A stretch of DNA of 64,000 nt, from IMG/VR virus record IMGVR_UViG_3300032086_003519, positions 1 to 64,000 of that record. One strand, 5' to 3'. This DNA is from a virus. The translations under genes were made by a program, and so were the position numbers. Numbering within the stretch: position 1 is the first letter of the stretch; each line of letters begins with the position of its first letter. Under the pieces are notes generated by a model. It was not told where the DNA came from. It saw only the letters and a program-made list of their open reading frames with translations, and made no database searches. Below, one piece after another: positions 1-64,000 of this stretch.

Positions 1-312
1 GGAGTGCAATACAGACAAAATGGTGGAGCGATTGGGGGAATGGGACAAAATATGATGGATGCGATTGCAAAATCTCTTTCTATCTTTGATAATTTAGCAG
101 GGATGTTAAACAACATCGCTGTTATGTTCTCGAACCTACAAATATCACATACAATACAAGTTGACGGAACCTTAAATATTCCCGGATTCTCACAACAAGC
201 AATTAATAATATTGTTAATACAATTGGCGAACAAGTTGTTTCGCAGACCGAAGACAAAATTAATGTTGCATTAGATGAGTTCAACAGAAAACTAGACCAG
301 CGAGCAGACTAA
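1..312 (+). CDS. C-terminal end of a large virion protein (possible tape measure), cut by the window edge
   Basis: The frame is open to base 1, so this is probably the 3' end of a larger gene. A GTG at base 4 could start a 102-residue protein, but no ribosome site is visible before it. The visible part has a Met/Ile/Asn-rich amphipathic helix region, then a short beta-like stretch (about residues 48-62) and a polar helical tail ending in RKLDQRAD. Such tails are common at the ends of tape-measure proteins, and the next genes are large virion proteins. The tape-measure idea is inference; that it is partial is likely but unproven. Confidence 0.45.
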   Translation, partial: GVQYRQNGGAIGGMGQNMMDAIAKSLSIFDNLAGMLNNIAVMFSNLQISHTIQVDGTLNIPGFSQQAINNIVNTIGEQVVSQTEDKINVALDEFNRKLDQRAD

Positions 313-321
313 GGAAGAGAG

Positions 322-3300
322 ATGGCAAAGAAAAAATCATCGGCATTATCATTTTCGATTGAGAGTGGAGACCAATCCACTTTTGATCTTTTTATGAAGT
401 CGCCCGAAAATATAAGAGACTTTACCAACTGGCAAGATAGAACATCTTCTTTAGAAGTTGATAGAGCTCGCGCCTTTGAAAAGACACCTTTTGATGTTAA
501 CTCTGATTCTTTTTCTACCTATGATAATATAGAAATAGCAAATGATGTTGCAATTGCATCAGTCCCAGATATTGATATTTGTCAGGTCGGTTACAATATT
601 AATATTAGTGCTTTCTTTAGGGTCAAAGTTACTATCAGCGTAGTCGATGGTTACAATGATCTTCCCGGAGGTAATATCCAATACGGAATGCCGTTTTTTT
701 ATATAGGTACTAGAGCAAGAACCTCAGAGTTCCATTTCGCACGATGCCAAGAAAATCAAGGGAATCCCTTAGTGCCGATATCGGAAAAAAGAGAGCTGCA
801 GTTTTTTGTAGCTTCAAATGATTATCTGGATGGAAGTAGCAATTCTGGGTTTGCAATTACTAATGCTATAGATCTACAGCCTCTAGAAAGAAGGCTTAGT
901 GTTATTCAAGATGCTTTTGCAAAAGCTTCTTTAGAAGAAGGTGATTTACCACCTTATTATAGGGGACAAACTTACCGTTGTAATGGTGTAGATTCTGGGA
1001 TTCCACTCCCCGCTGATAACCCCGGAATTCATGTACTCGCCGAAGATCAGGGATCTTCTTTTCTTGCTTTTAATATGTCTGGCGCACGAGAATTTGGGGA
1101 AGATGAACTTGGTGACGGTATTGTTACTGCTACAAGCGAATTTACAAAAAGTAGTAGTCTAGGCAACACCGTTGCATATAAAGTTGAGCTTATGCGATAT
1201 GATTGCAAGGGCTTCTGTTACGATAAGATAAGACATGAAGGTGCGGGTAGAGTAGACTATTTTACTCGTAGATCAGGATACCTGACTTCCGCTGACACCG
1301 CAAACAACACAGTCACTCTTGATACTACAGAACTGCAAGATGGAGACCTGATAAAAATAACTTCCGTTTTGGAGCCAACACCTGTATCATCAATAAATTC
1401 TTTGAATGGCCTACATTACGTTAGAAAATCTGGTAGCTCTTATGAGCTTTACTCTCAAGCAAATCTAACAGAAAGGCTAACAGTCACAGACTTTAGGGGT
1501 ATAACTTCTTCTACTTGGACTTTGCTTAAATCTGTAGATAATGATTCGCCGACTTCAAACTGGGCATATTCTAAAAGCGATTGTGGTATTAATCGTTGTG
1601 GCACAAAAGTTACACAGGATCAGGTTTTACATACAGAGACTACATACGACCAGATAACTTCCACTCCCGGTACCAATCCAAATGAATTAATTATTAGAGA
1701 TAAAAACTTTAATCTTGGTAAATCTATAGCGATTAGTAACACTGGCGCTATGGCTATTTCTCAGCCAGCTAGCCATTTGACTGTTACATATGACGAAACT
1801 GGTGTCGGTCGAAATCGCATTCTATTTTCAACAGACTACGTTGTTCCTGCTTCACTAGGTTCACGTCCAGAATTTGGAAGAAATAATACGCATAGTCTTT
1901 CCGTGCTTCCAGCACTTTACCTTGATGTGTGCGAAGAAGAGGTTGATGAAGCAACTGCTCCAGACGATCCTACCGGCTCAACTTACGGAGGTGAAGGTGA
2001 TATATTTGACACCCCTATGAGTGAGCCTGTTGTTTCCACTGATGGTGATAATGTAGACTTCTATAATTATGGCGATACTGATGACGATTTTTCAGGTAGT
2101 CCTGATTCTTCGGTTCCCGCCGGTAATTTCTCTGGAGATTCATCTTTGGATAAAGTTTATTCAATCCAGACACCTTATTTATTTGACACTGGCGAAAAGA
2201 TAAACTATGGATGTGTTTTTATTAGAGATACACTAGACTCAGCGAGTAGAGTAATTACTGCCGCTACCGACAATCCATTTATTAGTTCGTCGCCATCTGT
2301 TGTTCCCACTTATGTTGATTTATATTGGCACAAAGTATATGCACAGAATAAGGGTATCTTTTCTGATTACAACTTAGTCACAAATACTATACCTCATACG
2401 TTTGGTTCACTTTCTTTGAGAGATAATGGCGAGGGTGAGTATGAAGTTTTTGATATTAGAATTCTGCCTGATATCAGTACAAAATGGAAGTTTCACGGAC
2501 ATCCCTTAAGTAGGTCAAAAGTGAGAGCCACTTATCTTGCCGATTTTAATAACACAGAAAAATATACTGACGGATTTGGTATTGCAATTGCATTTGGTGA
2601 AGATGGTGAACTTTACGCTGCAGACCAGACAGACCATTACGGCACAGCCTTTTCATTGTTTAGTGATACATTACTATTCGATTATGATCATCAGCAGCCT
2701 AGATCTTTCGATCCTGAATATCCATATTATTCTGAGGGCGCAGATTTTGGTTTAGCTCAGGGAGAATTAGTAACTACCAAGAAGCAAGAAAATTTAGCTT
2801 TACAAGATTTTGCAGATAACCACACAAAAACACGTAGGCAGATGCATGAATTTTCGGGTCAGCTATTTTCTGTTCACATCAAACTTAAAAACTCAACTCA
2901 GGTTATTCCGTATAATACTGCAGACAGTGTTTCAATTGCTTCTGATTCTGATAAGGTTTTTATATCTGATGGGGCGGATATAAAGGTTCTTACTAAAGAG
3001 TCCGAAATTTCTTTTGGGACAAAGACCGCAAATGTCATTAACGTTGCGAGATTTACGTCATTTTTTGATAATGGAAGATATCAAAGCGTTAGAGATGCGC
3101 TTGAAAATCCTAGAATATTTCCTGCTCCAGCAAGTATGTTCGATGGCCACACCTTGTTAAGTCAAGACAATTCTTTTGCACCTAGTTACGATACTTACAA
3201 TTCTGCGACTAGCCCTTTATATAAAGTCAGTCCGTTTTTTGGTGGTCTCATTCAAGGATCTTTTGAAACAAACTTACTAGCTTCCAATGCGGGCGGTGAA

Positions 3301-6300
3301 TTGCGTTGGATATTTGATTATTTTTACAAAGAAGGAGATCCTTACGATCCCTTCAACTATCAAAATGACGCAACGGTTGCAGCAATACAAAACGTACCTA
3401 CCTCTGATACATCTCAGGGTAGCACAAAAATTACCTATTACACATTCTCTGAAAGTTATATTCCTGACGCAGAACCTAAATTCAGGGTTAAGGATAATAT
3501 ACTCGGTTTTATAAAAACAACAAGTATTGACGAATTTGGTTTGTATGGAGGTATTGCTAAAAGATTAGTTCTTTATGATACTTCAAAGTCTAGACCAGAA
3601 TTTTTGCAAAGAATTACAGCTGCCGTGCCGGGTTATGGTAGCGTTCAGGATGCAAGATATGATTTAAACGAAGTCATCAACGGAGACAATTCAGCTCCTT
3701 TAGACTTTTCTGGGTTTGATATTGCGGGAGGCAAAATATTCACCTCAATTGTTGATAATGAAAATGACATTTCTACTAGTGGATTAACTGTTACAAGACT
3801 TCCAGAAGGAAGGGCTTATGCAATATTCACGGATACTGGAATGTCGCCACTTCCTAGATCCGTGCCTTTGGGAGAATCGACTGAATCAGTGCTGCCATTC
3901 TTCTCTTTTGCGGAGGATTTTTCCGACAGTTCACCTTATAATTTAAATGATATTTATCAATATAACCGCAATGAGGGTTCTTTTATTAGTGGTAGTTCTT
4001 TTGACATAAACAACTCTCATAGGGCTCCTGTTGTGGTCTTTAGTGTTAAAGAATTTACCAAGAATGGTCAGGCCATTGCTATTCCAATAGCTGTAAATTT
4101 CCAAGTCGATGTCGATTCAAATACTACTTTTCCTGATGGCAATGTTGTCTTACCAGCAATACGTCTCTACGCTGACGATCCTAGACTTACTATAGAACAG
4201 GCGGGAGAGGTTTCTGGATCAGATTTAGTTTTTGGTCAAGATAGTAGCGACTTTACGCCGCTTTATTTTGGGGGTGTTCAAAATGCAAAGAGGTTTATTA
4301 TCACACCTACATATAGATTTACAGGTGGAAGATATATAGGTACTGCTTCAATCGACCAATCTCAAAGGTCAGATGGGCTACAAGCCGGAGGTATTCTTAG
4401 TCACTACAGGCCGCTATCCGCTGCCGACAATAGGACTCTTAGATATAATGACGGAAATGGAAATGCTCTTACTGAAGAATTAGATGCCTATGGAAACAGG
4501 ATTCCTGCAAGCTATGTTTTGGAATTTGATGACGTAAATAAAGATAGCTATAATGCCTCGTTTAAAAAGGGTCAAAAATCTTTGATGGTTTCTTTATTGT
4601 CTTGGAGTGATGAGTACAGAGCTGAACGCCCTAGACAAGGCGGTTTTTATGATGAAGATGTTGAAGCCTATAGGAAAGCGTATACAAAGATGAATTACAA
4701 TGAGGAAAACCCTCATTCGTACATAAATAATGCAAGAGTTTCAGTTGATGTGACTTATAGAGAATACGATTTAGCTAGAGTCAGAAGGTTTGCTTGTAAT
4801 GGTAATTGGCATCTACTAGAAAATCCTAATCCAGATCTTTTGTTCAATGGTCCTGAAATTTCTACCTTAGATTTGGTAAGGGCTGGTGTCGGCAAATCAC
4901 AGCCTTACCTCAATGAATCTGTTGAGGTTTTGTTAGGAACAGAAAGTGATAGTATACAAGTTGTCTCGCCTCAGTTAGCTTTTGACACTCCTAAACCAGA
5001 CTTTTTGTCTCTGATGATCAGCAATGTAGCTACCGAAAATAATGATGCTGATTTGTTTACTAGAGGGCATATTGTATCTACTGGTAATGTTGATTTACAT
5101 ATTTCTGGTGTTCGTCTTGCTTACAATTTTGCAACCCTACACTTAGGCGAAGTCAAAGTTGATAATGATTTCGATATTAGTATTCCTGAAGTTATAGGAT
5201 TTGAGTGTGATGGCATTTCTCTTGCTCTTTTACCGCCTACAGGTACTCATGAGCAGGCAACAAGTTCTTTGGTATTTCCGGGTGCGACTGGGGTGAACGA
5301 AGGACTCTCGTTATCAGTTAACCCAACGTACACTAGTGGTGCCTTTGATTTCTATGTTCAGGGTGGTCTTGGTAGTGGAAATATGGACGTTGCAATTTCT
5401 GGAGTTCATGGTGTAAGTAATTCCATGCCTTGTGTTGAGGGGAATCTCTTTATTGGGGCAATGACAGGTCCGTCTAGTGGTATCATGCCTCTGCATATAA
5501 ATAGGTTTACAGAAAGCGGAGTAATGCCCTTGTTTATGGAACCCGGCAATTCTTCAGGTGTCATGCCGCTTTCTATCAACACGCAGCCAATTCATAGTAG
5601 CGGTACTCTTTTCTCTAGGGGCCATCAAAGTGATGACTCTGAAACAACTCTGTTTATTGGTAGACAGTTTGATGAAAAGCGTATGGACTTATCCGTTAGT
5701 GGCCCTGTTGAATTTAATGGAGATATGACGCTACACGCTTCAGGCGCTGTAATTCCAACCGCCAATTCGCTAACTAATAATTATTCTCATTCTTGCGAAC
5801 TGTTGAAAACTGAGAACAAATTTGATTTGAGTCCTAGCTCAGAAAAACTGATCCCTCTGACGAAGGCAAACTCAATATCTAGAAATACACACTTACCCGG
5901 AAGCTCCTTCAAGTATGGGTATTATTCACCTCTTAGCCCCGGAAATAGACTAAATAATTTTACTCAATCTTCAGCAAATATTTTTTATGACCAAGAGTTA
6001 TCTAGAGAGGCTGTTGCGTCAAACAGAAGTATATTAGCTGTTGGTTCAAATGTTTCTGCTTTGTCAAGCGACGTGCAGTCGTTGCAAATTTTTGAATACA
6101 TTGATGGAGACAGCTTAGATCTTAAATTTACTTATGACAATTTTTATGAAGATATGATTAACCTTCAGGTCATAGGCGACAATGACTCTGGAATGCTTAT
6201 AAGATATAAATCTGTAGATGTCTCTGAATATAATACAATTGCAGTTTCTATTAGATTTAGAACAGCTAATGGATTAAGAGATGCTGTGTGCATACTTCAA

Positions 6301-8295
6301 CCAGCAACATTAACCGCTACCCGATATGGCAAGCCAACATATGACCTGTGTGCAATAGAACCATCTTTTACAATCCCGTCTACAACTGAAAACATAGATG
6401 GTTGGATAATGACGTATGCAAAAGTTGGAGATTTTATAAACGAAGATGAAGCTGCACTAAAATCTAATAACTATCTAGGCAACACTGTACAGTGGAAAGA
6501 TCTAGATCTTTACTATGATAAACAAAGTAAAAACTACGGCTCAGTTTATTATTTACAGTATTCAGATAATTATGCAACAGAAAATTTGGCGTTTTCATTT
6601 AATTCGACCTCCGATGGACAGGGATACTATTCAAACAGATACAATATACCTGAAGGAACAAAAGTTGGCTTTGGTTCTAAATTCAAGATTGACGGCGATT
6701 ATGCTGTGGTATCAGCCCCTCTGTTTGATTCTTTCATTGCTAATAATAATCTTTCAGTTATGCATGCCCCTTCACCTGAAGGGTCCGCCTATGTCTACAG
6801 GTTTGATTCCGAGTGGATTTATGTTGACGCGATTTATTCTGGAGGATATACATCTTCTGATATTTCTGGAGTATCCGACTGCGCTTACAATTATGCTTTA
6901 TTTGGATATGATGTTGATCTTAACAAAGACAGCAAGTACATAGCCGTATCTGAGCCGGGAACTAATACCATATACAAATACATTATACATGACAATGATA
7001 CTGTTTCGTCTATTGATAGTTACACAGATGACACCTCCGCCAGATTTGGAAGCTCTTTGAATTTATGTTCAAATAGTATTCTAACTAATGACATTCAGTT
7101 TATTAAAGACCCAGTACACGATTACAGTTTTGCATTTACACCGCAAGAAAATGTGCAAGAAGTAGAGCAGTACAATCCTTCCTCTTCATCCACTATCTCG
7201 GTTTCTAGTCAATTCACATTTGTGAAAATGATTAAACCTTTTGGTGTGCCGAAACTTTTGGCAGGAAGAACATTCAGAGTTCGCTTTGCTGCTCAACCAG
7301 AACTTATCATAGAAAAAATTTCTATATTAGACATTAGACAAAATTCCGGTAATCTATTTATAAGTGGGCCGATACTTTCTAATAGTGAGCAAGACCTACT
7401 ATATTATAGACCATTTGAGAGTGGCACTAATGATATGTCACTTCAGTTCGCTTCAATTGGTGTGAATTCTGGAATACCACTTCATGTCCACGTTCCAGAT
7501 CCGGCTAGTGGAGATATGTCCTTACATTTGCGTCAAGCAGAGAAATTTGAAACTACACTATTTATAGGTGCTGAATTTACAGACACTACTTTTGCTTCAG
7601 ATCTGAGTATTAGTGGGCCAATAGCTAGTACATTAGAAAAAGACTTGTTCGCTGGTGGAGTAGAAGTAGAAGCTAATGATAGAGATCTTTATATACTCGG
7701 AGGTTTAGCTGCGCAGCGCGGACAAGATATGTTTATCAAGCAGGACGATTTGATTAGTGCGTCTGGCGCTAATGAATTATTCCTAGAAGGCATTTATGGA
7801 GGAACAGGCAATATAGTCAAGACCTCTACATTGTATCTTGGAGCAGGCAACTTTGGCCCTGCCAGTGGAATTTCTACACTAGCACTAAAGACAGACGAAT
7901 TTGGAAGAGCTAGTGGTATCACTACGTTAGCAATTGCCCAAGACCCTGCAAGCGGAGTATTTGACGGAACGTTTGCTGCTTCTGTTGGTGGCTCTGGAGT
8001 ATCTGATACAACTGGCTTCTTCAGAGAAAATGGAACTGCGAATTTAATAATTGCTGCTACAGCACCTGCATCTGGCATTAATACGCTTTATCTGCACCGA
8101 AAAGGTATTGGCGGCGGTGAAGAATTGGATGCAAACAGCAACCTAATTGTGTATAATCTTACAGAAGCTTCAAATGTTAATTTAGCTGTTTCAGGAGCCA
8201 ATATTGCTACGGCGGATATGAATATAGCAATATCAGGAGTTGTAGGATTGGGCACAGGAATTATGCCTGCATTTGTTAGAGGTTATCAAGACTAA
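322..8295 (+). CDS. Giant 2657-residue repeat-rich virion protein, fibre/adhesin-like
   Basis: The ATG is preceded by AAGGAAGAGAG. The N-terminal half is low-complexity beta-type sequence rich in Ser, Asp, Tyr and Asn, with no catalytic motif seen. Residues about 1550-1815 and 2335-2657 hold two arrays of irregular 15-20-residue units built on SG-x-MPL-x-I, TLFI and D-x-LSISG (for example SGIMPLHI, SGVMPLFM, SGDMSLHL). Between them, about 2110-2260, are FG-GAP-like (integrin beta-propeller) units such as FGSKFKIDGDYAVVSAP followed by a G-x-AYVY strand. Size and repeats suggest a long fibre or surface adhesin displayed on the tail. It heads the plus-strand virion genes. Function is inferred from architecture only. 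Confidence 0.75.
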   Translation: MAKKKSSALSFSIESGDQSTFDLFMKSPENIRDFTNWQDRTSSLEVDRARAFEKTPFDVNSDSFSTYDNIEIANDVAIASVPDIDICQVGYNINISAFFRVKVTISVVDGYNDLPGGNIQYGMPFFYIGTRARTSEFHFARCQENQGNPLVPISEKRELQFFVASNDYLDGSSNSGFAITNAIDLQPLERRLSVIQDAFAKASLEEGDLPPYYRGQTYRCNGVDSGIPLPADNPGIHVLAEDQGSSFLAFNMSGAREFGEDELGDGIVTATSEFTKSSSLGNTVAYKVELMRYDCKGFCYDKIRHEGAGRVDYFTRRSGYLTSADTANNTVTLDTTELQDGDLIKITSVLEPTPVSSINSLNGLHYVRKSGSSYELYSQANLTERLTVTDFRGITSSTWTLLKSVDNDSPTSNWAYSKSDCGINRCGTKVTQDQVLHTETTYDQITSTPGTNPNELIIRDKNFNLGKSIAISNTGAMAISQPASHLTVTYDETGVGRNRILFSTDYVVPASLGSRPEFGRNNTHSLSVLPALYLDVCEEEVDEATAPDDPTGSTYGGEGDIFDTPMSEPVVSTDGDNVDFYNYGDTDDDFSGSPDSSVPAGNFSGDSSLDKVYSIQTPYLFDTGEKINYGCVFIRDTLDSASRVITAATDNPFISSSPSVVPTYVDLYWHKVYAQNKGIFSDYNLVTNTIPHTFGSLSLRDNGEGEYEVFDIRILPDISTKWKFHGHPLSRSKVRATYLADFNNTEKYTDGFGIAIAFGEDGELYAADQTDHYGTAFSLFSDTLLFDYDHQQPRSFDPEYPYYSEGADFGLAQGELVTTKKQENLALQDFADNHTKTRRQMHEFSGQLFSVHIKLKNSTQVIPYNTADSVSIASDSDKVFISDGADIKVLTKESEISFGTKTANVINVARFTSFFDNGRYQSVRDALENPRIFPAPASMFDGHTLLSQDNSFAPSYDTYNSATSPLYKVSPFFGGLIQGSFETNLLASNAGGELRWIFDYFYKEGDPYDPFNYQNDATVAAIQNVPTSDTSQGSTKITYYTFSESYIPDAEPKFRVKDNILGFIKTTSIDEFGLYGGIAKRLVLYDTSKSRPEFLQRITAAVPGYGSVQDARYDLNEVINGDNSAPLDFSGFDIAGGKIFTSIVDNENDISTSGLTVTRLPEGRAYAIFTDTGMSPLPRSVPLGESTESVLPFFSFAEDFSDSSPYNLNDIYQYNRNEGSFISGSSFDINNSHRAPVVVFSVKEFTKNGQAIAIPIAVNFQVDVDSNTTFPDGNVVLPAIRLYADDPRLTIEQAGEVSGSDLVFGQDSSDFTPLYFGGVQNAKRFIITPTYRFTGGRYIGTASIDQSQRSDGLQAGGILSHYRPLSAADNRTLRYNDGNGNALTEELDAYGNRIPASYVLEFDDVNKDSYNASFKKGQKSLMVSLLSWSDEYRAERPRQGGFYDEDVEAYRKAYTKMNYNEENPHSYINNARVSVDVTYREYDLARVRRFACNGNWHLLENPNPDLLFNGPEISTLDLVRAGVGKSQPYLNESVEVLLGTESDSIQVVSPQLAFDTPKPDFLSLMISNVATENNDADLFTRGHIVSTGNVDLHISGVRLAYNFATLHLGEVKVDNDFDISIPEVIGFECDGISLALLPPTGTHEQATSSLVFPGATGVNEGLSLSVNPTYTSGAFDFYVQGGLGSGNMDVAISGVHGVSNSMPCVEGNLFIGAMTGPSSGIMPLHINRFTESGVMPLFMEPGNSSGVMPLSINTQPIHSSGTLFSRGHQSDDSETTLFIGRQFDEKRMDLSVSGPVEFNGDMTLHASGAVIPTANSLTNNYSHSCELLKTENKFDLSPSSEKLIPLTKANSISRNTHLPGSSFKYGYYSPLSPGNRLNNFTQSSANIFYDQELSREAVASNRSILAVGSNVSALSSDVQSLQIFEYIDGDSLDLKFTYDNFYEDMINLQVIGDNDSGMLIRYKSVDVSEYNTIAVSIRFRTANGLRDAVCILQPATLTATRYGKPTYDLCAIEPSFTIPSTTENIDGWIMTYAKVGDFINEDEAALKSNNYLGNTVQWKDLDLYYDKQSKNYGSVYYLQYSDNYATENLAFSFNSTSDGQGYYSNRYNIPEGTKVGFGSKFKIDGDYAVVSAPLFDSFIANNNLSVMHAPSPEGSAYVYRFDSEWIYVDAIYSGGYTSSDISGVSDCAYNYALFGYDVDLNKDSKYIAVSEPGTNTIYKYIIHDNDTVSSIDSYTDDTSARFGSSLNLCSNSILTNDIQFIKDPVHDYSFAFTPQENVQEVEQYNPSSSSTISVSSQFTFVKMIKPFGVPKLLAGRTFRVRFAAQPELIIEKISILDIRQNSGNLFISGPILSNSEQDLLYYRPFESGTNDMSLQFASIGVNSGIPLHVHVPDPASGDMSLHLRQAEKFETTLFIGAEFTDTTFASDLSISGPIASTLEKDLFAGGVEVEANDRDLYILGGLAAQRGQDMFIKQDDLISASGANELFLEGIYGGTGNIVKTSTLYLGAGNFGPASGISTLALKTDEFGRASGITTLAIAQDPASGVFDGTFAASVGGSGVSDTTGFFRENGTANLIIAATAPASGINTLYLHRKGIGGGEELDANSNLIVYNLTEASNVNLAVSGANIATADMNIAISGVVGLGTGIMPAFVRGYQD

Positions 8296-8306
8296 GGAGT
8301 TTATAA

Positions 8307-9782
8307 ATGGCAGTAACATTTAATCCCATTGGGGGATCGCAGATTACCATAGGAGGAACTAGCTCGACTGGCCCGTTTCCTAAGTATTCTATAAATACTG
8401 AGAGAGTCGAGACCGGCGACGGAACTTTAATTGACTTAATATATAATATTAGTGTCACTGGCCAAATCATTGCAGAGGGCGACATAACAACTCCCGGCGC
8501 TCGCCAAGATAATCTGATGAGCAAGATGATTTCCAGATTAGCCCTTATGGAAAATGAAGTTCCTGTTGGTAGGCTTGAAATAGTATCTTATGGTGGTCTT
8601 TCTAACGACTTAACATTTAGCGATGCTGTTCTTACTGGAGTTGAATACGGTGATCAGGATGATTCTGGTTCCGTACAGTTCCAAGACTACACATTCACTT
8701 TTGTTGCCCATAAAAGAGATGGCCAAAAAATAGGTAATACCTATTCTCTCGCTAGCGCCGAAGAAACTTGGGAGATAGCAGAAAACACTGAGAGAACTTT
8801 TAACGGTAATACCCTCACCGGAATTCCTCTAAAAACTTTTACAATTACACATACGGTAAATGCTACTGGGTATCATAGAACAAATGATTCCTCATACCTA
8901 GAATCTGCGTGGTCAGAAGCTAAAGACTGGGTTTTAAGTAGGCTTGTTGACAGCCCTGATGCTACTATTGGTCTTGATATGGCAGACAAGGCTAGGTTTA
9001 CGGATTTTATTCCTGTCTACATGGGGACTACTTCTGCGGATTTCATTAATCTTGGCTCAGAGGAATATTATAATCACAATCGTGTGGCTAATTCTGACTT
9101 GGCTGGCGGGTCTTATTCCGTAACTGAAACTTGGTTTGTCTCCAAAGAATCAGTCACACACGACGTGGAGATTAACTACGACCTAAGTGAAGAGCAGGTC
9201 GCCTCTGTTGTAGTTAATGGCACAATAGCAGGATTGAGCACTTCTAGTTTTGAAAGCAAAGAAGAAAACAAAGTAACTCAAGCAGAAGCTGTTTTGGATT
9301 CAGTTTTAGGTCAAGCCTACACTCTTGCTAGTGCTTTTTACGATACAGTTAAAGAGTCGGGAGCTAATGGTTTAACTAATAATGTGTTATCAAAAAGTGT
9401 TGCAAAAAGCCCTGTAGCTGGTACTATTACTTATACGGTTAACTTTAGTGATAAAGAAAAAGATAATGACGACACTATTACTGAGACTTTGACAGTTACA
9501 GATGACAATGAAAATAGAACAGTTAAAACTATAGCAGTTATAGCTGTTATTGGAAAGGCTGACGGTCCAATTTTTCAGGACATGTCAACAACTCCAGAGA
9601 GAAGGAGAAGCGTAGCCATAGATTGGACCATGAAAAAAGATAAAAGGGATGCCAAGCCTACGTCAGAAGCTGTCGCTGCTGCATATGCATACCAGCCAAC
9701 TGGAGCATTTGAAGTAGCTCGATCAGAATCTTGGACTCCATCAACTGGTGCTTATACATTAAATATAGATTGGACTTATTAA
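8307..9782 (+). CDS. Virion structural protein, 491 residues, tail-associated (putative)
   Basis: The start has AAGGAG about 8 bases upstream and lies 11 bases after the giant fibre-like gene. The protein is beta-rich and opens with a Gly/Thr/Ser segment. Residues about 30-150 look like a tail-tube or baseplate beta-domain (TGQIIAEGD, SGSVQFQDYTFTF). Residues about 290-440 resemble another sandwich domain with a charged DKEKDNDD loop. There is no signal peptide or enzyme motif. I recognise no specific family. Position between two large virion genes supports a tail or baseplate role. Confidence 0.55.
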   Translation: MAVTFNPIGGSQITIGGTSSTGPFPKYSINTERVETGDGTLIDLIYNISVTGQIIAEGDITTPGARQDNLMSKMISRLALMENEVPVGRLEIVSYGGLSNDLTFSDAVLTGVEYGDQDDSGSVQFQDYTFTFVAHKRDGQKIGNTYSLASAEETWEIAENTERTFNGNTLTGIPLKTFTITHTVNATGYHRTNDSSYLESAWSEAKDWVLSRLVDSPDATIGLDMADKARFTDFIPVYMGTTSADFINLGSEEYYNHNRVANSDLAGGSYSVTETWFVSKESVTHDVEINYDLSEEQVASVVVNGTIAGLSTSSFESKEENKVTQAEAVLDSVLGQAYTLASAFYDTVKESGANGLTNNVLSKSVAKSPVAGTITYTVNFSDKEKDNDDTITETLTVTDDNENRTVKTIAVIAVIGKADGPIFQDMSTTPERRRSVAIDWTMKKDKRDAKPTSEAVAAAYAYQPTGAFEVARSESWTPSTGAYTLNIDWTY

Positions 9783-9783
9783 T

Positions 9784-12700
9784 ATGGTACAGTTAACAGA
9801 GCCTCTAGAAATGTTCAACGCTTATGTCGTTGACTTTAGCTGTAGTGTGGGTTATGGCGCAGAGTCTAGCACTATGCAGATGACTCTTGCTGAAGACCCA
9901 GACCATGTAGACTCTAACGGCAATTCCGCACCGAAGATTATACAGCACAAAAAGCCTCGACTTGATGAAGATGGAAAACTTATCCCTGACAATAATGGCA
10001 GTGTTGAATATGATATTGTAAGCGGATTTCCAGAGGTTGGAACTTGCTGTCAGTTCAAGTTTGAAGGTTTTGAGTTTGTCGGAATTTTTCAAAGGTATAA
10101 TTATAATCAAAGTCTTAGTGGAAATACTTATGACATTACATTTGAATCCCCATCAAAAGCTCTTGACGGCACTCAAGTTATTCTTGACAAGTTTGAAGGT
10201 ACTGTATTTACTGAAGGCAACAGATATTTTCCATCAGAAGGAGAAAACTTTACCAGCCAAATAAACAATATTTATAATCCATTTGGTATAAAAGAAAATT
10301 ATGCTTTTGGAGGTTTGTTTGGTGGGTCTGGAAGAAACGAGTTCGGTTTTGATGCTAGAGAGCTTTTAGAAATTATAGAGGGTATTTCTAGATCTGAATA
10401 TACTTACGATAATCCCAGTGGCGCCTCTGTAGATGCATCTACTAACTCCGACGATGAAGAAATCATAGGAGGTCCAATTCACTTCGGCGAATCAAAGTTT
10501 GTTATTGATTTTGCTGAGCTTAAAACCTTAGTTCCTGACTTTCTTAGGATCAAGGGTGATTTCCAAAGCATCAATGCTATACTGCAAGAATGTACAGAAA
10601 TAATAGTTCATGATTATGTTTCTTACATCAAGCCAACTGAGACACAAGTGCTTGTTGGTTATGGCGGAGGAATTAATCCTCAGCCTATATATCGAACAGA
10701 AGTACAAAATGGAGTCACTCTCCCAACACTAGATGATGACGAAAATGTTACAGGACCAGTAATATCATTTAAGTATCTTAATAAAAGCGCACAACCAAAT
10801 CCCGGAGTTGTAGAAAGTTTAGTAAATGCCAAGAAGGGCACGACACTTATATCTGCTACTAATGGTAAAGAGCTTGCAGATGTTGTTACGCAAAAACTAA
10901 TTATCGGAGACAAGGCTACTAGAGTCTGGCATGCCGGTTTAGAATATATGATACCTGTTTACGGTAAAGACTTAGCTGGAGAATGGTTAGTTGGTGCTGG
11001 ATTTGGAGATACAGATATAGCTCCAGTATTAATGCCTAACGGCGCCACATATAATGCATATATAGCAGAGTTAAGAGCTGCCCTTTCTGGATTTGATGTT
11101 TGGTGTTGGTATCATACCGTTGGCGCTGCATACGGCTACACAAACGTGACTAACCCAACTTATAGTTCTTTCGCTAGAATTAGCCAGTCTAAGTTTAATA
11201 AAGTAATTCAAAATACAATGACACCATACGCTATAATGTCTTCTTTTAATGGAGACCACATGAGGGCAATGGCTCAAAACGAGGCTCAGATGGGGCTAAA
11301 CGGCAGTGTAGATGGTGATAATACAGAAGTCTTTCAGGCAGTATTAAATACGGCAACGAATTATTATGGTAAAACTTATTTTATTCTTTTGCCTGTTGAG
11401 CCCGGAGGAATTGACAATAACATTAGATTTGTAAAAGAGAAGTCTGAATCTGCTTGGCAAATATCTGAGTCTGGATGGGACCCTGATTTTACTATCAAGG
11501 ATATTGATGGTTATGATGACACGGGAAAGATGAAAGCAGCTGCTGGCTATTTTCCTAGTTTTTCGACCTCCACCAAGGAATTCAGTAGAGACTTTAGTGA
11601 AATAGAAAGACCGTTACCTTATGTGATTCCCAACCTTGCAACAGTTTTGGTGGGAGCAACTAATATTACGGTCGATAAAAAAATATACTGGAGACAGAAT
11701 CCGTATTTTCAGCAGAACAACAATCCGTATGATGATGTTTCGGCAATGGTTCACGTTACTGTTCCTGCAGTTTATGAACATGTTAATGGAGGTTTGATGC
11801 AATCAGTTGGCTTCGACAAGCAGCTAGTATCTGGTCCGAGAGCTGCAATGGATGGGATATTTGCGTTTGCAGCAGGTCTTGGTCCGGGATCGGCTTTAGG
11901 TTCAGCTACAGGTTTTAGTGGCTATGGCACCGAACCGTCAAATTTTCTTTCAATGGAAAACGCCGCACTAGCTTTGAAATATATGCCGAAAGCAGTAAGA
12001 CCTTATGAGATATCTATTCCACAAAGCAGTACAAGATATACTTGGGGACCTTGGTATAGATATAGTGCAAAAAGAGGTAAGGCAGAAATAGAACAAAACT
12101 CTCAACTCAATCCAGAAACATTCGGCAGTGTAAATGTTTTGGATCAAGCTGCTTTTGCTTTGGCTGGTAGTGCGGTTGCAGATATGTATCAATCTGAATC
12201 TGGCTCTATAGAAGTTGCAGAATTTCCAGAATATAACATTGCTGAAAGATTCACTGGTAGTGGACCATACGTAACTAAACTTTCTTGTAAAGTCGGAACT
12301 GGCGGAATAACTACAAGTTATGAGTTTTCTACTTGGACTAGAAATTTTGGTAAAATAGCAAAGTACAATGTTGATAGAATTGCGGCGATTAACAAGAATA
12401 AAATTAGGGCGCTCAGACAAGGCTCGAATGGCATACCAATGATGCCATTCCAAGGTTCAAGCACTATAGGTGCTGGAGCGCAAAATGCCCATGCATTGAA
12501 CCCTCAAGTCAATAATTTCTTCACCGGAATTCCAGTCCCAATGAATGTTGCTGGTGGTGCCGCTAATAATCCAGACGGACCACAAGTTTGGCTAATGTCT
12601 GGCAAAAATGGCGAAAGTGTAGCCGAAGATCTTGTCCGTAAGATTCAGTTTGGTAATAATATTCTACACGCTTATGACGTAACCTTTGGTTGTACTCAAG

Positions 12701-13470
12701 AACAAATATTGAGCCCTATTGGTGTTCCGTCTACTAGACAGAGAGTCGAGACTGGGCAGCATTATGGCGGCATAAAGGATTTTCTCCCATACATAAAAGA
12801 CCCCAAAGATGCTGAAGATAGCACTGGGGATAAATTTAGCTTTAACCTAGTTAATCCTTCTGCAGCAGATTTAGATCCGTATTTTGGACCAAAATCCTAC
12901 GACGGTTGGGGTAAAGTAGATTATGGAGTTACCGTTGTGGATGATTTTGCAACCGTGTCTCAAGGTCGCAATTTTATGGCATTTGAAGACAGAAATAACA
13001 CCTCGGAAAAATCTAACGAATATAGAACGTATGGACTAAGAGGGCCGATATTATTGTCTGGCTGGGGATATGATGTTGATGGACTTCCCGTGCCGAGAGG
13101 AGAGAGAGATTTACCTGACCAATTCAATGGCAGTTTTTCACAAAATAGATCTGGCTGGAAAACAGGGCCTGTAGACTTGAGGTGGGATGAAGAAAGACAA
13201 GTTTGGGCTGGTGGCTATCAGATAGTAGAAGGTTTCTTAACAACTCCAGTAAAACCTGCAATCGGACAGAACCCCGATGGAGAGTCAACAGTACAAATAT
13301 ATAAAAGAATTGACGGAACTCTTAAAGCTACTGGGGAAGAAATTAAAGTTAAGAATTTGGATAAACATCTTGAGATAACACAGAATCTACCTTTATATGT
13401 TAGTTGCATTAGAATTAATCGAGATTGGAGATTCTTATATATCGGCTGTGATGTTCCTGCAGTACAGTAA
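9784..13470 (+). CDS. Large virion protein, 1228 residues, baseplate/hub-like (putative)
   Basis: It begins one base after the previous stop, with only a weak GGA upstream, so it is probably translated by coupling. The N-terminal 130 residues contain a domain resembling tail-hub or late-control proteins (CQFKFEGFEFVGIFQRY, then NTYDITFESPS). The middle, about residues 240-420, has a mixed alpha/beta segment. The C-terminal third carries a long helix (about 860-885, KYNVDRIAAINKNKIRALR) and ends in a beta-rich region. No hydrolase motif is evident. Together with its neighbours it probably forms tail tip or baseplate. The hub assignment is inference from weak resemblance and context. Confidence 0.5.
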   Translation: MVQLTEPLEMFNAYVVDFSCSVGYGAESSTMQMTLAEDPDHVDSNGNSAPKIIQHKKPRLDEDGKLIPDNNGSVEYDIVSGFPEVGTCCQFKFEGFEFVGIFQRYNYNQSLSGNTYDITFESPSKALDGTQVILDKFEGTVFTEGNRYFPSEGENFTSQINNIYNPFGIKENYAFGGLFGGSGRNEFGFDARELLEIIEGISRSEYTYDNPSGASVDASTNSDDEEIIGGPIHFGESKFVIDFAELKTLVPDFLRIKGDFQSINAILQECTEIIVHDYVSYIKPTETQVLVGYGGGINPQPIYRTEVQNGVTLPTLDDDENVTGPVISFKYLNKSAQPNPGVVESLVNAKKGTTLISATNGKELADVVTQKLIIGDKATRVWHAGLEYMIPVYGKDLAGEWLVGAGFGDTDIAPVLMPNGATYNAYIAELRAALSGFDVWCWYHTVGAAYGYTNVTNPTYSSFARISQSKFNKVIQNTMTPYAIMSSFNGDHMRAMAQNEAQMGLNGSVDGDNTEVFQAVLNTATNYYGKTYFILLPVEPGGIDNNIRFVKEKSESAWQISESGWDPDFTIKDIDGYDDTGKMKAAAGYFPSFSTSTKEFSRDFSEIERPLPYVIPNLATVLVGATNITVDKKIYWRQNPYFQQNNNPYDDVSAMVHVTVPAVYEHVNGGLMQSVGFDKQLVSGPRAAMDGIFAFAAGLGPGSALGSATGFSGYGTEPSNFLSMENAALALKYMPKAVRPYEISIPQSSTRYTWGPWYRYSAKRGKAEIEQNSQLNPETFGSVNVLDQAAFALAGSAVADMYQSESGSIEVAEFPEYNIAERFTGSGPYVTKLSCKVGTGGITTSYEFSTWTRNFGKIAKYNVDRIAAINKNKIRALRQGSNGIPMMPFQGSSTIGAGAQNAHALNPQVNNFFTGIPVPMNVAGGAANNPDGPQVWLMSGKNGESVAEDLVRKIQFGNNILHAYDVTFGCTQEQILSPIGVPSTRQRVETGQHYGGIKDFLPYIKDPKDAEDSTGDKFSFNLVNPSAADLDPYFGPKSYDGWGKVDYGVTVVDDFATVSQGRNFMAFEDRNNTSEKSNEYRTYGLRGPILLSGWGYDVDGLPVPRGERDLPDQFNGSFSQNRSGWKTGPVDLRWDEERQVWAGGYQIVEGFLTTPVKPAIGQNPDGESTVQIYKRIDGTLKATGEEIKVKNLDKHLEITQNLPLYVSCIRINRDWRFLYIGCDVPAVQ

Positions 13471-13487
13471 TAAGGAGTTATCGTTTA

Positions 13488-15455
13488 ATGAATAGCCGCG
13501 CGTGTTGCTGTAGAGAGGGAGAGTCTTGTGCTGATTGCAAGCTGCAATGCCTATTCTACTGTGATGGAAATCCCGCAGGCCCAATGCCTCTAGATCAAGC
13601 TTGGGATTCAGGAGTCTATTTACCAACTCCGGGAGGAAATAATCCTCCTACTGGGTATTCTGATTTTGATAGAACGAAGCATCCTTGCAATGATAGTAAG
13701 TTTGATTATGCTCTTCTTTTGTGCAATATAAATGCAGCTAAAGATGATGAATTTATTGTATGTCTAAACGGCTATGAATTAGGTCCGATTGCGGAGTTAG
13801 GCGTAGATGCTTGTGGTGGTAGATTCTTTGCTACTTCTCAAGAGATAGTAGATGTAATAAAACGTGGACAGGATGACCCAGAGTGTCCTCAGTTTGAAGG
13901 TATTACAATTTGTTGTGTGAGAAATACTGACGCTGTAACAATAGTAGATAAAAAGCCTTTTATGGCTGATTCTAGAATTGTCGATGTAGACCCAAATGGA
14001 AACCCCGTTGTTACTAAAAACTTTTTCGATCTTTTTATGCGAAATACCAAGAATAATAATAATGGGAATTTTGGAGAGTTTGTAATATGGAGGCTGTCTA
14101 AATATAGAAGTGGAGGTAAAACTCTGGAATCCCTTTGTGAATTAGGGAGAGGTAATTACGCTGGAGTTAGTGGTGAAGACCTTGGGCCATATGATTTTGG
14201 CGACCAACCTCTATGTTGCGATCCTAAGCTTTACCCTTCTTATTGTTGTACAATTGACGGGATTGTTCAGTGTGTCCCAGAAAAAGGAACTCCTGCAGCA
14301 GAACCTGCCGATGAATGTTCTGATTATTACTATCCTCCAGAGCCACCGCCGGAGCCACCGCCAGAGCCGCCTCCAACACCAGCAATTTGTGCCGGCTACT
14401 GTTATTACACATGGAGTCAATCAGACTATAAATGGATTTTAGATGAGGCTATAAGCTATTGTTGTAAAGATCCTGATAATCCTCTGACTGGAACTGGTTG
14501 TGATCCGTATGACCCTAATGACATTGGCAGGGAGTGTAATTGTTGCCCTCCTGTGAATCCGGGTTTATTTGACGGAGCTGTAATGTTTGGTGTTTGTGAT
14601 GATATTAGTGTTGCATGTGCATTGCCACCAGAACCACCAGAGCCACCACCGGAGCCACCACCGGAGCCGCCGCCAGATCCACCATCAATCAACTGTTGGT
14701 TTGAATGGAGTGGCACTGTCTGGTATTTTCGTGACGACATTAGTTTTTGTGAACAAATTTGTTGCGAACCCACAGGCACAGGAAGTGAGGTAGGACAATT
14801 AGCGCTTGGTACTTGTCAAGAGTCTTGTCCAGAGCCGCCTTCAGAGCCACCGACACCTACGTGTGAAGGAGGTTGCGTATATAGGTGGGAACTTGATTCG
14901 AGTAATGCTAATGGTGGATATTGGGCGCTGGTTGATCTTGCTAGTGATTGCACTTGCACCTGTTGCCCTCCTGTGCATATTGGAAGTGATGGAGATATTT
15001 ATATTGGCACATGTCAAGATGATATTTGTCCAGATCCTCCATCCCCTCCGCCACCTAAAGATCCGCCTTCGCCTTGTGGCTGGTGTGCATATATATGGGA
15101 TGCATCTACATCTTCATGGGTTTTAGACACTAGTATTACTAACTGTCCTAGTCCGTGTGGGTGTTCAGAGCCACCATACGACGGAACGTTTGATGCTGAA
15201 ATGGCAAATGGGGCTTGTACTGGACCTGCTCCTGACGATCCTGATGATGATCCACCTGAAGCCGCTTGCGATAACGCCTCGTGCGCATGGATATTCAATA
15301 TGGACCCAGATGTCTGGAGCTGGGAGCTAATTTTTGGTTGTCCGGCGCATTGTCCGGGTTACTCTTGTAATCCACCTGCTCCGTTACCACTTGATGCCGA
15401 TGTAACTGATCCGGGATTTTTTGCTAGCGCAGATACCCCTTGTTTTCCACCTTAA
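13488..15455 (+). CDS. Cysteine-rich, proline-linked modular surface protein
   Basis: AAGGAG lies about 10 bases before the ATG. The 655-residue protein starts with a Cys cluster (RACCCREGESCADCKLQC) and a roughly 280-residue domain. It then has about five Cys-rich modules joined by Pro/Glu linkers of the type PEPPPEPPPEPPP. Each module follows C-x2-C-x-Y-x-W, a few polar residues, W-x-LD or similar, CC, then G-x2-DG-x4-G-x-C. Modules lie at about 14386-14630, 14692-14820, 14862-15030, 15075-15225 and 15268-15450. There is no signal peptide or membrane segment. Such many-Cys modules could bind metal or form disulfides after release. A virion spike, whisker or glycan carrier is plausible but unproven. 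Confidence 0.6.
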   Translation: MNSRACCCREGESCADCKLQCLFYCDGNPAGPMPLDQAWDSGVYLPTPGGNNPPTGYSDFDRTKHPCNDSKFDYALLLCNINAAKDDEFIVCLNGYELGPIAELGVDACGGRFFATSQEIVDVIKRGQDDPECPQFEGITICCVRNTDAVTIVDKKPFMADSRIVDVDPNGNPVVTKNFFDLFMRNTKNNNNGNFGEFVIWRLSKYRSGGKTLESLCELGRGNYAGVSGEDLGPYDFGDQPLCCDPKLYPSYCCTIDGIVQCVPEKGTPAAEPADECSDYYYPPEPPPEPPPEPPPTPAICAGYCYYTWSQSDYKWILDEAISYCCKDPDNPLTGTGCDPYDPNDIGRECNCCPPVNPGLFDGAVMFGVCDDISVACALPPEPPEPPPEPPPEPPPDPPSINCWFEWSGTVWYFRDDISFCEQICCEPTGTGSEVGQLALGTCQESCPEPPSEPPTPTCEGGCVYRWELDSSNANGGYWALVDLASDCTCTCCPPVHIGSDGDIYIGTCQDDICPDPPSPPPPKDPPSPCGWCAYIWDASTSSWVLDTSITNCPSPCGCSEPPYDGTFDAEMANGACTGPAPDDPDDDPPEAACDNASCAWIFNMDPDVWSWELIFGCPAHCPGYSCNPPAPLPLDADVTDPGFFASADTPCFPP

Positions 15456-15473
15456 TTTGAAAGATAGCAATAA

Positions 15474-15872
15474 ATGAAATGCGTAAAAGAAACTTGCAAT
15501 GGGAAATTGACTCTAATACAAGATACTGTTTGGCTTTGCGATGAGTGCAAAGGTATGTACAAAAAAGAGTCGATAGAGGAATTCAAAAAGTTTCAAGCGG
15601 AAAGAAAACCTTCGCTTGTGAAAAAGGCTGCAAACTTTACCAAAGCGGCAGTAAAACACGCTGCAAATGGTTTTAAAAATGTCCCTGAAACAGTGTATAA
15701 TAGTCGGATGGAGATATGTAACAGCTGTGAAAAGCTAGATAATGGGAATTGTTCGGAGTGCGGATGTGTAGTGAAATTAAAGACTGCTTGGGCTTCTGAA
15801 AAATGCCCTATAGATAAATGGTCTGAATATAAAGCTACTAGAGGAAAATGCGGAGGATGCGGTAGAAAATAA
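15474..15872 (+). CDS. Small zinc-cluster protein
   Basis: This 132-residue protein has two Cys clusters. The N-terminal ribbon is C-x4-C then C-x2-C (MKCVKETC and LCDEC). The C-terminal cluster is C-x2-C, C-x2-C-x-C, a CP, then C-x2-C (ICNSCEKL, CSECGC, KCGGCG). A Lys-rich linker lies between them. The C-terminal pattern is widespread in small phage proteins of unknown role, often near virion genes. It follows the Cys-rich surface protein by 18 bases, so the two may be co-expressed. Only weak purine sequence precedes the ATG. DNA or protein binding through zinc is likely; the function is unknown. Confidence 0.6.
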   Translation: MKCVKETCNGKLTLIQDTVWLCDECKGMYKKESIEEFKKFQAERKPSLVKKAANFTKAAVKHAANGFKNVPETVYNSRMEICNSCEKLDNGNCSECGCVVKLKTAWASEKCPIDKWSEYKATRGKCGGCGRK

Positions 15873-15885
15873 CTTAAAATTATGT

Positions 15886-15914
15886 TTATAACTAGCATTT
15901 TTGTGTATTATAAT
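15886..15914 (+). promoter_or_regulatory. Putative sigma70-type promoter for the 15953 gene
   Basis: A TTATAA element at 15886-15891 is followed after 17 bases by a perfect TATAAT at 15909-15914. It sits in the 80-base gap before the next gene, which has a strong AAAGGAG ribosome site and its own terminator, so that gene looks like an independent transcription unit. The -35 matches the consensus at only four of six positions. Confidence 0.5.
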
Positions 15915-15952
15915 ACATAGGTGCTTTTAGATACAATAAAGGAGACTTTAAA

Positions 15953-16882
15953 ATGGCAGAAATCACTTTTGGTATAGATAACCAAGAAAACATCGTAGGC
16001 TCAGGGTTGGGCTTTTACGGGGCTTCGTTCGGCTCCTCAGTACAAATCGGTGCTTTCCAAGACAGAACATTTGTAACAAACTCAGCAGGTACGTCACAAG
16101 GTCCTGCGGCTAATAACATCAAGTTTGAAGTTCCAGCTACAGGTAATACTCAGACAATTGGTTCTGGTATTCCAATCACGAAGATCAACTCTGGTAATAG
16201 AACTTTCCACATTAACTTCGACCATAGTACAGACGTTAATGTTCAGAACTGCCAGTTAAGAATTTATGATAGAACTAATATTAACTTCCCAGCTTCTGGT
16301 GTTGTGACAAAGGTTTGCGAATTAGTAAACTTTGACAATAAAACTACCAGTACTTGGATAAGTGGCAATGGAGAAGATAATGTTGCTCTTGGTAGTAACT
16401 TCTACGGTTCTGGTGACATGTTCTGGTGGGGTTCACCTTGGCCAGATTCAGGCCCAGTAAGAGCTGGACAGGACTTCTACGATAACTCTTCTGGCGTTAG
16501 ATTCCACAACTTTACTCAAACAGAAGCTACTGCTGGTAATGGTAATGGTGACTCAAGACTCGGAACTGTTACTGGTGATACCGAAACTGTTGGCGGTACT
16601 GGTGTTGTAGTTCCATTGTTTAACTCACCCGGAAGTGGTGGATACTTTGTAAACAGTAAGAATACTGACGTTTCTGCTGTTCAGCCTAAATGGTTGCAAT
16701 ATTATGATAATAGTAATAGACCTGATGATGCTCCTAACTTAGGAACAAAAACTACTACTAATACATTTGGTGGTACTGGTCTTGCTAAGCGTCATACTTG
16801 GTATGTCGGTATTTCAGCTTCACCGCTAAGTATCGGATCTAAGACACAATATGGACTGTATGTATCTCTAGAGTACCTATAA
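15953..16882 (+). CDS. Probable abundant virion structural protein, 309 residues
   Basis: The ATG is preceded by AAAGGAGACTTTAAA. The protein is Gly/Asn/Thr/Ser-rich and beta-type, without Cys clusters, membrane segments or enzyme motifs. The middle part has aromatic-rich turns (GDMFWWGSPWPDSGP). The end, TQYGLYVSLEYL, looks like a terminal beta strand. Codon choice differs from its neighbours, with more AAC, TTC, GAC and GGT, as in highly expressed genes. It has its own likely promoter and a strong terminator. A decoration, tail or head-fibre protein made in many copies fits best. I recognise no named family. Confidence 0.55.
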   Translation: MAEITFGIDNQENIVGSGLGFYGASFGSSVQIGAFQDRTFVTNSAGTSQGPAANNIKFEVPATGNTQTIGSGIPITKINSGNRTFHINFDHSTDVNVQNCQLRIYDRTNINFPASGVVTKVCELVNFDNKTTSTWISGNGEDNVALGSNFYGSGDMFWWGSPWPDSGPVRAGQDFYDNSSGVRFHNFTQTEATAGNGNGDSRLGTVTGDTETVGGTGVVVPLFNSPGSGGYFVNSKNTDVSAVQPKWLQYYDNSNRPDDAPNLGTKTTTNTFGGTGLAKRHTWYVGISASPLSIGSKTQYGLYVSLEYL

Positions 16883-16906
16883 AGCTTTGAGCCTTTTGGT
16901 CCATTG

Positions 16907-16932
16907 AAAAGCCCTGCTAGCGCGGGGCTTTT
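16907..16932. terminator. Bidirectional intrinsic terminator between convergent arms
   Basis: An 11-bp stem (AAAAGCCCTGC with GCGGGGCTTTT, one G-T pair) and a TAGC loop are followed on the plus strand by TTATTTTTT. The minus-strand side also ends in a T-run after the stem. It lies between the plus-strand virion genes and the convergent methyltransferase gene, whose TAA stop falls inside the right arm. Confidence 0.85.
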
Positions 16933-17782
16933 ATTTTTTGGTAAAGAGAAAATTGCAGAAGAACTTATGACCGCCATTCTTGACTTCTTTTAGCATCCAA
17001 TCATAGTTTTTACGTTCACTGAACATCGTTGTTTCATGTACTCTTGATACATAATTGTGCACGAATTCTGGTGTTTCAAGCTCGGGCGATTCGTTTAGTA
17101 TAGTTTGCAATCTTATTTGCCAGTAATTATGATCTGACGCAGTATACTCAAAACCCTTGCTTTCTAGAAAGTCTCTAATCTGCTCTATAGTGCATCCACC
17201 ATTATAATAAGTCGCTTCGTGGGTCATGGTTGCTTCTAGCAGGATTCGTTCTACATCTGTGATTCTATCACCCAAACCTTCAAGAGCTATCAATTCGCTC
17301 TCCTGTAGATCCATAATTAAAGCATCCACACTTTCAATATTCCTTTCATTCATAAAGGTGTCCAGTCTTGTGGCATCGACTTCTATCTTAGTGACTGGCT
17401 CATTTATCTGCTCATTTTCAAGCAGTGAAGAAGCTCCTATGTTTGAGTTTTCATTTACCGCATCGACTGAATAAAACTCGATTTTTTGGTCTTTGTTGTA
17501 TACCGCTTTTTCTATCAATTCTATATTAGCATCGGAATATCTTAGATTTCTTTTGCATAGGTTTATTGCGTATGGATTACACTCAAACGCATAAGACTTA
17601 TCGACTCCATACATAGAACTAAATACCATTAGATCCACTATATCTCTTGAGCCACATTCAATTACGGTCTTGTAGTCAATACCAGACAGAAATCTGTTGA
17701 GCTTAACATTTACATAATCACAACCAACTTCAATATCTTTTTCGGTCGAGTTTCTAGCCAGTTCTTCTAAATCTATATACAT
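16931..17782 (-). CDS. FkbM-family SAM-dependent methyltransferase
   Basis: Predicted class I methyltransferase of 283 residues. The SAM-binding strand VIECGSRD, followed by AFECNP, is at about residues 35-70, and the FkbM signature IMDLQESELIALEGL is at about 185. Family members often O-methylate sugars, which fits the glycan cluster upstream. I chose the ATG at 17782 because AAAGGAAG precedes it. A longer frame to 17815 begins inside a terminator stem and lacks a ribosome site. It is the last gene of the minus-strand arm and is separated from the preceding gene by that terminator. Confidence 0.8.
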   Translation of the reverse strand: MYIDLEELARNSTEKDIEVGCDYVNVKLNRFLSGIDYKTVIECGSRDIVDLMVFSSMYGVDKSYAFECNPYAINLCKRNLRYSDANIELIEKAVYNKDQKIEFYSVDAVNENSNIGASSLLENEQINEPVTKIEVDATRLDTFMNERNIESVDALIMDLQESELIALEGLGDRITDVERILLEATMTHEATYYNGGCTIEQIRDFLESKGFEYTASDHNYWQIRLQTILNESPELETPEFVHNYVSRVHETTMFSERKNYDWMLKEVKNGGHKFFCNFLFTKK

Positions 17783-17809
17783 CTTTCTTCCTTTAAAACA
17801 AAAATAAAA

Positions 17810-17835
17810 CCTCACCCAAGTTTCCCTGAGTGAGG
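17810..17835 (-). terminator. Intrinsic terminator with GAAA tetraloop
   Basis: On the minus strand an 11-bp stem, CCTCACTCAGG with CTTGGGTGAGG (two G-T pairs), is closed by a GAAA tetraloop and followed by TTTTATTTTTG. It separates the zinc-ribbon gene from the FkbM gene and may set a lower expression level for the latter. Confidence 0.85.
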
Positions 17836-17856
17836 TCGCCCTAACCGGAGCACTCT

Positions 17857-18186
17857 TTATTCAAGAGTCTTAGTCTTAGGATTCCATTTCTGCCAACCAC
17901 CGTCAGGTAGCCAGTTTCCATCGGCATCCTTGCGTTTGGGGAATAATCCACCACCCTTCTTGTTTGCACCAAATGCTAGTTTAGCACCACAGTCCACACA
18001 ACGAAGTTCGTAGTATTCGTTACCATCATTCTCTCTCACGACAAATCTTAGGTTCTCAGAACCACATTTGCCACAAGATGTTTCACCAAATACTTCTTGA
18101 AAAGTAGCTAGTTGCTTCCAGATTTCACGAACGCTATCTGCTTCAAATTCTACGCTAAGTTTATTTACCTTGAAATTCGCTTTCAT
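17857..18186 (-). CDS. Zinc-ribbon protein next to recombination-like gene
   Basis: 109 residues. A Cys4 zinc ribbon (CGKCGSENL, then about 24 residues, then LRCVDCGAKL) lies in the middle. The front is short and charged, and the tail is Trp/Lys/Gly-rich (GGWQKWNPKTKTLE). The ATG at 18186 has GGAG six bases upstream and overlaps the previous stop as TGATG, so translation is coupled to the Rad52-like gene. A partner role in DNA binding or recombination is a guess from context. No exact family is recognised. Confidence 0.5.
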   Translation of the reverse strand: MKANFKVNKLSVEFEADSVREIWKQLATFQEVFGETSCGKCGSENLRFVVRENDGNEYYELRCVDCGAKLAFGANKKGGGLFPKRKDADGNWLPDGGWQKWNPKTKTLE

Positions 18187-18962
18187 CAGTTTCTCCAATT
18201 CTTGTCATAACCCATAATCGTCTCTGGTATTTCTGTTGCTTTAGTTTGGTATTTATTAAGGACTCCGAGCATCGCAGAGGCTTTCTTCTTTTCTACCTCA
18301 TTGATTGACCCATATTCGCCCTCACCAGAATTAATAAACCCAATAACGTTGATGTCCAATTGCCTACATTTATTGTCGATAAAGTTGATTTGAGAAGCAC
18401 TAATCTTAGAGTCCTCAGCCCACTCACCGTCTGTAGGGTTGTCCTTCTGTACGCTTTGCTGCACAATAGACACAATGTCTTTTCTTGCTAATTCCTCAGC
18501 AGCTAGACATCGTACACCTAAAGCCTTACGCAAAGCTCGTCCTTCCGCACGAGTGCTTGCGGTAGCTACTGGATGAGCACAAAATAGGTCATCAGTATTA
18601 CCGTGCCACACATCGGCAACTTCTTTAAAGACTCGGAGTTGTCCAGAGTTCATCCAATTGATTGCAACCTGATAAACAACTGTAGCTCTTCCGGGTCCAT
18701 TTCCATCGGTTGCGGGAAATACTTGATCTGGGCCAGATTCAATAACCTCACCTAGTAGTAGTCCTGCAACTCTTCTCAGTCCTGCACAAATGGGATTTCC
18801 ATCAATAAGTTCATCTTTGCGAAAATGTCCCATTACGTATTCATTCCATTCCTGTGAACCATACTCAGGAACGTCTGGATCTTTTGGTACTGCAATTACG
18901 TCTTGTTCCGTGACGGCTTCAAAGTCAAACATTTCTTCTTCAATTTCAACTGTTTTTGTCAT
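18186..18962 (-). CDS. Possible Rad52/Erf-like single-strand annealing protein
   Basis: 258 residues. A beta-rich core, VVYQVAINWMN then RVFKEVADVW, precedes a helix ATASTRAEGRALRKALGV at about residues 145-165. The pattern of a sheet followed by a helix with A-x2-TRA-x-GRALR-x-ALG resembles Rad52/Erf-type annealases. The C-terminal helices may bind DNA or partners. I chose ATG 18962, which has CTGGAG upstream and overlaps the previous stop by one base. The zinc-ribbon gene follows directly. The fold call is tentative; it could be another DNA-metabolism protein. Confidence 0.4.
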   Translation of the reverse strand: MTKTVEIEEEMFDFEAVTEQDVIAVPKDPDVPEYGSQEWNEYVMGHFRKDELIDGNPICAGLRRVAGLLLGEVIESGPDQVFPATDGNGPGRATVVYQVAINWMNSGQLRVFKEVADVWHGNTDDLFCAHPVATASTRAEGRALRKALGVRCLAAEELARKDIVSIVQQSVQKDNPTDGEWAEDSKISASQINFIDNKCRQLDINVIGFINSGEGEYGSINEVEKKKASAMLGVLNKYQTKATEIPETIMGYDKNWRN

Positions 18963-19732
18963 CAAGAAATCTCCAGTTCTATAAGTCTCTTTGACTTCGG
19001 AGGAAATTTGGTAGCCACTTGCTTTACTACTGGCTGGACCATTTCCCAAAGTCTATTCTCAACACCCCTAGTAAAGCTGGGGCACAAATACTTAACTCTA
19101 ATAACACAGTATCCATTTTTAATCATGATACCGTTCTTAATTGCATCGTGCTTGACATACTCTCGCAGATGCTTTTCACCAAATACGGGCATAAAATGTT
19201 GTGGCCCGTCTATCTCTATAATAGTATCAATATCAGGAAGATACAAGTCCATTTCATATTTTTCTCCACTTATCAAGCCTTTTTTATGTAGCTCAACAGT
19301 GTAACCTATGTTCTTCAGGTTTTCAAACAAACTTCTCTCCGCCTTAGACCCATCTCTAATTGTATCTCTCAGAGCCTCGCTGCCCTTTCTTTGTATCTCT
19401 TTTCTTTCAGCCTCACTCAGGCTTTCCCAGTGTTTCTTAGCCATTGCGCTACGTCGATTTCTTTCTTCTTCAGACATTGAGTCCCAATGCTTCTCTAAAG
19501 AGTTACTAATCTTGTCCTTGGCTTCTTCACTTCTTTTCTTGCCTTTTGTTGGATGCACAGCACTGCCATTCTCAAGAGCTTGTTTCTGTGCCTGACTTTT
19601 GCTACGTATCTCAACACCATTTGACAACAACACTCTCCTAATTTTATTAGGATAAGTATTATATCTTTCTGCAATAGCTTTGGTGCTCAGTTTTTCTTCC
19701 ACGTAAAGTTCTATGATTTTGCTGGCGTCCAT
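18962..19732 (-). CDS. Likely homing endonuclease: HTH plus NUMOD-like repeats plus Vsr/DUF559-like nuclease
   Basis: 256 residues. An N-terminal helix-turn-helix (STKAIAERYNTYPNKIRRVL) is followed by NUMOD3-like basic motifs (GKKRSEEAKDKIS) and repeated KHW-x-S units. A C-terminal PD-(D/E)XK-type domain carries YEMDLYLPDIDTIIEIDGPQHF and a later basic strand CVIRVKY. That order is typical of free-standing phage homing nucleases with a Vsr-like fold. ATG 19732 has GAGGAG six bases upstream. It sits tightly between a glycan gene and the annealase-like gene with overlaps on both sides, so it is well integrated into the operon. Activity is inferred. Confidence 0.7.
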   Translation of the reverse strand: MDASKIIELYVEEKLSTKAIAERYNTYPNKIRRVLLSNGVEIRSKSQAQKQALENGSAVHPTKGKKRSEEAKDKISNSLEKHWDSMSEEERNRRSAMAKKHWESLSEAERKEIQRKGSEALRDTIRDGSKAERSLFENLKNIGYTVELHKKGLISGEKYEMDLYLPDIDTIIEIDGPQHFMPVFGEKHLREYVKHDAIKNGIMIKNGYCVIRVKYLCPSFTRGVENRLWEMVQPVVKQVATKFPPKSKRLIELEIS

Positions 19733-20184
19733 ACTAACTCCTCTAACTGTTCCATGTTCCAATTATCTACAATACCCAAAACTTCTCGGTTAGCGTACTT
19801 CTCAATCAAGTCTTTATGGTATTGACTTCTTGCGATCAGTTGTATATTTTCATCTCTCATAATTTGTATAACGTCTGTAAATACGAGAGGGTTTCTTAGC
19901 CATTCTAAGTCCCAGACATAAAAGAATTTATCGGAACTGTTCTGTGTCTTTAACATCAGGTTCGCCGTTTCTACGCTGTTCGCTACTGTGACACCATAGT
20001 AATTAGCATAATAAGAAATGTTCATCACAGAGAAGAAAGGCTTCAGCACAGGTGGTGCTAGATTATTATAGAAGCAAACTGGCGAATATTCTACATCCTT
20101 TACCAGCTTGTTAAACTCTTTTATCAAATAAAAACTAGATTGTGTTGGCCCTAAATTATCGACAACCGCAGCAATTCTCTTCAT
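19711..20184 (-). CDS. Glycosyltransferase-cluster protein of unknown function
   Basis: 157 residues starting MKRIAAVVDNLGPTQSSFYL, like the first Rossmann strand and loop of GT-B glycosyltransferases. It includes KFFYVWDLEWLR and QLIARSQYHKDLI, typical of an N-terminal GT-B half that checks for peer enzymes, but there is no C-terminal donor-binding half. It may be a truncated or single-domain relative. It overlaps the exostosin-like gene before it by 29 bases, so it belongs to the glycan operon. Catalysis cannot be claimed. Confidence 0.45.
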   Translation of the reverse strand: MKRIAAVVDNLGPTQSSFYLIKEFNKLVKDVEYSPVCFYNNLAPPVLKPFFSVMNISYYANYYGVTVANSVETANLMLKTQNSSDKFFYVWDLEWLRNPLVFTDVIQIMRDENIQLIARSQYHKDLIEKYANREVLGIVDNWNMEQLEELVWTPAKS

Positions 20185-20947
20185 CTTTTATCAAATTCTC
20201 CCAATACTTAAAAGACAGTTTTCGCTCATCATATATAATATTAGGAACTTCCTCAACAAATTGCACAAGTTTTTTATTAGTTATTTCTTGCCAATCATCA
20301 ACAAATAATATAGGTAATTCTGAAAGACATCCATGAGTGAGGTGTCTCTGCACTATAGGTATGCAGCCCATATAAAGAGCTTCCCATATTCTGTGAGTGT
20401 CTACACCATTTCCTCTGGGGCAAATACAAAATGCATAGTTTGATAGATTACGAATATATACATCAAAGCCTTGACCATTAATAGATGGAGCAAAGTCTGC
20501 GTCTACTTTGCCGCTCACTATGAGGTTCATCAAGTCTACTCTGGATTCATGTGTTGATGGATTAAATTGAGTAAAGGCTCGCAGTAATCTTTTCTTTGGT
20601 TTCTCCGATTTAATAATTATATCACGTTTAGCTGGGTGCCAATGTGAATTCTCTAAACCTATCGGTATTGGAAATGTTCTACTCGATGGCGTACACAAAT
20701 TTTGAGCATACCAACAGATTAGATTTTTAGGCAGTAGGTTACTCATTAATTGCACTTCTGTGTCACCGTTATGTGTCACAAGTTTGAACCCTACGTCTGG
20801 ATTTGCTTCTATAAACACTAAGGCTTGTAGATATTTATCTGAAGGAGCGTACATAATCAACTCCTTCTTGTTGGGCATCTCTTGACCAAGCTCAAAATCG
20901 CAGATAGACTTAAAGCTGTCGCCATCAACAAAATCTACAGTGTACAT
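20156..20947 (-). CDS. Exostosin-like (GT47-type) glycosyltransferase
   Basis: 263 residues. The GT-B C-terminal signature NYAFCICPRGNGVDTHRIWEALYMGCIPIV at about 175-205 is diagnostic of exostosin-like enzymes and would bind the nucleotide-sugar. The N-terminal half is the acceptor-side Rossmann domain. GGAG precedes the ATG. It overlaps both neighbours by 13-29 bases. The probable role is sugar transfer in phage-directed glycan synthesis; donor and acceptor are unknown. The C-terminal CCGCR is odd and could bind metal. Confidence 0.75.
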   Translation of the reverse strand: MYTVDFVDGDSFKSICDFELGQEMPNKKELIMYAPSDKYLQALVFIEANPDVGFKLVTHNGDTEVQLMSNLLPKNLICWYAQNLCTPSSRTFPIPIGLENSHWHPAKRDIIIKSEKPKKRLLRAFTQFNPSTHESRVDLMNLIVSGKVDADFAPSINGQGFDVYIRNLSNYAFCICPRGNGVDTHRIWEALYMGCIPIVQRHLTHGCLSELPILFVDDWQEITNKKLVQFVEEVPNIIYDERKLSFKYWENLIKDEENCCGCR

Positions 20948-21618
20948 TCATAAACTCCAGCAGTGCTAAGTTGTCCAGCAGTGTAAGGAACAGTATGCCA
21001 TACCTTTAGATTGTTTACTTTGAAGTGATAGTTTAGTTCCCAATCTATTGATGTGCATATGGTAGTGAAGGTGGATAAAACTTTTTTCGCAGCTTCCTTT
21101 GTTATGATATAAGATGAAGTGCAGTTAGTCGCTGGGTGGTCAACTAATATAAAGTCTTTGTATTTCGCAGCCACTCTGCTGGCTACTAAGTTGTGGTCAA
21201 AACCTCCACCAAAGAATATAGCATCCCATTTGGCTCCCTTGATTTGTTTAGTATAATTTTCAATTCCTTTTTTGTCTATGTTGAGAACTACATCATCTTC
21301 TAGAAAAACTCCATAGTCAAAATCTGAAGCCACTAAGTCTTCCATGCACTTGATATGTTTGATACACAAGGAAATGCCACCCAAAGTCACTCCTTGATAA
21401 CCCTCGTAATCCACCTCTGGATACATCCCAGATGTCCTCTCCTTAAACTTAGATAAATCAGGGGTATAATACTGCCCCAAAATTTCATCATTTAATTCGT
21501 CCTTATCATAGTCAAGATACCAGACAGGATCAATGCCAGTTTGTTCTAGCAAAGGGATCAGATTAGCTTTTCGCTGCTCATTTTTCTTGTAGTGCATTAC
21601 ATAAAATTGTGTTTTCAT
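20935..21618 (-). CDS. Glycosyltransferase family 25 (LPS type)
   Basis: 227 residues. GT25 features are the opening FYVMHYKKNEQRKANL, the conserved GGISLCIKHIKCM region (usually G-x-xGC-xxSH), and the acidic metal motif FLEDDVVL at about 105-112. Later TNCTSSYIITKEAAKKVL matches the family pattern of a Tyr-Ile strand before a helix. AAGAGG precedes the start. Such enzymes add hexoses to lipooligosaccharide or protein-linked sugars. The donor cannot be read from sequence. Confidence 0.75.
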   Translation of the reverse strand: MKTQFYVMHYKKNEQRKANLIPLLEQTGIDPVWYLDYDKDELNDEILGQYYTPDLSKFKERTSGMYPEVDYEGYQGVTLGGISLCIKHIKCMEDLVASDFDYGVFLEDDVVLNIDKKGIENYTKQIKGAKWDAIFFGGGFDHNLVASRVAAKYKDFILVDHPATNCTSSYIITKEAAKKVLSTFTTICTSIDWELNYHFKVNNLKVWHTVPYTAGQLSTAGVYECTL

Positions 21619-22427
21619 TTTAACCTCTTCGCCATATAAGAAGCTAAGCCTTTAGGTGAACAGAAATGCTCATACCACATGCGGCTAGCTTTTGAATAAT
21701 ATTCCATCTCTTCTGGGCTCGCCAATATCTTATCTACAATATTTGTAAGATTTGACCATGAATTATCTACAATAATATTAGGGGCGACATTGTACATTGG
21801 CACAAAAGGCATCTGCTGACTAATTATGACACATCCAGCTTGAGCAGCTTCAAAAAATCTAAAGCTTTCATAACTTGCAGAGCCAGTCGGCACGAGCGCT
21901 ATTTTTGTATTGTTCATTACACTACAGTAGTCGTCAATTGGTTCGCCGTTATTCCAACCATTGTACCACAAAACTTTTGACTGATGTCCAGCACCCTCTA
22001 GTTCAGAGACAGAATTCTTAAAATGAACTCTGGAATATGGATCAAACTGACCCATCCATGACCAGTCATATTTTCTGTCACTTATGTTTATGTCTTGGTC
22101 TACAAAGCCTTCTAGCGAACACAGAGGCAGAGGGCTGACCTTTTCAGTCTTAAGCACCGATACTGGATTCTTCATATCTGCCATTGGTGCATATTGCTTG
22201 AATATATGAACATACGAATCATCATCCGCTTCTGCTGGCATTGCGTGTACTTCATCTGATGTTGATATGAATACCTTTGGGTATTTTGCCTCAATGGGTT
22301 TGTCATGGTTCCAAACTTGAATTATAAAAGAGTAGTCCTCTTCTAATTCTTCGTAAAGTATTTCGGCAGCCTTTTGGTATACGTAAGTGTCTGGGTTCTT
22401 GCTGGCATAGTTAATGATTTCCGACAT
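21615..22427 (-). CDS. Glycosyltransferase, exostosin/GT-B-like
   Basis: 270 residues. The C-terminal half has NNTKIALVPTGSASYESFRFFEAAQAGCVIIS at about 175-205, the donor-binding helix pattern (E-x2-RFFEA-x-Q-AGC) of exostosin-like GT-B enzymes. The N-terminal half is short and lacks a clear nucleotide motif. AAAGG lies nine bases before the ATG. It overlaps the GT25 gene by four bases. Its function is sugar transfer by family resemblance; its specificity is unknown. Confidence 0.65.
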   Translation of the reverse strand: MSEIINYASKNPDTYVYQKAAEILYEELEEDYSFIIQVWNHDKPIEAKYPKVFISTSDEVHAMPAEADDDSYVHIFKQYAPMADMKNPVSVLKTEKVSPLPLCSLEGFVDQDINISDRKYDWSWMGQFDPYSRVHFKNSVSELEGAGHQSKVLWYNGWNNGEPIDDYCSVMNNTKIALVPTGSASYESFRFFEAAQAGCVIISQQMPFVPMYNVAPNIIVDNSWSNLTNIVDKILASPEEMEYYSKASRMWYEHFCSPKGLASYMAKRLK

Positions 22428-23287
22428 TACACAAACCTTTCTAGGTTTTTGCTATGGACATGCAGATTGAATATTGGGAAACGTTCGCCATCCATTCTTA
22501 TCACATAGGGGCGATCAGTAAATTCCGCATTTATTTCTTCTGCCAGCATTGCAGAGCCAATCATATGTTTTTGGTCAATGAACCCTGAACCATGGCCATT
22601 ATTTGTGCCTCCTAAATACTGCCCATATGAACCCGGATCAAATATATAATGATGGTCTTCATTAAAGTTAGGGATTGTTGGTAGCGGGCAAAACATATTA
22701 TTTACATGTGCTACGTGCAGCAATGACATTTCACTCACATGGTCAAAACCGAAGTTTTGCATTAACCATTGCTCTCCCTTTTCTAGTAGTTGATTAAAGA
22801 AGAGACACATATGTCTTGTGTGTTGTGGTGTAGGAATATGAGCAAAGGCAAACGTCACCTGATCCACAGACATGGGAGTCAGGCTCAATAACGGATGCGT
22901 AGGGACATCTCTAAGATCGCCATAAACTAGAACATCGTTCTCAAAATGAAACGCATCATAGATTCGCTCTCTATTCAGATATTCATCTAGATAGTAAAGT
23001 CTTTCGCAAGTTCTGTGCCAGAAAAGTTCTGGACTAGGATACGAAGTGTTTGGCGTACCATGCCTACGAAAGTCACATACATTATTGAACTCTTTGAGGA
23101 CATCGCCGTCAGACAGCTCGTCTTGAGGAACCCAATTAACATCAAACTCCTCAAATATAGGTTGGTCATCTTTACAGATAAAATCCAGCTCAACATCTGG
23201 GTTGGTTTTTCTTGCTTTTTGAATTGAAAATCTAACGTAATCTGGTAAAGCTCCGCCGTCAGATATAAAAGTATTTACTATTTTCAT
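22427..23287 (-). CDS. GT-A-type glycosyltransferase with END metal motif
   Basis: 286 residues from ATG 23287; a longer frame would need a TTG inside the preceding gene. An N-terminal Rossmann strand (KIVNTFISDGGALPDYVRFS) is followed by a DXD-like motif FENDVLVYGDL at about 118-127, as in retaining GT-A enzymes related to galactosyl- or glucosyltransferases. The His/Asn-rich later part (GGTNNGHGSGF) may shape the acceptor site. It abuts its neighbours within two bases. The assignment rests on fold signature and context. Confidence 0.6.
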   Translation of the reverse strand: MKIVNTFISDGGALPDYVRFSIQKARKTNPDVELDFICKDDQPIFEEFDVNWVPQDELSDGDVLKEFNNVCDFRRHGTPNTSYPSPELFWHRTCERLYYLDEYLNRERIYDAFHFENDVLVYGDLRDVPTHPLLSLTPMSVDQVTFAFAHIPTPQHTRHMCLFFNQLLEKGEQWLMQNFGFDHVSEMSLLHVAHVNNMFCPLPTIPNFNEDHHYIFDPGSYGQYLGGTNNGHGSGFIDQKHMIGSAMLAEEINAEFTDRPYVIRMDGERFPIFNLHVHSKNLERFV

Positions 23288-23289
23288 AT

Positions 23290-24009
23290 TTAAGTCCAAG
23301 TGTGAATTGTGAACAGGTCTACATCAGTAGCACCTTCATACATGTTTATTGCAGCTCTAATTTCTTCATGTGACCATTGTTTGTATTGCCCATGAGTCTT
23401 TGTTTTAGTGTGAGTGTGATTGTACATTTGAGGATGTGTTTTTGCTACATAGTTCCCATAGGTTTCAAACTCAGAGAACAAATATTCTTCGTTCACCAAA
23501 ATTTCATTGAGATCATTTACAAACGTCTTCAGATCTGGTAGCATTTCTCGACACACATTTTTATCGAACAGCATAAAGTCATTTATGTAAGTATGATTGA
23601 CTTGTCTACCAAAGCCGAAGTAAATTTCCATTAAGCTAAAGTATGGGATATGGTGTTGATCCCTGTCGCTAATAAAGAAGTTTGGCTTACCTCCAGCAAA
23701 GACATCAATAGGGCGATTGAAAATTAGATCAGAATCTATGCACATGTAAAGATCATTTCTAGTTACATCCTGAAAAGTCTTTATAAGTTGCTGATAGATC
23801 CAGTTAGGTCTAGTGAATTTTACTTCGCTTATATCTAAGTCGATAACCTCTGAATCCGTTAGACATATAAAATCATCTGATACTGCATGGTCAGGCGTTA
23901 CCAAAAATATGTCGTGAGGCATTGGATTTAACCACTTCATTGACTCAAGACAGTAGTTGATTTTAGTATAATCTTTTGGGTGTGATAATATAATTGCGTC
24001 GTATTTCAT
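23290..24009 (-). CDS. DUF6492-like glycosyltransferase
   Basis: 239 residues. It opens YDAIILSHPKDYTKINYCLESM and has the metal-binding type motif YMCIDSDLIFNRPIDVF at about 90-105, both usual for this GT-A-like family often found in polysaccharide loci. A His/Thr-rich stretch (TKTHGQYKQW) follows. It starts 1 base after the upstream gene's end, so it is part of the same operon. The sugar is unknown. Confidence 0.6.
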   Translation of the reverse strand: MKYDAIILSHPKDYTKINYCLESMKWLNPMPHDIFLVTPDHAVSDDFICLTDSEVIDLDISEVKFTRPNWIYQQLIKTFQDVTRNDLYMCIDSDLIFNRPIDVFAGGKPNFFISDRDQHHIPYFSLMEIYFGFGRQVNHTYINDFMLFDKNVCREMLPDLKTFVNDLNEILVNEEYLFSEFETYGNYVAKTHPQMYNHTHTKTKTHGQYKQWSHEEIRAAINMYEGATDVDLFTIHTWT

Positions 24010-24903
24010 TTATATTCCTTGTAATATATCAAGCTCTTGATGCGGACAAACAATCTGTTCAAAGTCTATACTCTCAAGAGAAAGGCGTTTACCTTCCTCA
24101 TATTCATCTCTTAAGTCCAGCGCTACATAACTGTAGTTATCTCCATTCCTATTCTTTATTTGGTTTTGAACCCTATTGTTCGGAGAATTGACAACACAGC
24201 TATATTCAGGGCAAGCCATTAAAGCTGGAAGATCAAAGAAATACATTTGTAGCTTAGTCTCAAACTCATTCGGTGTTTGCTTCCACGCATATTTTGCTCT
24301 AGGTACTCCTATGTTAGAGTAGTGTTTCTCCAATACGCAAAGTTCGGTGCAAAATCTTAATAGCCTGTCCTTCTGGAATATATGCGCATCAACAGAAAGT
24401 GGATATGCCCAGTATCCTCCTACAGGAATGGATGTTCTATTCCAGACTAACAGGTTCCCTAAAGATCCTACCTGCTCCGGCAAAGCATCTTGTCTCAAAA
24501 CACCATCGCCATAATCCCTCATGACCGTGTTTTTGCCTAACCTTAAAGATATGCAGGAAACTTGGCTTTCAAATGCCAGATCAATATCTTCTTCTGTCAG
24601 AGATAGTTCTCTGTAAACAATGTCATCATCGGTGAAAAAACAAACGTACTCGTCTAGCGAAGTATCAACAAGCTTTTTTATGTCGCTGAATATACTCGCA
24701 GACTGTCTAACAAAGTTGACATCCTGATGCTCTTTAATTAGAGTTTCATATGAATTTTCATGCTCCTTAGATGTAGTATACAAAACATCAATACGATGAA
24801 TTGGATATCCGTACTGTGTGCATGGTATGCGAGATTTTATACTATTTAGAGTTAGATCTAACTGAAGCGCTCTATCTTTGCTAAATACGATTGAGGTAAA
24901 CAT
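24010..24903 (-). CDS. GT-A glycosyltransferase with DDD motif
   Basis: 297 residues from ATG 24903, which has GGGAG eight bases upstream; the longer frame to 24924 lacks a site. FTSIVFSKDRALQLDLTLNS is the first GT-A strand and helix, and VCFFTDDDIVY near residue 95 is the DXD metal site. The rest resembles cap or polymer glycosyltransferases, with AYPLSVDAHIF as acceptor-side sequence. It overlaps the fucose-synthase-like gene by 23 bases. Confidence 0.65.
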   Translation of the reverse strand: MFTSIVFSKDRALQLDLTLNSIKSRIPCTQYGYPIHRIDVLYTTSKEHENSYETLIKEHQDVNFVRQSASIFSDIKKLVDTSLDEYVCFFTDDDIVYRELSLTEEDIDLAFESQVSCISLRLGKNTVMRDYGDGVLRQDALPEQVGSLGNLLVWNRTSIPVGGYWAYPLSVDAHIFQKDRLLRFCTELCVLEKHYSNIGVPRAKYAWKQTPNEFETKLQMYFFDLPALMACPEYSCVVNSPNNRVQNQIKNRNGDNYSYVALDLRDEYEEGKRLSLESIDFEQIVCPHQELDILQGI

Positions 24904-25837
24904 CAAACTGCTCCCTGTTTTCATTGAACCAGTTTACCGTCATTTCTAGACCGTCTAGCAGATCGTACTTAGGCTCATAACCAAGTCTTTCTCTAGCTCG
25001 ACCGATGTCTAGTTGTCTTCTAGGTTGTCCGTCTGGATAGTCTGAATTAAAGTATATAGCTCCATTGTACCCCATAACTTCTGCGATTGAATGAGCCAAG
25101 TATTTAATCTTTATTTCTCCGCCTGTTCCAATATTGATCGGCTCTGGAGATACATCTGTTTCCAGTGCTAACCTAAACGCATCCGCACAATCATATACAT
25201 GTAGGAACTCTCTACTAGCTTCTCCTGTGCCCCAAACCTCTACAGCGTCTAAGTCAAACTTCATTGCCTTGTAAAACTTAAGGATAAGCGCCGGTATGAC
25301 ATGACTAATAGCAGGGTCGAAGTTGTCTTCAGGCCCATACATGTTTACGGGAACCAAGTTGACAGCATTAAAATCATACTGTTGATTATAAGCTACCAAC
25401 AGCTGAGATAAAGTCTTTTTTGCGATTCCATACGGTGCGTTGGTTTCTTCGGGAAATCCTTTCCAGATGTCTTCTTCTTTGAATGGGACTTCTGTGAATT
25501 TGGGGTACGCACAAACAGTTCCAGCCATTACAAACTTGGAGACTTTGCTTAACCTTGATTGCTCGATAGTATTTAATCCCATTGCAAGATTATTATAAAA
25601 GAACAATCCGGGATTTTGTCTGTTCGCTTCAATTCCTCCAACAGTAGCTGCGAGGTGGATCACCGCCTTCGGTTCAAACTTATCGAAGGCTAACTTTGTG
25701 TCTTCTGCGCTCGTCAGGTCGAAGGAACTTCCGATAGCATGGACATTCTCGTAGCCATTATCTTTAAGATTAGCGACAACCGCTTTACCAAGAAAGCCAG
25801 TACCGCCTGTGACTAAAACCGATTCGTTTTTATACAT
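24881..25837 (-). CDS. fcl: GDP-L-fucose synthase-like NAD(P)-dependent epimerase/reductase
   Basis: 318 residues, the usual length. This short-chain dehydrogenase has GGTGFLG at about 11-17, the fucose-synthase stretch HLAATVGGI, and the catalytic YGIAKK (Tyr and Lys). The enzyme converts GDP-4-keto-6-deoxy-D-mannose to GDP-L-fucose. The serine motif normally GSSCIYP reads GTVCAYP here, so Thr or Val occupies the catalytic-Ser position. That could alter activity or be a family variant. TAGGAG precedes the start. No GDP-mannose dehydratase is in the window, so the substrate must come from elsewhere. Confidence 0.75.
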   Translation of the reverse strand: MYKNESVLVTGGTGFLGKAVVANLKDNGYENVHAIGSSFDLTSAEDTKLAFDKFEPKAVIHLAATVGGIEANRQNPGLFFYNNLAMGLNTIEQSRLSKVSKFVMAGTVCAYPKFTEVPFKEEDIWKGFPEETNAPYGIAKKTLSQLLVAYNQQYDFNAVNLVPVNMYGPEDNFDPAISHVIPALILKFYKAMKFDLDAVEVWGTGEASREFLHVYDCADAFRLALETDVSPEPINIGTGGEIKIKYLAHSIAEVMGYNGAIYFNSDYPDGQPRRQLDIGRARERLGYEPKYDLLDGLEMTVNWFNENREQFDVYLNRI

Positions 25838-26873
25838 TTATTTGACTCCTAGTTTTATTCCAACCAGTTATTATATTCTCTGCTTCTTGTTCACATCCGA
25901 AGTATCTAAGTATGTCAGCAATTCTATGGAAGTTAGTGTGTGTACTCAACAAAAACTCTTGACCCTGCTTTGCTAGCTGAGTTCTTTCGTCTTCGTTATT
26001 TAGATAATAGTCTATCTTGTCTCTAAAGTCTTGTGGGCTATCCGCAAAGACTACACCATTTCCATTGAATATTTTTGCAATAGATGTTACATTATCGGAG
26101 ATACAAAAGCCTCCTGCACACAAAATCTTAAAACATCTCTCATTTATGTCGAAGCCATAATGGTGAGCATGAGGTTCACTAAGGTTCGGACAAACCTTCG
26201 CGGAGACAAAAAGGTCTTTTACTTTCGCATCTTGTATAACTCCACAATATTGATTAATGTGCCAAGGTTGATTCCCAAACACTTTAATATTATAATTATG
26301 AACAGGGAAACACATCGGTGTTAGATATTGATCTATCACAACACCTTTATATGGCCAGTAGCCACCAACAAATCCAATATCACAGGCCAATGACTCATCA
26401 TACTTGCCTCCAAGATATTCTTGCACATCACCGCACATAATTAGAGACTTAGCATCTATGCCTATCTCTGCATACTTTGAATGTGTTTGGTCAACAGCTT
26501 CTTGGTCGTAGTGAATATGCACAAAATCTGGTTTGCCAGTCTCTTCTTTTAGCTTGGCTAATAATTGTATTTCTTGTTCAGTAGCATAAAGAACATTGAA
26601 CCTTTGGTCTTGTTCAAAGTCTCCCCAATCTCCAGCACGAAGACCTACCTTTAGGTGCGGTCTTTCATAAATGCACTTGATCAGATCTGACGTAAGATTA
26701 TATGCTTGCCCTAAGAACATATCTGGCTCAAACAAATCGAACGCATCGAAAGCTGACATATTCTTGCAGTCCCAAAATTGTGCCCTGATACCTACAGCAT
26801 TAAATGCTTTTAACCAAGACATTCTTTGAAAATAGTGGGCGTGCATGCCATCACTAGATATTAAAATTTTCAT
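25830..26873 (-). CDS. CgeB-like GT-B glycosyltransferase
   Basis: 347 residues. The start KILISSDGMHAHYFQRM is a first Rossmann strand. The C-terminal half has a donor site of the CgeB/DUF3880 kind: HHYGFDINERCFKILCAGGFCISDN at about 237-262, followed by a GNGVVFADSPQDFRDKIDYYL region. It overlaps both the fucose-synthase-like and nucleotidyltransferase genes. Such enzymes decorate surface polymers, but the sugar cannot be named. Confidence 0.65.
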   Translation of the reverse strand: MKILISSDGMHAHYFQRMSWLKAFNAVGIRAQFWDCKNMSAFDAFDLFEPDMFLGQAYNLTSDLIKCIYERPHLKVGLRAGDWGDFEQDQRFNVLYATEQEIQLLAKLKEETGKPDFVHIHYDQEAVDQTHSKYAEIGIDAKSLIMCGDVQEYLGGKYDESLACDIGFVGGYWPYKGVVIDQYLTPMCFPVHNYNIKVFGNQPWHINQYCGVIQDAKVKDLFVSAKVCPNLSEPHAHHYGFDINERCFKILCAGGFCISDNVTSIAKIFNGNGVVFADSPQDFRDKIDYYLNNEDERTQLAKQGQEFLLSTHTNFHRIADILRYFGCEQEAENIITGWNKTRSQINV

Positions 26874-27561
26874 TCTTTAAGTCTTTCATACAATCTATTT
26901 CTAATACTGAAATTTTATCTGGCTCAATAACTTTGATATTGCCGCCTTTACTTATTATAAGATTAAGCACCTCAAAAGTCAACATATTTCTTGTTTCTTC
27001 TGAATGTTTTAGGAATATCTGCCTCAATAATTTTAACTCTTTTCCGCACAAGTATACTATTTGACACCACTTTAAGTTCAAACCATGAGAGAAGATCGTC
27101 GCTTTATTTTTTACTTGGGTGATTCCAACTTCTCTATCTTGCATCGTGCTTTGTGAAGCCAAAGCAAAAGATCTGCTGTAGTCTAAGTCTCTTATTGCTT
27201 CTTGTCCAAAATACAAATCTCCATGAAAGAAGAGTATGCTGTCAGAGTCTGAGTTATTTGTGATGAGTCGCATTGTTTCTGCAGAGCCTGTAGTTTCGTA
27301 CAACTGGTTCTCGACATATCTCACACCAGAACTTAGTCTTTTGATAACCTTGTTCGCATCTACTCCAAGGCCAACCACAATCTCTGGTTCTGAGAAGACA
27401 TTCCTAGCCGTAGAAATCTGATGTTCAAGCAGCATTTTATTGCCGATCTTCAGTAAAGATCGTGGCTCATTAGATTTAATTCTATTTCCTACGCCAGCAG
27501 AAAGTATGCCAACAGTTGTAGTGATAGAATCTTTCCTAATTTTTTGAGTAAATCTGTTCAT
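26854..27561 (-). CDS. Sugar-phosphate nucleotidyltransferase
   Basis: 235 residues. The NTP-binding signature GILSAGVGNRIKSNEPRSLLKIG at about 18-40 is present, with the G-x-G-x-R and the conserved Lys of PKPL-like loops. FFHGDLYFG at about 112 gives the metal-binding Asp. It would make an NDP- or CMP-activated sugar or alcohol for the neighbouring transferases. The C-terminal third (EVLNLIISKGGNIKVIEPDKISVLEID) fits single-domain members that act on sugar-1-phosphates. The base and sugar are unknown. Confidence 0.7.
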   Translation of the reverse strand: MNRFTQKIRKDSITTTVGILSAGVGNRIKSNEPRSLLKIGNKMLLEHQISTARNVFSEPEIVVGLGVDANKVIKRLSSGVRYVENQLYETTGSAETMRLITNNSDSDSILFFHGDLYFGQEAIRDLDYSRSFALASQSTMQDREVGITQVKNKATIFSHGLNLKWCQIVYLCGKELKLLRQIFLKHSEETRNMLTFEVLNLIISKGGNIKVIEPDKISVLEIDCMKDLKNENFNI

Positions 27562-28372
27562 TACGCTTTCTTATCTTCTCGGCATTATTTTGAAATATCT
27601 CTGCTGTCATCTTCATTGATTGGTTCAGTCCTGTTTCTCTCACATAAGATAGAGGTTCTGGCAGATGAGAAATCATACAAACGTTTGATAATCTTAGCCA
27701 TAGATCATAATCTTCTGTACAGCCTATGAAGCCTTGACTTCCGGGCCCATGAAGATCACTATCATAGAACTCTCTGTTCTCCAACATGATTTTCGACAGG
27801 TAGGATTTTTTAATCAGTCCTGCGCTATGAACTATGCACTGCCGTTCTAGCTCAAACTTAGAGTATGGATACTTGTACTCGTATGTTTCATAATCGTTAT
27901 AGCCATAAGACTTGTGAATCACATAATCTGAATATGTGACACCAATTTCTTCATGCTCCATTAGCTTTTCTACCTGCTTACTAACTTTACTAGGATGGTA
28001 AAGGTCATCGGCATCAAGAATAGCAAAAACATCAGCCCAGTTCCAAGCTTCCCAAATCGCTACGTTTCTAGCGGTACTGGCACCTGAGTTAGTAATGTGA
28101 TAGCACCACAACCCCAAGTCGCTGCATTGGAACAACTTCATATCTCCAGTATAATATGCCTCACTAACAGGATGCGTATCGGTAATAGAAGATATGTCTT
28201 CCGATGCGTAATTTAGAAGTTTATCATAAGAGCCATCAGGTGAGCCATCATCAACCACGTAAACACGTAGCTGACCTTTGTAGTCTTGCTCTAAAGCGCT
28301 CGCTATAGCATCTAAAACATAATCGCCATAATTATAGTTAGTAATTATAACAGCTACATTAGGCAGATTCAT
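27536..28372 (-). CDS. Glycosyltransferase family 2
   Basis: 278 residues. The classic GT2 start VAVIITNYNYGDYV, the DDGSPDGS nucleotide-binding turn at about 41-48, and the ILDADDLYHPSKV metal motif at about 130 are all present. A later G-x-E/D-like segment (IGCTEDYDLWLRL) supplies the ED catalytic region. GGAGG lies nine bases before the ATG, inside the upstream gene. It is an intact inverting GT-A enzyme in the glycan operon; specificity is unknown. Confidence 0.85.
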   Translation of the reverse strand: MNLPNVAVIITNYNYGDYVLDAIASALEQDYKGQLRVYVVDDGSPDGSYDKLLNYASEDISSITDTHPVSEAYYTGDMKLFQCSDLGLWCYHITNSGASTARNVAIWEAWNWADVFAILDADDLYHPSKVSKQVEKLMEHEEIGVTYSDYVIHKSYGYNDYETYEYKYPYSKFELERQCIVHSAGLIKKSYLSKIMLENREFYDSDLHGPGSQGFIGCTEDYDLWLRLSNVCMISHLPEPLSYVRETGLNQSMKMTAEIFQNNAEKIRKRNEQIYSKN

Positions 28373-29198
28373 CTATAAAGTCCTCCCAAGAAATAATTGT
28401 ATCTGGGTCTGACGTATTCATACCTTCAACTTTTTCAACAAAGCTAAGAGTCATGTCTTCTCCTGTCTCTTTGTGTTGCAGCTTTCTACTGCCATCTAGA
28501 AACTTATATATAGCCGTTTGGAATATCATGCCATTCAAATCATCATACGGCTTGACTAATACAAGTCTCTTCATGTCTATGTTTATTCTGTCATTGATTT
28601 TCTCTAGAAGATCACGTCTCACATTTTCTCCGCTAGTCGTAACATACGCCCAACCATTCTTAGCATGTCTAAAGGCTTCGTCCAATAGGAAGTCATTTTT
28701 ACTATCAACTAATGTCTGTACGATGTGGAATTCTGTTTTAATAAACCTGTTCAGTCGTATATCTTCTGCTGTGGTATTATTAAAAGTATTCCTTAACATC
28801 TCGTGTAACTGCTCATTATATTCAACTCTAGAATTAATCAGTGCCACATATCGAGCTTGACCGAAGGTCTGCTCTCTAATGTCTTTCAATGTTGCGCTAA
28901 GTCGATCAAGCATGCCTTCCTCATTATCCAAGAAGACAAAAAAGCCAACTCTTGGAGAGACTTCGTGCATAACAGACTTTATCATATCTTGCCGTTCTTC
29001 ATCAGATAAAATGATCTCCCATTCTTTAGGTCTGTATGTATTGCAAAATCTATTAAAAGTATAGTGATGCTTATCTCCATCCAAAAGTAAATCATTTTTA
29101 GGGTTTAGCTTTTCAGCCCTATTTAACTTACATCCGGTCTGTGTGTTCTTTGTGTATTCTGCAAATACGCAGCCTTTACAACTAGTTTGAACTTGCAT
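28359..29198 (-). CDS. Glycan-cluster protein with N-terminal four-cysteine motif
   Basis: 279 residues. The start has four spaced cysteines: C-x2-C (SCKGCVF), then QTGCKL, then RFCNTYRP within the first 55 residues. This is a likely zinc or iron-sulfur site. The remaining part resembles a GT-A fold without a clear DXD (PRVGFFVFLDNEEGMLDRL, ARYVALINSR). A strong AAGGAGG precedes the ATG. I do not recognise the family. It could be a degenerate glycosyltransferase with a metal-binding lid. Confidence 0.45.
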   Translation of the reverse strand: MQVQTSCKGCVFAEYTKNTQTGCKLNRAEKLNPKNDLLLDGDKHHYTFNRFCNTYRPKEWEIILSDEERQDMIKSVMHEVSPRVGFFVFLDNEEGMLDRLSATLKDIREQTFGQARYVALINSRVEYNEQLHEMLRNTFNNTTAEDIRLNRFIKTEFHIVQTLVDSKNDFLLDEAFRHAKNGWAYVTTSGENVRRDLLEKINDRINIDMKRLVLVKPYDDLNGMIFQTAIYKFLDGSRKLQHKETGEDMTLSFVEKVEGMNTSDPDTIISWEDFIDESA

Positions 29199-29625
29199 TT
29201 GCGATCCTCCTTGATGTTATAATACTTTGCATTGTTTCATTGTCCAAAGTCTTCTCTTCTATTTTTAGATTGCTCTTCTTAATAATCTCGCTAATAGTTT
29301 CTGTGTTTAGTACACAGCCAATTGAGGGAGAGTCTTCAAATAACAAAGAGTTCATATCAGACAAAGCCATTCCTGTTTTATTATATCTATACGCGAGCAA
29401 GTCGATGTCCTTCTGGTAGATGACTAGCTTCGAGTTTAATCTCATCTTTGAAACTATCTTGTCTAAGATGTAGCCTAGACTTTCAAAATTAAAAGCAGAA
29501 AGAAAGCTATCGACAATTATTTCTGTAGCTTCGTTGTTATCTACAACAGCGTCTAAAGTAGAAAAGTCTTTTACCCATACGTGGCTTTTGCTTTGTGGGT
29601 CTGTGTGTGAAAGTATAATCTTCAT
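29182..29625 (-). CDS. Small Rossmann-like protein, possibly a remnant methyltransferase
   Basis: 147 residues with alternating strands and helices resembling the second half of class I methyltransferases (TEIIVDSFLSAF, then a LVIYQKDIDLLAY strand-helix). The N-terminal SAM-binding glycine loop is absent, so binding is doubtful. It is placed between two glycan genes with 17-base and one-base overlaps. The product is hypothetical; the fold idea is inference. Confidence 0.4.
   Translation of the reverse strand: MKIILSHTDPQSKSHVWVKDFSTLDAVVDNNEATEIIVDSFLSAFNFESLGYILDKIVSKMRLNSKLVIYQKDIDLLAYRYNKTGMALSDMNSLLFEDSPSIGCVLNTETISEIIKKSNLKIEEKTLDNETMQSIITSRRIANASSN
29219..29246 (-). promoter_or_regulatory. 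Possible internal promoter before the 28359-29198 gene
   Basis: On the minus strand TGGACA (29246-29241) is followed after 16 bases by TATTAT (29224-29219), each matching five of six consensus bases, just ahead of a strong AAGGAGG and ATG. It lies inside the previous gene and may be chance in AT-rich DNA. Confidence 0.3.
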
Positions 29626-30644
29626 TACTTTTTATAATTCCTTATAACTTTGAAAAACAAGTCATTCCAGTTTTTAGTAAACCTGTCAAGACTATAATTA
29701 TCTTTGATTGTATTCCGTGCATTTTCTCCAAGCCTTCTAGCTTCTTGAGGATTGTCAAGAAGAAATTGACAAGATGCGCGTAGCTCATCTGCGGTATCCG
29801 CAAGTAACCCGTTCTCACCGTGCTGGATTATTTCTGGAATCATACAGTTATTAGTGCTGACGATTGCGCAGCCACAAGCCATTGCTTCCATCAACACTGT
29901 TGGTACAGGTGAATGTATAGATGTGTTTAGAAATATTGACGAGCTTTTGTAGGCATCTCTCAAATCTTCTATACTATCAGCAGGTTCGGAGAAGCCGGGA
30001 CTATTTCCTAAAACCTTAACTGGTAAAGTGCCTTCGTTAGTCTTAATTATTTCATTCCACAAGTTCCAGCCACAACACCAATCTCTGTTAGGCCATTCAT
30101 TTACAACTGAGAGCAAAACGTTTTCACGTTCTAACTCTTCGCCTGTTTGCCAGAAGTCGTAGTCCATACCATGCTCGATAAAGCCGGTAGTTCTTTCTTG
30201 CTTTTTGCCCCAAGCTTTCATATTGTAATCAGAAATAAAACTGTCGTGATCGACAGTAATAGAATTGAAACCCTCAACCTGTTGCTGAACATCAAATCTA
30301 ATGTCCGGCAGTACATGCGTATGCCTAATGATTGGGATGTTATACATTGCTTGTAAGTTCTTGGCAAATTGCAGTCTTTCGCAACTCGTGTGAGAAAGTA
30401 TCAAGTCGAATTGTATGTGCCAAGGTATAATCTTTATCTCTTGGTAGTTTTCTGGTATTTCACCGTAGTCTTCATTCCATAACTTACCTTGAGCTATGGA
30501 ATAAAAGTTGTGACCAGTGCGACACAAATTCTGCTCGTATCTTTCGTGAGTACAAAAGGTTAATATATTTAATTTATCTGTATCTTTCATAGTGGCACGG
30601 CGCACTATGGATTTTATAGAAACTTGATTTGGCTGACTAGCCAT
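29625..30644 (-). CDS. GT4-like glycosyltransferase
   Basis: 339 residues. The C-terminal half carries the GT4 donor signature (VPTVLMEAMACGCAIVSTN at about 245-265, with EAMACG) and SIFLNTSIHSPVPTV ahead of it. It ends with NWNDLFFKVIRNYKK. A strong AGGAG precedes ATG 30644, so I kept the longer N-terminus rather than a later ATG at 30590. It overlaps the preceding GT gene by eight bases. Retaining sugar transfer is expected; the donor is unknown. Confidence 0.75.
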   Translation of the reverse strand: MASQPNQVSIKSIVRRATMKDTDKLNILTFCTHERYEQNLCRTGHNFYSIAQGKLWNEDYGEIPENYQEIKIIPWHIQFDLILSHTSCERLQFAKNLQAMYNIPIIRHTHVLPDIRFDVQQQVEGFNSITVDHDSFISDYNMKAWGKKQERTTGFIEHGMDYDFWQTGEELERENVLLSVVNEWPNRDWCCGWNLWNEIIKTNEGTLPVKVLGNSPGFSEPADSIEDLRDAYKSSSIFLNTSIHSPVPTVLMEAMACGCAIVSTNNCMIPEIIQHGENGLLADTADELRASCQFLLDNPQEARRLGENARNTIKDNYSLDRFTKNWNDLFFKVIRNYKK

Positions 30645-31743
30645 AAAGCAACTCCTTTAATTGTACTCCAACGTTTGCATTACTATAATTCTGTGCCTTT
30701 AGTTGCGCATCTGCACAAATTAAATCATATTTTTTTCTATCATTTTTGTATGTTTCATATGCAACCCTCATTGCAGATGCCAGATGTTCTATGTTTGGCT
30801 CCATCCATTTGGTATGGGAAGTATACATATAATCCAAAGAATCAGTGGCATTGTAGCAGTTCTTAGCTTCGGAATCCACTTTCCATCCATGACAGAAATC
30901 ATCCATTCCTGTATTGCCAGTGTAGATGACAGGCATACCAATCGCCATAGATTCGAGTGCCGGTATGCACCAAGCCTCACCAAAGCTAGGCATTACAAAA
31001 CAGTGACACTTCGCCATTAAAGACAATAAGTGTCTATCTTCTAGATGTCCAGCAATAGCAATTTCTTTCCTGTAATTGGAGCGTATCTTTAGTCTAGACT
31101 TGACAGAATCAGACAGATTCTTAAATGCTTCAAGTGTAGCGTCGTTAGAAAATCCAGACTTGTTTATTTTCAACATTAAGTTCACGGGTTCTGAAGGATG
31201 AAACTCTGTATGGAAGGCTCTGAGCAAACCTTCAATATTTTTTCTGTTTATCATCTCTCCAACAAAACAGAAGTTAAAGCAACCCTCAAACTCAGTTGCA
31301 TCAGCACAGTCTTCTATATTGCTATACTTTGTCAAGTCAAGTGAGTGAGGAGCAATCTTGATAGGTGCTTTAACACCGCTTTTGTGACAGGCTTCGACCA
31401 TTTGTTGGTTTGGAACCCACACTTCATCCATCATGTTGATATGCTTCTGCCACATTGTCTCTGTAAAAGTCACAGTTTCGGTGACGAAGAATCCAATGTT
31501 TTTGATTTTAGCATTATAACTATAAAGAGGCGGTAATGTGTGATAAATGCAGGCATCACAATCTGATTCGCTCTTAGCTTCTAACTTTGTAATCGTAGGG
31601 TGGATGTCGGCATGAGAGTTGTTGAATGTTATAGCTCTTGGCACTACATCTACTCCAGCAGAGTGCAAGGCTAAAATATTATTTAGTGAAGCGTAACCCC
31701 AGCCAGTTCTATCTTTATAATTACCTATGTAGAGTGTTTTCAT
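30637..31743 (-). CDS. GT4-like glycosyltransferase
   Basis: 368 residues. The C-terminal half shows FNFCFVGEMINRKNIEGLLRAF and the GT4 donor loop HCFVMPSFGEAWCIPALESMAIGMPVIYT, with its Glu pair, at about 245-275. The N-terminal half has a GWGYASLNNIL acceptor-side helix. AAAGG precedes the ATG. It is tightly packed between two other GT4-like genes, so three GT4-type enzymes stand in a row, usual for building a stepwise oligosaccharide. Confidence 0.8.
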   Translation of the reverse strand: MKTLYIGNYKDRTGWGYASLNNILALHSAGVDVVPRAITFNNSHADIHPTITKLEAKSESDCDACIYHTLPPLYSYNAKIKNIGFFVTETVTFTETMWQKHINMMDEVWVPNQQMVEACHKSGVKAPIKIAPHSLDLTKYSNIEDCADATEFEGCFNFCFVGEMINRKNIEGLLRAFHTEFHPSEPVNLMLKINKSGFSNDATLEAFKNLSDSVKSRLKIRSNYRKEIAIAGHLEDRHLLSLMAKCHCFVMPSFGEAWCIPALESMAIGMPVIYTGNTGMDDFCHGWKVDSEAKNCYNATDSLDYMYTSHTKWMEPNIEHLASAMRVAYETYKNDRKKYDLICADAQLKAQNYSNANVGVQLKELLYG

Positions 31744-33376
31744 TTTGCAACCTTTGTATTCTAATGTTTTCCCATTGGTTATGAATATTCCTCATCTTTG
31801 CCATGTAGTCATACGCCTGTTTTATGTCAAATGGAGTCCAAGATCTAATATCTCCATCAGTGTGTGACTCATTGAAGTAGAAATCTACGTTAGTATTCGC
31901 GACAGTACACTTATACATTAAATCTTTTAGTGTTCTCTTCCACTGGTGGTTTCCTATCCAGTCAGGCTTTCTTAAAACAGAGTCAAATAAGAAATTAACT
32001 TGGTCTTTAACTGTCAACCCGTCTGGTATCTCAGGAGCAGGCTCAAAGAGTCTTGGAGGCGAGTACCAAGTTTCTGACGGGTCTTTTACTGGTGTTGCGT
32101 CAAAGTAGTTCGCCCAGATTTCAGCCGTCTTATCCCAGTTGTATCTGCTTAAAGTTTTTTGCCTCATGCCAAAACCTAGCTGCTTTAGTTGCTCTCTGCG
32201 CATACTGTAAAGTTCAACAAACTTCAAGAAGGCAAAATTGACATCAGGAACTGCTCTTTTGCATCCTGTCTCACATTCAGTCTGTAGTGTTAGAACAGGT
32301 ATCTTAATTGCTCCGATATTGTCACCCACAGAATCCATAGCAGAATACGATACTGTCATGACAGGAAGACCAGATTGGCTCGCTTCTAGCTGAGGCATGC
32401 CAAAACCTTCACTGTTTGCATACTGCACATAAACATCAAAAAGATTGTATATCTTAGCTAGGTCTTCTTCTTCGATTTTATTGTTGACTCCTACTAGCTC
32501 GCTCTTAAACGAGTTGCAAGCTCGACAATGGTTGAAAGTATCCTTATAGAACGAAGGTTCGATGTGACCGCATTGCTTACATTTGTAGGTAAACAAAACC
32601 CTGTTTGTTAGGTCGTATTCCTGTAGCAGATCTGGAATCTCCCATCCAACATCAGGATAATATGTATGGCAATACAGGAAGGCGTTGCTAGCTTTAGTAG
32701 TATCTAAGAATTCTCTAAATGCACGAAATAGGTCTGGGTAAAGTTTGCGCCTTTGGTTACGCATCACAGTCCCAATTATGAATGAGTCTGCTGTCAGTCC
32801 AGCACTTTCTTTATGCCTTTCTTTATTTTGTACAGGTGCAAAACTATTACTAGCACAGGGAGAAGCTACATCTACGAAGTTGAGATTCTTACACTGACCC
32901 AGCAAAACATCTCGACCAAACTCAGAATATGCAAACACTGCGTCTGCGGAAGCGAACGTATCCATCCACTGTTTGTTCTGAGGAAACGCATCTACAGTTG
33001 GCATGATAGCCCAGTTGTAGAACTCTCTATAGGTCGATCTTTGTTGAAACTCAAACATCCACCAATCACGAATATCCATAACAAAGTCAGGCTTGAAGTC
33101 TAGTAACACATGATTGAATGTGTATTCTCCAAATTCGTAAGTCGGTGAAGACTTATACTCACTCCACTCAGGAGAGTTTTTCTCTGGCTGGTTTCCATAG
33201 ATCTTCCAACCTTTGGCATTTTGCTTTACTGAATTGTCAGTAGCATAGCAAGCTAGCTCAGCCACTTCAAAGCGAGGATCTAAGTGCAATCTAGATAGTA
33301 GCTCTTTTGTGTAAACAGAATATCCTGTTGGTAGGTAATGAGCTTCGGTACAAAAAAGTATTTTCTTAGGTCTCAT
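31721..33376 (-). CDS. GT4-like glycosyltransferase with inserted zinc ribbon
   Basis: 551 residues from ATG 33376. The donor domain has QYANSEGFGMPQLEASQSGLPVMTV at about 330-355. Just before it is a four-Cys zinc ribbon (FTYKCKQCGHIEPSF, then FNHCRACNSF) at about 270-300, which is unusual for GT4. A C-terminal extension of about 120 residues, rich in Trp and charged residues, has no clear fold. It overlaps the sigma-factor gene by 11 bases. A TTG 18 bases upstream is an alternative start but lies against its own GGAG. Confidence 0.7.
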   Translation of the reverse strand: MRPKKILFCTEAHYLPTGYSVYTKELLSRLHLDPRFEVAELACYATDNSVKQNAKGWKIYGNQPEKNSPEWSEYKSSPTYEFGEYTFNHVLLDFKPDFVMDIRDWWMFEFQQRSTYREFYNWAIMPTVDAFPQNKQWMDTFASADAVFAYSEFGRDVLLGQCKNLNFVDVASPCASNSFAPVQNKERHKESAGLTADSFIIGTVMRNQRRKLYPDLFRAFREFLDTTKASNAFLYCHTYYPDVGWEIPDLLQEYDLTNRVLFTYKCKQCGHIEPSFYKDTFNHCRACNSFKSELVGVNNKIEEEDLAKIYNLFDVYVQYANSEGFGMPQLEASQSGLPVMTVSYSAMDSVGDNIGAIKIPVLTLQTECETGCKRAVPDVNFAFLKFVELYSMRREQLKQLGFGMRQKTLSRYNWDKTAEIWANYFDATPVKDPSETWYSPPRLFEPAPEIPDGLTVKDQVNFLFDSVLRKPDWIGNHQWKRTLKDLMYKCTVANTNVDFYFNESHTDGDIRSWTPFDIKQAYDYMAKMRNIHNQWENIRIQRLQNENTLHR

Positions 33377-33848
33377 ATCTTTGTATTTTTCCAACTCCAG
33401 AATAGAATAGATTATAATATTCTTTTTTACTTAAGGTTAACATGTCGCAGATTTCTTTCCTATTGAAACCTTGTGACTTCATTTCTAGAATAAAAGATTC
33501 AGCGGGCAAAAGTCTATTCGCACAAGATACTAGTATATTCTTGAAGTCATTGACATACGACTTATCATCATAACTAACAGTCACCGTAGAGTTGGTAACA
33601 TTGTTGTTTTGCCATCTCAATTCTTTTCTCAAGAATCTATTAAGATGATTCTTTACGCAAGAAAAGACATAAGGTCTCAGAGGTCCGATGTCAGGATCAA
33701 AGCTACTAACGGCTTTGAAATACCCAACAAAAGCTACCTGCAATAAATCTTCAAACTCAAAAGATTTGGCATGACCTCCAAATTGAACTACTAACGAAAT
33801 TATAATATCAAAGTTTTCGTCTATAGCTGGAGGGTCACTGTGTGTCAT
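33366..33848 (-). CDS. Sigma-70 family RNA polymerase sigma factor, short
   Basis: 160 residues. Region 2 is visible as FEDLLQVAFVGYFKAVSSFDPDIG followed by LRPYVFSCVKNHLNRFLRKEL at about 30-75. A region-4-like helix-turn-helix GFNRKEICDMLTLSKKEYYNLF is at about 125-150. ATG 33848 overlaps the SSB stop by 14 bases; the longer frame runs inside SSB. A phage sigma factor would direct host polymerase to late or middle promoters. It is placed between SSB and the glycan genes. Confidence 0.8.
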   Translation of the reverse strand: MTHSDPPAIDENFDIIISLVVQFGGHAKSFEFEDLLQVAFVGYFKAVSSFDPDIGPLRPYVFSCVKNHLNRFLRKELRWQNNNVTNSTVTVSYDDKSYVNDFKNILVSCANRLLPAESFILEMKSQGFNRKEICDMLTLSKKEYYNLFYSGVGKIQRYET

Positions 33849-34173
33849 TAGGTTCTCTGTCCTTAAAGACTCTAAAATTTTGAACTCTGAAGGCAACCTT
33901 CTGTTTTGGTTGACCGTTTGAATCATTCCATTTTTCCTGTCTAGCTACAGCATTTACGGCGATCATATCACCTTTGCTGCATAATTTATGTATAGTAAGA
34001 GCTCCACTATCCCAAGCGGAAAAGTCAAAAAAGTCAACACGCTTTACTTTGTTTCCGTTCTTATCTTTTCTATGCTCCTCGATTGCTAGCGAAAATGTTG
34101 CTAGCTTTGTGGTGCCAACATCTTTTATAATAGGGTCTGCTGTTAGCCTGCCCACGAATGTACAATTATTCAT
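33835..34173 (-). CDS. ssb: Single-stranded DNA-binding protein
   Basis: 112 residues of an OB fold: MNNCTFVGRLTADPII, LATFSLAIEE, KVKRVDFFDFSAW, GDMIAVNAVARQEKW, KVAFRVQNF. It is shorter than E. coli SSB (about 178) and ends REPNDTQ without the acidic IPF tail used to recruit partners. GGAG precedes the ATG. It follows the polymerase C-half and precedes the sigma factor, with an overlap. Its role is coating single-stranded DNA during replication. Confidence 0.9.
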   Translation of the reverse strand: MNNCTFVGRLTADPIIKDVGTTKLATFSLAIEEHRKDKNGNKVKRVDFFDFSAWDSGALTIHKLCSKGDMIAVNAVARQEKWNDSNGQPKQKVAFRVQNFRVFKDREPNDTQ

Positions 34174-34209
34174 TATAATACTCCAAATATATTATATTTT
34201 AACTATAAA

Positions 34210-35772
34210 CTAAGCTTGAGACACTTTGTTTATAATCAAACTTGTATCTTTTTTCTTAGAAACCTGTGCCATAACGATCACTGTGTTGCCTTCGTACAGC
34301 AACTGTTTGTTTTCTTCATACGCATCTGGAAAAACTATCGCTGAATCCAAGCACGCTGTAGAATCTTCAACGGATAAAAATGCCATGATCTGTCCGGGAT
34401 TTTTACCGTTCTTAGTTTTGTATTCACGTAAAGCATTTATATGAACAGCAAGGTTAACATTTCCAGTCTTGCCCTGAGCTATCTCTTTGCAGGTCGTATT
34501 GACCAAAGAGCTTTGGACCGCATCCGTCTTTGAGTAGCTTAGCGACGTACCTAAGTATTTAATTTCTAAGTCTGCAATCTGCTCTGGATGATCTACAAGT
34601 TCAAACGGTGGTGATTCTACCACATTTCTAAGATCAAAAACTTTTACGAGCCTACGAGAGGTAATCTTGAGATTATTTATCATATTATCTAAAGACTGGA
34701 CAAAGTTGTGACTTGAGTCGTAGTTTTCTTGAAGCCAAGTTCTCTCTCTGGCAGACAGGTCTTTGTAGCTTTTATATTCGTAGAGCATCTGGTTTCTATG
34801 CATACGGTTCTTAGTTCCATTAAAAGCACCAACATTTATCAGAGACTCCATTGATGTCTTATTGATTCTTGCACCTAAGTTAAACAATACGTCAGACCAA
34901 GTAAATTCAGTAAATGGTTTTTCGAGACTTTCTTCAAGCTCGGGTATTGCATCCAACAATTTGACAGTTTCAGAACTACCAACACCCTTCACGTTGTTGA
35001 CACCAAAATATATCTTGTCTTCAGATATAGTGAAGTTGTTAAAGAACTTGCCCAGTCTTGGCGGCATTACTTCAATATCGTAAAGTTTGGCATCTGATAC
35101 TAGTTCTCGAACTTCTGTTTGAGGGTCAGGCTTTCTGTCTGCGTGTCCGAGATAAGCCTCAAAGAACTCAATCTTGCGATGCACTTTACAATACGCACTT
35201 CTGTAAGCATTAACGGCATATGATACGGCATGAGACTTATTGAAAGCATACCTGTTTGACTTCTCAATCCAGCTAAAGATTTCCTCCGCAGTCTCTTTCT
35301 CTAGACCTCCAACAGAAATAGCACCGTCAATAAAAGATCCTTTGATCTGATTCATAAGGTCAGCTTTTTTCTTTCCGATAGCTTTACGAAGACTGTCCGC
35401 CTCTTTGAGGTCAAAGCCCGCCAGTTGCTGAGCAATCTTCATAGACTGCTCCTGATAAACAAGAACTCCGTAAGTTTCTTTTAGAATCGGCTCAAGACTG
35501 TCATGTAAATACTTAACCTCATCAATGCCAGCCTTACGGTCAACGTAGTGCTGGGTCATTGACTTACCTTCAGTAAAAGCTTTCAAACATCCGGGCCTAA
35601 TTAGAGAGATTAGCGCAGCCAACTCTTCTATACTTCGAGGACGAACTCTTTTCGCCCAAGATCTGCCTAGCTGTGACTCTAGCTGAAAGACACCCTTTGT
35701 CTGCCCTTCGCAAATTAAATCCCAAACACCAGAGTCATTATAGTTGTCAATATTAAACGTAGAATTCTCCAT
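34210..35772 (-). CDS. dnaE: DNA polymerase III alpha, C-terminal half (split gene)
   Basis: 520 residues beginning inside the polymerase, at the segment that follows the last palm aspartate in DnaE (NIDNYNDSGVWDLI, then GVFQLES). Fingers and helix-hairpin-helix regions follow: SLIRPG, YGVLVYQEQSMKIAQQLAGF, RKAIGKKK, FNKSHAVSYAV. The end, about 430-520, is the OB domain (IMAFLSVEDSTACLDSAIVFPDAYEENK). ATG 35772 has AAGG upstream. No intein motif or splice junction is seen. With the N-half at 36656-38236 the total is about 1046 residues, close to whole DnaE (about 1160). Confidence 0.85.
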   Translation of the reverse strand: MENSTFNIDNYNDSGVWDLICEGQTKGVFQLESQLGRSWAKRVRPRSIEELAALISLIRPGCLKAFTEGKSMTQHYVDRKAGIDEVKYLHDSLEPILKETYGVLVYQEQSMKIAQQLAGFDLKEADSLRKAIGKKKADLMNQIKGSFIDGAISVGGLEKETAEEIFSWIEKSNRYAFNKSHAVSYAVNAYRSAYCKVHRKIEFFEAYLGHADRKPDPQTEVRELVSDAKLYDIEVMPPRLGKFFNNFTISEDKIYFGVNNVKGVGSSETVKLLDAIPELEESLEKPFTEFTWSDVLFNLGARINKTSMESLINVGAFNGTKNRMHRNQMLYEYKSYKDLSARERTWLQENYDSSHNFVQSLDNMINNLKITSRRLVKVFDLRNVVESPPFELVDHPEQIADLEIKYLGTSLSYSKTDAVQSSLVNTTCKEIAQGKTGNVNLAVHINALREYKTKNGKNPGQIMAFLSVEDSTACLDSAIVFPDAYEENKQLLYEGNTVIVMAQVSKKKDTSLIINKVSQA

Positions 35773-36442
35773 TCGCAAACGCCTTTTCAAATTTAGTCTT
35801 CTGTGAAATGTTCCGCTGGAACTTCAAAAATTTAATCAATATATTAGCTGTGTCCTTCACATCCTGCAAGGCATCGTGAGCGTTTTGTTTGCTCTCTTCT
35901 GGAAAGCCCATATACTCACGCAAGAAGTCCATACTAAGACTCTTAAAGTCTTTGTTGTTCTCAGTCCAAGAGAAAACGATGTCCATCAAGTCTAACTTAA
36001 AGATAGGATTGAATACAGTCTGACGACCTCTAGCATCGGTTGTGCCGTGCATATCACACATACGCTGAACAATCGGAAGGTCAAACCCAATGATGTTGTA
36101 GCCAGCTGCGATAGGGGCAGTATAAGAGCTTTTCTTAAAGTTAAATTGCATACAGAAATCTTCAAACTTCTTCCATACAGTCTTTGGTAGCGGAGCTTTT
36201 GCTAGCGCTTCTCTGGTCTTGCCGGTAATCTTCAGCGCCTCTTCTTCGACTGGATCAAAGCCAGCCTCAATCGCTTTCTTATCATCAAGAATAGGGCGAA
36301 TCTCACTATTGAAAATACCATTAGGTTGGATGGTTAGTTTTCTCCCATGCAAAGCAATAGCCGCAATTTGTGTCGGCTGTGTCTTGTGAGGATTCCTAGA
36401 TCCTGTTTCAAAGTCAAATACAATTATGTCTCTATAATTCAT
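35753..36442 (-). CDS. DnaQ-like 3'-5' exonuclease (DEDDh)
   Basis: 229 residues. Catalytic DEDD residues are visible: DFETGS (residues 10-15), GYNIIGFDLP (about 123-132) and HDALQDVKDT (about 198-207, with His before the last Asp). This matches proofreading epsilon-type exonucleases. It is encoded between the two halves of the polymerase, overlapping the C-half start by 20 bases, so it likely supplies proofreading. AAAGG precedes its ATG. Confidence 0.85.
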   Translation of the reverse strand: MNYRDIIVFDFETGSRNPHKTQPTQIAAIALHGRKLTIQPNGIFNSEIRPILDDKKAIEAGFDPVEEEALKITGKTREALAKAPLPKTVWKKFEDFCMQFNFKKSSYTAPIAAGYNIIGFDLPIVQRMCDMHGTTDARGRQTVFNPIFKLDLMDIVFSWTENNKDFKSLSMDFLREYMGFPEESKQNAHDALQDVKDTANILIKFLKFQRNISQKTKFEKAFANGEFYV

Positions 36443-36666
36443 CTAACAACACCTTTCAGTTCAAGAAATTTATCAACTGCATCATCAATACTATAAAATA
36501 ATTTACTGTACATCTTCTTTTTATTATCCGAGTGTACTTGGTAAACTCCGTTAGCTCTTCCACGATACTGAGGCAGAAAGTGTCTCAAGTCGCAAAGACT
36601 AACATTTCTATACTCAATAGCGCAACCAGAAAAAACAACAGACTTGTAATCTTCTTTAGTGCTCAT
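36439..36666 (-). CDS. Hypothetical 75-residue protein between polymerase halves
   Basis: GGAG lies seven bases before the ATG. The protein is basic and mixed, with a Cys/Tyr/Arg-rich middle (CAIEYRNVSLCDLRHFLPQY) and a C-terminal helix (SIDDAVDKFLELKGV). No family is recognised. It overlaps the polymerase N-half stop by 11 bases and the exonuclease start by 4, so it is co-translated with them and may help join the halves, but that is only a guess. Confidence 0.55.
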   Translation of the reverse strand: MSTKEDYKSVVFSGCAIEYRNVSLCDLRHFLPQYRGRANGVYQVHSDNKKKMYSKLFYSIDDAVDKFLELKGVVR

Positions 36667-38236
36667 CTTTAATCTCCATAATTTTACTTAATAGGTCAAT
36701 GCCTAGAATATCAAACTTAACGTGACCTTGATCCTCAAGATCTCCCATTTCAAAACCAGCGACAAGATTCTTGTTTCTGTCTTGAACCATCGGGCAAACC
36801 TCTCTCAGTTTATTAGCAGAAATAATGACTCCTGCGGCATGCTTGCCCTGTGACTTAATTGTACCTTCAATGTCAATAGCTTGCTCAAAGATTTCCGCTA
36901 AAGGTCCGATTAAATCTCCTTCTTGATTTACCTTGCACCACTTAACTAAGTCGCTAGGTTGGTAGAGTAGTGTCCATCTAATGAGAGACTTTTCTCCACT
37001 TTCTTCAATCAAGTCAGACACATCTGCTTCATTAGGAATATTCTTTGTTATATCATTCATCTCGGCAAAGGACACGGCGTTCGTGATGCGCATGATTTCT
37101 TTCAGCGCAGCTCGCCCTTGCAGTTTGTTAAATGTTAGCATCTGGGAGACATTATCCTCGCCGTATTTCGACTTAATATATGCGATAACATCATCTCGCT
37201 TTTCCGCTGGAACATCAACATCAATATCAGGCAAAGATACGTGATCTTCAGTATTACGTCCTGCATTGTAGAATCTTTCAAAGATCAAGTCATACTCAAT
37301 AGGATCAATCTCTGTGATACCGATTAAATATGAGATCAAACATCCGGCAGCAGACCCTCGTCCGGGTCCCGGCAACCAGCCTTGTTCTCTAACATAGTTT
37401 ACAATATCTTGAACAATCAAGAAATAACCAGACAGATCTGCTTCAAAAATAACATCCATCTCGTTCTTGATTCTATCGAGATATTCCTGCTTTACATCCT
37501 CATCGTCAACCTTGCCCGTCTCGGCAAGCAAAGTTCGCCAGCCATCTCTACATAACTGTTTCAGGTATTCATCTTCATCATACCCTTCTGGACAATCGAA
37601 TTTAGGCAGCATTGGTTTACCAAGAACATTATATTCTTCGCATTGTGCTGCAATGTCAGCAACTTTATCTATCAGATCACTATCATAGGCTGATTGAACT
37701 TCATTTGGCGACAACATATAATACTTGTCAGAGTCAAAGAAGCCTTTGAGTTTTTTGAACCCATCCTGTTTTAGCCTCTCTTTTGACTTAGCCATTGTAG
37801 TCTTCATTGCAGAACACAGGAGTATTCTATGCAGCTCCGCATCTTTTGTTTCAGCATAATAACTAGGCTGTTGCTTTAGCTCATCAATGCAAATCAAATT
37901 TTCACTGTGAGATTTTAGTAGCTTGTAAACAACGTCATCACTATACGAGTTTTTCTTAGAAACTAAGTCGATCAGGTCAAACCAACCAGCTTTGTTTTTA
38001 GCCAAGAGAGTAGTTGGCTTATGGCTTTCAAATTCAAATGTACAGCCAATGATAGGCTTAATGTTATTCTTCTTGCAAGTTTTGTAAAAGGCTACAGCGC
38101 CAGAGATAGTATTTATATCAGTGATAGCGCAAGATTTGTAGCCAAACTCTTTGCATTTAGCTACGAGCTGTTCTGGTTTAGAATAACCTCTCTGTAAGCT
38201 AAAGTGCGTCTTATTGTTCAGCGGAATCCAATTCAT
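36656..38236 (-). CDS. dnaE: DNA polymerase III alpha, N-terminal half (PHP plus palm)
   Basis: 526 residues. A PHP domain leads (NKTHFSLQRGYSKPEQLVAK, SCAITDINTISGAVAFY, IKPIIGCTFEF). The palm follows, with catalytic Asp pair in PDIDVDVP near 340, the LTFNKLQGRAALKEI helix, KHAAGVIIS, and the third Asp in VKFDILGIDLL about 15 residues before the stop. The break therefore comes right after the last catalytic aspartate. ATG 38236 has GAGGA upstream; the frame's earlier TTG is weaker. Its partner half is at 34210-35772. Confidence 0.85.
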   Translation of the reverse strand: MNWIPLNNKTHFSLQRGYSKPEQLVAKCKEFGYKSCAITDINTISGAVAFYKTCKKNNIKPIIGCTFEFESHKPTTLLAKNKAGWFDLIDLVSKKNSYSDDVVYKLLKSHSENLICIDELKQQPSYYAETKDAELHRILLCSAMKTTMAKSKERLKQDGFKKLKGFFDSDKYYMLSPNEVQSAYDSDLIDKVADIAAQCEEYNVLGKPMLPKFDCPEGYDEDEYLKQLCRDGWRTLLAETGKVDDEDVKQEYLDRIKNEMDVIFEADLSGYFLIVQDIVNYVREQGWLPGPGRGSAAGCLISYLIGITEIDPIEYDLIFERFYNAGRNTEDHVSLPDIDVDVPAEKRDDVIAYIKSKYGEDNVSQMLTFNKLQGRAALKEIMRITNAVSFAEMNDITKNIPNEADVSDLIEESGEKSLIRWTLLYQPSDLVKWCKVNQEGDLIGPLAEIFEQAIDIEGTIKSQGKHAAGVIISANKLREVCPMVQDRNKNLVAGFEMGDLEDQGHVKFDILGIDLLSKIMEIKDEH

Positions 38237-38726
38237 TACAGTCCTCAAATTTATTCAATTCTGAAATAGCAACATTATGACAATCTGCTCGAACTATAAA
38301 GCCATTAGATGGATCTTTCTGGCCTTTTGTAAGTTTGCGAGCTTTCTTAAAGTAATCATCGTGAGTCAACCAACCTAAGACCCACGCCCTTCCCCATCTT
38401 CTATTTTTATTTTCAATTCTAACAAAAACATATCTATCACACTTCTGCTTTGTGTTAAAGTTAGCAACTGAACAATCATAGTAAGGTTTAGGTGGAGAAG
38501 TACACCGTTTTGTTTTTACGTCGTACTTGATTCCGTCCTGTGAAACCAAGTCGTAATCGTAGGTGTTATTAATTGTACCACCTATAACAACATTTGCAAC
38601 CTCTTCTCCTAAAAACCCAGCAATATTTCCATCGCCCTTCATGATGGAGTTCTTGATGACTCCCATCTCTCTGGACTTTGCCCATGCTCGCTTCTTCATA
38701 TCTTCTGTAATTTTTACTTCAATCAT
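38211..38726 (-). CDS. Putative PD-(D/E)XK-type nuclease or related small protein
   Basis: 171 residues. A helix with a conserved Glu (AGFLGEEVANVVIGG) and a strand pair DYDLVSQDGIKYDVKTKR around residue 60-75 fit the E, D, DxK active-site layout of restriction-like nucleases. The rest is basic (NRRWGRAWVLGW). It overlaps the polymerase N-half by 26 bases. It could trim or recombine DNA, but it might also be a non-catalytic family member. Confidence 0.5.
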   Translation of the reverse strand: MIEVKITEDMKKRAWAKSREMGVIKNSIMKGDGNIAGFLGEEVANVVIGGTINNTYDYDLVSQDGIKYDVKTKRCTSPPKPYYDCSVANFNTKQKCDRYVFVRIENKNRRWGRAWVLGWLTHDDYFKKARKLTKGQKDPSNGFIVRADCHNVAISELNKFEDCNELDSAEQ

Positions 38727-39739
38727 TATCCGGGAGCCTCATAATATCCAACATCGAAACCTTCTCTTGTGCAATTTTGTATTGTATCTAGCATACCAAA
38801 TTGGTCTAGGTGATTACTGACATGACGACACATACTTTCATCAGTTCCCGGCCAATCTTTCTTACAGAAGTCACAGAGTTTTTGACACTTCCAGTGAGAT
38901 TGATTTCTTGACAACATTCTTGGTCTAGTCGTCTTTTTGATTTCTTGAAATCTATCTTTTAACATGCCAAGAAACTTTTGCCTATCAGACTCCTCAAAGC
39001 AAATACTGAACGGGCCTCCATCTCTAATAAAGTATATCGACATAATCGCGTCATCATATTCAGGGAAAATCTTAGAAATAGCATAATGATAAAGCATTAG
39101 TTGCGGATCTTTGCAGAGCTTCTCGTATGTTTTCTCTTCTCCTGTAGCCCAGTTTAATCTGCGACCAGTCTTCCAGTCAATCACTTCGATGACTCTATCT
39201 GACACTTCTGTTACTAAGTCAATAGTGCCCTTGATGGCAAGCCTACCTTCGACCTTACTGCCGTCAGGCATGTCATATTCGTACTTTCCCCAGTCTTCTT
39301 CGATAGGAATGTCAAACTGCGGTTCCGCCGCAACAATATTTCTCTTGCGAGGATCAAAGTTGCCGTCATCATAAGTCAGTGCGTCCCAAGTAAGTTTATC
39401 ACAAAACTTGTAGTCGGCATTTGTATAATGATGTGTACACGGAACAGTGTAGTGATCGTAGCTACGCTTAAGGATTTCGTTTACAAATTTCTTTGTTCCG
39501 AGTCTACGCTTGGTAAACTCGACCTCTCCGATAGCGTCATCCTCAAGCAATAGCTCGTCACCATCTTGTAGCAATTTTTTGCATCCAGCTAAAACCTCCA
39601 TGACCTTGTGTACAACTGTACCAAGTTGAGCTTTTTTGCCCGATACAGTCTGATGACCCAAAACATAGGTCATAAAGTATTGCATCTGACAGTATTCAAA
39701 ATTATTATAACTAGAACTTCTTATGTACGTTACTAACAT
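38726..39739 (-). CDS. RecB/Cas4-like nuclease with probable Fe-S cluster
   Basis: 337 residues. Motifs are YCQMQYF at the N-terminus, GTVVHKVMEV (His), VIEVIDWKTGRR (Asp and D-x-K) at about 190, then QLMLYHYAI. The C-terminal group CQKLCDFC with a later C, together with the N-terminal Cys, matches the iron-sulfur arrangement of AddB/Cas4-type exonucleases. ATG 39739 is preceded by AAGGA. It probably acts in recombination or replication with RecA and the annealase-like protein. Confidence 0.75.
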   Translation of the reverse strand: MLVTYIRSSSYNNFEYCQMQYFMTYVLGHQTVSGKKAQLGTVVHKVMEVLAGCKKLLQDGDELLLEDDAIGEVEFTKRRLGTKKFVNEILKRSYDHYTVPCTHHYTNADYKFCDKLTWDALTYDDGNFDPRKRNIVAAEPQFDIPIEEDWGKYEYDMPDGSKVEGRLAIKGTIDLVTEVSDRVIEVIDWKTGRRLNWATGEEKTYEKLCKDPQLMLYHYAISKIFPEYDDAIMSIYFIRDGGPFSICFEESDRQKFLGMLKDRFQEIKKTTRPRMLSRNQSHWKCQKLCDFCKKDWPGTDESMCRHVSNHLDQFGMLDTIQNCTREGFDVGYYEAPG

Positions 39740-39740
39740 G

Positions 39741-40574
39741 TTATTCCTTAATCTTATGGATTCCACCTACCAACTCTGGCTTATCCGCATCTGGAATTGA
39801 TTCAGTAGGTGCTTCAATTTCACTACCAAGCCAACCCCACTTCTCAAGAAGCGAGATGATTTCCACGTTGGTTTCATGTAGTGTAAGTTCTTTATTGTCT
39901 ATTGTTGCATCGTAGTTTTGTATCTTTTCACTTTCTACTTCGCTGCTATGTGTATCAGCATCAACACCTCTAGTCAATCGGACGACTTTGCCTCCTGCTC
40001 TTTGAACTGCATCTACTTCATTTTGAAACCGACAGTCAGAAATTACAGCAACTAAAGGCTCCTCAGTGCGAATACTCTTGAGTGTGTGTTCAGTCCAAAT
40101 CTCTGGATGGATTTTACGACAAATGTCTGTACCAAAAAACTGCATGAACTCTCTAGCCGTCATACGACCTTCTTCATCACCCTCATATCCGGGCATATCT
40201 TGCCAACGAAACCAAGTTAAAGTATTCTTTTCTTGGTCAGTTCCATAGCATTGTGCATTATCAAGGTCAAATAAGCCGTTGCAAATTTCTTTGAGTGCAC
40301 CAGCAAAGGAATAGTGCTTAATGAAAGGCCATAAGTTTTCTGCGGCCCACAACCCAAAGTCAAGATCTGTCCTAGTTACATCAAGAACTCCTTGAGTAGT
40401 TTCTTCTACGCCATTTGCGTTAGTCGAAGTTGTATCTACAATCAACCTGCCCTTATCATCAATATTGAAACCTTTAATCAGATGATGACATCTCATTTGA
40501 TAACCATGTAGAAACGCGCAAGCTGAATTTTTGCCTGACTGTTTTCTGCCAGCGAAAGCCAAAATTCTTGTCAT
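39741..40574 (-). CDS. Deoxynucleoside monophosphate kinase
   Basis: 277 residues. The P-loop FAGRKQSGKNSA is at the N-terminus, and the later DCRFQNEVDAVQRAGGKVVRLTR (about 180-205) is characteristic of phage dNMP kinases related to T4 gp1. A middle domain carries NMP-binding sequence (EEGRMTAREFMQFFGTD). AAGGAG precedes the start. It phosphorylates dNMPs toward dNDPs, feeding the ribonucleotide reductase pathway downstream. Confidence 0.8.
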   Translation of the reverse strand: MTRILAFAGRKQSGKNSACAFLHGYQMRCHHLIKGFNIDDKGRLIVDTTSTNANGVEETTQGVLDVTRTDLDFGLWAAENLWPFIKHYSFAGALKEICNGLFDLDNAQCYGTDQEKNTLTWFRWQDMPGYEGDEEGRMTAREFMQFFGTDICRKIHPEIWTEHTLKSIRTEEPLVAVISDCRFQNEVDAVQRAGGKVVRLTRGVDADTHSSEVESEKIQNYDATIDNKELTLHETNVEIISLLEKWGWLGSEIEAPTESIPDADKPELVGGIHKIKE

Positions 40575-41627
40575 TTATAGAACTCCTTCTAATTTATTTA
40601 TAATTTGATCTTGTATTTGTTCGACTGTCATATCGCCAACATCTTTTTGGTCAATTTGAGGTCGATAGTAATTGAATCTTCTGCCACATCGTTTGAGGAT
40701 TTGTTGTGCGGCTTTCTCGCCAGCTTCATCATAGTCGGTAAGTATTACAACATTTCTTGCACCACTTCTTTCTATTAGTATTAGTTGGTCTTCACTGAGA
40801 CTCGCACCAAATATTCCAACAGTGTTTGTAATCCCAGCCTCGTGCATACGCCAAACATCACCTTGTCCTTCTACTAAAACAATAGTGCCTTTTCTCATTA
40901 TATCATCTTTGGCAACATTATACCCGTATAAATAAGAACTTTTTTTGAAACCTTTACTATGCAGCCATTTTGGTTGCATGTTCTGATAGACGGCTCTACC
41001 AATACAAGCAACGTAATTATTATTCTCATCATAGATAGGTACAACTACTCGGCCTGACATTGGTTTGCCTTTACCGATGCACATACCTATATCAAACTTC
41101 TCAAGAGTTTCTGGTTTATATCCACGATTGATGTAGTATTGTGATGGTATATCAAGCTTGCTCACGACAGCATCTCTATCAATAACTTGCTCATGCCTCA
41201 TAGGTTCTCTCTGAAAAACCTCAAGTATCTTTACCACGCTGTAGTTCTCAACTGGTTGCTCAAACTCAATTGTCTCTGGATCTAAACCCAAAAATTTACT
41301 ACAAAAATAAAAGGTCTCTAATACTCCGACCTCTTTAGCTTTTCTGTTTGACAAGACACCACGAACAAAACCAAAAGTGTTCTTACCAAAGTCTTCGTGA
41401 CAGTTGGCAGTCCAACAGTTCCAGTTCCCTTTGGAGCTCACTCCATCTGTAAAAATAGAACAGCCCTCTGGATTGTCTCCGCCGTGAATAGGGCAAGCAC
41501 ATGCAAGTCTATTCGGGTACTCAATGTATTCAATATCGAAATATTTAAGCAAATCTTCAACCCTATTGGAGAGCTGATTAGACACCGCTAATATCTGCTG
41601 ATTCGTTAGTCGTTTGTTCAAAACCAT
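40575..41627 (-). CDS. DnaG-like primase
   Basis: About 350 residues. A zinc-binding CACPIHGG with later NCWTANCHEDFG forms the CHC2-type domain, and the TOPRIM domain has VLVEGQGDVWRMHEAGI and VVILTDYDEAGEKA (Glu and DxD). The N-terminal start is uncertain: ATG 41627 or 41630 has AAGG just upstream, while a GTG closer to the helicase stop would give a shorter protein. It follows the helicase gene with overlap, a common primase-helicase pairing. Confidence 0.85.
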   Translation of the reverse strand: MVLNKRLTNQQILAVSNQLSNRVEDLLKYFDIEYIEYPNRLACACPIHGGDNPEGCSIFTDGVSSKGNWNCWTANCHEDFGKNTFGFVRGVLSNRKAKEVGVLETFYFCSKFLGLDPETIEFEQPVENYSVVKILEVFQREPMRHEQVIDRDAVVSKLDIPSQYYINRGYKPETLEKFDIGMCIGKGKPMSGRVVVPIYDENNNYVACIGRAVYQNMQPKWLHSKGFKKSSYLYGYNVAKDDIMRKGTIVLVEGQGDVWRMHEAGITNTVGIFGASLSEDQLILIERSGARNVVILTDYDEAGEKAAQQILKRCGRRFNYYRPQIDQKDVGDMTVEQIQDQIINKLEGVL

Positions 41628-43047
41628 CATCCTTAATTTTGCTTGACTTATGGGCTTCATTTCTTGTCTTGCCCTCGACAAGCTTACCAAATTTACCAAA
41701 CATATTCATATTGATGTAGTCACCGTCATCAAGTCCGGCTCCGTGACGAGCAACAATTGGAACAAGTTTTCTGTTACCATGCTCCTCTCCGTCATCAGCC
41801 ATTTCTTCATCTGACTTCATCTTAAAAATAGTAAAGCTGGTACACAACCAAATCAATCTATCAGAACCACTGACAACATCTGTTGATTCCTTTGTGATAC
41901 CATCTCTGTTTAGCTGTACAAAGCTCAGACAAGGAACATCATGTTTTACGCAGAAGTTATGTAACTGCGTGATTTGAAATCCTAGCACTTGAAACTCCTG
42001 CATGGAGTTGGAGATGCTGTCCGAGTTCATCAATTTTAAATAGTCATAAATTATAATACAATCGTTTGTTCTACCATTTTCATCAAAGCCAACTTCTTGA
42101 TGAATCCATTTACGCATAATTGCAAGAATGTTTTCAAATGGTTGGCCAGCAATACTAACGTAGTGATATGGGATATTCTGTAGTTCTTCAGCTGCTTTTT
42201 CTACTTTCTCAATGTCCAAATCATTATTAGCAAATTTACCACTAGCTAACTTGTTAATCTCCACACCACTAAGGTTCGCTAGCATACGGTTGAGATGGTC
42301 TTCTTTCGACATTTCAGTGTCTAACATCAACACTGGAATATTTAAGTTTCTAGATACGTGCATAGCTACAGCATCGCCAAACATGGACTTACCAACTTTA
42401 GGGCGAGCAGCAACTAGATCTACGCATTTCCTGCGTATACCTCCACCAATCGCCTCATCAAAGCGAGGAAAGCCAGTGCTGATACCCAACATCTCATTTT
42501 GGTTCTCTTTCAAGAACTCAACGTATTCGCCTACATCCTCACCAATGATTTTTGGTTTGTTATCTGAGCCTTGATATATCTTTGAAGTAGCATCGAGAAT
42601 AGGTGTTTCAATCAAAGAGATGATCTCTGCAATATCTTCGTCACCATTAATCTTGTCTACTTCCAGAGAGCATTTGGCCAAAGTCTTCTTTACGTCACGA
42701 GCTATCTTGAGCTTAGCTAACTTGGCTCCATTAACAGGAATGTTGTCTTCCAGAATCGGAGTATCAAACAAGTATCTTAGATAACCAGCTTCTTCCTTAA
42801 TAATATCATAATGATTGAGCTGATTAGCAGCGGAAAGCAATGACGAAAGCTCCGCTTTTTGAGTGGATTCAAGAGACTTTTTTATGCAGTCAAAGATAAC
42901 CTGATTTGTTTGGTCTACAAAATACTCGGTGCTGATATACTCAACCTCAAGCATTGCATCAATTCCGTATTGACACAAGCCAGCGAGAACCGCAGACTCA
43001 GCTGCGGCATCTTCTAGCTTATTTTCATTTTGTTTAATTCGTACCAT
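41578..43047 (-). CDS. DnaB-like replicative helicase
   Basis: 489 residues. A helical N-terminal domain (AAAESAVLAGL) is followed by the RecA-like ATPase: Walker A ARPKVGKSMFG at about 240, Walker B NDCIIIYDYLKLM at about 345, and FVQLNRDGI. The start is ATG 43047, which has GTGGGG seven bases upstream; the frame extends farther into a small membrane gene but without a site. It is the ring helicase for the phage fork, beside primase. Confidence 0.9.
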   Translation of the reverse strand: MVRIKQNENKLEDAAAESAVLAGLCQYGIDAMLEVEYISTEYFVDQTNQVIFDCIKKSLESTQKAELSSLLSAANQLNHYDIIKEEAGYLRYLFDTPILEDNIPVNGAKLAKLKIARDVKKTLAKCSLEVDKINGDEDIAEIISLIETPILDATSKIYQGSDNKPKIIGEDVGEYVEFLKENQNEMLGISTGFPRFDEAIGGGIRRKCVDLVAARPKVGKSMFGDAVAMHVSRNLNIPVLMLDTEMSKEDHLNRMLANLSGVEINKLASGKFANNDLDIEKVEKAAEELQNIPYHYVSIAGQPFENILAIMRKWIHQEVGFDENGRTNDCIIIYDYLKLMNSDSISNSMQEFQVLGFQITQLHNFCVKHDVPCLSFVQLNRDGITKESTDVVSGSDRLIWLCTSFTIFKMKSDEEMADDGEEHGNRKLVPIVARHGAGLDDGDYINMNMFGKFGKLVEGKTRNEAHKSSKIKDDGFEQTTNESADISGV

Positions 43048-43181
43048 AATAACCCCACATTGGCCATTGCATAAGAAAACCACATGAGGGCATGTGGATA
43101 ATCTTTTTGTTTCATACAAGAAACACAGACAGCTAAGTACATTACCGAAGCTGTTGCGATTGCAAGTATCCCTAAATTCAT
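43014..43181 (-). CDS. Small membrane protein, 55 residues
   Basis: The frame begins MNLGILAIATASVMYLAV and continues with a second hydrophobic stretch MWFSYAMANVGLLWY, so two membrane helices are likely. GAGGA lies six bases before the ATG. It overlaps the helicase start by 34 bases and abuts the 32-residue gene ahead of it, forming a run of tiny membrane genes. The function is unknown; a holin-like or membrane-anchor role is only a guess. Confidence 0.55.
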   Translation of the reverse strand: MNLGILAIATASVMYLAVCVSCMKQKDYPHALMWFSYAMANVGLLWYELNKMKIS

Positions 43182-43280
43182 TTACATTCCTCTAAAAATA
43201 TAGAACCCCATACAAATGCTGGCGCTTAAAAATACGCCGAGCAGAAAATCTTTCCATTCCAAATTAATTGATTTCTTCAT
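43182..43280 (-). CDS. Tiny membrane protein, 32 residues
   Basis: ATG 43280 starts MKKSINLEWKDF, then LLGVFLSASICMGFYIF, one membrane helix. It shares the TAATG junction with the previous gene's stop. Its own ATGTAA end sits inside the ribosome site of the next gene, which indicates tight coupling. The size is near the limit of confident calling. Confidence 0.45.
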   Translation of the reverse strand: MKKSINLEWKDFLLGVFLSASICMGFYIFRGM

Positions 43281-43675
43281 TATCCAAAAAACCCTTTGAT
43301 CTTAGTTAAGATGTCCCCACCTCCAAAACCACCTTTGAAGATTACTAGGTATGCTACTATAGCACCAACTATGATAAAAAACAACCACTTTCTCTTAGAA
43401 GCGACCGCATAAAACTTTTCTTTTATTGCGGCAATCTTCTCTAATCGGTAGTTTCGTCTTTCTTCAACCTTCTCTTTGCGTTCTTCTCTACGTTCTTCTT
43501 TTGCCTCTTTCCTGATTTCACCTCTAGTTCTAGTAGTCTCTGGCAATTCTTCAGCCTCCGACTCTTCACTGATAACGGAATCAAGAGTAGATACTATCTC
43601 ATCTACTTGAGAAGTGTCATAGGTTTTATTGGGAAAAATTTTATCTTTTATACTTTGTAATATATTCTTAAACAT
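43280..43675 (-). CDS. Charged coiled-coil protein with C-terminal membrane anchor
   Basis: 131 residues. Residues about 45-90 are a highly charged helix (RKEAKEERREERKEKVEERR), followed by a hydrophobic segment WLFFIIVGAIVAYLVIF at about 97-113 and a short Gly-rich tail. It looks like a tail-anchored coiled coil facing the cytoplasm. AAAGG precedes the start. Neighbouring tiny membrane genes suggest a small membrane complex; its role is unknown. Confidence 0.5.
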   Translation of the reverse strand: MFKNILQSIKDKIFPNKTYDTSQVDEIVSTLDSVISEESEAEELPETTRTRGEIRKEAKEERREERKEKVEERRNYRLEKIAAIKEKFYAVASKRKWLFFIIVGAIVAYLVIFKGGFGGGDILTKIKGFFG

Positions 43676-44292
43676 TATAAACCTTTTACATAATCTAAGT
43701 TAAGATCCAAATCTTGCTTGACAAACCAGCGATGCCAAATGTATTTTCCGCAAGGACTTTTGGATGTGTAGAAATTATCATAACCGAGAGACTCCATGTA
43801 GCCGTAATCTAAATAGTTAGGCACATCGTGATTCTCTGCGCAAATTAATTTTATGTTCGTCTTTGAAAAGTCTATTCCAGAAATAGCTTCGTGCTCAAAG
43901 CCTTCTAAATCTAGTGACAAAAAGTCTATCTCAGTGATAGAATTCTCATCAAATATATCTTGCAACATCCTAGCTGGAGATTGAAAAGAATTGTCACCAG
44001 AAGCTCCTTCTGCGCAACTTGCTACCATGCCTGCACCATGAAATATTATTGTGTCTTGGTTGTACTCATTGCCTACAATAGCAGAGTGAATAAACTTGGT
44101 GTTTGGTCTATTGACAAGATACCCTGCCTGATAAGAACTATGTGCATCAATCGCTATGCCTTGCCACCCACTCTGCTCCAACTTGTATGTATTGTTTTGT
44201 TCTACGTAACTGTTACATCCCGCATCAACAAAAAATCCAGACGAGCCGAGAATTGATAGAACAATGTCATCTACGTTGTCTTGTGCTGCCAT
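43675..44292 (-). CDS. FkbM-family methyltransferase
   Basis: 205 residues. FFVDAGCNSYVEQNNTYKLEQSGWQGIAIDA at about 20-50 is the FkbM SAM-binding start, and EIDFLSLDLEGFEHEAISGIDF is at about 142-163. It is the second FkbM enzyme in the window, about 26 kb from the first. The C-terminal YIWHRWFVKQDL is typical of the family. GGAAAG precedes the ATG. Likely sugar O-methylation, though family substrates vary. Confidence 0.75.
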   Translation of the reverse strand: MAAQDNVDDIVLSILGSSGFFVDAGCNSYVEQNNTYKLEQSGWQGIAIDAHSSYQAGYLVNRPNTKFIHSAIVGNEYNQDTIIFHGAGMVASCAEGASGDNSFQSPARMLQDIFDENSITEIDFLSLDLEGFEHEAISGIDFSKTNIKLICAENHDVPNYLDYGYMESLGYDNFYTSKSPCGKYIWHRWFVKQDLDLNLDYVKGL

Positions 44293-44714
44293 TACTTTCC
44301 ACTGCTCCCAAAGCCGCCCTCTCCACGATCAGTATCGTCTAGACTTTCGACTTCTAAAAATTCAACATCTTCAACTTTTTGTATAATTAACTGCGCTATT
44401 CTATCGCCCGGCTGAACGTGTACCATTTGGTCAGAAGTATTCAGTAGGCATACTTTTATTTCACCTCTATATCCAGAGTCAATAACGCCTGCAAGCACAT
44501 CAATCCCACTTTTAACTGACAAGCCAGATCTTGGCCAGATAAGACCGCAATAACCATCAGGAATCGCTATAGATATATCTGTGGAGATTAACCTTCTTTT
44601 ATGTGGAAAAATTGGCTGTGCTAAATCTGAAGCATATATATCCCAACCAGCGTCAGAACTGTGTGCCTTAGTTGGAACTTTAGCATCTTTACTTAGTAAC
44701 TTGACTTTTATCAT
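44292..44714 (-). CDS. dut: dUTP diphosphatase
   Basis: 140 residues, a full trimeric-type dUTPase. All five motifs are present: SSDAGWDIYA, PRSGLSVKSGIDV, GVIDSGYRGEI, GDRIAQLII and RGEGGFGSSGK. It hydrolyses dUTP to dUMP, keeping uracil out of phage DNA and supplying thymidylate synthesis. GGAG precedes the ATG. It sits between FkbM and a zinc-ribbon gene within the replication block. Confidence 0.92.
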   Translation of the reverse strand: MIKVKLLSKDAKVPTKAHSSDAGWDIYASDLAQPIFPHKRRLISTDISIAIPDGYCGLIWPRSGLSVKSGIDVLAGVIDSGYRGEIKVCLLNTSDQMVHVQPGDRIAQLIIQKVEDVEFLEVESLDDTDRGEGGFGSSGK

Positions 44715-45157
44715 TATCTTCTCCTGTTAGATAAGCAGCCGTCACAGACAAACCATTCTCTACGGTGTGTCTCAGCTACTTCAAAAGTTTTTGAGCAACT
44801 TTGACAGGTCTGATTAACCTTTCTAGGTGCTTTCCTTCTTTCTGTTGGTGTTACTGATGGAGTTTCTATATCCATATGCTCAGTTCTGTCATCAAAGAAC
44901 TTGTTCTCTCTTTGTCTAATATCATTGACAGGAGTTCTTGAGCTAGATCTAGATTCTCTACTCACAACAAACTCATCAGCAGTGACTCTCTGAGGTGAAG
45001 CTTCTTCCTTCTTTACGACCTGTTTTACTTCAGGTTGAGCAGGCGTTTCGGTTTCAACTTGCACCTCTAGTAGAGAGTTTGCCATATTTATTAAATCTTC
45101 ATCATTTAGAGCGATACCTTTCTTGAGTAGCTCTTTTGCTGTATCAATTATTGACAT
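44714..45157 (-). CDS. Hypothetical protein with C-terminal zinc ribbon
   Basis: 147 residues. The N-terminus is helical (IIDTAKELLKKG), the middle is disordered and rich in Glu, Pro and Arg, and residues about 118-140 form a Cys4 ribbon (CQSCSKTFEV, then FVCDGCL). GAGG precedes the ATG. It is adjacent to dUTPase and ahead of a helical protein. A DNA- or protein-binding adaptor is possible; the family is unrecognised. Confidence 0.5.
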   Translation of the reverse strand: MSIIDTAKELLKKGIALNDEDLINMANSLLEVQVETETPAQPEVKQVVKKEEASPQRVTADEFVVSRESRSSSRTPVNDIRQRENKFFDDRTEHMDIETPSVTPTERRKAPRKVNQTCQSCSKTFEVAETHRREWFVCDGCLSNRRR

Positions 45158-45624
45158 TAGTAACCTCTTCTTTTACCTAAGTCTTGCAATAGCGCAGCCA
45201 TTCTTTTAGCGTTGTCAACTTTACCAGAAAGCCGATTGAGTCTAGCCTGCGACATAATCTTTAATCTATTTAATTCTGTAGCCATTGGATTTTCTTTTAT
45301 TGCGGAGTAATATTTTTCCTGCCATTTGGAATATTGTCCTCCGTAGTTCTGTAGTTTGTCTCCGACCATAAACCAGATACTGTCATCACAAAACTCAACG
45401 ACTGTCTTCTCTTTATTATAAACACCTTGAAGATATTCTGCATGAGCAAAAAGAACAAAAGAATAGGACAGTGCCTTCTCTTGGCTCAGTGATCTAACCT
45501 CATCAGAACTGAGCGCCATGATTGGCTCGACTTCCTCGTTTTCTTTTGCGAGATCTGCGTTTCTATCTTCAATCCAGTCATCCACCTTTGAGAGGAATTC
45601 TGTTACTTTTTGTTCGTTAGTCAA
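45157..45624 (-). CDS. Helical protein near recA, possible recombination mediator
   Basis: 155 residues, nearly all helix, with a TTG start (GGAGAG upstream). Central FVLFAHAEYLQGVYNKEK and C-terminal LNRLKIMSQARLNRL form amphipathic helices. The gene follows the RecA and nuclease genes. Size and location recall UvsY-type mediators, but there is no sequence proof; this is an inference from synteny only. Confidence 0.4.
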   Translation of the reverse strand: MTNEQKVTEFLSKVDDWIEDRNADLAKENEEVEPIMALSSDEVRSLSQEKALSYSFVLFAHAEYLQGVYNKEKTVVEFCDDSIWFMVGDKLQNYGGQYSKWQEKYYSAIKENPMATELNRLKIMSQARLNRLSGKVDNAKRMAALLQDLGKRRGY

Positions 45625-46030
45625 ATTTTTCTCTCCATTGTTCTTCAGACTCGTCGTAATTTAATTCAATCAAAGTCATATGATTCAGTTCGCACCAAGC
45701 TCTTTTATCTTTATCTCTTGCTTGAGCTTTGAAAAACGCCATCTTATCTTTGTGAAAAAATGAATTGAACTTAAAGTGTTGTTCGCCATGCACTTCTACG
45801 ACCAGTTCTCTATTTGGCACATAAAGGTCAGCATAAAGTAATGTTTTTCTAGAGCCAGTTTTAGTGCCGGGAAGCGTGACTTCTTCTAAGATTCTATCAT
45901 ATGGATAAATGTCTTTCAATAACTTTCTAGCTTTTTTGTGCAAAGAAGACCTATTTTTTTCACTCACCGAAGCCTGACTTCTGGAAGGATTCCACTTCCA
46001 GACTTTACCATCAAGACCGTGTATTTCCAT
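45617..46030 (-). CDS. Small Vsr/DUF559-like endonuclease
   Basis: 137 residues. The active-site strands YADLYVPNRELVVEVHGEQHF give D, E-x-H and Q-H residues typical of the PD-(D/E)XK Vsr-related fold, with a later strand MTLIELNY. It is shorter than the probable homing enzyme at 18962-19732 and has no DNA-binding repeats. Overlap with the next gene and proximity to RecA suggest a repair nuclease. AAGGG precedes the start. Confidence 0.6.
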   Translation of the reverse strand: MEIHGLDGKVWKWNPSRSQASVSEKNRSSLHKKARKLLKDIYPYDRILEEVTLPGTKTGSRKTLLYADLYVPNRELVVEVHGEQHFKFNSFFHKDKMAFFKAQARDKDKRAWCELNHMTLIELNYDESEEQWREKFD

Positions 46031-47094
46031 TAGAGCATACCCTTAATTTCTTTCTCTAAGATATCAAACACTTCTTCGTTCGCCAGCAAGAAGTTGTAAA
46101 GTCTTTCTTGCCCTTGGAACTTTACTGCCTTTAAGACCGCCTCAGTATCTTCTATATTTGTTTCTGGTTTTATCTTCTTTACTACGTCTGTAAACCCAAC
46201 CATAAACTCACATGTAAACCAAGCGCCAGCTTTGCCAATTAAACCCAAATCCAACCCAAGCATAATAAGTTCTTGAATCTTGTCTACGCCATGACCATAT
46301 TTGATCCAGCTTTGACATTCTGTGCCGGGAGACCCCATTGAGGAACACACAATCTTCCAATTCACAGCTTGGCCTATCTGTGTGTCGCTTTGAACCCAAG
46401 GAGTGATAGATTTGACCTCCATGCGTGTATCAGCCTGATATTGAATCTTGCGCCCACAGTCTGGCATCCTTGAAGCACCATAGCCTGAAGTATTAGCAAT
46501 AAAGTGTGTAATAATAATTAAAGTGGCTCGTTGATTAGGAACGATTTGTCCCATCTTCTTACAGAAGACTGAAAGAATCTTTGGAAGACCTGCTCGTCCG
46601 GGAGTCATATCTCCATCCAGTTCTTTCTCGGGCATTAGCGATGAAGTGGAATCAATAATACAGACACACCCTTCATTCTCTTTTGCGCTAACAAGCTTGA
46701 CTGCAATATCCAGAAACGCTTCTGCACTAAGTGGCTCGTCTTCAGAATGGATGATTTGCATCTTTTCTTTATCTAAACCATCAACACCAAGAAGGTTCAT
46801 CTCTTTTAATCGACCTTCAGCGTCAAGATAGATAATTGGACGACCTTCTTTCTGGCAGTTGGCGGCAATCTGCAAAGCTGTGGTTGTTTTGCCGCACTTC
46901 GGATCTCCGGTTAAGATAACCCAAGAGCCTTCCTTGATTCCGCCACCCAATGCCAAGTCAATCGAAGGACTGACGGTGACAACCTTGTAATCTTTCCTTC
47001 TCTCTAGAATTTGATTCCCAGTAGAAATCACATTGCCATACTTCTTAACAATTTCTTTTACAAATGCTGGATCAGCCTTCTTTGTTTTTGCCAT
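46030..47094 (-). CDS. RecA/UvsX-like recombinase
   Basis: 354 residues. Walker A GDPKCGKTTTALQIA at about 63-77, Walker B GCVCIIDSTSSLMPEKE at about 142, and the DNA-binding loop region PGRAGLPKILSVF with ATLIIITHFIANTSGYG are present. The length matches RecA. It drives strand exchange and recombination-dependent replication. GAGG precedes the ATG. It sits with the nuclease and helical genes in one operon. Confidence 0.88.
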   Translation of the reverse strand: MAKTKKADPAFVKEIVKKYGNVISTGNQILERRKDYKVVTVSPSIDLALGGGIKEGSWVILTGDPKCGKTTTALQIAANCQKEGRPIIYLDAEGRLKEMNLLGVDGLDKEKMQIIHSEDEPLSAEAFLDIAVKLVSAKENEGCVCIIDSTSSLMPEKELDGDMTPGRAGLPKILSVFCKKMGQIVPNQRATLIIITHFIANTSGYGASRMPDCGRKIQYQADTRMEVKSITPWVQSDTQIGQAVNWKIVCSSMGSPGTECQSWIKYGHGVDKIQELIMLGLDLGLIGKAGAWFTCEFMVGFTDVVKKIKPETNIEDTEAVLKAVKFQGQERLYNFLLANEEVFDILEKEIKGML

Positions 47095-47527
47095 TTGAAT
47101 TCCTCAATTTAGAAAAGAGCGATTTGTTACCAAAGCTCTTCATTGGTTTTACATTTACATTATCTTCTTCTACTTCAATAATATCAACCTCTTTGGGTTT
47201 TGGCCTTGAATCTAGAAGTTTTTTGTGTTTTTTGACTTCATCTTTTACCCACTTGGGCAATGCAGAGTAAACTCGTTTGTTTTTATTTATGATATAGTCA
47301 TAGACAGCATCTTCGCCAAATTCAGAAATCATTTTATAGACTTCTTGAACCTGACGTTGATACTGTTTTTTACGAGTTTTATTCCAGAACTTGTAGGGCA
47401 AAGAGCCTTTGTTTTCTCTCTCTGATCTACGTTGCACCAATATCTCAGCTATGTATTGGCCTGTAGTACAGTAATCACCCGTTGAGGGTGACTTGAACCT
47501 GCTCGTTTTGCTTCTTCGTTTCGCCAT
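47072..47527 (-). CDS. Basic hypothetical protein
   Basis: 151 residues, Lys/Arg-rich at the N-terminus (MAKRRSKTSRFKSP), then helical (QRQVQEVYKMISEFGEDAVYDYI). Near the end the protein is acidic (VDIIEVEEDNV) and then basic. It overlaps the previous gene by 53 bases and RecA by 23. It could bind DNA; no family is recognised. Confidence 0.45.
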   Translation of the reverse strand: MAKRRSKTSRFKSPSTGDYCTTGQYIAEILVQRRSERENKGSLPYKFWNKTRKKQYQRQVQEVYKMISEFGEDAVYDYIINKNKRVYSALPKWVKDEVKKHKKLLDSRPKPKEVDIIEVEEDNVNVKPMKSFGNKSLFSKLRNSNGKNKEG

Positions 47528-47981
47528 CTTTCCAAATCATCCAAGAGAGATTTTCTTGAGTAATCATTCTCTTCTGTGTAAATTCCATAAAGTCGCACTC
47601 TGGCCAACTATACTTCTTCACTTCTACTTCAAGATCATCATTTAATAAACCAAATGTCATGTGCTGGTAGGACGGGCCATCTCCAGTCACCATATCAATA
47701 TCTTTTGAAAAGCCTCTAGCAATGAAAAAACCATCAAGGCCATCTTCGTTTTCAAAAACAACTTCTTCTGGCGCGCCCATCACAATTACTTGCGCCTTAG
47801 CTACACATCTACCATTTTCTTCACAGTATCTCTGCAATCTAAGCCAAGGGCTTTCAGGTACTCCGGGACGCTCATAGTCGCCCCATACAATTGTACCATC
47901 ATCTAACGTGCACTTCCAAGTCATGGAAACATCTTCCATAATCAGTTTACGGATATGTTCATCTCTGACAGTACAAATCAT
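47475..47981 (-). CDS. Hypothetical protein, 168 residues
   Basis: ATG 47981 has AAGGGAG six bases upstream and sits just after the preceding stop. The sequence is mixed, with WKCTLDDGTIVWGDYE and EEVVFENEDGLDGFF; the C-terminus overlaps the basic gene by 53 bases. No motif is recognised. Context is the small-gene block ahead of recA. Confidence 0.45.
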   Translation of the reverse strand: MICTVRDEHIRKLIMEDVSMTWKCTLDDGTIVWGDYERPGVPESPWLRLQRYCEENGRCVAKAQVIVMGAPEEVVFENEDGLDGFFIARGFSKDIDMVTGDGPSYQHMTFGLLNDDLEVEVKKYSWPECDFMEFTQKRMITQENLSWMIWKDGETKKQNEQVQVTLNG

Positions 47982-47982
47982 G

Positions 47983-48375
47983 TTAGTCTCCCTTAATCTT
48001 ATGGATAGCACCTCTGTGGCGACGAGCGACATTAATCTTGTCAGGAAGTCTTTCTTCCTTAGTTCCGTCTCCAGCCATAGAAGCCTGTTCAGTCATGATA
48101 ACTGTTCCGTAGCGATTGTTTCTAGCCATTAGTTCACCAGCTTTAGGCATCTCAGGCTCTTCTTCTTCGGGCTCACTACCTGTAATAGTAGCAGAAACTG
48201 CTGGCTTTTCTTCTGCTGAATCGTGCAGTAGTTCTTCTTCGCCTAATTTTGTAAGATACTTGTCTACAGATTTCTCAGACCTGTCAAGCTCTTCTGCAAT
48301 TTCACCCACAGGCAACTCTCGATTGTCCTCAATATACTGTTTTTCGCTTTTTGAAAGCGGGCCTTTCTTAGTCAT
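47983..48375 (-). CDS. Putative helix-turn-helix regulator
   Basis: 130 residues. Residues about 7-45 form a homeodomain-like helix-turn-helix (LSKSEKQYIEDNRELPVGEIAEELDRS). An acidic linker (EPEEEEPEMP) follows, and the tail is basic. GGAGG precedes the ATG. It may control expression or act with the DNA-replication genes; the targets are unknown. Confidence 0.5.
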   Translation of the reverse strand: MTKKGPLSKSEKQYIEDNRELPVGEIAEELDRSEKSVDKYLTKLGEEELLHDSAEEKPAVSATITGSEPEEEEPEMPKAGELMARNNRYGTVIMTEQASMAGDGTKEERLPDKINVARRHRGAIHKIKGD

Positions 48376-48376
48376 T

Positions 48377-48709
48377 TTAAACCTCCATAAGTGATCTTCT
48401 TGCTCGTGTCAAAAAGATTCTATCTCTATTTGTTAAATATTCTATATAGTAATTGTATACGTTTTCTTTAACTTTCCTGAAGTCAAAGTATGGTCTGTTA
48501 TGCATGTTTCTATCTGCACCAAAAGGGTCGAACAAATCACCTCTACCATATTTGATATAATGAGTTTTGTATTCGCCATTCACGACAATTTTAGCAAATG
48601 CATCTTTTTCTTTAACTTCTTCGCCTTTGGCTCCAATAAAGGTTGTAACCTTAGTCGGAACTTCTGGTAAATTCAGATGAGAAATATCATCATTTTCGCC
48701 TCTAGCCAT
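48377..48709 (-). CDS. Hypothetical protein, 110 residues
   Basis: Charged protein with DAFAKIVVNGEYKTHYIKYGRG and a Tyr-rich segment KENVYNYYIEYL near the C-terminus. GGAG precedes the start. It overlaps the next gene by eight bases. No family or membrane segment is recognised. Confidence 0.45.
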   Translation of the reverse strand: MARGENDDISHLNLPEVPTKVTTFIGAKGEEVKEKDAFAKIVVNGEYKTHYIKYGRGDLFDPFGADRNMHNRPYFDFRKVKENVYNYYIEYLTNRDRIFLTRARRSLMEV

Positions 48710-48920
48710 CTAATTTCTCCAATAACTCTTTGATCTTTTTAATACAATCTGCTCTGTCAAAGCCGTCTATAGCTATCTTAGCTTGACGACCAATATCATA
48801 TCTTGCAAGTTCTTCTTCACTAGCTGGAATAGGATCTAGATCTCCATTCCTAAGAACTTCATGCACAGCAATACCGATATGTATAATTGCTTTGTGCGGT
48901 AAGTTAGCTCTATCAACCAT
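48702..48920 (-). CDS. Hypothetical protein, 72 residues
   Basis: Helical; MVDRANLPHKAIIHIGIAVHEV and a C-terminal amphipathic helix DCIKKIKELLEKL. It is coupled to the FmdB-like gene by overlap. No function is apparent. Confidence 0.45.
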   Translation of the reverse strand: MVDRANLPHKAIIHIGIAVHEVLRNGDLDPIPASEEELARYDIGRQAKIAIDGFDRADCIKKIKELLEKLDG

Positions 48921-49261
48921 TACTCACCTTTCTCTATGTATTTCATTTTTTCAGCAGTAGACATCTTGTTGATTTTGTTTCTGCGTTGATTAACCTCTCG
49001 GTCTTTCTTAACCTTGTCCATATTATCAGCCTGCATCTTATCTTGCAGTTCATAGCTTCCCATCTTCTGTGTATTCCTATCGGCTAGGTGTCTTACTGTT
49101 GTAGGCTCACCCTTTACAGACACATGAGGAGCATCTAGTATAACTCTTCTAAATTTATGTTTCTTGCATGACGGACATCTTACCAAAGGTTTCTCCGAGA
49201 ATCTTTGGAACACTTCTTTATAATGTCCACACTCACTACACTCATAATCGTAGGTTGGCAT
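48920..49261 (-). CDS. FmdB-like zinc-ribbon protein
   Basis: 113 residues. It begins MPTYDYECSECGHYKEVFQR and has a second CPSC pair, the FmdB-type zinc ribbon, then a charged helical tail. Such proteins are common small phage regulators of uncertain role. AAGGA precedes the ATG. Confidence 0.65.
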   Translation of the reverse strand: MPTYDYECSECGHYKEVFQRFSEKPLVRCPSCKKHKFRRVILDAPHVSVKGEPTTVRHLADRNTQKMGSYELQDKMQADNMDKVKKDREVNQRRNKINKMSTAEKMKYIEKGE

Positions 49262-49270
49262 TTTGAATCC

Positions 49271-50422
49271 TTAATACAGATTGTTTATAACTTGACAAAC
49301 TTTTTCTATATCTTTTATATCCATGTCGTGGTGATTTGGCACATACATTCCGTTAGAATCTACTAAACAAGAGTTTTTATGACCAACTTTGCCAAATAAT
49401 TTTTGCCAAACTGGTTGCATACCAATGCTCCCAGCTATGAGAGGTCTACATTCAATATTGTTGTCATTAAGAGATTCTGCAAGCTTTTCTCTATCTCTAA
49501 CAATTATTGGATAGCCCATGTTTGATACGAGATTTTGGCACGAAGAAGGCTGTGGTTTCCAGATTGTGTCTTTGATTAGTTCGTCATAAATCAAGAAATT
49601 TTCATGACGTTTACTTGCAATATTATCTATCTTATCGACCTGTCTCAGGCCAATAAATGCTTGCAAATCTGTAGACCTTAAGTTAAATCCAGCAAAGTAA
49701 AATTTATAAAGAGCATTGAACTCGTCTACATTATACTGGTTTCTATACTTTTTCTTAGAATCTTCAGATATGTCTCTATCCCACCCATGACTACGAATCA
49801 TGCGAAGAATTTCTGCAAGATCATCATCATCGGTGCAAATCATACCGCCTTCGATGGTAGATATGTGATGTCCAAAATAAAATGAGAACGAACTCATGTC
49901 GCCAAAAGTTCCTAGCTTCTTGCCATGCACTTCTGATCCAAGACTTTCGCAAGTGTCTTCTATTAGCAGAACAGAGTATTTGTCACAAAGGGCTTTGACT
50001 TCTTGTATATTGCAGTCGAACCCTAGCACATGTACCAATATAAGGGCGGCAGGATTTTCAGTTTGAAATATATTCTCAAGATGACCGAGATCCAGTCCTA
50101 GATTTTGCATATTGCAGTCACAAAGTATAGGCTGAAGCCCGAACTGTATGATAGGAAATACGGTAGTAGACCAAGAGACTTGAGGAGCTACCACTTTATT
50201 GTTTTTCATTTTCCCCGATTGAGCTAAGGCAGAAAAAGCTAGTAGATTTGCCGAAGATCCAGAGTTACAAAAGACTGAGTGCTTCACTCCTAGTTTTGCA
50301 GAGAATTTCTCTTCAAACTCTACAGTTAGCTTGTTCTTCGTTAAGATAGGTTTTGTTTTCAACCACTCAATCAAAGAGTCAATATCTGCATCATCTATGA
50401 TTTCTGCACAAAGTTTTATCAT
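49271..50422 (-). CDS. DegT/DnrJ/EryC1-type PLP enzyme, likely sugar 3-dehydratase
   Basis: 383 residues, the typical length. SVFCNSGSSANLLAFSAL (PLP phosphate site) and LLIEDTCESLG (Asp contacting PLP) are clear. At about residue 180 the usual PLP lysine is replaced by His in SFYFGHHISTIEGGM, as in ColD and RfbH, which dehydrate 4-keto-6-deoxyhexoses at C3. It could act on the same GDP-4-keto-6-deoxymannose as fucose synthase, but the substrate is inferred. It is coupled to the GT10 gene by a four-base overlap. Confidence 0.75.
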   Translation of the reverse strand: MIKLCAEIIDDADIDSLIEWLKTKPILTKNKLTVEFEEKFSAKLGVKHSVFCNSGSSANLLAFSALAQSGKMKNNKVVAPQVSWSTTVFPIIQFGLQPILCDCNMQNLGLDLGHLENIFQTENPAALILVHVLGFDCNIQEVKALCDKYSVLLIEDTCESLGSEVHGKKLGTFGDMSSFSFYFGHHISTIEGGMICTDDDDLAEILRMIRSHGWDRDISEDSKKKYRNQYNVDEFNALYKFYFAGFNLRSTDLQAFIGLRQVDKIDNIASKRHENFLIYDELIKDTIWKPQPSSCQNLVSNMGYPIIVRDREKLAESLNDNNIECRPLIAGSIGMQPVWQKLFGKVGHKNSCLVDSNGMYVPNHHDMDIKDIEKVCQVINNLY

Positions 50423-51351
50423 GCTTCTACAATTCCTTTAAGCTGTTCCAGCAAAAATTCTTGATTTACACATTCCGGTATTTTATTGTCAGGGAAACAG
50501 GGTAATGTTTGTATTTTTTTATATTCAATAGTATTATAACAAAGCTCAAGAACTTTTTCATGTAGATGTTCTAAATTTTCAAAGTTTCTGACATGTAGAA
50601 ATGCTTCTTCGTTGAACTCTTCTGCAACATCTTTGCATCCCCAATAAATAGGTATTGATCCTACATACTTGGGATGAATTATTTTTTCTGTGATCCAGCC
50701 ATCTGATTCTCCGTTATCAAAACAAAGATTAAACTTGAAATCAGATAGATATTCCAGCTTGTGTTTTTCATCTCCGCCAATCGACGGCATATTAGTAAAT
50801 GCTCTCCCTCTACTCTCTACAAGAAGTCCATTATCAATACCAAAGTTTATAAATTTAGGATACGCTTCTTTTCTGTAGCCCATATCATTGTTAGTTAATA
50901 TAGAACAGAATTTACTCTTTTGTGAAACATTAACTTGATTCGTTAACTTTTTTGCTGACAAGAGAAACGCTTGATTTCTGCCCTCTACATAGCTTTCTTG
51001 CTGATCGCCAAACCAGTTTACATACATAGCCCACAGAGGTATTCTGACATTTCTATCATCTTCAAATTTACAAGACGAAATAGAAAAGTCACACTTGCTA
51101 TAGTCGGGATCTCCTGTTCTGTCTATGGATTCTACTAACCAATGAACTATCTTGGAGCTGGTAAATCCTGATGTAAACCTTTCGGGAGGTGGAGCTTGAT
51201 GACTAGCCGGTGAAACCTGACAGATTACAATGTCTGGATTACTATCTGTTATTGTAACGTCGTACTCTTTTCTAAGAGTGTTTGTTATAATGTTGTCGTA
51301 CTCAAAGAAGCCGCCCCACATATTATAAAATTTTAAAGATATGTTTTTCAT
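50419..51351 (-). CDS. GT10-family alpha-1,3-fucosyltransferase-like enzyme
   Basis: 310 residues. The GT10 donor motif is clear: FKFNLCFDNGESDGWITEKIIHPKYVGSIPIYWGCKD at about 205-240. The N-terminal half holds the acceptor domain (KIVHWLVESIDR). These enzymes use GDP-fucose, which the fcl-like gene at 24881-25837 would provide. GAGG precedes the ATG, with a candidate promoter just upstream. Confidence 0.85.
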   Translation of the reverse strand: MKNISLKFYNMWGGFFEYDNIITNTLRKEYDVTITDSNPDIVICQVSPASHQAPPPERFTSGFTSSKIVHWLVESIDRTGDPDYSKCDFSISSCKFEDDRNVRIPLWAMYVNWFGDQQESYVEGRNQAFLLSAKKLTNQVNVSQKSKFCSILTNNDMGYRKEAYPKFINFGIDNGLLVESRGRAFTNMPSIGGDEKHKLEYLSDFKFNLCFDNGESDGWITEKIIHPKYVGSIPIYWGCKDVAEEFNEEAFLHVRNFENLEHLHEKVLELCYNTIEYKKIQTLPCFPDNKIPECVNQEFLLEQLKGIVEA

Positions 51352-51378
51352 TTGTACCTCATATAAATAGTCTAATAC

Positions 51379-51406
51379 ATTATAGAGCTACTTATCGAGT
51401 TGTACA
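51379..51406 (-). promoter_or_regulatory. Possible promoter ahead of the GT10 gene
   Basis: On the minus strand TGTACA (51406-51401) lies 16 bases before a perfect TATAAT (51384-51379), just after the preceding gene. Only the -10 is strong. Confidence 0.35.
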
Positions 51407-51711
51407 TCTATTTTCTTTAAATTTTCTGAGAATTGTTTTAGCGTGCTTACTGTTGTTTCTCTGGCAACTCTTTCTGCGGTCTCAGCGGCATAAGCTTGGA
51501 CTTCTGTTGGGAGTTCATTAGAAAGCGCCTGAAGAAACGTCTCAAACTTCATGGCTGTATCAGTTTGTATTGTGTGACTATAAGAAGCACCTTCCTCTAA
51601 AATGTCTAATCTTTTGTCTAAATATCGGTTGTTATATTCAGCTCTAGCGCCTATAAAAATAACGGCAGCTAGAAAGATGCCTCTAAAAATACTTGACTGG
51701 TTCACCTTCAT
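51388..51711 (-). CDS. Small N-terminally anchored helical protein
   Basis: About 107 residues. The start is uncertain, because in-frame ATGs at 51711 and 51723 both lie inside phoH. A hydrophobic segment IFRGIFLAAVIFIGARA at about 8-24 would anchor or export it. The rest is a helix with TAERVARETTVSTLKQF. The overlap with phoH is about 29 bases. It could be a spanin or membrane factor; unknown. Confidence 0.45.
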   Translation of the reverse strand: MKVNQSSIFRGIFLAAVIFIGARAEYNNRYLDKRLDILEEGASYSHTIQTDTAMKFETFLQALSNELPTEVQAYAAETAERVARETTVSTLKQFSENLKKIDVQLDK

Positions 51712-52393
51712 GTTCATTCTCATCTTCTTCTTTATTGAGTGTCATTAATATTTTGGACACGATACCACTACGAACAATATCGCTATAATCCAGTTTGCAA
51801 ACACCAACACCAGAAACTTCGGAAAGTTTATCCATACAAGTCTTAAGACCACCTTGATGTTTACCTAAGTCGGACTGTCTTAGATCTCCGTTTATCACAG
51901 CCTTAGAATCTTTTCCAATTCTAGTAATAAACATTTTGATTTGTTCAAACGTAGCGTTCTGCGCTTCGTCTAAGATCATAAAACAATTATGAAAGTTTCG
52001 CCCTCTCATATATTCCAGTGGGCATAACTCAATAATATCTCTACTCCTATAAGTTTCTACCGTATTCTTTGTGAGATATTGGTTCATCTCTTCTAGAATA
52101 GGTATTAAATAAGGATTAATTTTTTCTACTAATGTGCCGGGCAAGTGACCCAAACCACGACCCGACTCTACAACAGGTCGAGTAATAATAATTTTGTCTA
52201 CTTTCTTTTCGATCAAGTATTCACACGCCATTCCGACAGAGACGCTAGTCTTTCCCGACCCAGCAGGCCCAGAGCAGAAAGTAACATCAGACCTGTTTAT
52301 ACTCTGCATGTAAGTTTCTTGATTGCGTGTTTTAGGCCGTAATATTTTTCTTCTCTGTCTTGTTGTCTTTGGTTTTTTTGCTTGTCTTGCCAT
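51683..52393 (-). CDS. phoH: PhoH-like ATPase
   Basis: 236 residues. Walker A CSGPAGSGKTSVSVG at about 40-54, IITRPVVESGRGLGHLPGT, and Walker B CFMILDEAQNATFEQIKMF at about 137-155. PhoH proteins are frequent in phages and may act on RNA or in phosphate stress; the exact role is unsettled. The N-terminus is very basic. The gene follows the small membrane gene at 52393-52689. Confidence 0.85.
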   Translation of the reverse strand: MARQAKKPKTTRQRRKILRPKTRNQETYMQSINRSDVTFCSGPAGSGKTSVSVGMACEYLIEKKVDKIIITRPVVESGRGLGHLPGTLVEKINPYLIPILEEMNQYLTKNTVETYRSRDIIELCPLEYMRGRNFHNCFMILDEAQNATFEQIKMFITRIGKDSKAVINGDLRQSDLGKHQGGLKTCMDKLSEVSGVGVCKLDYSDIVRSGIVSKILMTLNKEEDENEHEGEPVKYF

Positions 52394-52689
52394 TAATTAT
52401 TCTCTACTGTTATAGTTTTAATTGCTGAATCCTGACACATTGGACATATCGGCTGAGAGCCGGGCTTATGTATACCAAGTTGGTGATGGGTCATAAGGAT
52501 TGCTTGAATTATCTGTGATTCTCTAAGCCTTGAATGTAAGGGTAATTCTCTGAGTTCTTTTTCTATGGGAATTTTAAGTTCTATTGCTGGCTCCTTATTC
52601 ATTATATGTTTGAACATATAGAAAGAGCCCGCTAAATTCAGTAAAGATAGTGAAAAAAGTACATAAACTGCGTTCTTAAAAAATTTCAT
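52393..52689 (-). CDS. Small membrane protein with CPMC motif
   Basis: 98 residues. The N-terminal hydrophobic helix AVYVLFSLSLLNLAGSFYMF is at about 7-26. The C-terminus has PICPMCQDS, a C-x2-C that could bind metal or be redox active. It is encoded between phoH and the first DUF1501 gene, with overlap to both, so it belongs to the DUF1501 group. The function is unknown. Confidence 0.5.
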   Translation of the reverse strand: MKFFKNAVYVLFSLSLLNLAGSFYMFKHIMNKEPAIELKIPIEKELRELPLHSRLRESQIIQAILMTHHQLGIHKPGSQPICPMCQDSAIKTITVENN

Positions 52690-53900
52690 TAGAATAATTC
52701 TTTTATAATCTTACCAGAGTTGGCAATCTTCATAGGTCTGCCGTTATTACTGGTAAATGTGGTTGTTAGTGAAATGTCAAGAGCTTTGCATACTGAAGCC
52801 ATCACATCTTGAGAAGTGTAAGGTTCTGTATCAACGCGCGTGCCATCTGAATTAGTAGCACCGACAGCAATACCTCCATTCATTCCACCTCCACCAACGA
52901 CAACGCTCCAACTTCGTGCCCAATGGTCACGACCTGCGTTCTGGTTGATTCGAGGAGTTCTACTAAACTCTCCCATCCAAATAATTACTGTGTCTTGTAG
53001 AAGTTCTCTCTGTTCTAGATCTTCAAATAGCGCACTCATACCTTGATCTAACATAGGAAGTTTGTTATCTCTTAATGTAGCATGAATATTCTGATGATTG
53101 TCCCATCCGCCAAGATTAACCTCTATAAACGGCACACCAGCTTCTACTAGCCGTCTAGCCATCAGACAACCTTTACCAAAGTTGTTGTTGCCGTATCTTT
53201 CTTTTACATTTTCTGGTTCGCCTGCAACTTTCAAAGCATCCATCTGTGAGCTTGTCAGTACATTAAATGCTTCCTTTAGAACTGATTGATGTTCTTTTGC
53301 TAGTGAGCCTCGTCTTTGGTTTATAAAATTACTTTCAATTGCATCCAAAGCGTAAGCTCTCTGATAAAATCTCTGATCTACTTTTACATCTAGATTTCTA
53401 ATTCTACCATCGCTATTCACGCTAAATGGAGCATATTTAGAACCAAGAAAACCGGCGCCTATACTTCCTCCACCCACAGAAATAAACTTGGGTATAGAAA
53501 GATCTGGTCTTGGCGACTGATGTGAGATTACTGAACCATAACTAGGATGATCTATGCTTGGGTTCGGAACATATCCAGTATGCATATAATAGCGACCACG
53601 CATATGGTCAGCTTCACGAGTACTCATACTTCTAATAATAGCAGCGTTATGCATCTGTTTTGCCATGAGAGGCATATGTTCACATATTTGCACATCTCCA
53701 GAGGTATTGATGGGACGGAAAGGGCCTCCTGTAGGCGCTCCGGGTTTTAAATCCCAGATGTCCATAGTTGAAGGGCCACCGCCCATCCATAGAAGAATGG
53801 CGGACTTCCCTTTCTTTTTAAGTTCATCTTCGTTAGCTTTAACAGTTTCCGCTAATGATAGCGCACTAAAAACCGATGTTAGAAAGGTACGTCTTTGCAT
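52689..53900 (-). CDS. DUF1501 protein with Tat-like leader, copy 1
   Basis: 403 residues. The N-terminus MQRRTFLTSVFSALSLAETVKA has the RRxFL pattern of twin-arginine signals. The body shows DUF1501 sequence: LLWMGGGPSTMDIWDLKP, SMSTREADHMRGRYYM, the GGWDNHQN region, and the C-terminal EFSRTPRINQNAGRDHW. DUF1501 proteins belong to the alkaline-phosphatase-like superfamily and are mostly from Planctomycetes; their substrate is not established. GAGGTGAAG precedes the ATG. It is the first of three paralogues in the window. Confidence 0.85.
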   Translation of the reverse strand: MQRRTFLTSVFSALSLAETVKANEDELKKKGKSAILLWMGGGPSTMDIWDLKPGAPTGGPFRPINTSGDVQICEHMPLMAKQMHNAAIIRSMSTREADHMRGRYYMHTGYVPNPSIDHPSYGSVISHQSPRPDLSIPKFISVGGGSIGAGFLGSKYAPFSVNSDGRIRNLDVKVDQRFYQRAYALDAIESNFINQRRGSLAKEHQSVLKEAFNVLTSSQMDALKVAGEPENVKERYGNNNFGKGCLMARRLVEAGVPFIEVNLGGWDNHQNIHATLRDNKLPMLDQGMSALFEDLEQRELLQDTVIIWMGEFSRTPRINQNAGRDHWARSWSVVVGGGGMNGGIAVGATNSDGTRVDTEPYTSQDVMASVCKALDISLTTTFTSNNGRPMKIANSGKIIKELF

Positions 53901-53911
53901 GTCTTCACCTC

Positions 53912-54100
53912 TTAAATTATAGCATGTTGATCTGAATCAGAGTTTTGAAACTTAGCATAATTTCTATGCCAATCATATTGATGATCTTGGTACGGTGTAG
54001 GCTCATCATTATTATCATTGTAGGCATAACCGAAATCTTGCTTGAGTGAAGCAGAGCTTCCGCTACCTATGCCCATTGTTAATAAGTCTCCCATAAACAT
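53912..54100 (-). CDS. Hypothetical 62-residue protein
   Basis: Starts MFMGDLLTMGIGSGSS, then Asp/Asn/Tyr/His-rich sequence (NDNNDEPTPYQDHQYDWH), with no membrane segment. AAGGA lies nine bases upstream. It is in the DUF1501 cluster between two copies. The function is unknown. Confidence 0.5.
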   Translation of the reverse strand: MFMGDLLTMGIGSGSSASLKQDFGYAYNDNNDEPTPYQDHQYDWHRNYAKFQNSDSDQHAII

Positions 54101-54104
54101 AATA

Positions 54105-54137
54105 TTATTTCCTTGTTAAAGCTGGTAAATATTTCAT
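54105..54137 (-). other. Possible 10-codon leader ORF
   Basis: AAAGGAG lies just before an ATG followed by nine sense codons and TAA, ending a few bases before the next gene. It could be a leader peptide or only a spare ribosome site. Confidence 0.25.
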
Positions 54138-54239
54138 TTTTAACTCCTTTAGTAAAGCTTGAGCGCCCGATAAATTCCTTTTTAGCGAACGCCCAAACTG
54201 ATTCCGATGGCGCCTCTCGCCGTTGGGTCGAGATCGAAA
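54138..54239 (-). ncRNA. Possible structured RNA element in the DUF1501 cluster
   Basis: This 100-base gap is richer in G and C than its surroundings. On the minus strand CGACCCAAC can pair with GTTTGGGCGTTCG over bulges, enclosing a GGCG-AGAGG-CGCC hairpin, and GCGTTCGC can form a small alternative hairpin. No known family is recognised. It might be a regulatory or processed RNA element. Confidence 0.3.
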
Positions 54240-54434
54240 TTAACTAATGCATTTGGGGCATTTACATACCTCTGCCTTACAAATGCAGTTTGTTTCTGGA
54301 CACGGACACTCATCTACACAAATTTCACAAATTGTTGGTTGGTCGCTATTAAACATCTCCTTTATCTCCTCTTTGTTAATTAAGCATAACGCTGCAACTA
54401 TAATAATTGCTACTAGCGGAAGTTTGATCTTCAT
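54240..54434 (-). CDS. Cysteine-rich protein with N-terminal membrane segment
   Basis: 64 residues. The hydrophobic stretch LPLVAIIIVAALCLI at about 5-19 is followed by eight later Cys in a regular arrangement (CEICVDECPCPETNCICKAEVCKCPKC). No proper lipobox is present. The Cys-rich tail is probably outside the membrane and may bind metal or form disulfides. GGGGGTGAT precedes the ATG. It is adjacent to two DUF1501 genes, so it is likely part of the same exported group. Confidence 0.55.
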   Translation of the reverse strand: MKIKLPLVAIIIVAALCLINKEEIKEMFNSDQPTICEICVDECPCPETNCICKAEVCKCPKCIS

Positions 54435-54452
54435 ATGACGATCACCCCCTCT

Positions 54453-55751
54453 CTAAATAATAAGGTCTTGTCGAACTGTACCACCGTCCACAATTTCTAT
54501 AGGACGATCTCCCGGAGCCATAAGCTCCTTATCGGAAACGATTCCGATTCTATTGTATATTGTTGCTGCCCAATCTTCTACTGTCATTGGGTTATCTTCT
54601 GGTTCACTCGCTGTAGCATTAGAGCTACCATAAACCATTCCGTTTTTAATACCGCCTCCAGCCATAACTACACTGAAAACCTTTGGCCAGTGGTCACGAC
54701 CAGCGGTAGCATTAATCTTTGGTGTACGACCAAACTCGGAAGCCAAACAAACCAGCGTGGAGTCAAGCATACCTCTATCACTAAGATCTTCAATAAGGGC
54801 CGCAAGTCCTTGATCTAGTGCTGGCACTTGTCCACGAATACCATTTTCTATATTGTCGTGCATATCCCATCCACCATAGGTGAGTGTGACGAAGCGAGTT
54901 CCAGCTTCTACTAAACGGCGAGCTAATAACATGCGAGCGCCAGCAGTATTTCTGCCATACTTGTCTCGCATCGCATCGCTTTCTTTGTTAATATCAAAAG
55001 CATCTCTGGCTTTTTCACTGCTAATCAAACTATAAGCACGATCATAAAAGCTATCTACGGCATCCAGAGAGTCTGACTTTTCTTTGGTAGCAAAGTAATC
55101 GTTGACTGCACTAAGCATTTTTCTTCTTGTTCCAAACCTATTATCATTCACACTGTCGGGCAGTCTGAGATCTCGAACCTGAAATCCATCACTAGCAGGG
55201 TCTGAACCTAAGCTGAAACCTGAGAATGAGCTACTTAAATATCCAGTACCTGCATATTCATTAGGTTGGTTTGGGATGCAGACGTATGGAGGAAGGTTTT
55301 GACGAGGCCCAAACTCATGTGCCACCACTGAACCCATTGATGGGTATTGAAGGGCTGGGCTAGGTCTATAGCCAGTAAACATATTATGTGTGCCTCGTTC
55401 ATGAGCTGCTTCTCCATGTGTCATACTGCGAATAATCGTCATCTTGTCTGTAACTTTGGACGTTTTGACCATCATCTCATTTAATCTAGTTCCGGGAACT
55501 ACGGTTTCAATGCTAGACATTGGCCCCCTGTATTCAAGAGGAGCAAAAGGTTTAGGATCAAATGTCTCTTGATGAGCTGAACCTCCCGGCAAATAGATAT
55601 AAATAACAGACTTTGCTGGCCCCTCAATGCTTTCATAAAACTTCTGGTCAGCTTGAGCTTGCTCCATGCGGAAATAATCCGATAGACTCAAACCCAAGCC
55701 ACCCAAAAAACCAACTTGCAGAAAAGATCTGCGATTACTTTTGCAATTCAT
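54453..55751 (-). CDS. DUF1501 protein with Tat-like leader, copy 2
   Basis: 432 residues from ATG 55751, chosen because AAAGGA lies seven bases upstream and the N-terminus NRRSFLQVGFLGGLGLSLSDYFR then has the RRxFL leader with an AQA-type cleavage site; the longer frame runs into the upstream gene. Body: LPGGSAHQETFDPKP, SMTHGEAAHERGTHNM, GGWDMHDNI, EFGRTPKINATAGRDHW. It is the closest of the three to standard planctomycete members (GGxxHxETFDPKP). Its function is unknown; Tat export is predicted. Confidence 0.87.
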   Translation of the reverse strand: MNCKSNRRSFLQVGFLGGLGLSLSDYFRMEQAQADQKFYESIEGPAKSVIYIYLPGGSAHQETFDPKPFAPLEYRGPMSSIETVVPGTRLNEMMVKTSKVTDKMTIIRSMTHGEAAHERGTHNMFTGYRPSPALQYPSMGSVVAHEFGPRQNLPPYVCIPNQPNEYAGTGYLSSSFSGFSLGSDPASDGFQVRDLRLPDSVNDNRFGTRRKMLSAVNDYFATKEKSDSLDAVDSFYDRAYSLISSEKARDAFDINKESDAMRDKYGRNTAGARMLLARRLVEAGTRFVTLTYGGWDMHDNIENGIRGQVPALDQGLAALIEDLSDRGMLDSTLVCLASEFGRTPKINATAGRDHWPKVFSVVMAGGGIKNGMVYGSSNATASEPEDNPMTVEDWAATIYNRIGIVSDKELMAPGDRPIEIVDGGTVRQDLII

Positions 55752-55761
55752 AAAATTTCCT

Positions 55762-56673
55762 TTACCACATTCTGCAAGACCAGTACCGAGCTTTCCATTT
55801 TGGGCCCGGAGCTGTATCACATTTGTGTCTTGCTCTAAAACTTCTTCTTCTTTCAGGGTTATCCCTTTTAATTTCCATATTAGGATCGCCAAATCTAACA
55901 ATAACAACTTTACCAGATCCATTCTTAGTATAAACTGCAAATTTCTTTGGCCCATCAGGGGTTCTAAAAGGCTTATTTAAAGTGACTTTTCTACCTTGAT
56001 ATTCTGCCGCTTTGGACTTTCTTGGATGTCCTTTTGGAAGAAGGTCATTATCCTGCGTGTATCCAGAATTAGAAGGTTTACCAGTTCTGAGTAATGTCAA
56101 AAAGGCATTTACTCTAGCCATAGCCCATCCATCTCTAGACATTTTTGGCGCATGACTTGTTGAGTAGGCTCCAGCCCCTCTACGATACACAGCTTTAAGC
56201 ATACCAAGAGTTGCTTTTGATCCTTTGCCTTTAGCATTATGCTCTTTCACTTTCTTAGACAGTCTTTCGGTGGTCTTTTTACTAAAAGTGATTTTACCAC
56301 TTGGGTTCTTTGCACTATCAGGCTTGTTTCTTTTTGAGCCTCTCTTCTGATCTTTTTTTGGTGCGGGAGTTCTACGGGGATCTCTAGGGCCCGGTTTGTC
56401 AGACTGAGCTTTCTTAAGCTCCTCTTGACTAGGACGACCTTCTTTTTCAGTGCGAGCAGGACGGTAGCTATCTCCTTCTCTCTGCTTTTTCCTCCTAATA
56501 TTTTCCCAAAGTCCGGGCTTAGCTTGTGAAACATCCCATTCTTCAGTATCTTCACCAAAATCTACATACTCAGCTTCAGCAGGAATATAAAAGTTTTCCT
56601 CTGTAAGATCTTCTGTATATCCAGTTTCATTTAAGTACTCATTAAATGCGCTTGCGTAATCTTCTTTTTTCAT
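55762..56673 (-). CDS. DUF5824-like basic protein, 303 residues
   Basis: The N-terminal acidic part is followed by a Lys/Arg/Pro-rich linker (PGPRDPRRTPAPKK). About residues 155-195 show VYRRGAGAYSTSHAPKMSRDGWAMARVNAFL, resembling the DUF5824 domain of phages. The C-terminus RFGDPNMEIKRDNPERRRSFRARHKCDTA with YWSCRMW is a second common phage module. It is located between DUF1501 copies but could belong to virion assembly. Role unknown. Confidence 0.6.
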   Translation of the reverse strand: MKKEDYASAFNEYLNETGYTEDLTEENFYIPAEAEYVDFGEDTEEWDVSQAKPGLWENIRRKKQREGDSYRPARTEKEGRPSQEELKKAQSDKPGPRDPRRTPAPKKDQKRGSKRNKPDSAKNPSGKITFSKKTTERLSKKVKEHNAKGKGSKATLGMLKAVYRRGAGAYSTSHAPKMSRDGWAMARVNAFLTLLRTGKPSNSGYTQDNDLLPKGHPRKSKAAEYQGRKVTLNKPFRTPDGPKKFAVYTKNGSGKVVIVRFGDPNMEIKRDNPERRRSFRARHKCDTAPGPKWKARYWSCRMW

Positions 56674-57929
56674 TATAATATTACCTTTCCTTCACCTTCT
56701 AGCAGGTATCTTGGTCTGCCAGAGTTATCAACTCTCTGTGTGCCTTTATCTATTCCAAAATGATCAAATAGGGTTGCCTGTAAATCCAAAGGCCCAACAG
56801 GTCTTTCTGTAGGACTGTAAGATCTATCAGCCTCTCCGATGGTTCTTCCTGCTGCATACTCTCCACCGAACATAAACATCGGCGTGATTGATGGCCAGTG
56901 GTCACGACCGGCATTTGCATTAATTTTAGTTCTTCCAAATTCGCCAGTTACTACCAATAATACTTTATCACCTAAACCTCTATCGGACACATCCTGTATA
57001 AAGCCTGCAATAGCTTTATCGACAGGAGGCACTCTTGTCTTTAGGGCATTTGATACATTGCTATGCATGTCCCATCCGCCATAATGAAGCGTAACAAATC
57101 TTGTTCCGTATTCTACAAGACGACGAGCAAGAAGAAGTTGTTCACCAATATCTTTTGCTTTAGTTGACCCATAGAGAGCTTTTGTTTTTTCATTCTCTTT
57201 TTCTACTGCAAATGCGTCTTTTGCAGATCCTAATATTACATCGTATGCTTGCCCCTTGTAAAAGTCTACTGAGTTGGCGCTTCTGCTTGCGACTGCGGCG
57301 GCATCAAGTCCTTTGAGCAGGTCTTTTCTTGTAGAGAATCTATCAAGTTCGACTCTTGGGGTAAGGTTGTCTTTATTGGATGGATCGAAAGGTTTATATG
57401 CTCCACCGAGCCAAGCACCTTCATCACCTTCGATTTTACCTTGCTTAACATATGTTGGTACTCCATTTTCTTGGTTGTTAGCTCCATAACATGCAGATAC
57501 AATAGATCCGAATGAGGGGTACTTTGCCATAGAAGTGGTGGTTCTTTCTGGATTATACTGTCCGGTCATCATAAAATGAGTCCCTTGTCTATGAGAGGAA
57601 TCTCTGTGACTAAAGGAATTTACCACATTCATTTTGCCGGTATGTTTAGCTAGTTCTGTCCAGTCAGCACCTAAATTTATGTTCGTTTTAACATCATAAA
57701 TAGAACCGTTTACTGCTTGCCATTCGGTAGGCACAGTGTCTGTAGGAGCGTGAAATGTTTCAAACTGTGTTGGCCCTCCTCCAAGCCATAACCAAACAAC
57801 TGCCTTATCTTCATATGCATCAAAACCTTCTTGAGAAAACGCTTTGTCGGAAAGTCCGATAGAACTCATAGCTGCGCTGATGCCACCTACCCTTAAAAAG
57901 TTTCTTCGATTGAAAATAAAGTCTAACAT
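56673..57929 (-). CDS. DUF1501 protein with Tat-like leader, copy 3
   Basis: 418 residues. Leader FNRRNFLRVGGISAAMSSIGLSDKAFS has RRxFLR and a plausible AFS cleavage site. Body: WLWLGGGPTQFETF, SFSHRDSSHRQGTHFM, GGWDMHSNV and EFGRTKINANAGRDHW. It lacks the Pro normally in EFGRTP and the DPKP turn, so it is the most divergent of the three. AAGGAG precedes the ATG. It starts the DUF1501 run just after a tail-type gene. Confidence 0.85.
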   Translation of the reverse strand: MLDFIFNRRNFLRVGGISAAMSSIGLSDKAFSQEGFDAYEDKAVVWLWLGGGPTQFETFHAPTDTVPTEWQAVNGSIYDVKTNINLGADWTELAKHTGKMNVVNSFSHRDSSHRQGTHFMMTGQYNPERTTTSMAKYPSFGSIVSACYGANNQENGVPTYVKQGKIEGDEGAWLGGAYKPFDPSNKDNLTPRVELDRFSTRKDLLKGLDAAAVASRSANSVDFYKGQAYDVILGSAKDAFAVEKENEKTKALYGSTKAKDIGEQLLLARRLVEYGTRFVTLHYGGWDMHSNVSNALKTRVPPVDKAIAGFIQDVSDRGLGDKVLLVVTGEFGRTKINANAGRDHWPSITPMFMFGGEYAAGRTIGEADRSYSPTERPVGPLDLQATLFDHFGIDKGTQRVDNSGRPRYLLEGEGKVIL

Positions 57930-57939
57930 TTTGGTCTCC

Positions 57940-58965
57940 TTAATAAGTTGTTGATTGTGTTTTTGTGACTATTGATCCATTTGTGTATGGCATGTAGTCA
58001 TTGTTGTCATTTGTATAAGAGAAAGACATTTCTACATTGCCTCCTCCTGTATCTCCACCCGAAAATCCAACGCCTGTACAATAATTCTTTGACCCCAAAT
58101 CAAAAATTATATTATCAAATTTCAGGACTATTTGCCGATCAGGAGTTGGAAATGTGCCCATAAAAATATTGTTGTTGTCTGATATTAGTATATCTTGTTG
58201 GACTGACTTTCTAGCTATTGCGCTGATTTCACAAGTAACTTCAACAGGCGTTTCTACGTACTTATATTTGTTTTGCTCGCTTGGATTGGTGCCCTGATTT
58301 GAACCTCTCCAAAAACCCGTATCGGCAAGTTCAGAGTAGCTGACCGAAAGACTAATTCCTATTGATTGTATAACCCTAACTTTTATATTATCATCTACTG
58401 TTAGTATGGCTGCGTCAACCTCAGTTGGAAATATACTGTTTTCTGTGTCGAAGTTTTGCTTTCTCATAAGAGTTCCAGACTCTCCAAGAGCCGGAATAGA
58501 ACCGGCAGACTGCTTCGTCAGGTTATTGGTAACGAGGGTAATACTTTCAGTAAATATACCATCAACAGAGAAGTTATACGAAATCTCTGTAACCAAACAA
58601 TATTCAAACTTTACTGAATCGACAGAACCACTTATGGTCGTATCATCACCATAAGTCAAACCAATTTCATATTCTTTTAATCCAGTCCAGCCAGCTATAC
58701 CTAGATTGGAATTTTTTAGAAGATAAGAGTCTTCATAATTGCCAGTTCCTATAGTATAGAAAGGCGTATCACCAGATCTTAGATGTCGTTCTATTGTTAT
58801 TGTCACTTCTGGCTTGTTGTATCTATCTCCAAAAGCCTGAGATCTTCCGGTATCAAGTATAGCTTCAGCGTCAGCGCTATAGTCAACGCCAACGCTTTGG
58901 ACGTTCTTTAAGTACGTGCCATCAACGAAGACCGCCTGACACGCATAAAAAACTCTGTTACCCAT
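57940..58965 (-). CDS. Virion protein, possibly tail tube-like
   Basis: 341 residues, beta-rich, with repeated pairs such as KPEVTITIERHL, EISYNFSVDG, and C-terminal NVEMSFSYTNDNNDY. No signal, membrane or enzyme motifs. The N-terminal VFVDGTYLKNVQSVGVDY is typical of tube-like virion proteins. It is encoded on the minus strand among nucleotide genes, away from the plus-strand virion module. AAAGG precedes the ATG. The tail-tube idea is tentative. Confidence 0.5.
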   Translation of the reverse strand: MGNRVFYACQAVFVDGTYLKNVQSVGVDYSADAEAILDTGRSQAFGDRYNKPEVTITIERHLRSGDTPFYTIGTGNYEDSYLLKNSNLGIAGWTGLKEYEIGLTYGDDTTISGSVDSVKFEYCLVTEISYNFSVDGIFTESITLVTNNLTKQSAGSIPALGESGTLMRKQNFDTENSIFPTEVDAAILTVDDNIKVRVIQSIGISLSVSYSELADTGFWRGSNQGTNPSEQNKYKYVETPVEVTCEISAIARKSVQQDILISDNNNIFMGTFPTPDRQIVLKFDNIIFDLGSKNYCTGVGFSGGDTGGGNVEMSFSYTNDNNDYMPYTNGSIVTKTQSTTY

Positions 58966-58979
58966 AGTAAGTACCTTTA

Positions 58980-59987
58980 TTAAAAGTCGTCAACTAAATT
59001 TCCTACAGAATACTCAGTGACTCTAGTCTCGAAAAAGTTCTTGCATTTTTCCAGATCAATGATCTCGCTCATCCAAGGAAATGGGTTCTGTGCATTTCCA
59101 TAAGGTGATGGTAAATTTAAATTGGTTAATCTTCTGTCAGCAATAAACTGAACATAATCAATAAACATATCTGCGTTTAATCCTAAGATACCATTTGGTA
59201 GAACATCTCTAGCATATGCTAACTCTAGCTCCATAGCTGTATCAATATGCTCGATGGTTTCTTTTTCCATTGCTTTTGTCCAGATCTTAGGATTGTCTTC
59301 TCTCAATCTATTAATAAGAGTTGTCCCAAAGTTGATGTGGATACTCTCATCACGAAGTGTGTATTGAATTTGCTCTCCAATTCCCGGCAGTTTGTTTTGC
59401 CTATTAAATGAAAGGAGCATAGCAAAGCCAGAGAAGAAGAAAATCCCTTCACAGATAACATAATAAGTAATAATATTACGAAGGAATTCCCTTTTCCCCT
59501 CCAGCGTATTTATATTAAAATCAGGGCGATTGATGTCAGTTGTAATGTTCATCAAGAACTCGTCTTTGGCCTTGATACTCGGAATTGAATTATATGCCTG
59601 ATAAACTTCATCAATATCTAAGTTCAAAGAGTCACAAACATAAACCACAGTAAGGTTGTGGAGGCTTTCCTCATATGCTTGACGCAGAATATATTGGCGA
59701 CATTCTGGATCTGTTACAAACTTGAATACACTGAGAAGCAAGTTATTGGCAACCAAAGATTCTGATCCAGCAAAGAACCCTAAGCATCTCTTCACAACTA
59801 ATCTTTCATCTTCGGATAGAGAGTTAGATTTCCACTGTTCAATGTCTTTTGCCATAGAGACCTCTGTAGGCATCCAATTGTTAGCGGCTCCGTCGATGAA
59901 TAAATCCCATGCCCATTTGTTTGTATGCGGCAAGATTTGATTCACAGTGGCTACTTTATCTGATATAATTTCTTTGCTTTTTTTCAT
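58980..59987 (-). CDS. nrdB: Ribonucleotide reductase small subunit, Tyr-less class I type
   Basis: 335 residues from ATG 59987 (TAATG overlap with nrdA). Metal ligands are visible: Glu76 in FFAGSES where most enzymes have Asp, Glu107 and His110 in EESLH, EGIFFF, and RDESIH. The radical Tyr, four residues after the first His in E. coli and human enzymes, is Val114 here (HNLTV). This resembles class Ic NrdB of Chlamydia, where Phe replaces it. The C-terminal EYSVGNLVDDF keeps the radical-transfer Tyr. It reduces ribonucleotides with NrdA. Confidence 0.88.
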   Translation of the reverse strand: MKKSKEIISDKVATVNQILPHTNKWAWDLFIDGAANNWMPTEVSMAKDIEQWKSNSLSEDERLVVKRCLGFFAGSESLVANNLLLSVFKFVTDPECRQYILRQAYEESLHNLTVVYVCDSLNLDIDEVYQAYNSIPSIKAKDEFLMNITTDINRPDFNINTLEGKREFLRNIITYYVICEGIFFFSGFAMLLSFNRQNKLPGIGEQIQYTLRDESIHINFGTTLINRLREDNPKIWTKAMEKETIEHIDTAMELELAYARDVLPNGILGLNADMFIDYVQFIADRRLTNLNLPSPYGNAQNPFPWMSEIIDLEKCKNFFETRVTEYSVGNLVDDF

Positions 59988-62437
59988 TATTGACAACTCT
60001 CACATCCGGGATCTAAAATAGAACATGCCTTAATTTCTTCTGCTTGTGGCTCTTCGGTTGACTTAAAACTAACAGTTGATTTCTCAACGCGAGTGGCGGC
60101 TTTGCCTCTCAAGTAATATGTAGTTTTTAATCCGTTTTCCCAAGCACAAAAATATAAGTCATTCAAAAACTTAAGACTGTCATGTTTGTTGTAAAGATTA
60201 AGCGATTGTCCCATATCAATCCACTTCTGTCTTTCAGCCGCAGCCTTAATTAAAATTTCTGGTTCAATATCAAAAGCAGTAATAAACTCTCTCTGAATAT
60301 CTTCATCCAGATCAACCGCCATAACGTCTCCGTCAGCAGTTTTTAGAGCATCTACTAGCTCTTGACACCAAATACCCTTCTTCTTAGCCATTGCAACAAA
60401 ATGTTCATTGACCATAGTAAACTCTCCACTAAGTGTTGAGTACACATAAAGAACCGAGTAATCTGGCTCAATAGACTGCGAACAACCCTGAATATATGAG
60501 ATGGTTGCGGTAGGAGCGATTGCCATGACATTACTATTACGCATACCATGTTTTCTCACTAATTCCCTAACCTCATCCCATTCTTCTACAAAGTTCTCGA
60601 AGTCCTCTTTCTTATACACATTATCTGACCTGTGAGTCTCTCTCTGATTCATTAAATCACAATAAGTATCTATAGGAAAATTACCTTTATCCCATTCGGA
60701 ACCCTCAAAAGAGGGGTATGCGCCTTTTTCCTTAGCTAATAATGCTGACGTTTTGATCGCATGTAAAGAAATAAATTCTTGTATTTTCCCGCACAGTATG
60801 ACTGCATCTTGAGAATTATACGGTATTCCTAGCTTGTGTAACACATCATGAGTACCCATAATACCAAGCCCTACAGGTCTGTGTTTCAGGTTTGACTTTT
60901 TGGCTTCTTTTGTAGGGTAGAAGTTTAGATTTACAACATTGTCTAAGCCTCTAACTGCCACCTCTACGGTTTTCTGTAGCTTTTTCCAATCAATAGTTCT
61001 AACTTTTAAGTGCGATGATAGATTGATACTGGCGAGATTACAGACTGCTGTTTCACCTACCTCGACAATTTCACCTTCTTCATAAACTGTAGGTTTGGTG
61101 TGCAGTAAAATCTCAGTACACAGATTAGAAGAATGGACTACACCCTCATGTTTATTAGAATATCTTATATTAGATGGGTCTTTAAAGGTGATCCAAGGAT
61201 GTCCAGTTTCATAAAGCGCAGTAAGAACTTTCTTCCAAAGGTCTTTAGCATTAATAGTTCTATAATTATTTATTTCTCCATTGTCTGCGGCTTTCTTATA
61301 TTTTCTATAAACCTTAGTAAACTCTTTGCCGTAGGTATCGTGTAACTCTGGACATTCTGCTGGATCAAACAAATACCAATCTTGGTTTTTTGTGACAGCT
61401 ACCATAAAGTCATCTGGAATCCATAAGGCAGTATTCATGTCGTGACAACGACGGCGATCATCTCCAGTATTTTTTCTAAGGTCTAAGAAGTCTTCAATGT
61501 CTAAATGCCAAGGTTCAATATAAGAACATCCAGCACCTTTTCTTTTTCCTCCTTGATTGACCGCCACTAATAAGTCATTGAATATTTTTAACCAAGGAAC
61601 AAGGCCTGTAGACTTTCCATTTGTGCCTTTTATGTAGCCGCCTGTAGCTCTTACGCTAGACCAATCAACACCAAGCCCTCCAGCATATTTCGACAATCTA
61701 GACTGTCCATGTAACGTACCAAAGATGCCATCAATTGAATCTCCCACTGTACTCAAATAGCAAGAAGAAAGCTGAGACCGTTTTGTCCCACTGTTAAACA
61801 GTGTAGGAGTAGATGGAGAATATCTAAACTCTGACATCATATTATATATTTCGAGAGCCTTCTCTTCTTTATTATCCCCCTCTGCAAGACATAGACCCAT
61901 AGCTACTCGCATATAAAATGCTTGAGGGGTTTCCATTCTCTGTTCATTTAGGTGGATAAAATAGCGATCATAGAGGGTTTGGATGCCCAAGTATTTGAAT
62001 AGTTTGTCCCTTGATGGAACCATATTCTCAGCTAGGTAATCAAGATCATAAGAAAGGAGTCTATCACTGAGCCTCTCTTCTTTTACTAACCTTTTGATGT
62101 TTTTCACAAAAGCTTTTTTGTACTGCTCTTCAAAATTTTCACTACCTACGTCTTCGCCAAACACCTCTTTATAAAGATTGTTAAGTAGCATCCTCGCAGC
62201 TACATAAGCATAGTTTGGTTCTTTTTCTATCTTAGAGCGAGCAGATAATATCAGCGCCTTGTTTATTTCTGATGTTGGTATCTTATTGTAGAGTTGCAAA
62301 CTAGCATCAAGAACTACTTCGCTCACAGAAACATCTTCAAGTTCATTACAAGCCCTTTCAACGCACTCATTTATCTTGTCTAAACAAACATCTTCTAGTC
62401 TACCGTTGCGTTTTTTAATTTTTATATCTTGGCTCAT
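59987..62437 (-). CDS. nrdA: Ribonucleotide reductase large subunit, class I
   Basis: 816 residues. An N-terminal ATP-cone (IKKRNGRLEDVCLDKINECVE) is followed by the catalytic barrel: SSCYLSTVGDS (redox Cys), SNLCTEI (radical Cys and Glu), TAVCNLASINLS (redox Cys partner), and TTYYLR (radical-transfer Tyr pair). The C-terminal CESCQ is the swinging dithiol. ATG 62437 is preceded by GTGAGA. A strong promoter and a structured leader precede it, and nrdB follows with a TAATG junction. It makes dNDPs for phage DNA. Confidence 0.92.
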   Translation of the reverse strand: MSQDIKIKKRNGRLEDVCLDKINECVERACNELEDVSVSEVVLDASLQLYNKIPTSEINKALILSARSKIEKEPNYAYVAARMLLNNLYKEVFGEDVGSENFEEQYKKAFVKNIKRLVKEERLSDRLLSYDLDYLAENMVPSRDKLFKYLGIQTLYDRYFIHLNEQRMETPQAFYMRVAMGLCLAEGDNKEEKALEIYNMMSEFRYSPSTPTLFNSGTKRSQLSSCYLSTVGDSIDGIFGTLHGQSRLSKYAGGLGVDWSSVRATGGYIKGTNGKSTGLVPWLKIFNDLLVAVNQGGKRKGAGCSYIEPWHLDIEDFLDLRKNTGDDRRRCHDMNTALWIPDDFMVAVTKNQDWYLFDPAECPELHDTYGKEFTKVYRKYKKAADNGEINNYRTINAKDLWKKVLTALYETGHPWITFKDPSNIRYSNKHEGVVHSSNLCTEILLHTKPTVYEEGEIVEVGETAVCNLASINLSSHLKVRTIDWKKLQKTVEVAVRGLDNVVNLNFYPTKEAKKSNLKHRPVGLGIMGTHDVLHKLGIPYNSQDAVILCGKIQEFISLHAIKTSALLAKEKGAYPSFEGSEWDKGNFPIDTYCDLMNQRETHRSDNVYKKEDFENFVEEWDEVRELVRKHGMRNSNVMAIAPTATISYIQGCSQSIEPDYSVLYVYSTLSGEFTMVNEHFVAMAKKKGIWCQELVDALKTADGDVMAVDLDEDIQREFITAFDIEPEILIKAAAERQKWIDMGQSLNLYNKHDSLKFLNDLYFCAWENGLKTTYYLRGKAATRVEKSTVSFKSTEEPQAEEIKACSILDPGCESCQ

Positions 62438-62606
62438 AAGTCTCACTGGAATCAAAGGTTAGTGTAAGTGTATAAAAAAAACGACACTTATAACATACAG
62501 AGATAGGAACTTGTCTACTCTAAGTTTATCCCTGTGCCTTTCGGCTTGTCGGGGTAAGTGTCGTTTAGCCTGTTTTCCAAAACTGGCTTTTTATTCCCCA
62601 ACGACT
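62438..62606 (-). promoter_or_regulatory. nrdA leader with alternative hairpins, riboswitch/attenuator-like
   Basis: The predicted transcript starts near 62606 and runs about 168 bases to nrdA. GTCGTT at 62605-62600 can pair with AACGAC at about 62565-62560, enclosing a GCC-A-GTTT/AAAC-A-GGC hairpin. The same AACGAC can instead pair within an 11-bp terminator-like stem. Between them lie a GCC-GAAA-GGC hairpin and an AACTT/AAGTT hairpin. The mutually exclusive pairings are seen; ligand sensing or attenuation is inference. Confidence 0.6.
62480..62565 (-). terminator. Terminator-like long hairpin in the nrdA leader
   Basis: AACGACACTTA (62565-62555) pairs perfectly with TAAGTGTCGTT (62490-62480) and is followed by a run of T. 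Inner hairpins fill the 64-base loop. It may be a conditional terminator before nrdA. Confidence 0.6.
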
Positions 62607-62611
62607 GTTAA

Positions 62612-62640
62612 ATTATAGTGTTCGTTGAGCGGATTTGCAA
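62612..62640 (-). promoter_or_regulatory. Sigma70-type promoter for nrdAB
   Basis: On the minus strand TTGCAA (62640-62635) is followed after exactly 17 bases by a perfect TATAAT (62617-62612). The start would be at about 62606, the first base of the leader structure. It is the best promoter match in the window. Confidence 0.7.
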
Positions 62641-62654
62641 GATCTAATTAATGA

Positions 62655-62858
62655 CTAACCGCCAAAAAATGATCTTTTTTCGTCGTCACCATCTTCGTCT
62701 TCCGAGACTGGCTCTGGAGCCGGAGCTGGTGCTGGTACTGGGTCTTTTTTAACACCCAAAGCTTCCGCCATAGCGGTAAATACTTCAACAAGCTGTTCAT
62801 GGTTCTGAGTGCCAAGAATAACCTTATCTAACATATCTTTGATTACAACTTTGTCCAT
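62655..62858 (-). CDS. Small protein with Pro-Ala linker
   Basis: 67 residues. Helix MDKVVIKDMLDKVILGTQ, then PVPAPAPAPEPVSEDEDGDDEKRS and a Phe-Phe end. AGGAG lies about ten bases upstream. It precedes the nrdA promoter. Possibly an assembly or regulatory peptide; unknown. Confidence 0.5.
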   Translation of the reverse strand: MDKVVIKDMLDKVILGTQNHEQLVEVFTAMAEALGVKKDPVPAPAPAPEPVSEDEDGDDEKRSFFGG

Positions 62859-62870
62859 TTCTAAAATCTC

Positions 62871-63161
62871 CTATTTACAATTATGAATGGCTTCTATTAT
62901 CTTTTCTGTTACAGACAACTGTGTCTGATGAATAGATTCTTCTAACTTGTCCATCTTATTATCAATCTTAGTCTCCAATCCGTCAACCTTATTCTCTAAA
63001 GAATCCAATCTTCTTGATATAGAATCATTGACTTTTTCTTCTAACATTGCTAACTTACCCCCATGCTTGACTATAGTTCTAAGAACCCAAGCAATAAGAG
63101 GTAATGCGACCATGCCGAAAAACTGCGTAATTTCTTTTACTAACTCCCATGTATCTTCCAT
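62871..63161 (-). CDS. Holin-like or membrane-anchored coiled-coil protein
   Basis: 96 residues from ATG 63161 (GGGGTGAT upstream). One hydrophobic helix FFGMVALPLIAWVLRTIV at about 14-31, then a charged coiled coil (MLEEKVNDSISRRLDSLENKVDGLETKID). The layout fits single-helix holins or anchors, but no lysis genes are adjacent. Confidence 0.45.
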   Translation of the reverse strand: MEDTWELVKEITQFFGMVALPLIAWVLRTIVKHGGKLAMLEEKVNDSISRRLDSLENKVDGLETKIDNKMDKLEESIHQTQLSVTEKIIEAIHNCK

Positions 63162-63183
63162 AGCGATCACCCCTAAAAAAAAT

Positions 63184-63207
63184 AAGGGGAGGGAAACCCC
63201 TCCCCTT
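63184..63207 (-). terminator. Strong intrinsic terminator
   Basis: On the minus strand a perfect ten-base stem AAGGGGAGGG/CCCTCCCCTT with a GTTT loop is followed by ATTTTTTTT. It ends transcription of the 63227-63901 gene. Confidence 0.92.
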
Positions 63208-63226
63208 GTAAAACTCTAAATTGTTA

Positions 63227-63901
63227 TTACATACCAGTGATGGCTTTGTAATCGAAGAAGTCTCCGCCACTGCTTACGCTTAGTGTTACGAAGTCTACCT
63301 TCAATACTAGTTCACCCGGAATTGCGCGAGTTGGGTTACCAGCATTGTCTGCTGTTCCCTGTACATCGCTTCCTGTTGTTGCGCCAGCCATAGCAGTACC
63401 ATCTAGCTCTGCTGGAGATGCTGCTGCGGTGCCGGAAGAATTCAACCAGTTAATACGCATGTTGGTGATCGTAGCGCCACTGTCAAGAGTACCAGTCCAG
63501 CTGAACTGATTTTGTCTCCAGCCAGTAAGTAGCTTGGCTCCGTAATCGCCTTGGAATGTAGCAATAGACTTTCTGTTGTCCCCTCTGCCCATAGTGAGTA
63601 GCTGAGTTTTAGATACGCCAGAGAGAGTTGAAGAAGATCTAGCAATAACGTATTTGCCCTCTTCGCTGTAACCAAAAGTACCAGCAGATAGAGCTTTTTG
63701 TACGTTGTAAATACCGCTAGCTGTGACGCTTGGTAGCATGTTGCTATCTGGGGCTACTGCTACACCGTCTAAAAGAGTAAGACTTTTTGTTATAACGTCA
63801 CCAGTAGTGTCGTTACCTAGAATTGTACCACCCTGTGTTTGCGAAACAAAAGTCCCGCCAGTTGTGTTCTTTAGGTGGCTGTTGTTGCTTGGAACTGCCA
63901 T
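63227..63901 (-). CDS. Probable virion protein, 224 residues
   Basis: Ser/Thr/Gly/Ala-rich beta-type protein starting MAVPSNNSHLKNTTGGTFVSQ, with SIATFQGDYGAKLLTGW and VDFVTLSVSSGGDFF. TAGGAG precedes the ATG, and a strong terminator follows, so it is an independent unit that is probably well expressed, like the plus-strand 15953 gene. It has no export or enzyme motifs. A head-decoration or tail role is plausible. Its promoter is unclear, although a TTGACA lies at 63994-63989. Confidence 0.5.
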   Translation of the reverse strand: MAVPSNNSHLKNTTGGTFVSQTQGGTILGNDTTGDVITKSLTLLDGVAVAPDSNMLPSVTASGIYNVQKALSAGTFGYSEEGKYVIARSSSTLSGVSKTQLLTMGRGDNRKSIATFQGDYGAKLLTGWRQNQFSWTGTLDSGATITNMRINWLNSSGTAAASPAELDGTAMAGATTGSDVQGTADNAGNPTRAIPGELVLKVDFVTLSVSSGGDFFDYKAITGM

Positions 63902-64000
63902 TATACATGACTCCTATAAAAAATAAAGATATTTTATTCCCACATTTGTCCGTATAATAATCCAAGTCCTACTATATATTACACAAATTGTCAAGTATTT

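Follow-up and report, generated by a model that had tools for sequence, protein, structure and literature searches.

The window, that is, the whole 64-kb stretch of DNA analysed here, is the start of an 87,212-bp virus record. On its plus strand, an ORF at 13488..15455 encodes a Cys-rich protein of 655 amino acids, a putative tail-tip protein. A Shine-Dalgarno-like AAGGAG is found at 13472-13477, 10 nt ahead of the ATG, and the ORF is packed tightly among genes on the same strand. Its only orthologue found, in L004 (contig IMGVR_UViG_3300032277_002183), is 79% identical. ORF 13488-15455 is a real gene.

The protein is composed of an N-terminal part (residues 1-277, 21 Cys; 13488..14318) and five Cys modules with linkers in between, all encoded on the plus strand. 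Linker 1, PPEPPPEPPPEPPP (14319..14387), is followed by module 1 (residues 301-377, 10 Cys; 14388..14618), linker 2, which is the longest (14619..14693), by module 2 (residues 403-447, 6 Cys; 14694..14828), linker 3 (14829..14861) by module 3 (residues 459-514, 8 Cys; 14862..15029), linker 4 (15030..15074) by module 4 (residues 530-577, 6 Cys; 15075..15218), and the Asp/Pro linker 5 (15219..15266) by module 5 (residues 594-652, 6 Cys; 15267..15443), the most diverged of the five. The linkers sum to 90 residues, with 48 Pro, 10 Glu, 9 Asp, 9 Ser or Thr, and no Cys. The five Cys modules with Pro/Glu linkers of the preliminary description are therefore present, the linkers being Cys-free and of Pro/Glu/Asp type. 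The tandem linker DNA described there was also found by TRF, as two period-12 arrays with a CCAGAGCCACCG-like consensus, which encode parts of linker 1 (14337..14368, plus strand) and linker 2 (14633..14684, plus strand). Cys makes up 8.7% of the 655-aa protein; the 55 ORFs of at least 120 aa in the 64-kb window have a median of 1.61%. The protein has neither a membrane anchor nor a signal segment.

The module motif as originally worded held in part. The modules are repeated, but only module 4 has the exact C-x2-C-x-Y-x-W, 'CC' is confined to modules 1-3 and G-x-C to modules 1-4; the pattern common to the modules is C...[YFW]-x-W/F...W...C...C...P...G...C. A module-shaped pattern, composed after the modules had been seen, matched the 655-aa protein four times, against a mean of 0.0053 and a maximum of 1 in 10,000 shuffles. 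We also used a planctomycete-only profile, made from 10 modules of planctomycete chromosomes and not including the tested sequence. When all six frames of the record were searched with this profile, ORF 13488-15455 ranked first (E 6.4e-5; runner-up 0.2). Taken singly, modules 3 (i-E 1.8e-4) and 4 (7.5e-4) were significant, and modules 1, 2 and 5 were not; the best score in 1000 shuffles, 7.2, equalled that of module 2. Modules 1 and 2 are matched by profiles A4/A11, which were themselves built with such modules. We aligned 11 modules drawn from a tailed phage, from prophages and from the L182 locus, among them modules 3 and 4 of the 655-aa protein and module 2 of the L004 protein; the alignment has eight invariant positions (C, W, W, C, C, P, G and C). 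Module 5 departs from this signature, its first W being F and its last G-x-C being lost. Judged from their sequences, the modules of the window protein belong to a family that we define here as the W-W-C-P-G module family.

Comparison with L004 indicates what is kept in this protein. All 57 of 57 Cys are conserved between the two proteins, whereas the other aligned residues are identical at 448 of 585 positions; within the modules, all 36 Cys are kept, as are 167 of the 241 other residues. The dN/dS ratio (NG86) is 0.23 for the whole protein, 0.224 for the N-terminal part and 0.205 for the modules. The gene is under purifying selection. L004 carries a whole extra module exactly at the site of linker 2; linkers are thus the places where modules are added or removed.

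Upstream of the gene, on the same strand, are genes for a conserved protein of 2657 aa (322..8295), a conserved tail-section protein of 491 aa (8307..9782) and a conserved protein of 1228 aa (9784..13470), which we call hub-like by its position. These three proteins gave no significant PHROG or Pfam match, and PDB profile searches with the 1228- and 491-aa proteins gave chance matches only. Downstream on the plus strand are a Cys-rich companion protein of 132 aa (15474..15872), which matches DUF6171 (PF19668) above the cut-off (E 8.4e-11, 42.6 bits, cut-off 27), and a conserved protein of 309 aa (MAEI...SLEYL; 15953..16882), which was an anchor of the survey described below (45 loci). The record of the window begins just after the tape measure gene. 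The record of the related locus L005 reaches further left, and its order is TerL (7.9e-23), portal (9.1e-10), major head protein (5.3e-6), tape measure (1.6e-24; all by PHROG/Pfam), then homologues of 322-8295, directly after the tape measure gene, of 8307-9782 and of 9784-13470, and then the slot, as we call the place between the hub-like and 309-aa genes. This gene order, together with the synteny around the window gene, puts ORF 13488-15455 in the tail-tip section, downstream of the tape measure and of a hub that is named by position only. The preliminary description suggested that the product could be an extended spike of the virion; its place in the tail-tip section agrees with this, and it is from that place that we infer its presence in the virion.

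With the 1228-aa and 309-aa proteins as anchors, 5, 7 and 45 loci were obtained, which overlap. Clustering over 46 loci (BLAST E 1e-6, 30% coverage) gave framework clusters of 57, 35 and 19 members, sizes that include fragments and split genes, and slot protein clusters of 1-6 members. Thus the framework is kept while the slot holds differing, unrelated Cys-rich proteins, that is, the slot is exchanged between relatives within a conserved framework. Median Cys content was 3.8% in 39 slot ORFs and 0.62% in 107 framework ORFs (Mann-Whitney p 1.7e-16, relatedness uncorrected). The slot protein and the DUF6171-like companion tend to occur together: among 39 loci with a hub, both were present in 21, the slot protein alone in 6, the companion alone in 2 and neither in 10 (Fisher p 8.9e-4, relatedness uncorrected). 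These counts leave out the seven of the 46 loci that have no hub in the stretch (L020, L023, L046, L051, L054, L056 and L057), and the protein of 573 aa with 26 Cys in L033/L053, a member of the hub cluster, was not scored as a slot protein. Because several of the loci represent identical or nearly identical viruses, the p values are descriptive. Absence of both proteins in 10 of the 39 loci with a hub means that the slot protein is not essential group-wide. Modules were found in two of 44 virus records, the window's own and L004, and in none of the other 42 searched, so the module is one of many solutions in the slot. The window protein and the L005 slot protein share homology over their first ~130 residues (phmmer E 6.2e-11), which the BLAST clustering misses, and are otherwise unrelated. 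The N-terminal part common to the two slot proteins perhaps serves docking.

A variable slot would also be expected if the protein were a virion structural part with no receptor role, such as a tail collar, a decoration or a tip plug, whose variability is drift under low constraint. The position fits any tail-tip part, and the slot is empty in some relatives. However, the dN/dS ratios given above (0.23, and 0.205 in the modules) and the retention of all Cys argue against low constraint, and a module protein upstream of Zot in a filamentous-type prophage, described below, fits adsorption. We consider a purely structural role highly improbable.

Homologues of the module were found in planctomycete genomes, where they are rare (0 of 9; otherwise 1-13 genomes per 170-392 searched). 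Profile A4 had matches in 0 of 9 genomes, 2 of 241 family genomes and 1 of 392 phylum genomes, profile A11 in 4 of 392 phylum genomes, three of these being weak fragments, and in 13 of 170 genomes of the order of G569, and profile A13 in 11 of 241 family genomes and 2 of 392 phylum genomes. The A4 match L146, a fragment with a stop, and the A11 match L176 were taken as chance. We read the gene contexts of L149, L150, L163/L164, L179-L182, L184 and L201-L203 only, leaving out L183, L185-L193, L195 and L198; a genome match does not equal a prophage.

Tail genes surround the module protein in several of these contexts. L163/L164 is a prophage with TerL (2.1e-39), portal (1.2e-40), tail genes, a gene that its size, its position and a weak similarity to the L181 counterpart mark as tape-measure-like, a hub, the module protein and a glycosyltransferase (GT). 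In L181 the module protein comes after a hub that shares 44% identity with the L163 hub. L179 and L180, near-copies that we count as one type, have a tape measure (phrog_28, 2.1e-22 and 3.8e-21), a 264-aa gene, the module protein and a GT with a C-terminal DUF6171-like domain, and homologues of this tape measure and 264-aa gene precede the module protein of L203. The module protein of L201, with six profile matches, is followed by a GT with a DUF6171-like domain, and that of L149 is flanked by GT genes; no tape measure was seen in the L201 stretch or in 20 kb of L149. The long planctomycete module proteins have the same plan of N-terminal part, modules and linkers as the window protein, but other linkers: SSSSSP in L149, TTTTS/PPPP in L179 and L180, TTDSTT in L181, TGTGT in L163, TTTTP in L201, and a Ser-rich stretch of several hundred residues in L203.

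L182 differs in type. Its module protein carries a C-terminal hydrophobic segment and is encoded directly upstream of a Zot/pI gene (5602-6099 of that locus), which matches PF05707 above the cut-off. By its gene content, L182 is a filamentous-type prophage; in filamentous phages the position upstream of Zot/pI belongs to the adsorption protein, pIII (PMC8310372). Other contexts differ again. L202 encodes a 299-aa module protein with an N-terminal signal-like segment in a context that looks cellular, the L184 context has glycan-type cell genes, and L150 is a short module ORF next to methyltransferase/GT genes. In L170/L178, two modules open a long ORF whose later sequence resembles YD repeats. 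Single Cys-poor modules occur in the short ORFs of L169 and L171-L175. Since the module is also present in non-phage proteins (L202 and the L170/L178 ORF), the module alone does not mean 'adhesin'.

The probable host of the virus is indicated by another gene. Three DUF1501 genes lie at 52689-57929 of the window, and one of them shows 84-86% identity over about 430 aa to proteins of Rhodopirellula sp. and Planctomycetaceae/Pirellulaceae MAGs among the best 80 of 561 matches, with 85-86% for Pirellulaceae MAGs. This identity makes a marine Pirellulales bacterium the probable host; we word it as probable because the DUF1501 gene could be a recent acquisition.

The gene after the module protein raises the question of modification. 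In L149, L163, L179, L180 and L201 this next gene is a related GT2-type glycosyltransferase (identity 47% for L149/L163, 35% for L149/L179 and 40% for L201/L179), and the GTs of L179, L180 and L201 carry a C-terminal DUF6171-like domain. The 132-aa companion of the window protein is homologous to this domain (tblastn E 1e-13 with L179; HMM E about 1e-27 with L179/L180; also with L201). The DUF6171 part alone matches: at E 0.01, a search of the window, L002 and L003 gave no homologue of the GT proper. The virus record carries a large convergent set of GT, methyltransferase and sulfotransferase genes.

It is conceivable, then, that the protein is a glycoprotein scaffold whose linkers are glycosylated by neighbour-encoded enzymes, with the DUF6171-like protein guiding the transferase and the modules acting as spacers; the glycan coat would mask the virion or bind lectin-like surfaces of the host. 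Several of the above findings speak for this: the GT next to the module gene in five loci, the fusion of the DUF6171-like domain to the GT in three and its presence as the next gene in the window, the co-occurrence of slot protein and companion (Fisher p 8.9e-4), and the set of modifying enzymes in the record. The linkers of relatives are Ser/Thr-rich, with 29.5% Ser in L149 and 24.5% Thr in L181 by whole-protein composition. The window linkers, however, are Pro/Glu/Asp with Ser/Thr at 9 of 90 residues, and the GT is missing at the stated threshold from the window, L002 and L003. By whole-protein composition, L149, L179 and L181 have the mucin-like Ser/Thr-rich character; the window linkers lack it. 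Glycosylation, which the preliminary description had offered as one of three options, is therefore plausible for the prophage relatives on account of their gene neighbourhood, but weakly supported for the window protein, and we think a glycan scaffold unlikely here.

AlphaFold2 with the full window protein and one orthologue gave a mean pLDDT of 39.8, with about 73 in parts of module 1 and about 25 in the N-terminal part, for which there is no usable model. In contrast, the 50-residue module of L149, modelled with four relatives of which two came from the window and L004, is predicted as a compact domain with three strands (pLDDT 96.8, pTM 0.76). A homologous module from a planctomycete chromosome thus folds in silico; lack of any structured module, which would have spoken against the preliminary description, was not the outcome. 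Foldseek with this model found no match in PDB or BFVD at E 0.001. A second structural look, with VIA-align, returned two chains of tick complement inhibitors (Z 2.7 and 2.3), the better one being RaCI3 (Z 2.7, rmsd 3.6, 43 aligned); both are too weak to use. At 50 residues, the model establishes neither a new fold nor a known one.

The Cys of such a module could either bind metal or form disulfides. The modules might be Zn or Fe-S knuckles that act in the reducing environment of the cytoplasm or take up metal from sea water. Their CC and C-x2-C arrangements would suit this, and one of nine modules had a RING-like Pfam match (zf-RING_16, E 0.075), but no metal-site family was matched. The Cys-poor modules of L169 and L171-L175 keep W, W, P and G and lose most Cys, and the L202 module protein has a signal-like N-terminus; both fit a disulfide-stabilised fold better than a metal site. 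Metal binding, another of the options first proposed, gained no direct support and is the less likely, and we judge knuckles quite improbable. Disulfides are preferred to metal because the Cys number is even in each of the five window modules, all Cys are conserved (57/57), an exported relative exists, and the Cys-poor relatives keep the aromatic/Pro/Gly core. On the other hand, the Cys count is odd in three of the ten planctomycete modules (7, 7 and 5, as cut by us), which weakens the parity argument. Of the three options, the disulfide lock outside the cell is thus the best, and the disulfides themselves are what we infer from these sequence features.

The database searches made found little that resembles the protein. 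The whole 655-aa protein and its halves have no Pfam or PHROG family, nine modules searched against families gave chance-level matches only, and so did PDB sequence searches with the protein, its modules and its neighbours. Against 50,697 isolate phage records, the full protein had no tblastn match at E 1e-3 and module 2 none at E 5, and a planctomycete module had four matches only, all with E of 1 or more. Among viral contigs, module alignment A8 returned the known contig only, and A12 gave 600 pattern matches of which 0 were confirmed; A8 on genome contigs gave 0 confirmed. The modules among virus records accordingly rest on two contigs. Literature searches returned nothing on the module or on the module/DUF6171 gene pair, no paper naming DUF6171, and little on planctomycete phages. 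The module family and its bead-and-linker plan are undescribed in the database and literature searches made, whereas receptor-binding or tail-tip slot proteins are already known as a class.

Taken together, we think it rather likely that the 655-aa protein is an extended, disulfide-stabilised adhesin of the tail tip; its presence in the virion, its docking, its disulfides, its surface binding and its multivalency are all parts of this proposal. The N-terminal part would attach the protein to the tail tip, namely to the hub and its neighbours. The C-terminal 355 residues would form five beta modules of about 45-77 residues, each stabilised by disulfides, and stiff, negatively charged linkers of polyproline type would keep them apart; the extended polyproline linker is a general concept. 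The modules would project from the tail tip and make repeated, probably low-affinity contacts with the planctomycete surface before DNA injection. Recombination would add or remove modules and linkers, and the whole slot would be swapped between related phages; such module turnover and slot exchange would suit a host-range determinant. The DUF6171-like protein encoded downstream would be its dedicated partner, perhaps helping it to fold or modifying it. The adhesin reading is backed by the L005 gene order, by the slot exchange, by the same position of module proteins in L163/L164, L181, L179/L180 and L203, by the Zot-adjacent L182, by the eight invariant module positions, by the conserved Cys, by the predicted module fold and by the probable host.

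The window protein resembles tail-tip and receptor-binding proteins of tailed phages in its gene position, in its exchange between relatives and in its repeated, presumably exposed domains on extended linkers. It differs from the tail fibre families in its very high Cys content, and it has no match to any known tail fibre or receptor-binding family in PHROGs or Pfam; unlike a trimeric fibre shaft, the module proteins have polyproline/acidic or Ser/Thr-rich linkers. Filamentous phage pIII (G3p) consists of small domains separated by low-complexity linkers. The likeness to it, to which the L182 module protein directly upstream of Zot/pI adds, is one of plan; homology to M13 pIII is not claimed, and the window protein, in contrast to pIII, lacks a membrane anchor and a signal segment. 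Closest are the planctomycete module proteins (L149, L163, L179, L180, L181, L201 and L203), which share the signature, the plan and mostly the tail-gene context, but have Ser/Thr/Gly-rich linkers, mostly an adjacent GT, and different N-terminal parts.

Planctomycete envelopes have been called cystine- and proline-rich in older work. Passages of two papers deal with the idea of a proteinaceous wall and with surface fibres in planctomycetes (PMC4432640, PMC5394234). As a tentative and rather doubtful extension, the W-W-C-P-G module, which exported planctomycete proteins would use too, might belong to an adhesion system shared by planctomycete viruses, in which it would serve, on extended linkers, both as a tailed-phage tip and as a filamentous adsorption protein, with a GT/DUF6171 partner that modifies it. 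Such a system would recognise a planctomycete-specific surface structure, possibly host proteins with the same module, by like-with-like contact or by mimicking surface proteins of the host. The link between a Cys-rich tip protein and a DUF6171-like partner would give DUF6171 its first testable role. The module profile may be usable to find planctomycete viruses in metagenomes, and the occurrence of the module in tailed prophages, in a prophage of filamentous type and in a protein exported by the host may provide a handle on how phages bind planctomycetes.

The variable gene position in front of the 309-aa gene is occupied in the loci L010, L012 and L014 of related viruses by large proteins of 1247-1430 aa (2890-7182, 2911-7185 and 3752-7495, respectively), which are rich in Cys and have no relationship to the 655-aa Cys-module protein of the window. 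The 309-aa protein itself (15953-16882), with the C-terminus YGLYVSLEYL, is encoded by the best conserved gene of the virus group, found in 45 loci. Searches of PHROG, Pfam and PDB with this protein gave no significant match.

A large, convergent glycan gene set follows on the minus strand (16931-33394). In the window and in the locus L002, the set contains FkbM methyltransferase, GT25, exostosin-like GT47, epimerase and GT1/GT2 genes. That of L002 additionally has a sulfotransferase and one long ORF, which presumably resembles a SPASM/radical-SAM protein. DNA polymerase III alpha is represented by two minus-strand ORFs, at 34210-35790 and 36656-38248; finger and HHH domains are found in one and PHP and alpha NTPase domains in the other, and the polymerase appears to be either a split gene or to carry an insertion between the two ORFs. 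Three DUF1501 (PF07394) genes are also located on the minus strand (52689-53900, 54453-55955 and 56673-57929). The middle gene shares 36% and 39% identity with its two flanking copies, and 85-86% with marine Pirellulaceae genes among the best 80 of 561 matches.

In planctomycete genomes, six loci (L169 and L171-L175) have short ORFs, each with a single Cys-poor form of the module; four of them (L169, L171, L172 and L174) have an N-terminal hydrophobic stretch as judged by eye. These ORFs are a predicted cellular use of the module fold. The DUF6171-like domain is encoded by its own gene in phages (15474-15872 in the window), whereas in the planctomycete loci L179, L180 and L201 it forms the C-terminal domain of the glycosyltransferase adjacent to the module protein. 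This gene fusion gives a hint to the role of the DUF6171-like domain.
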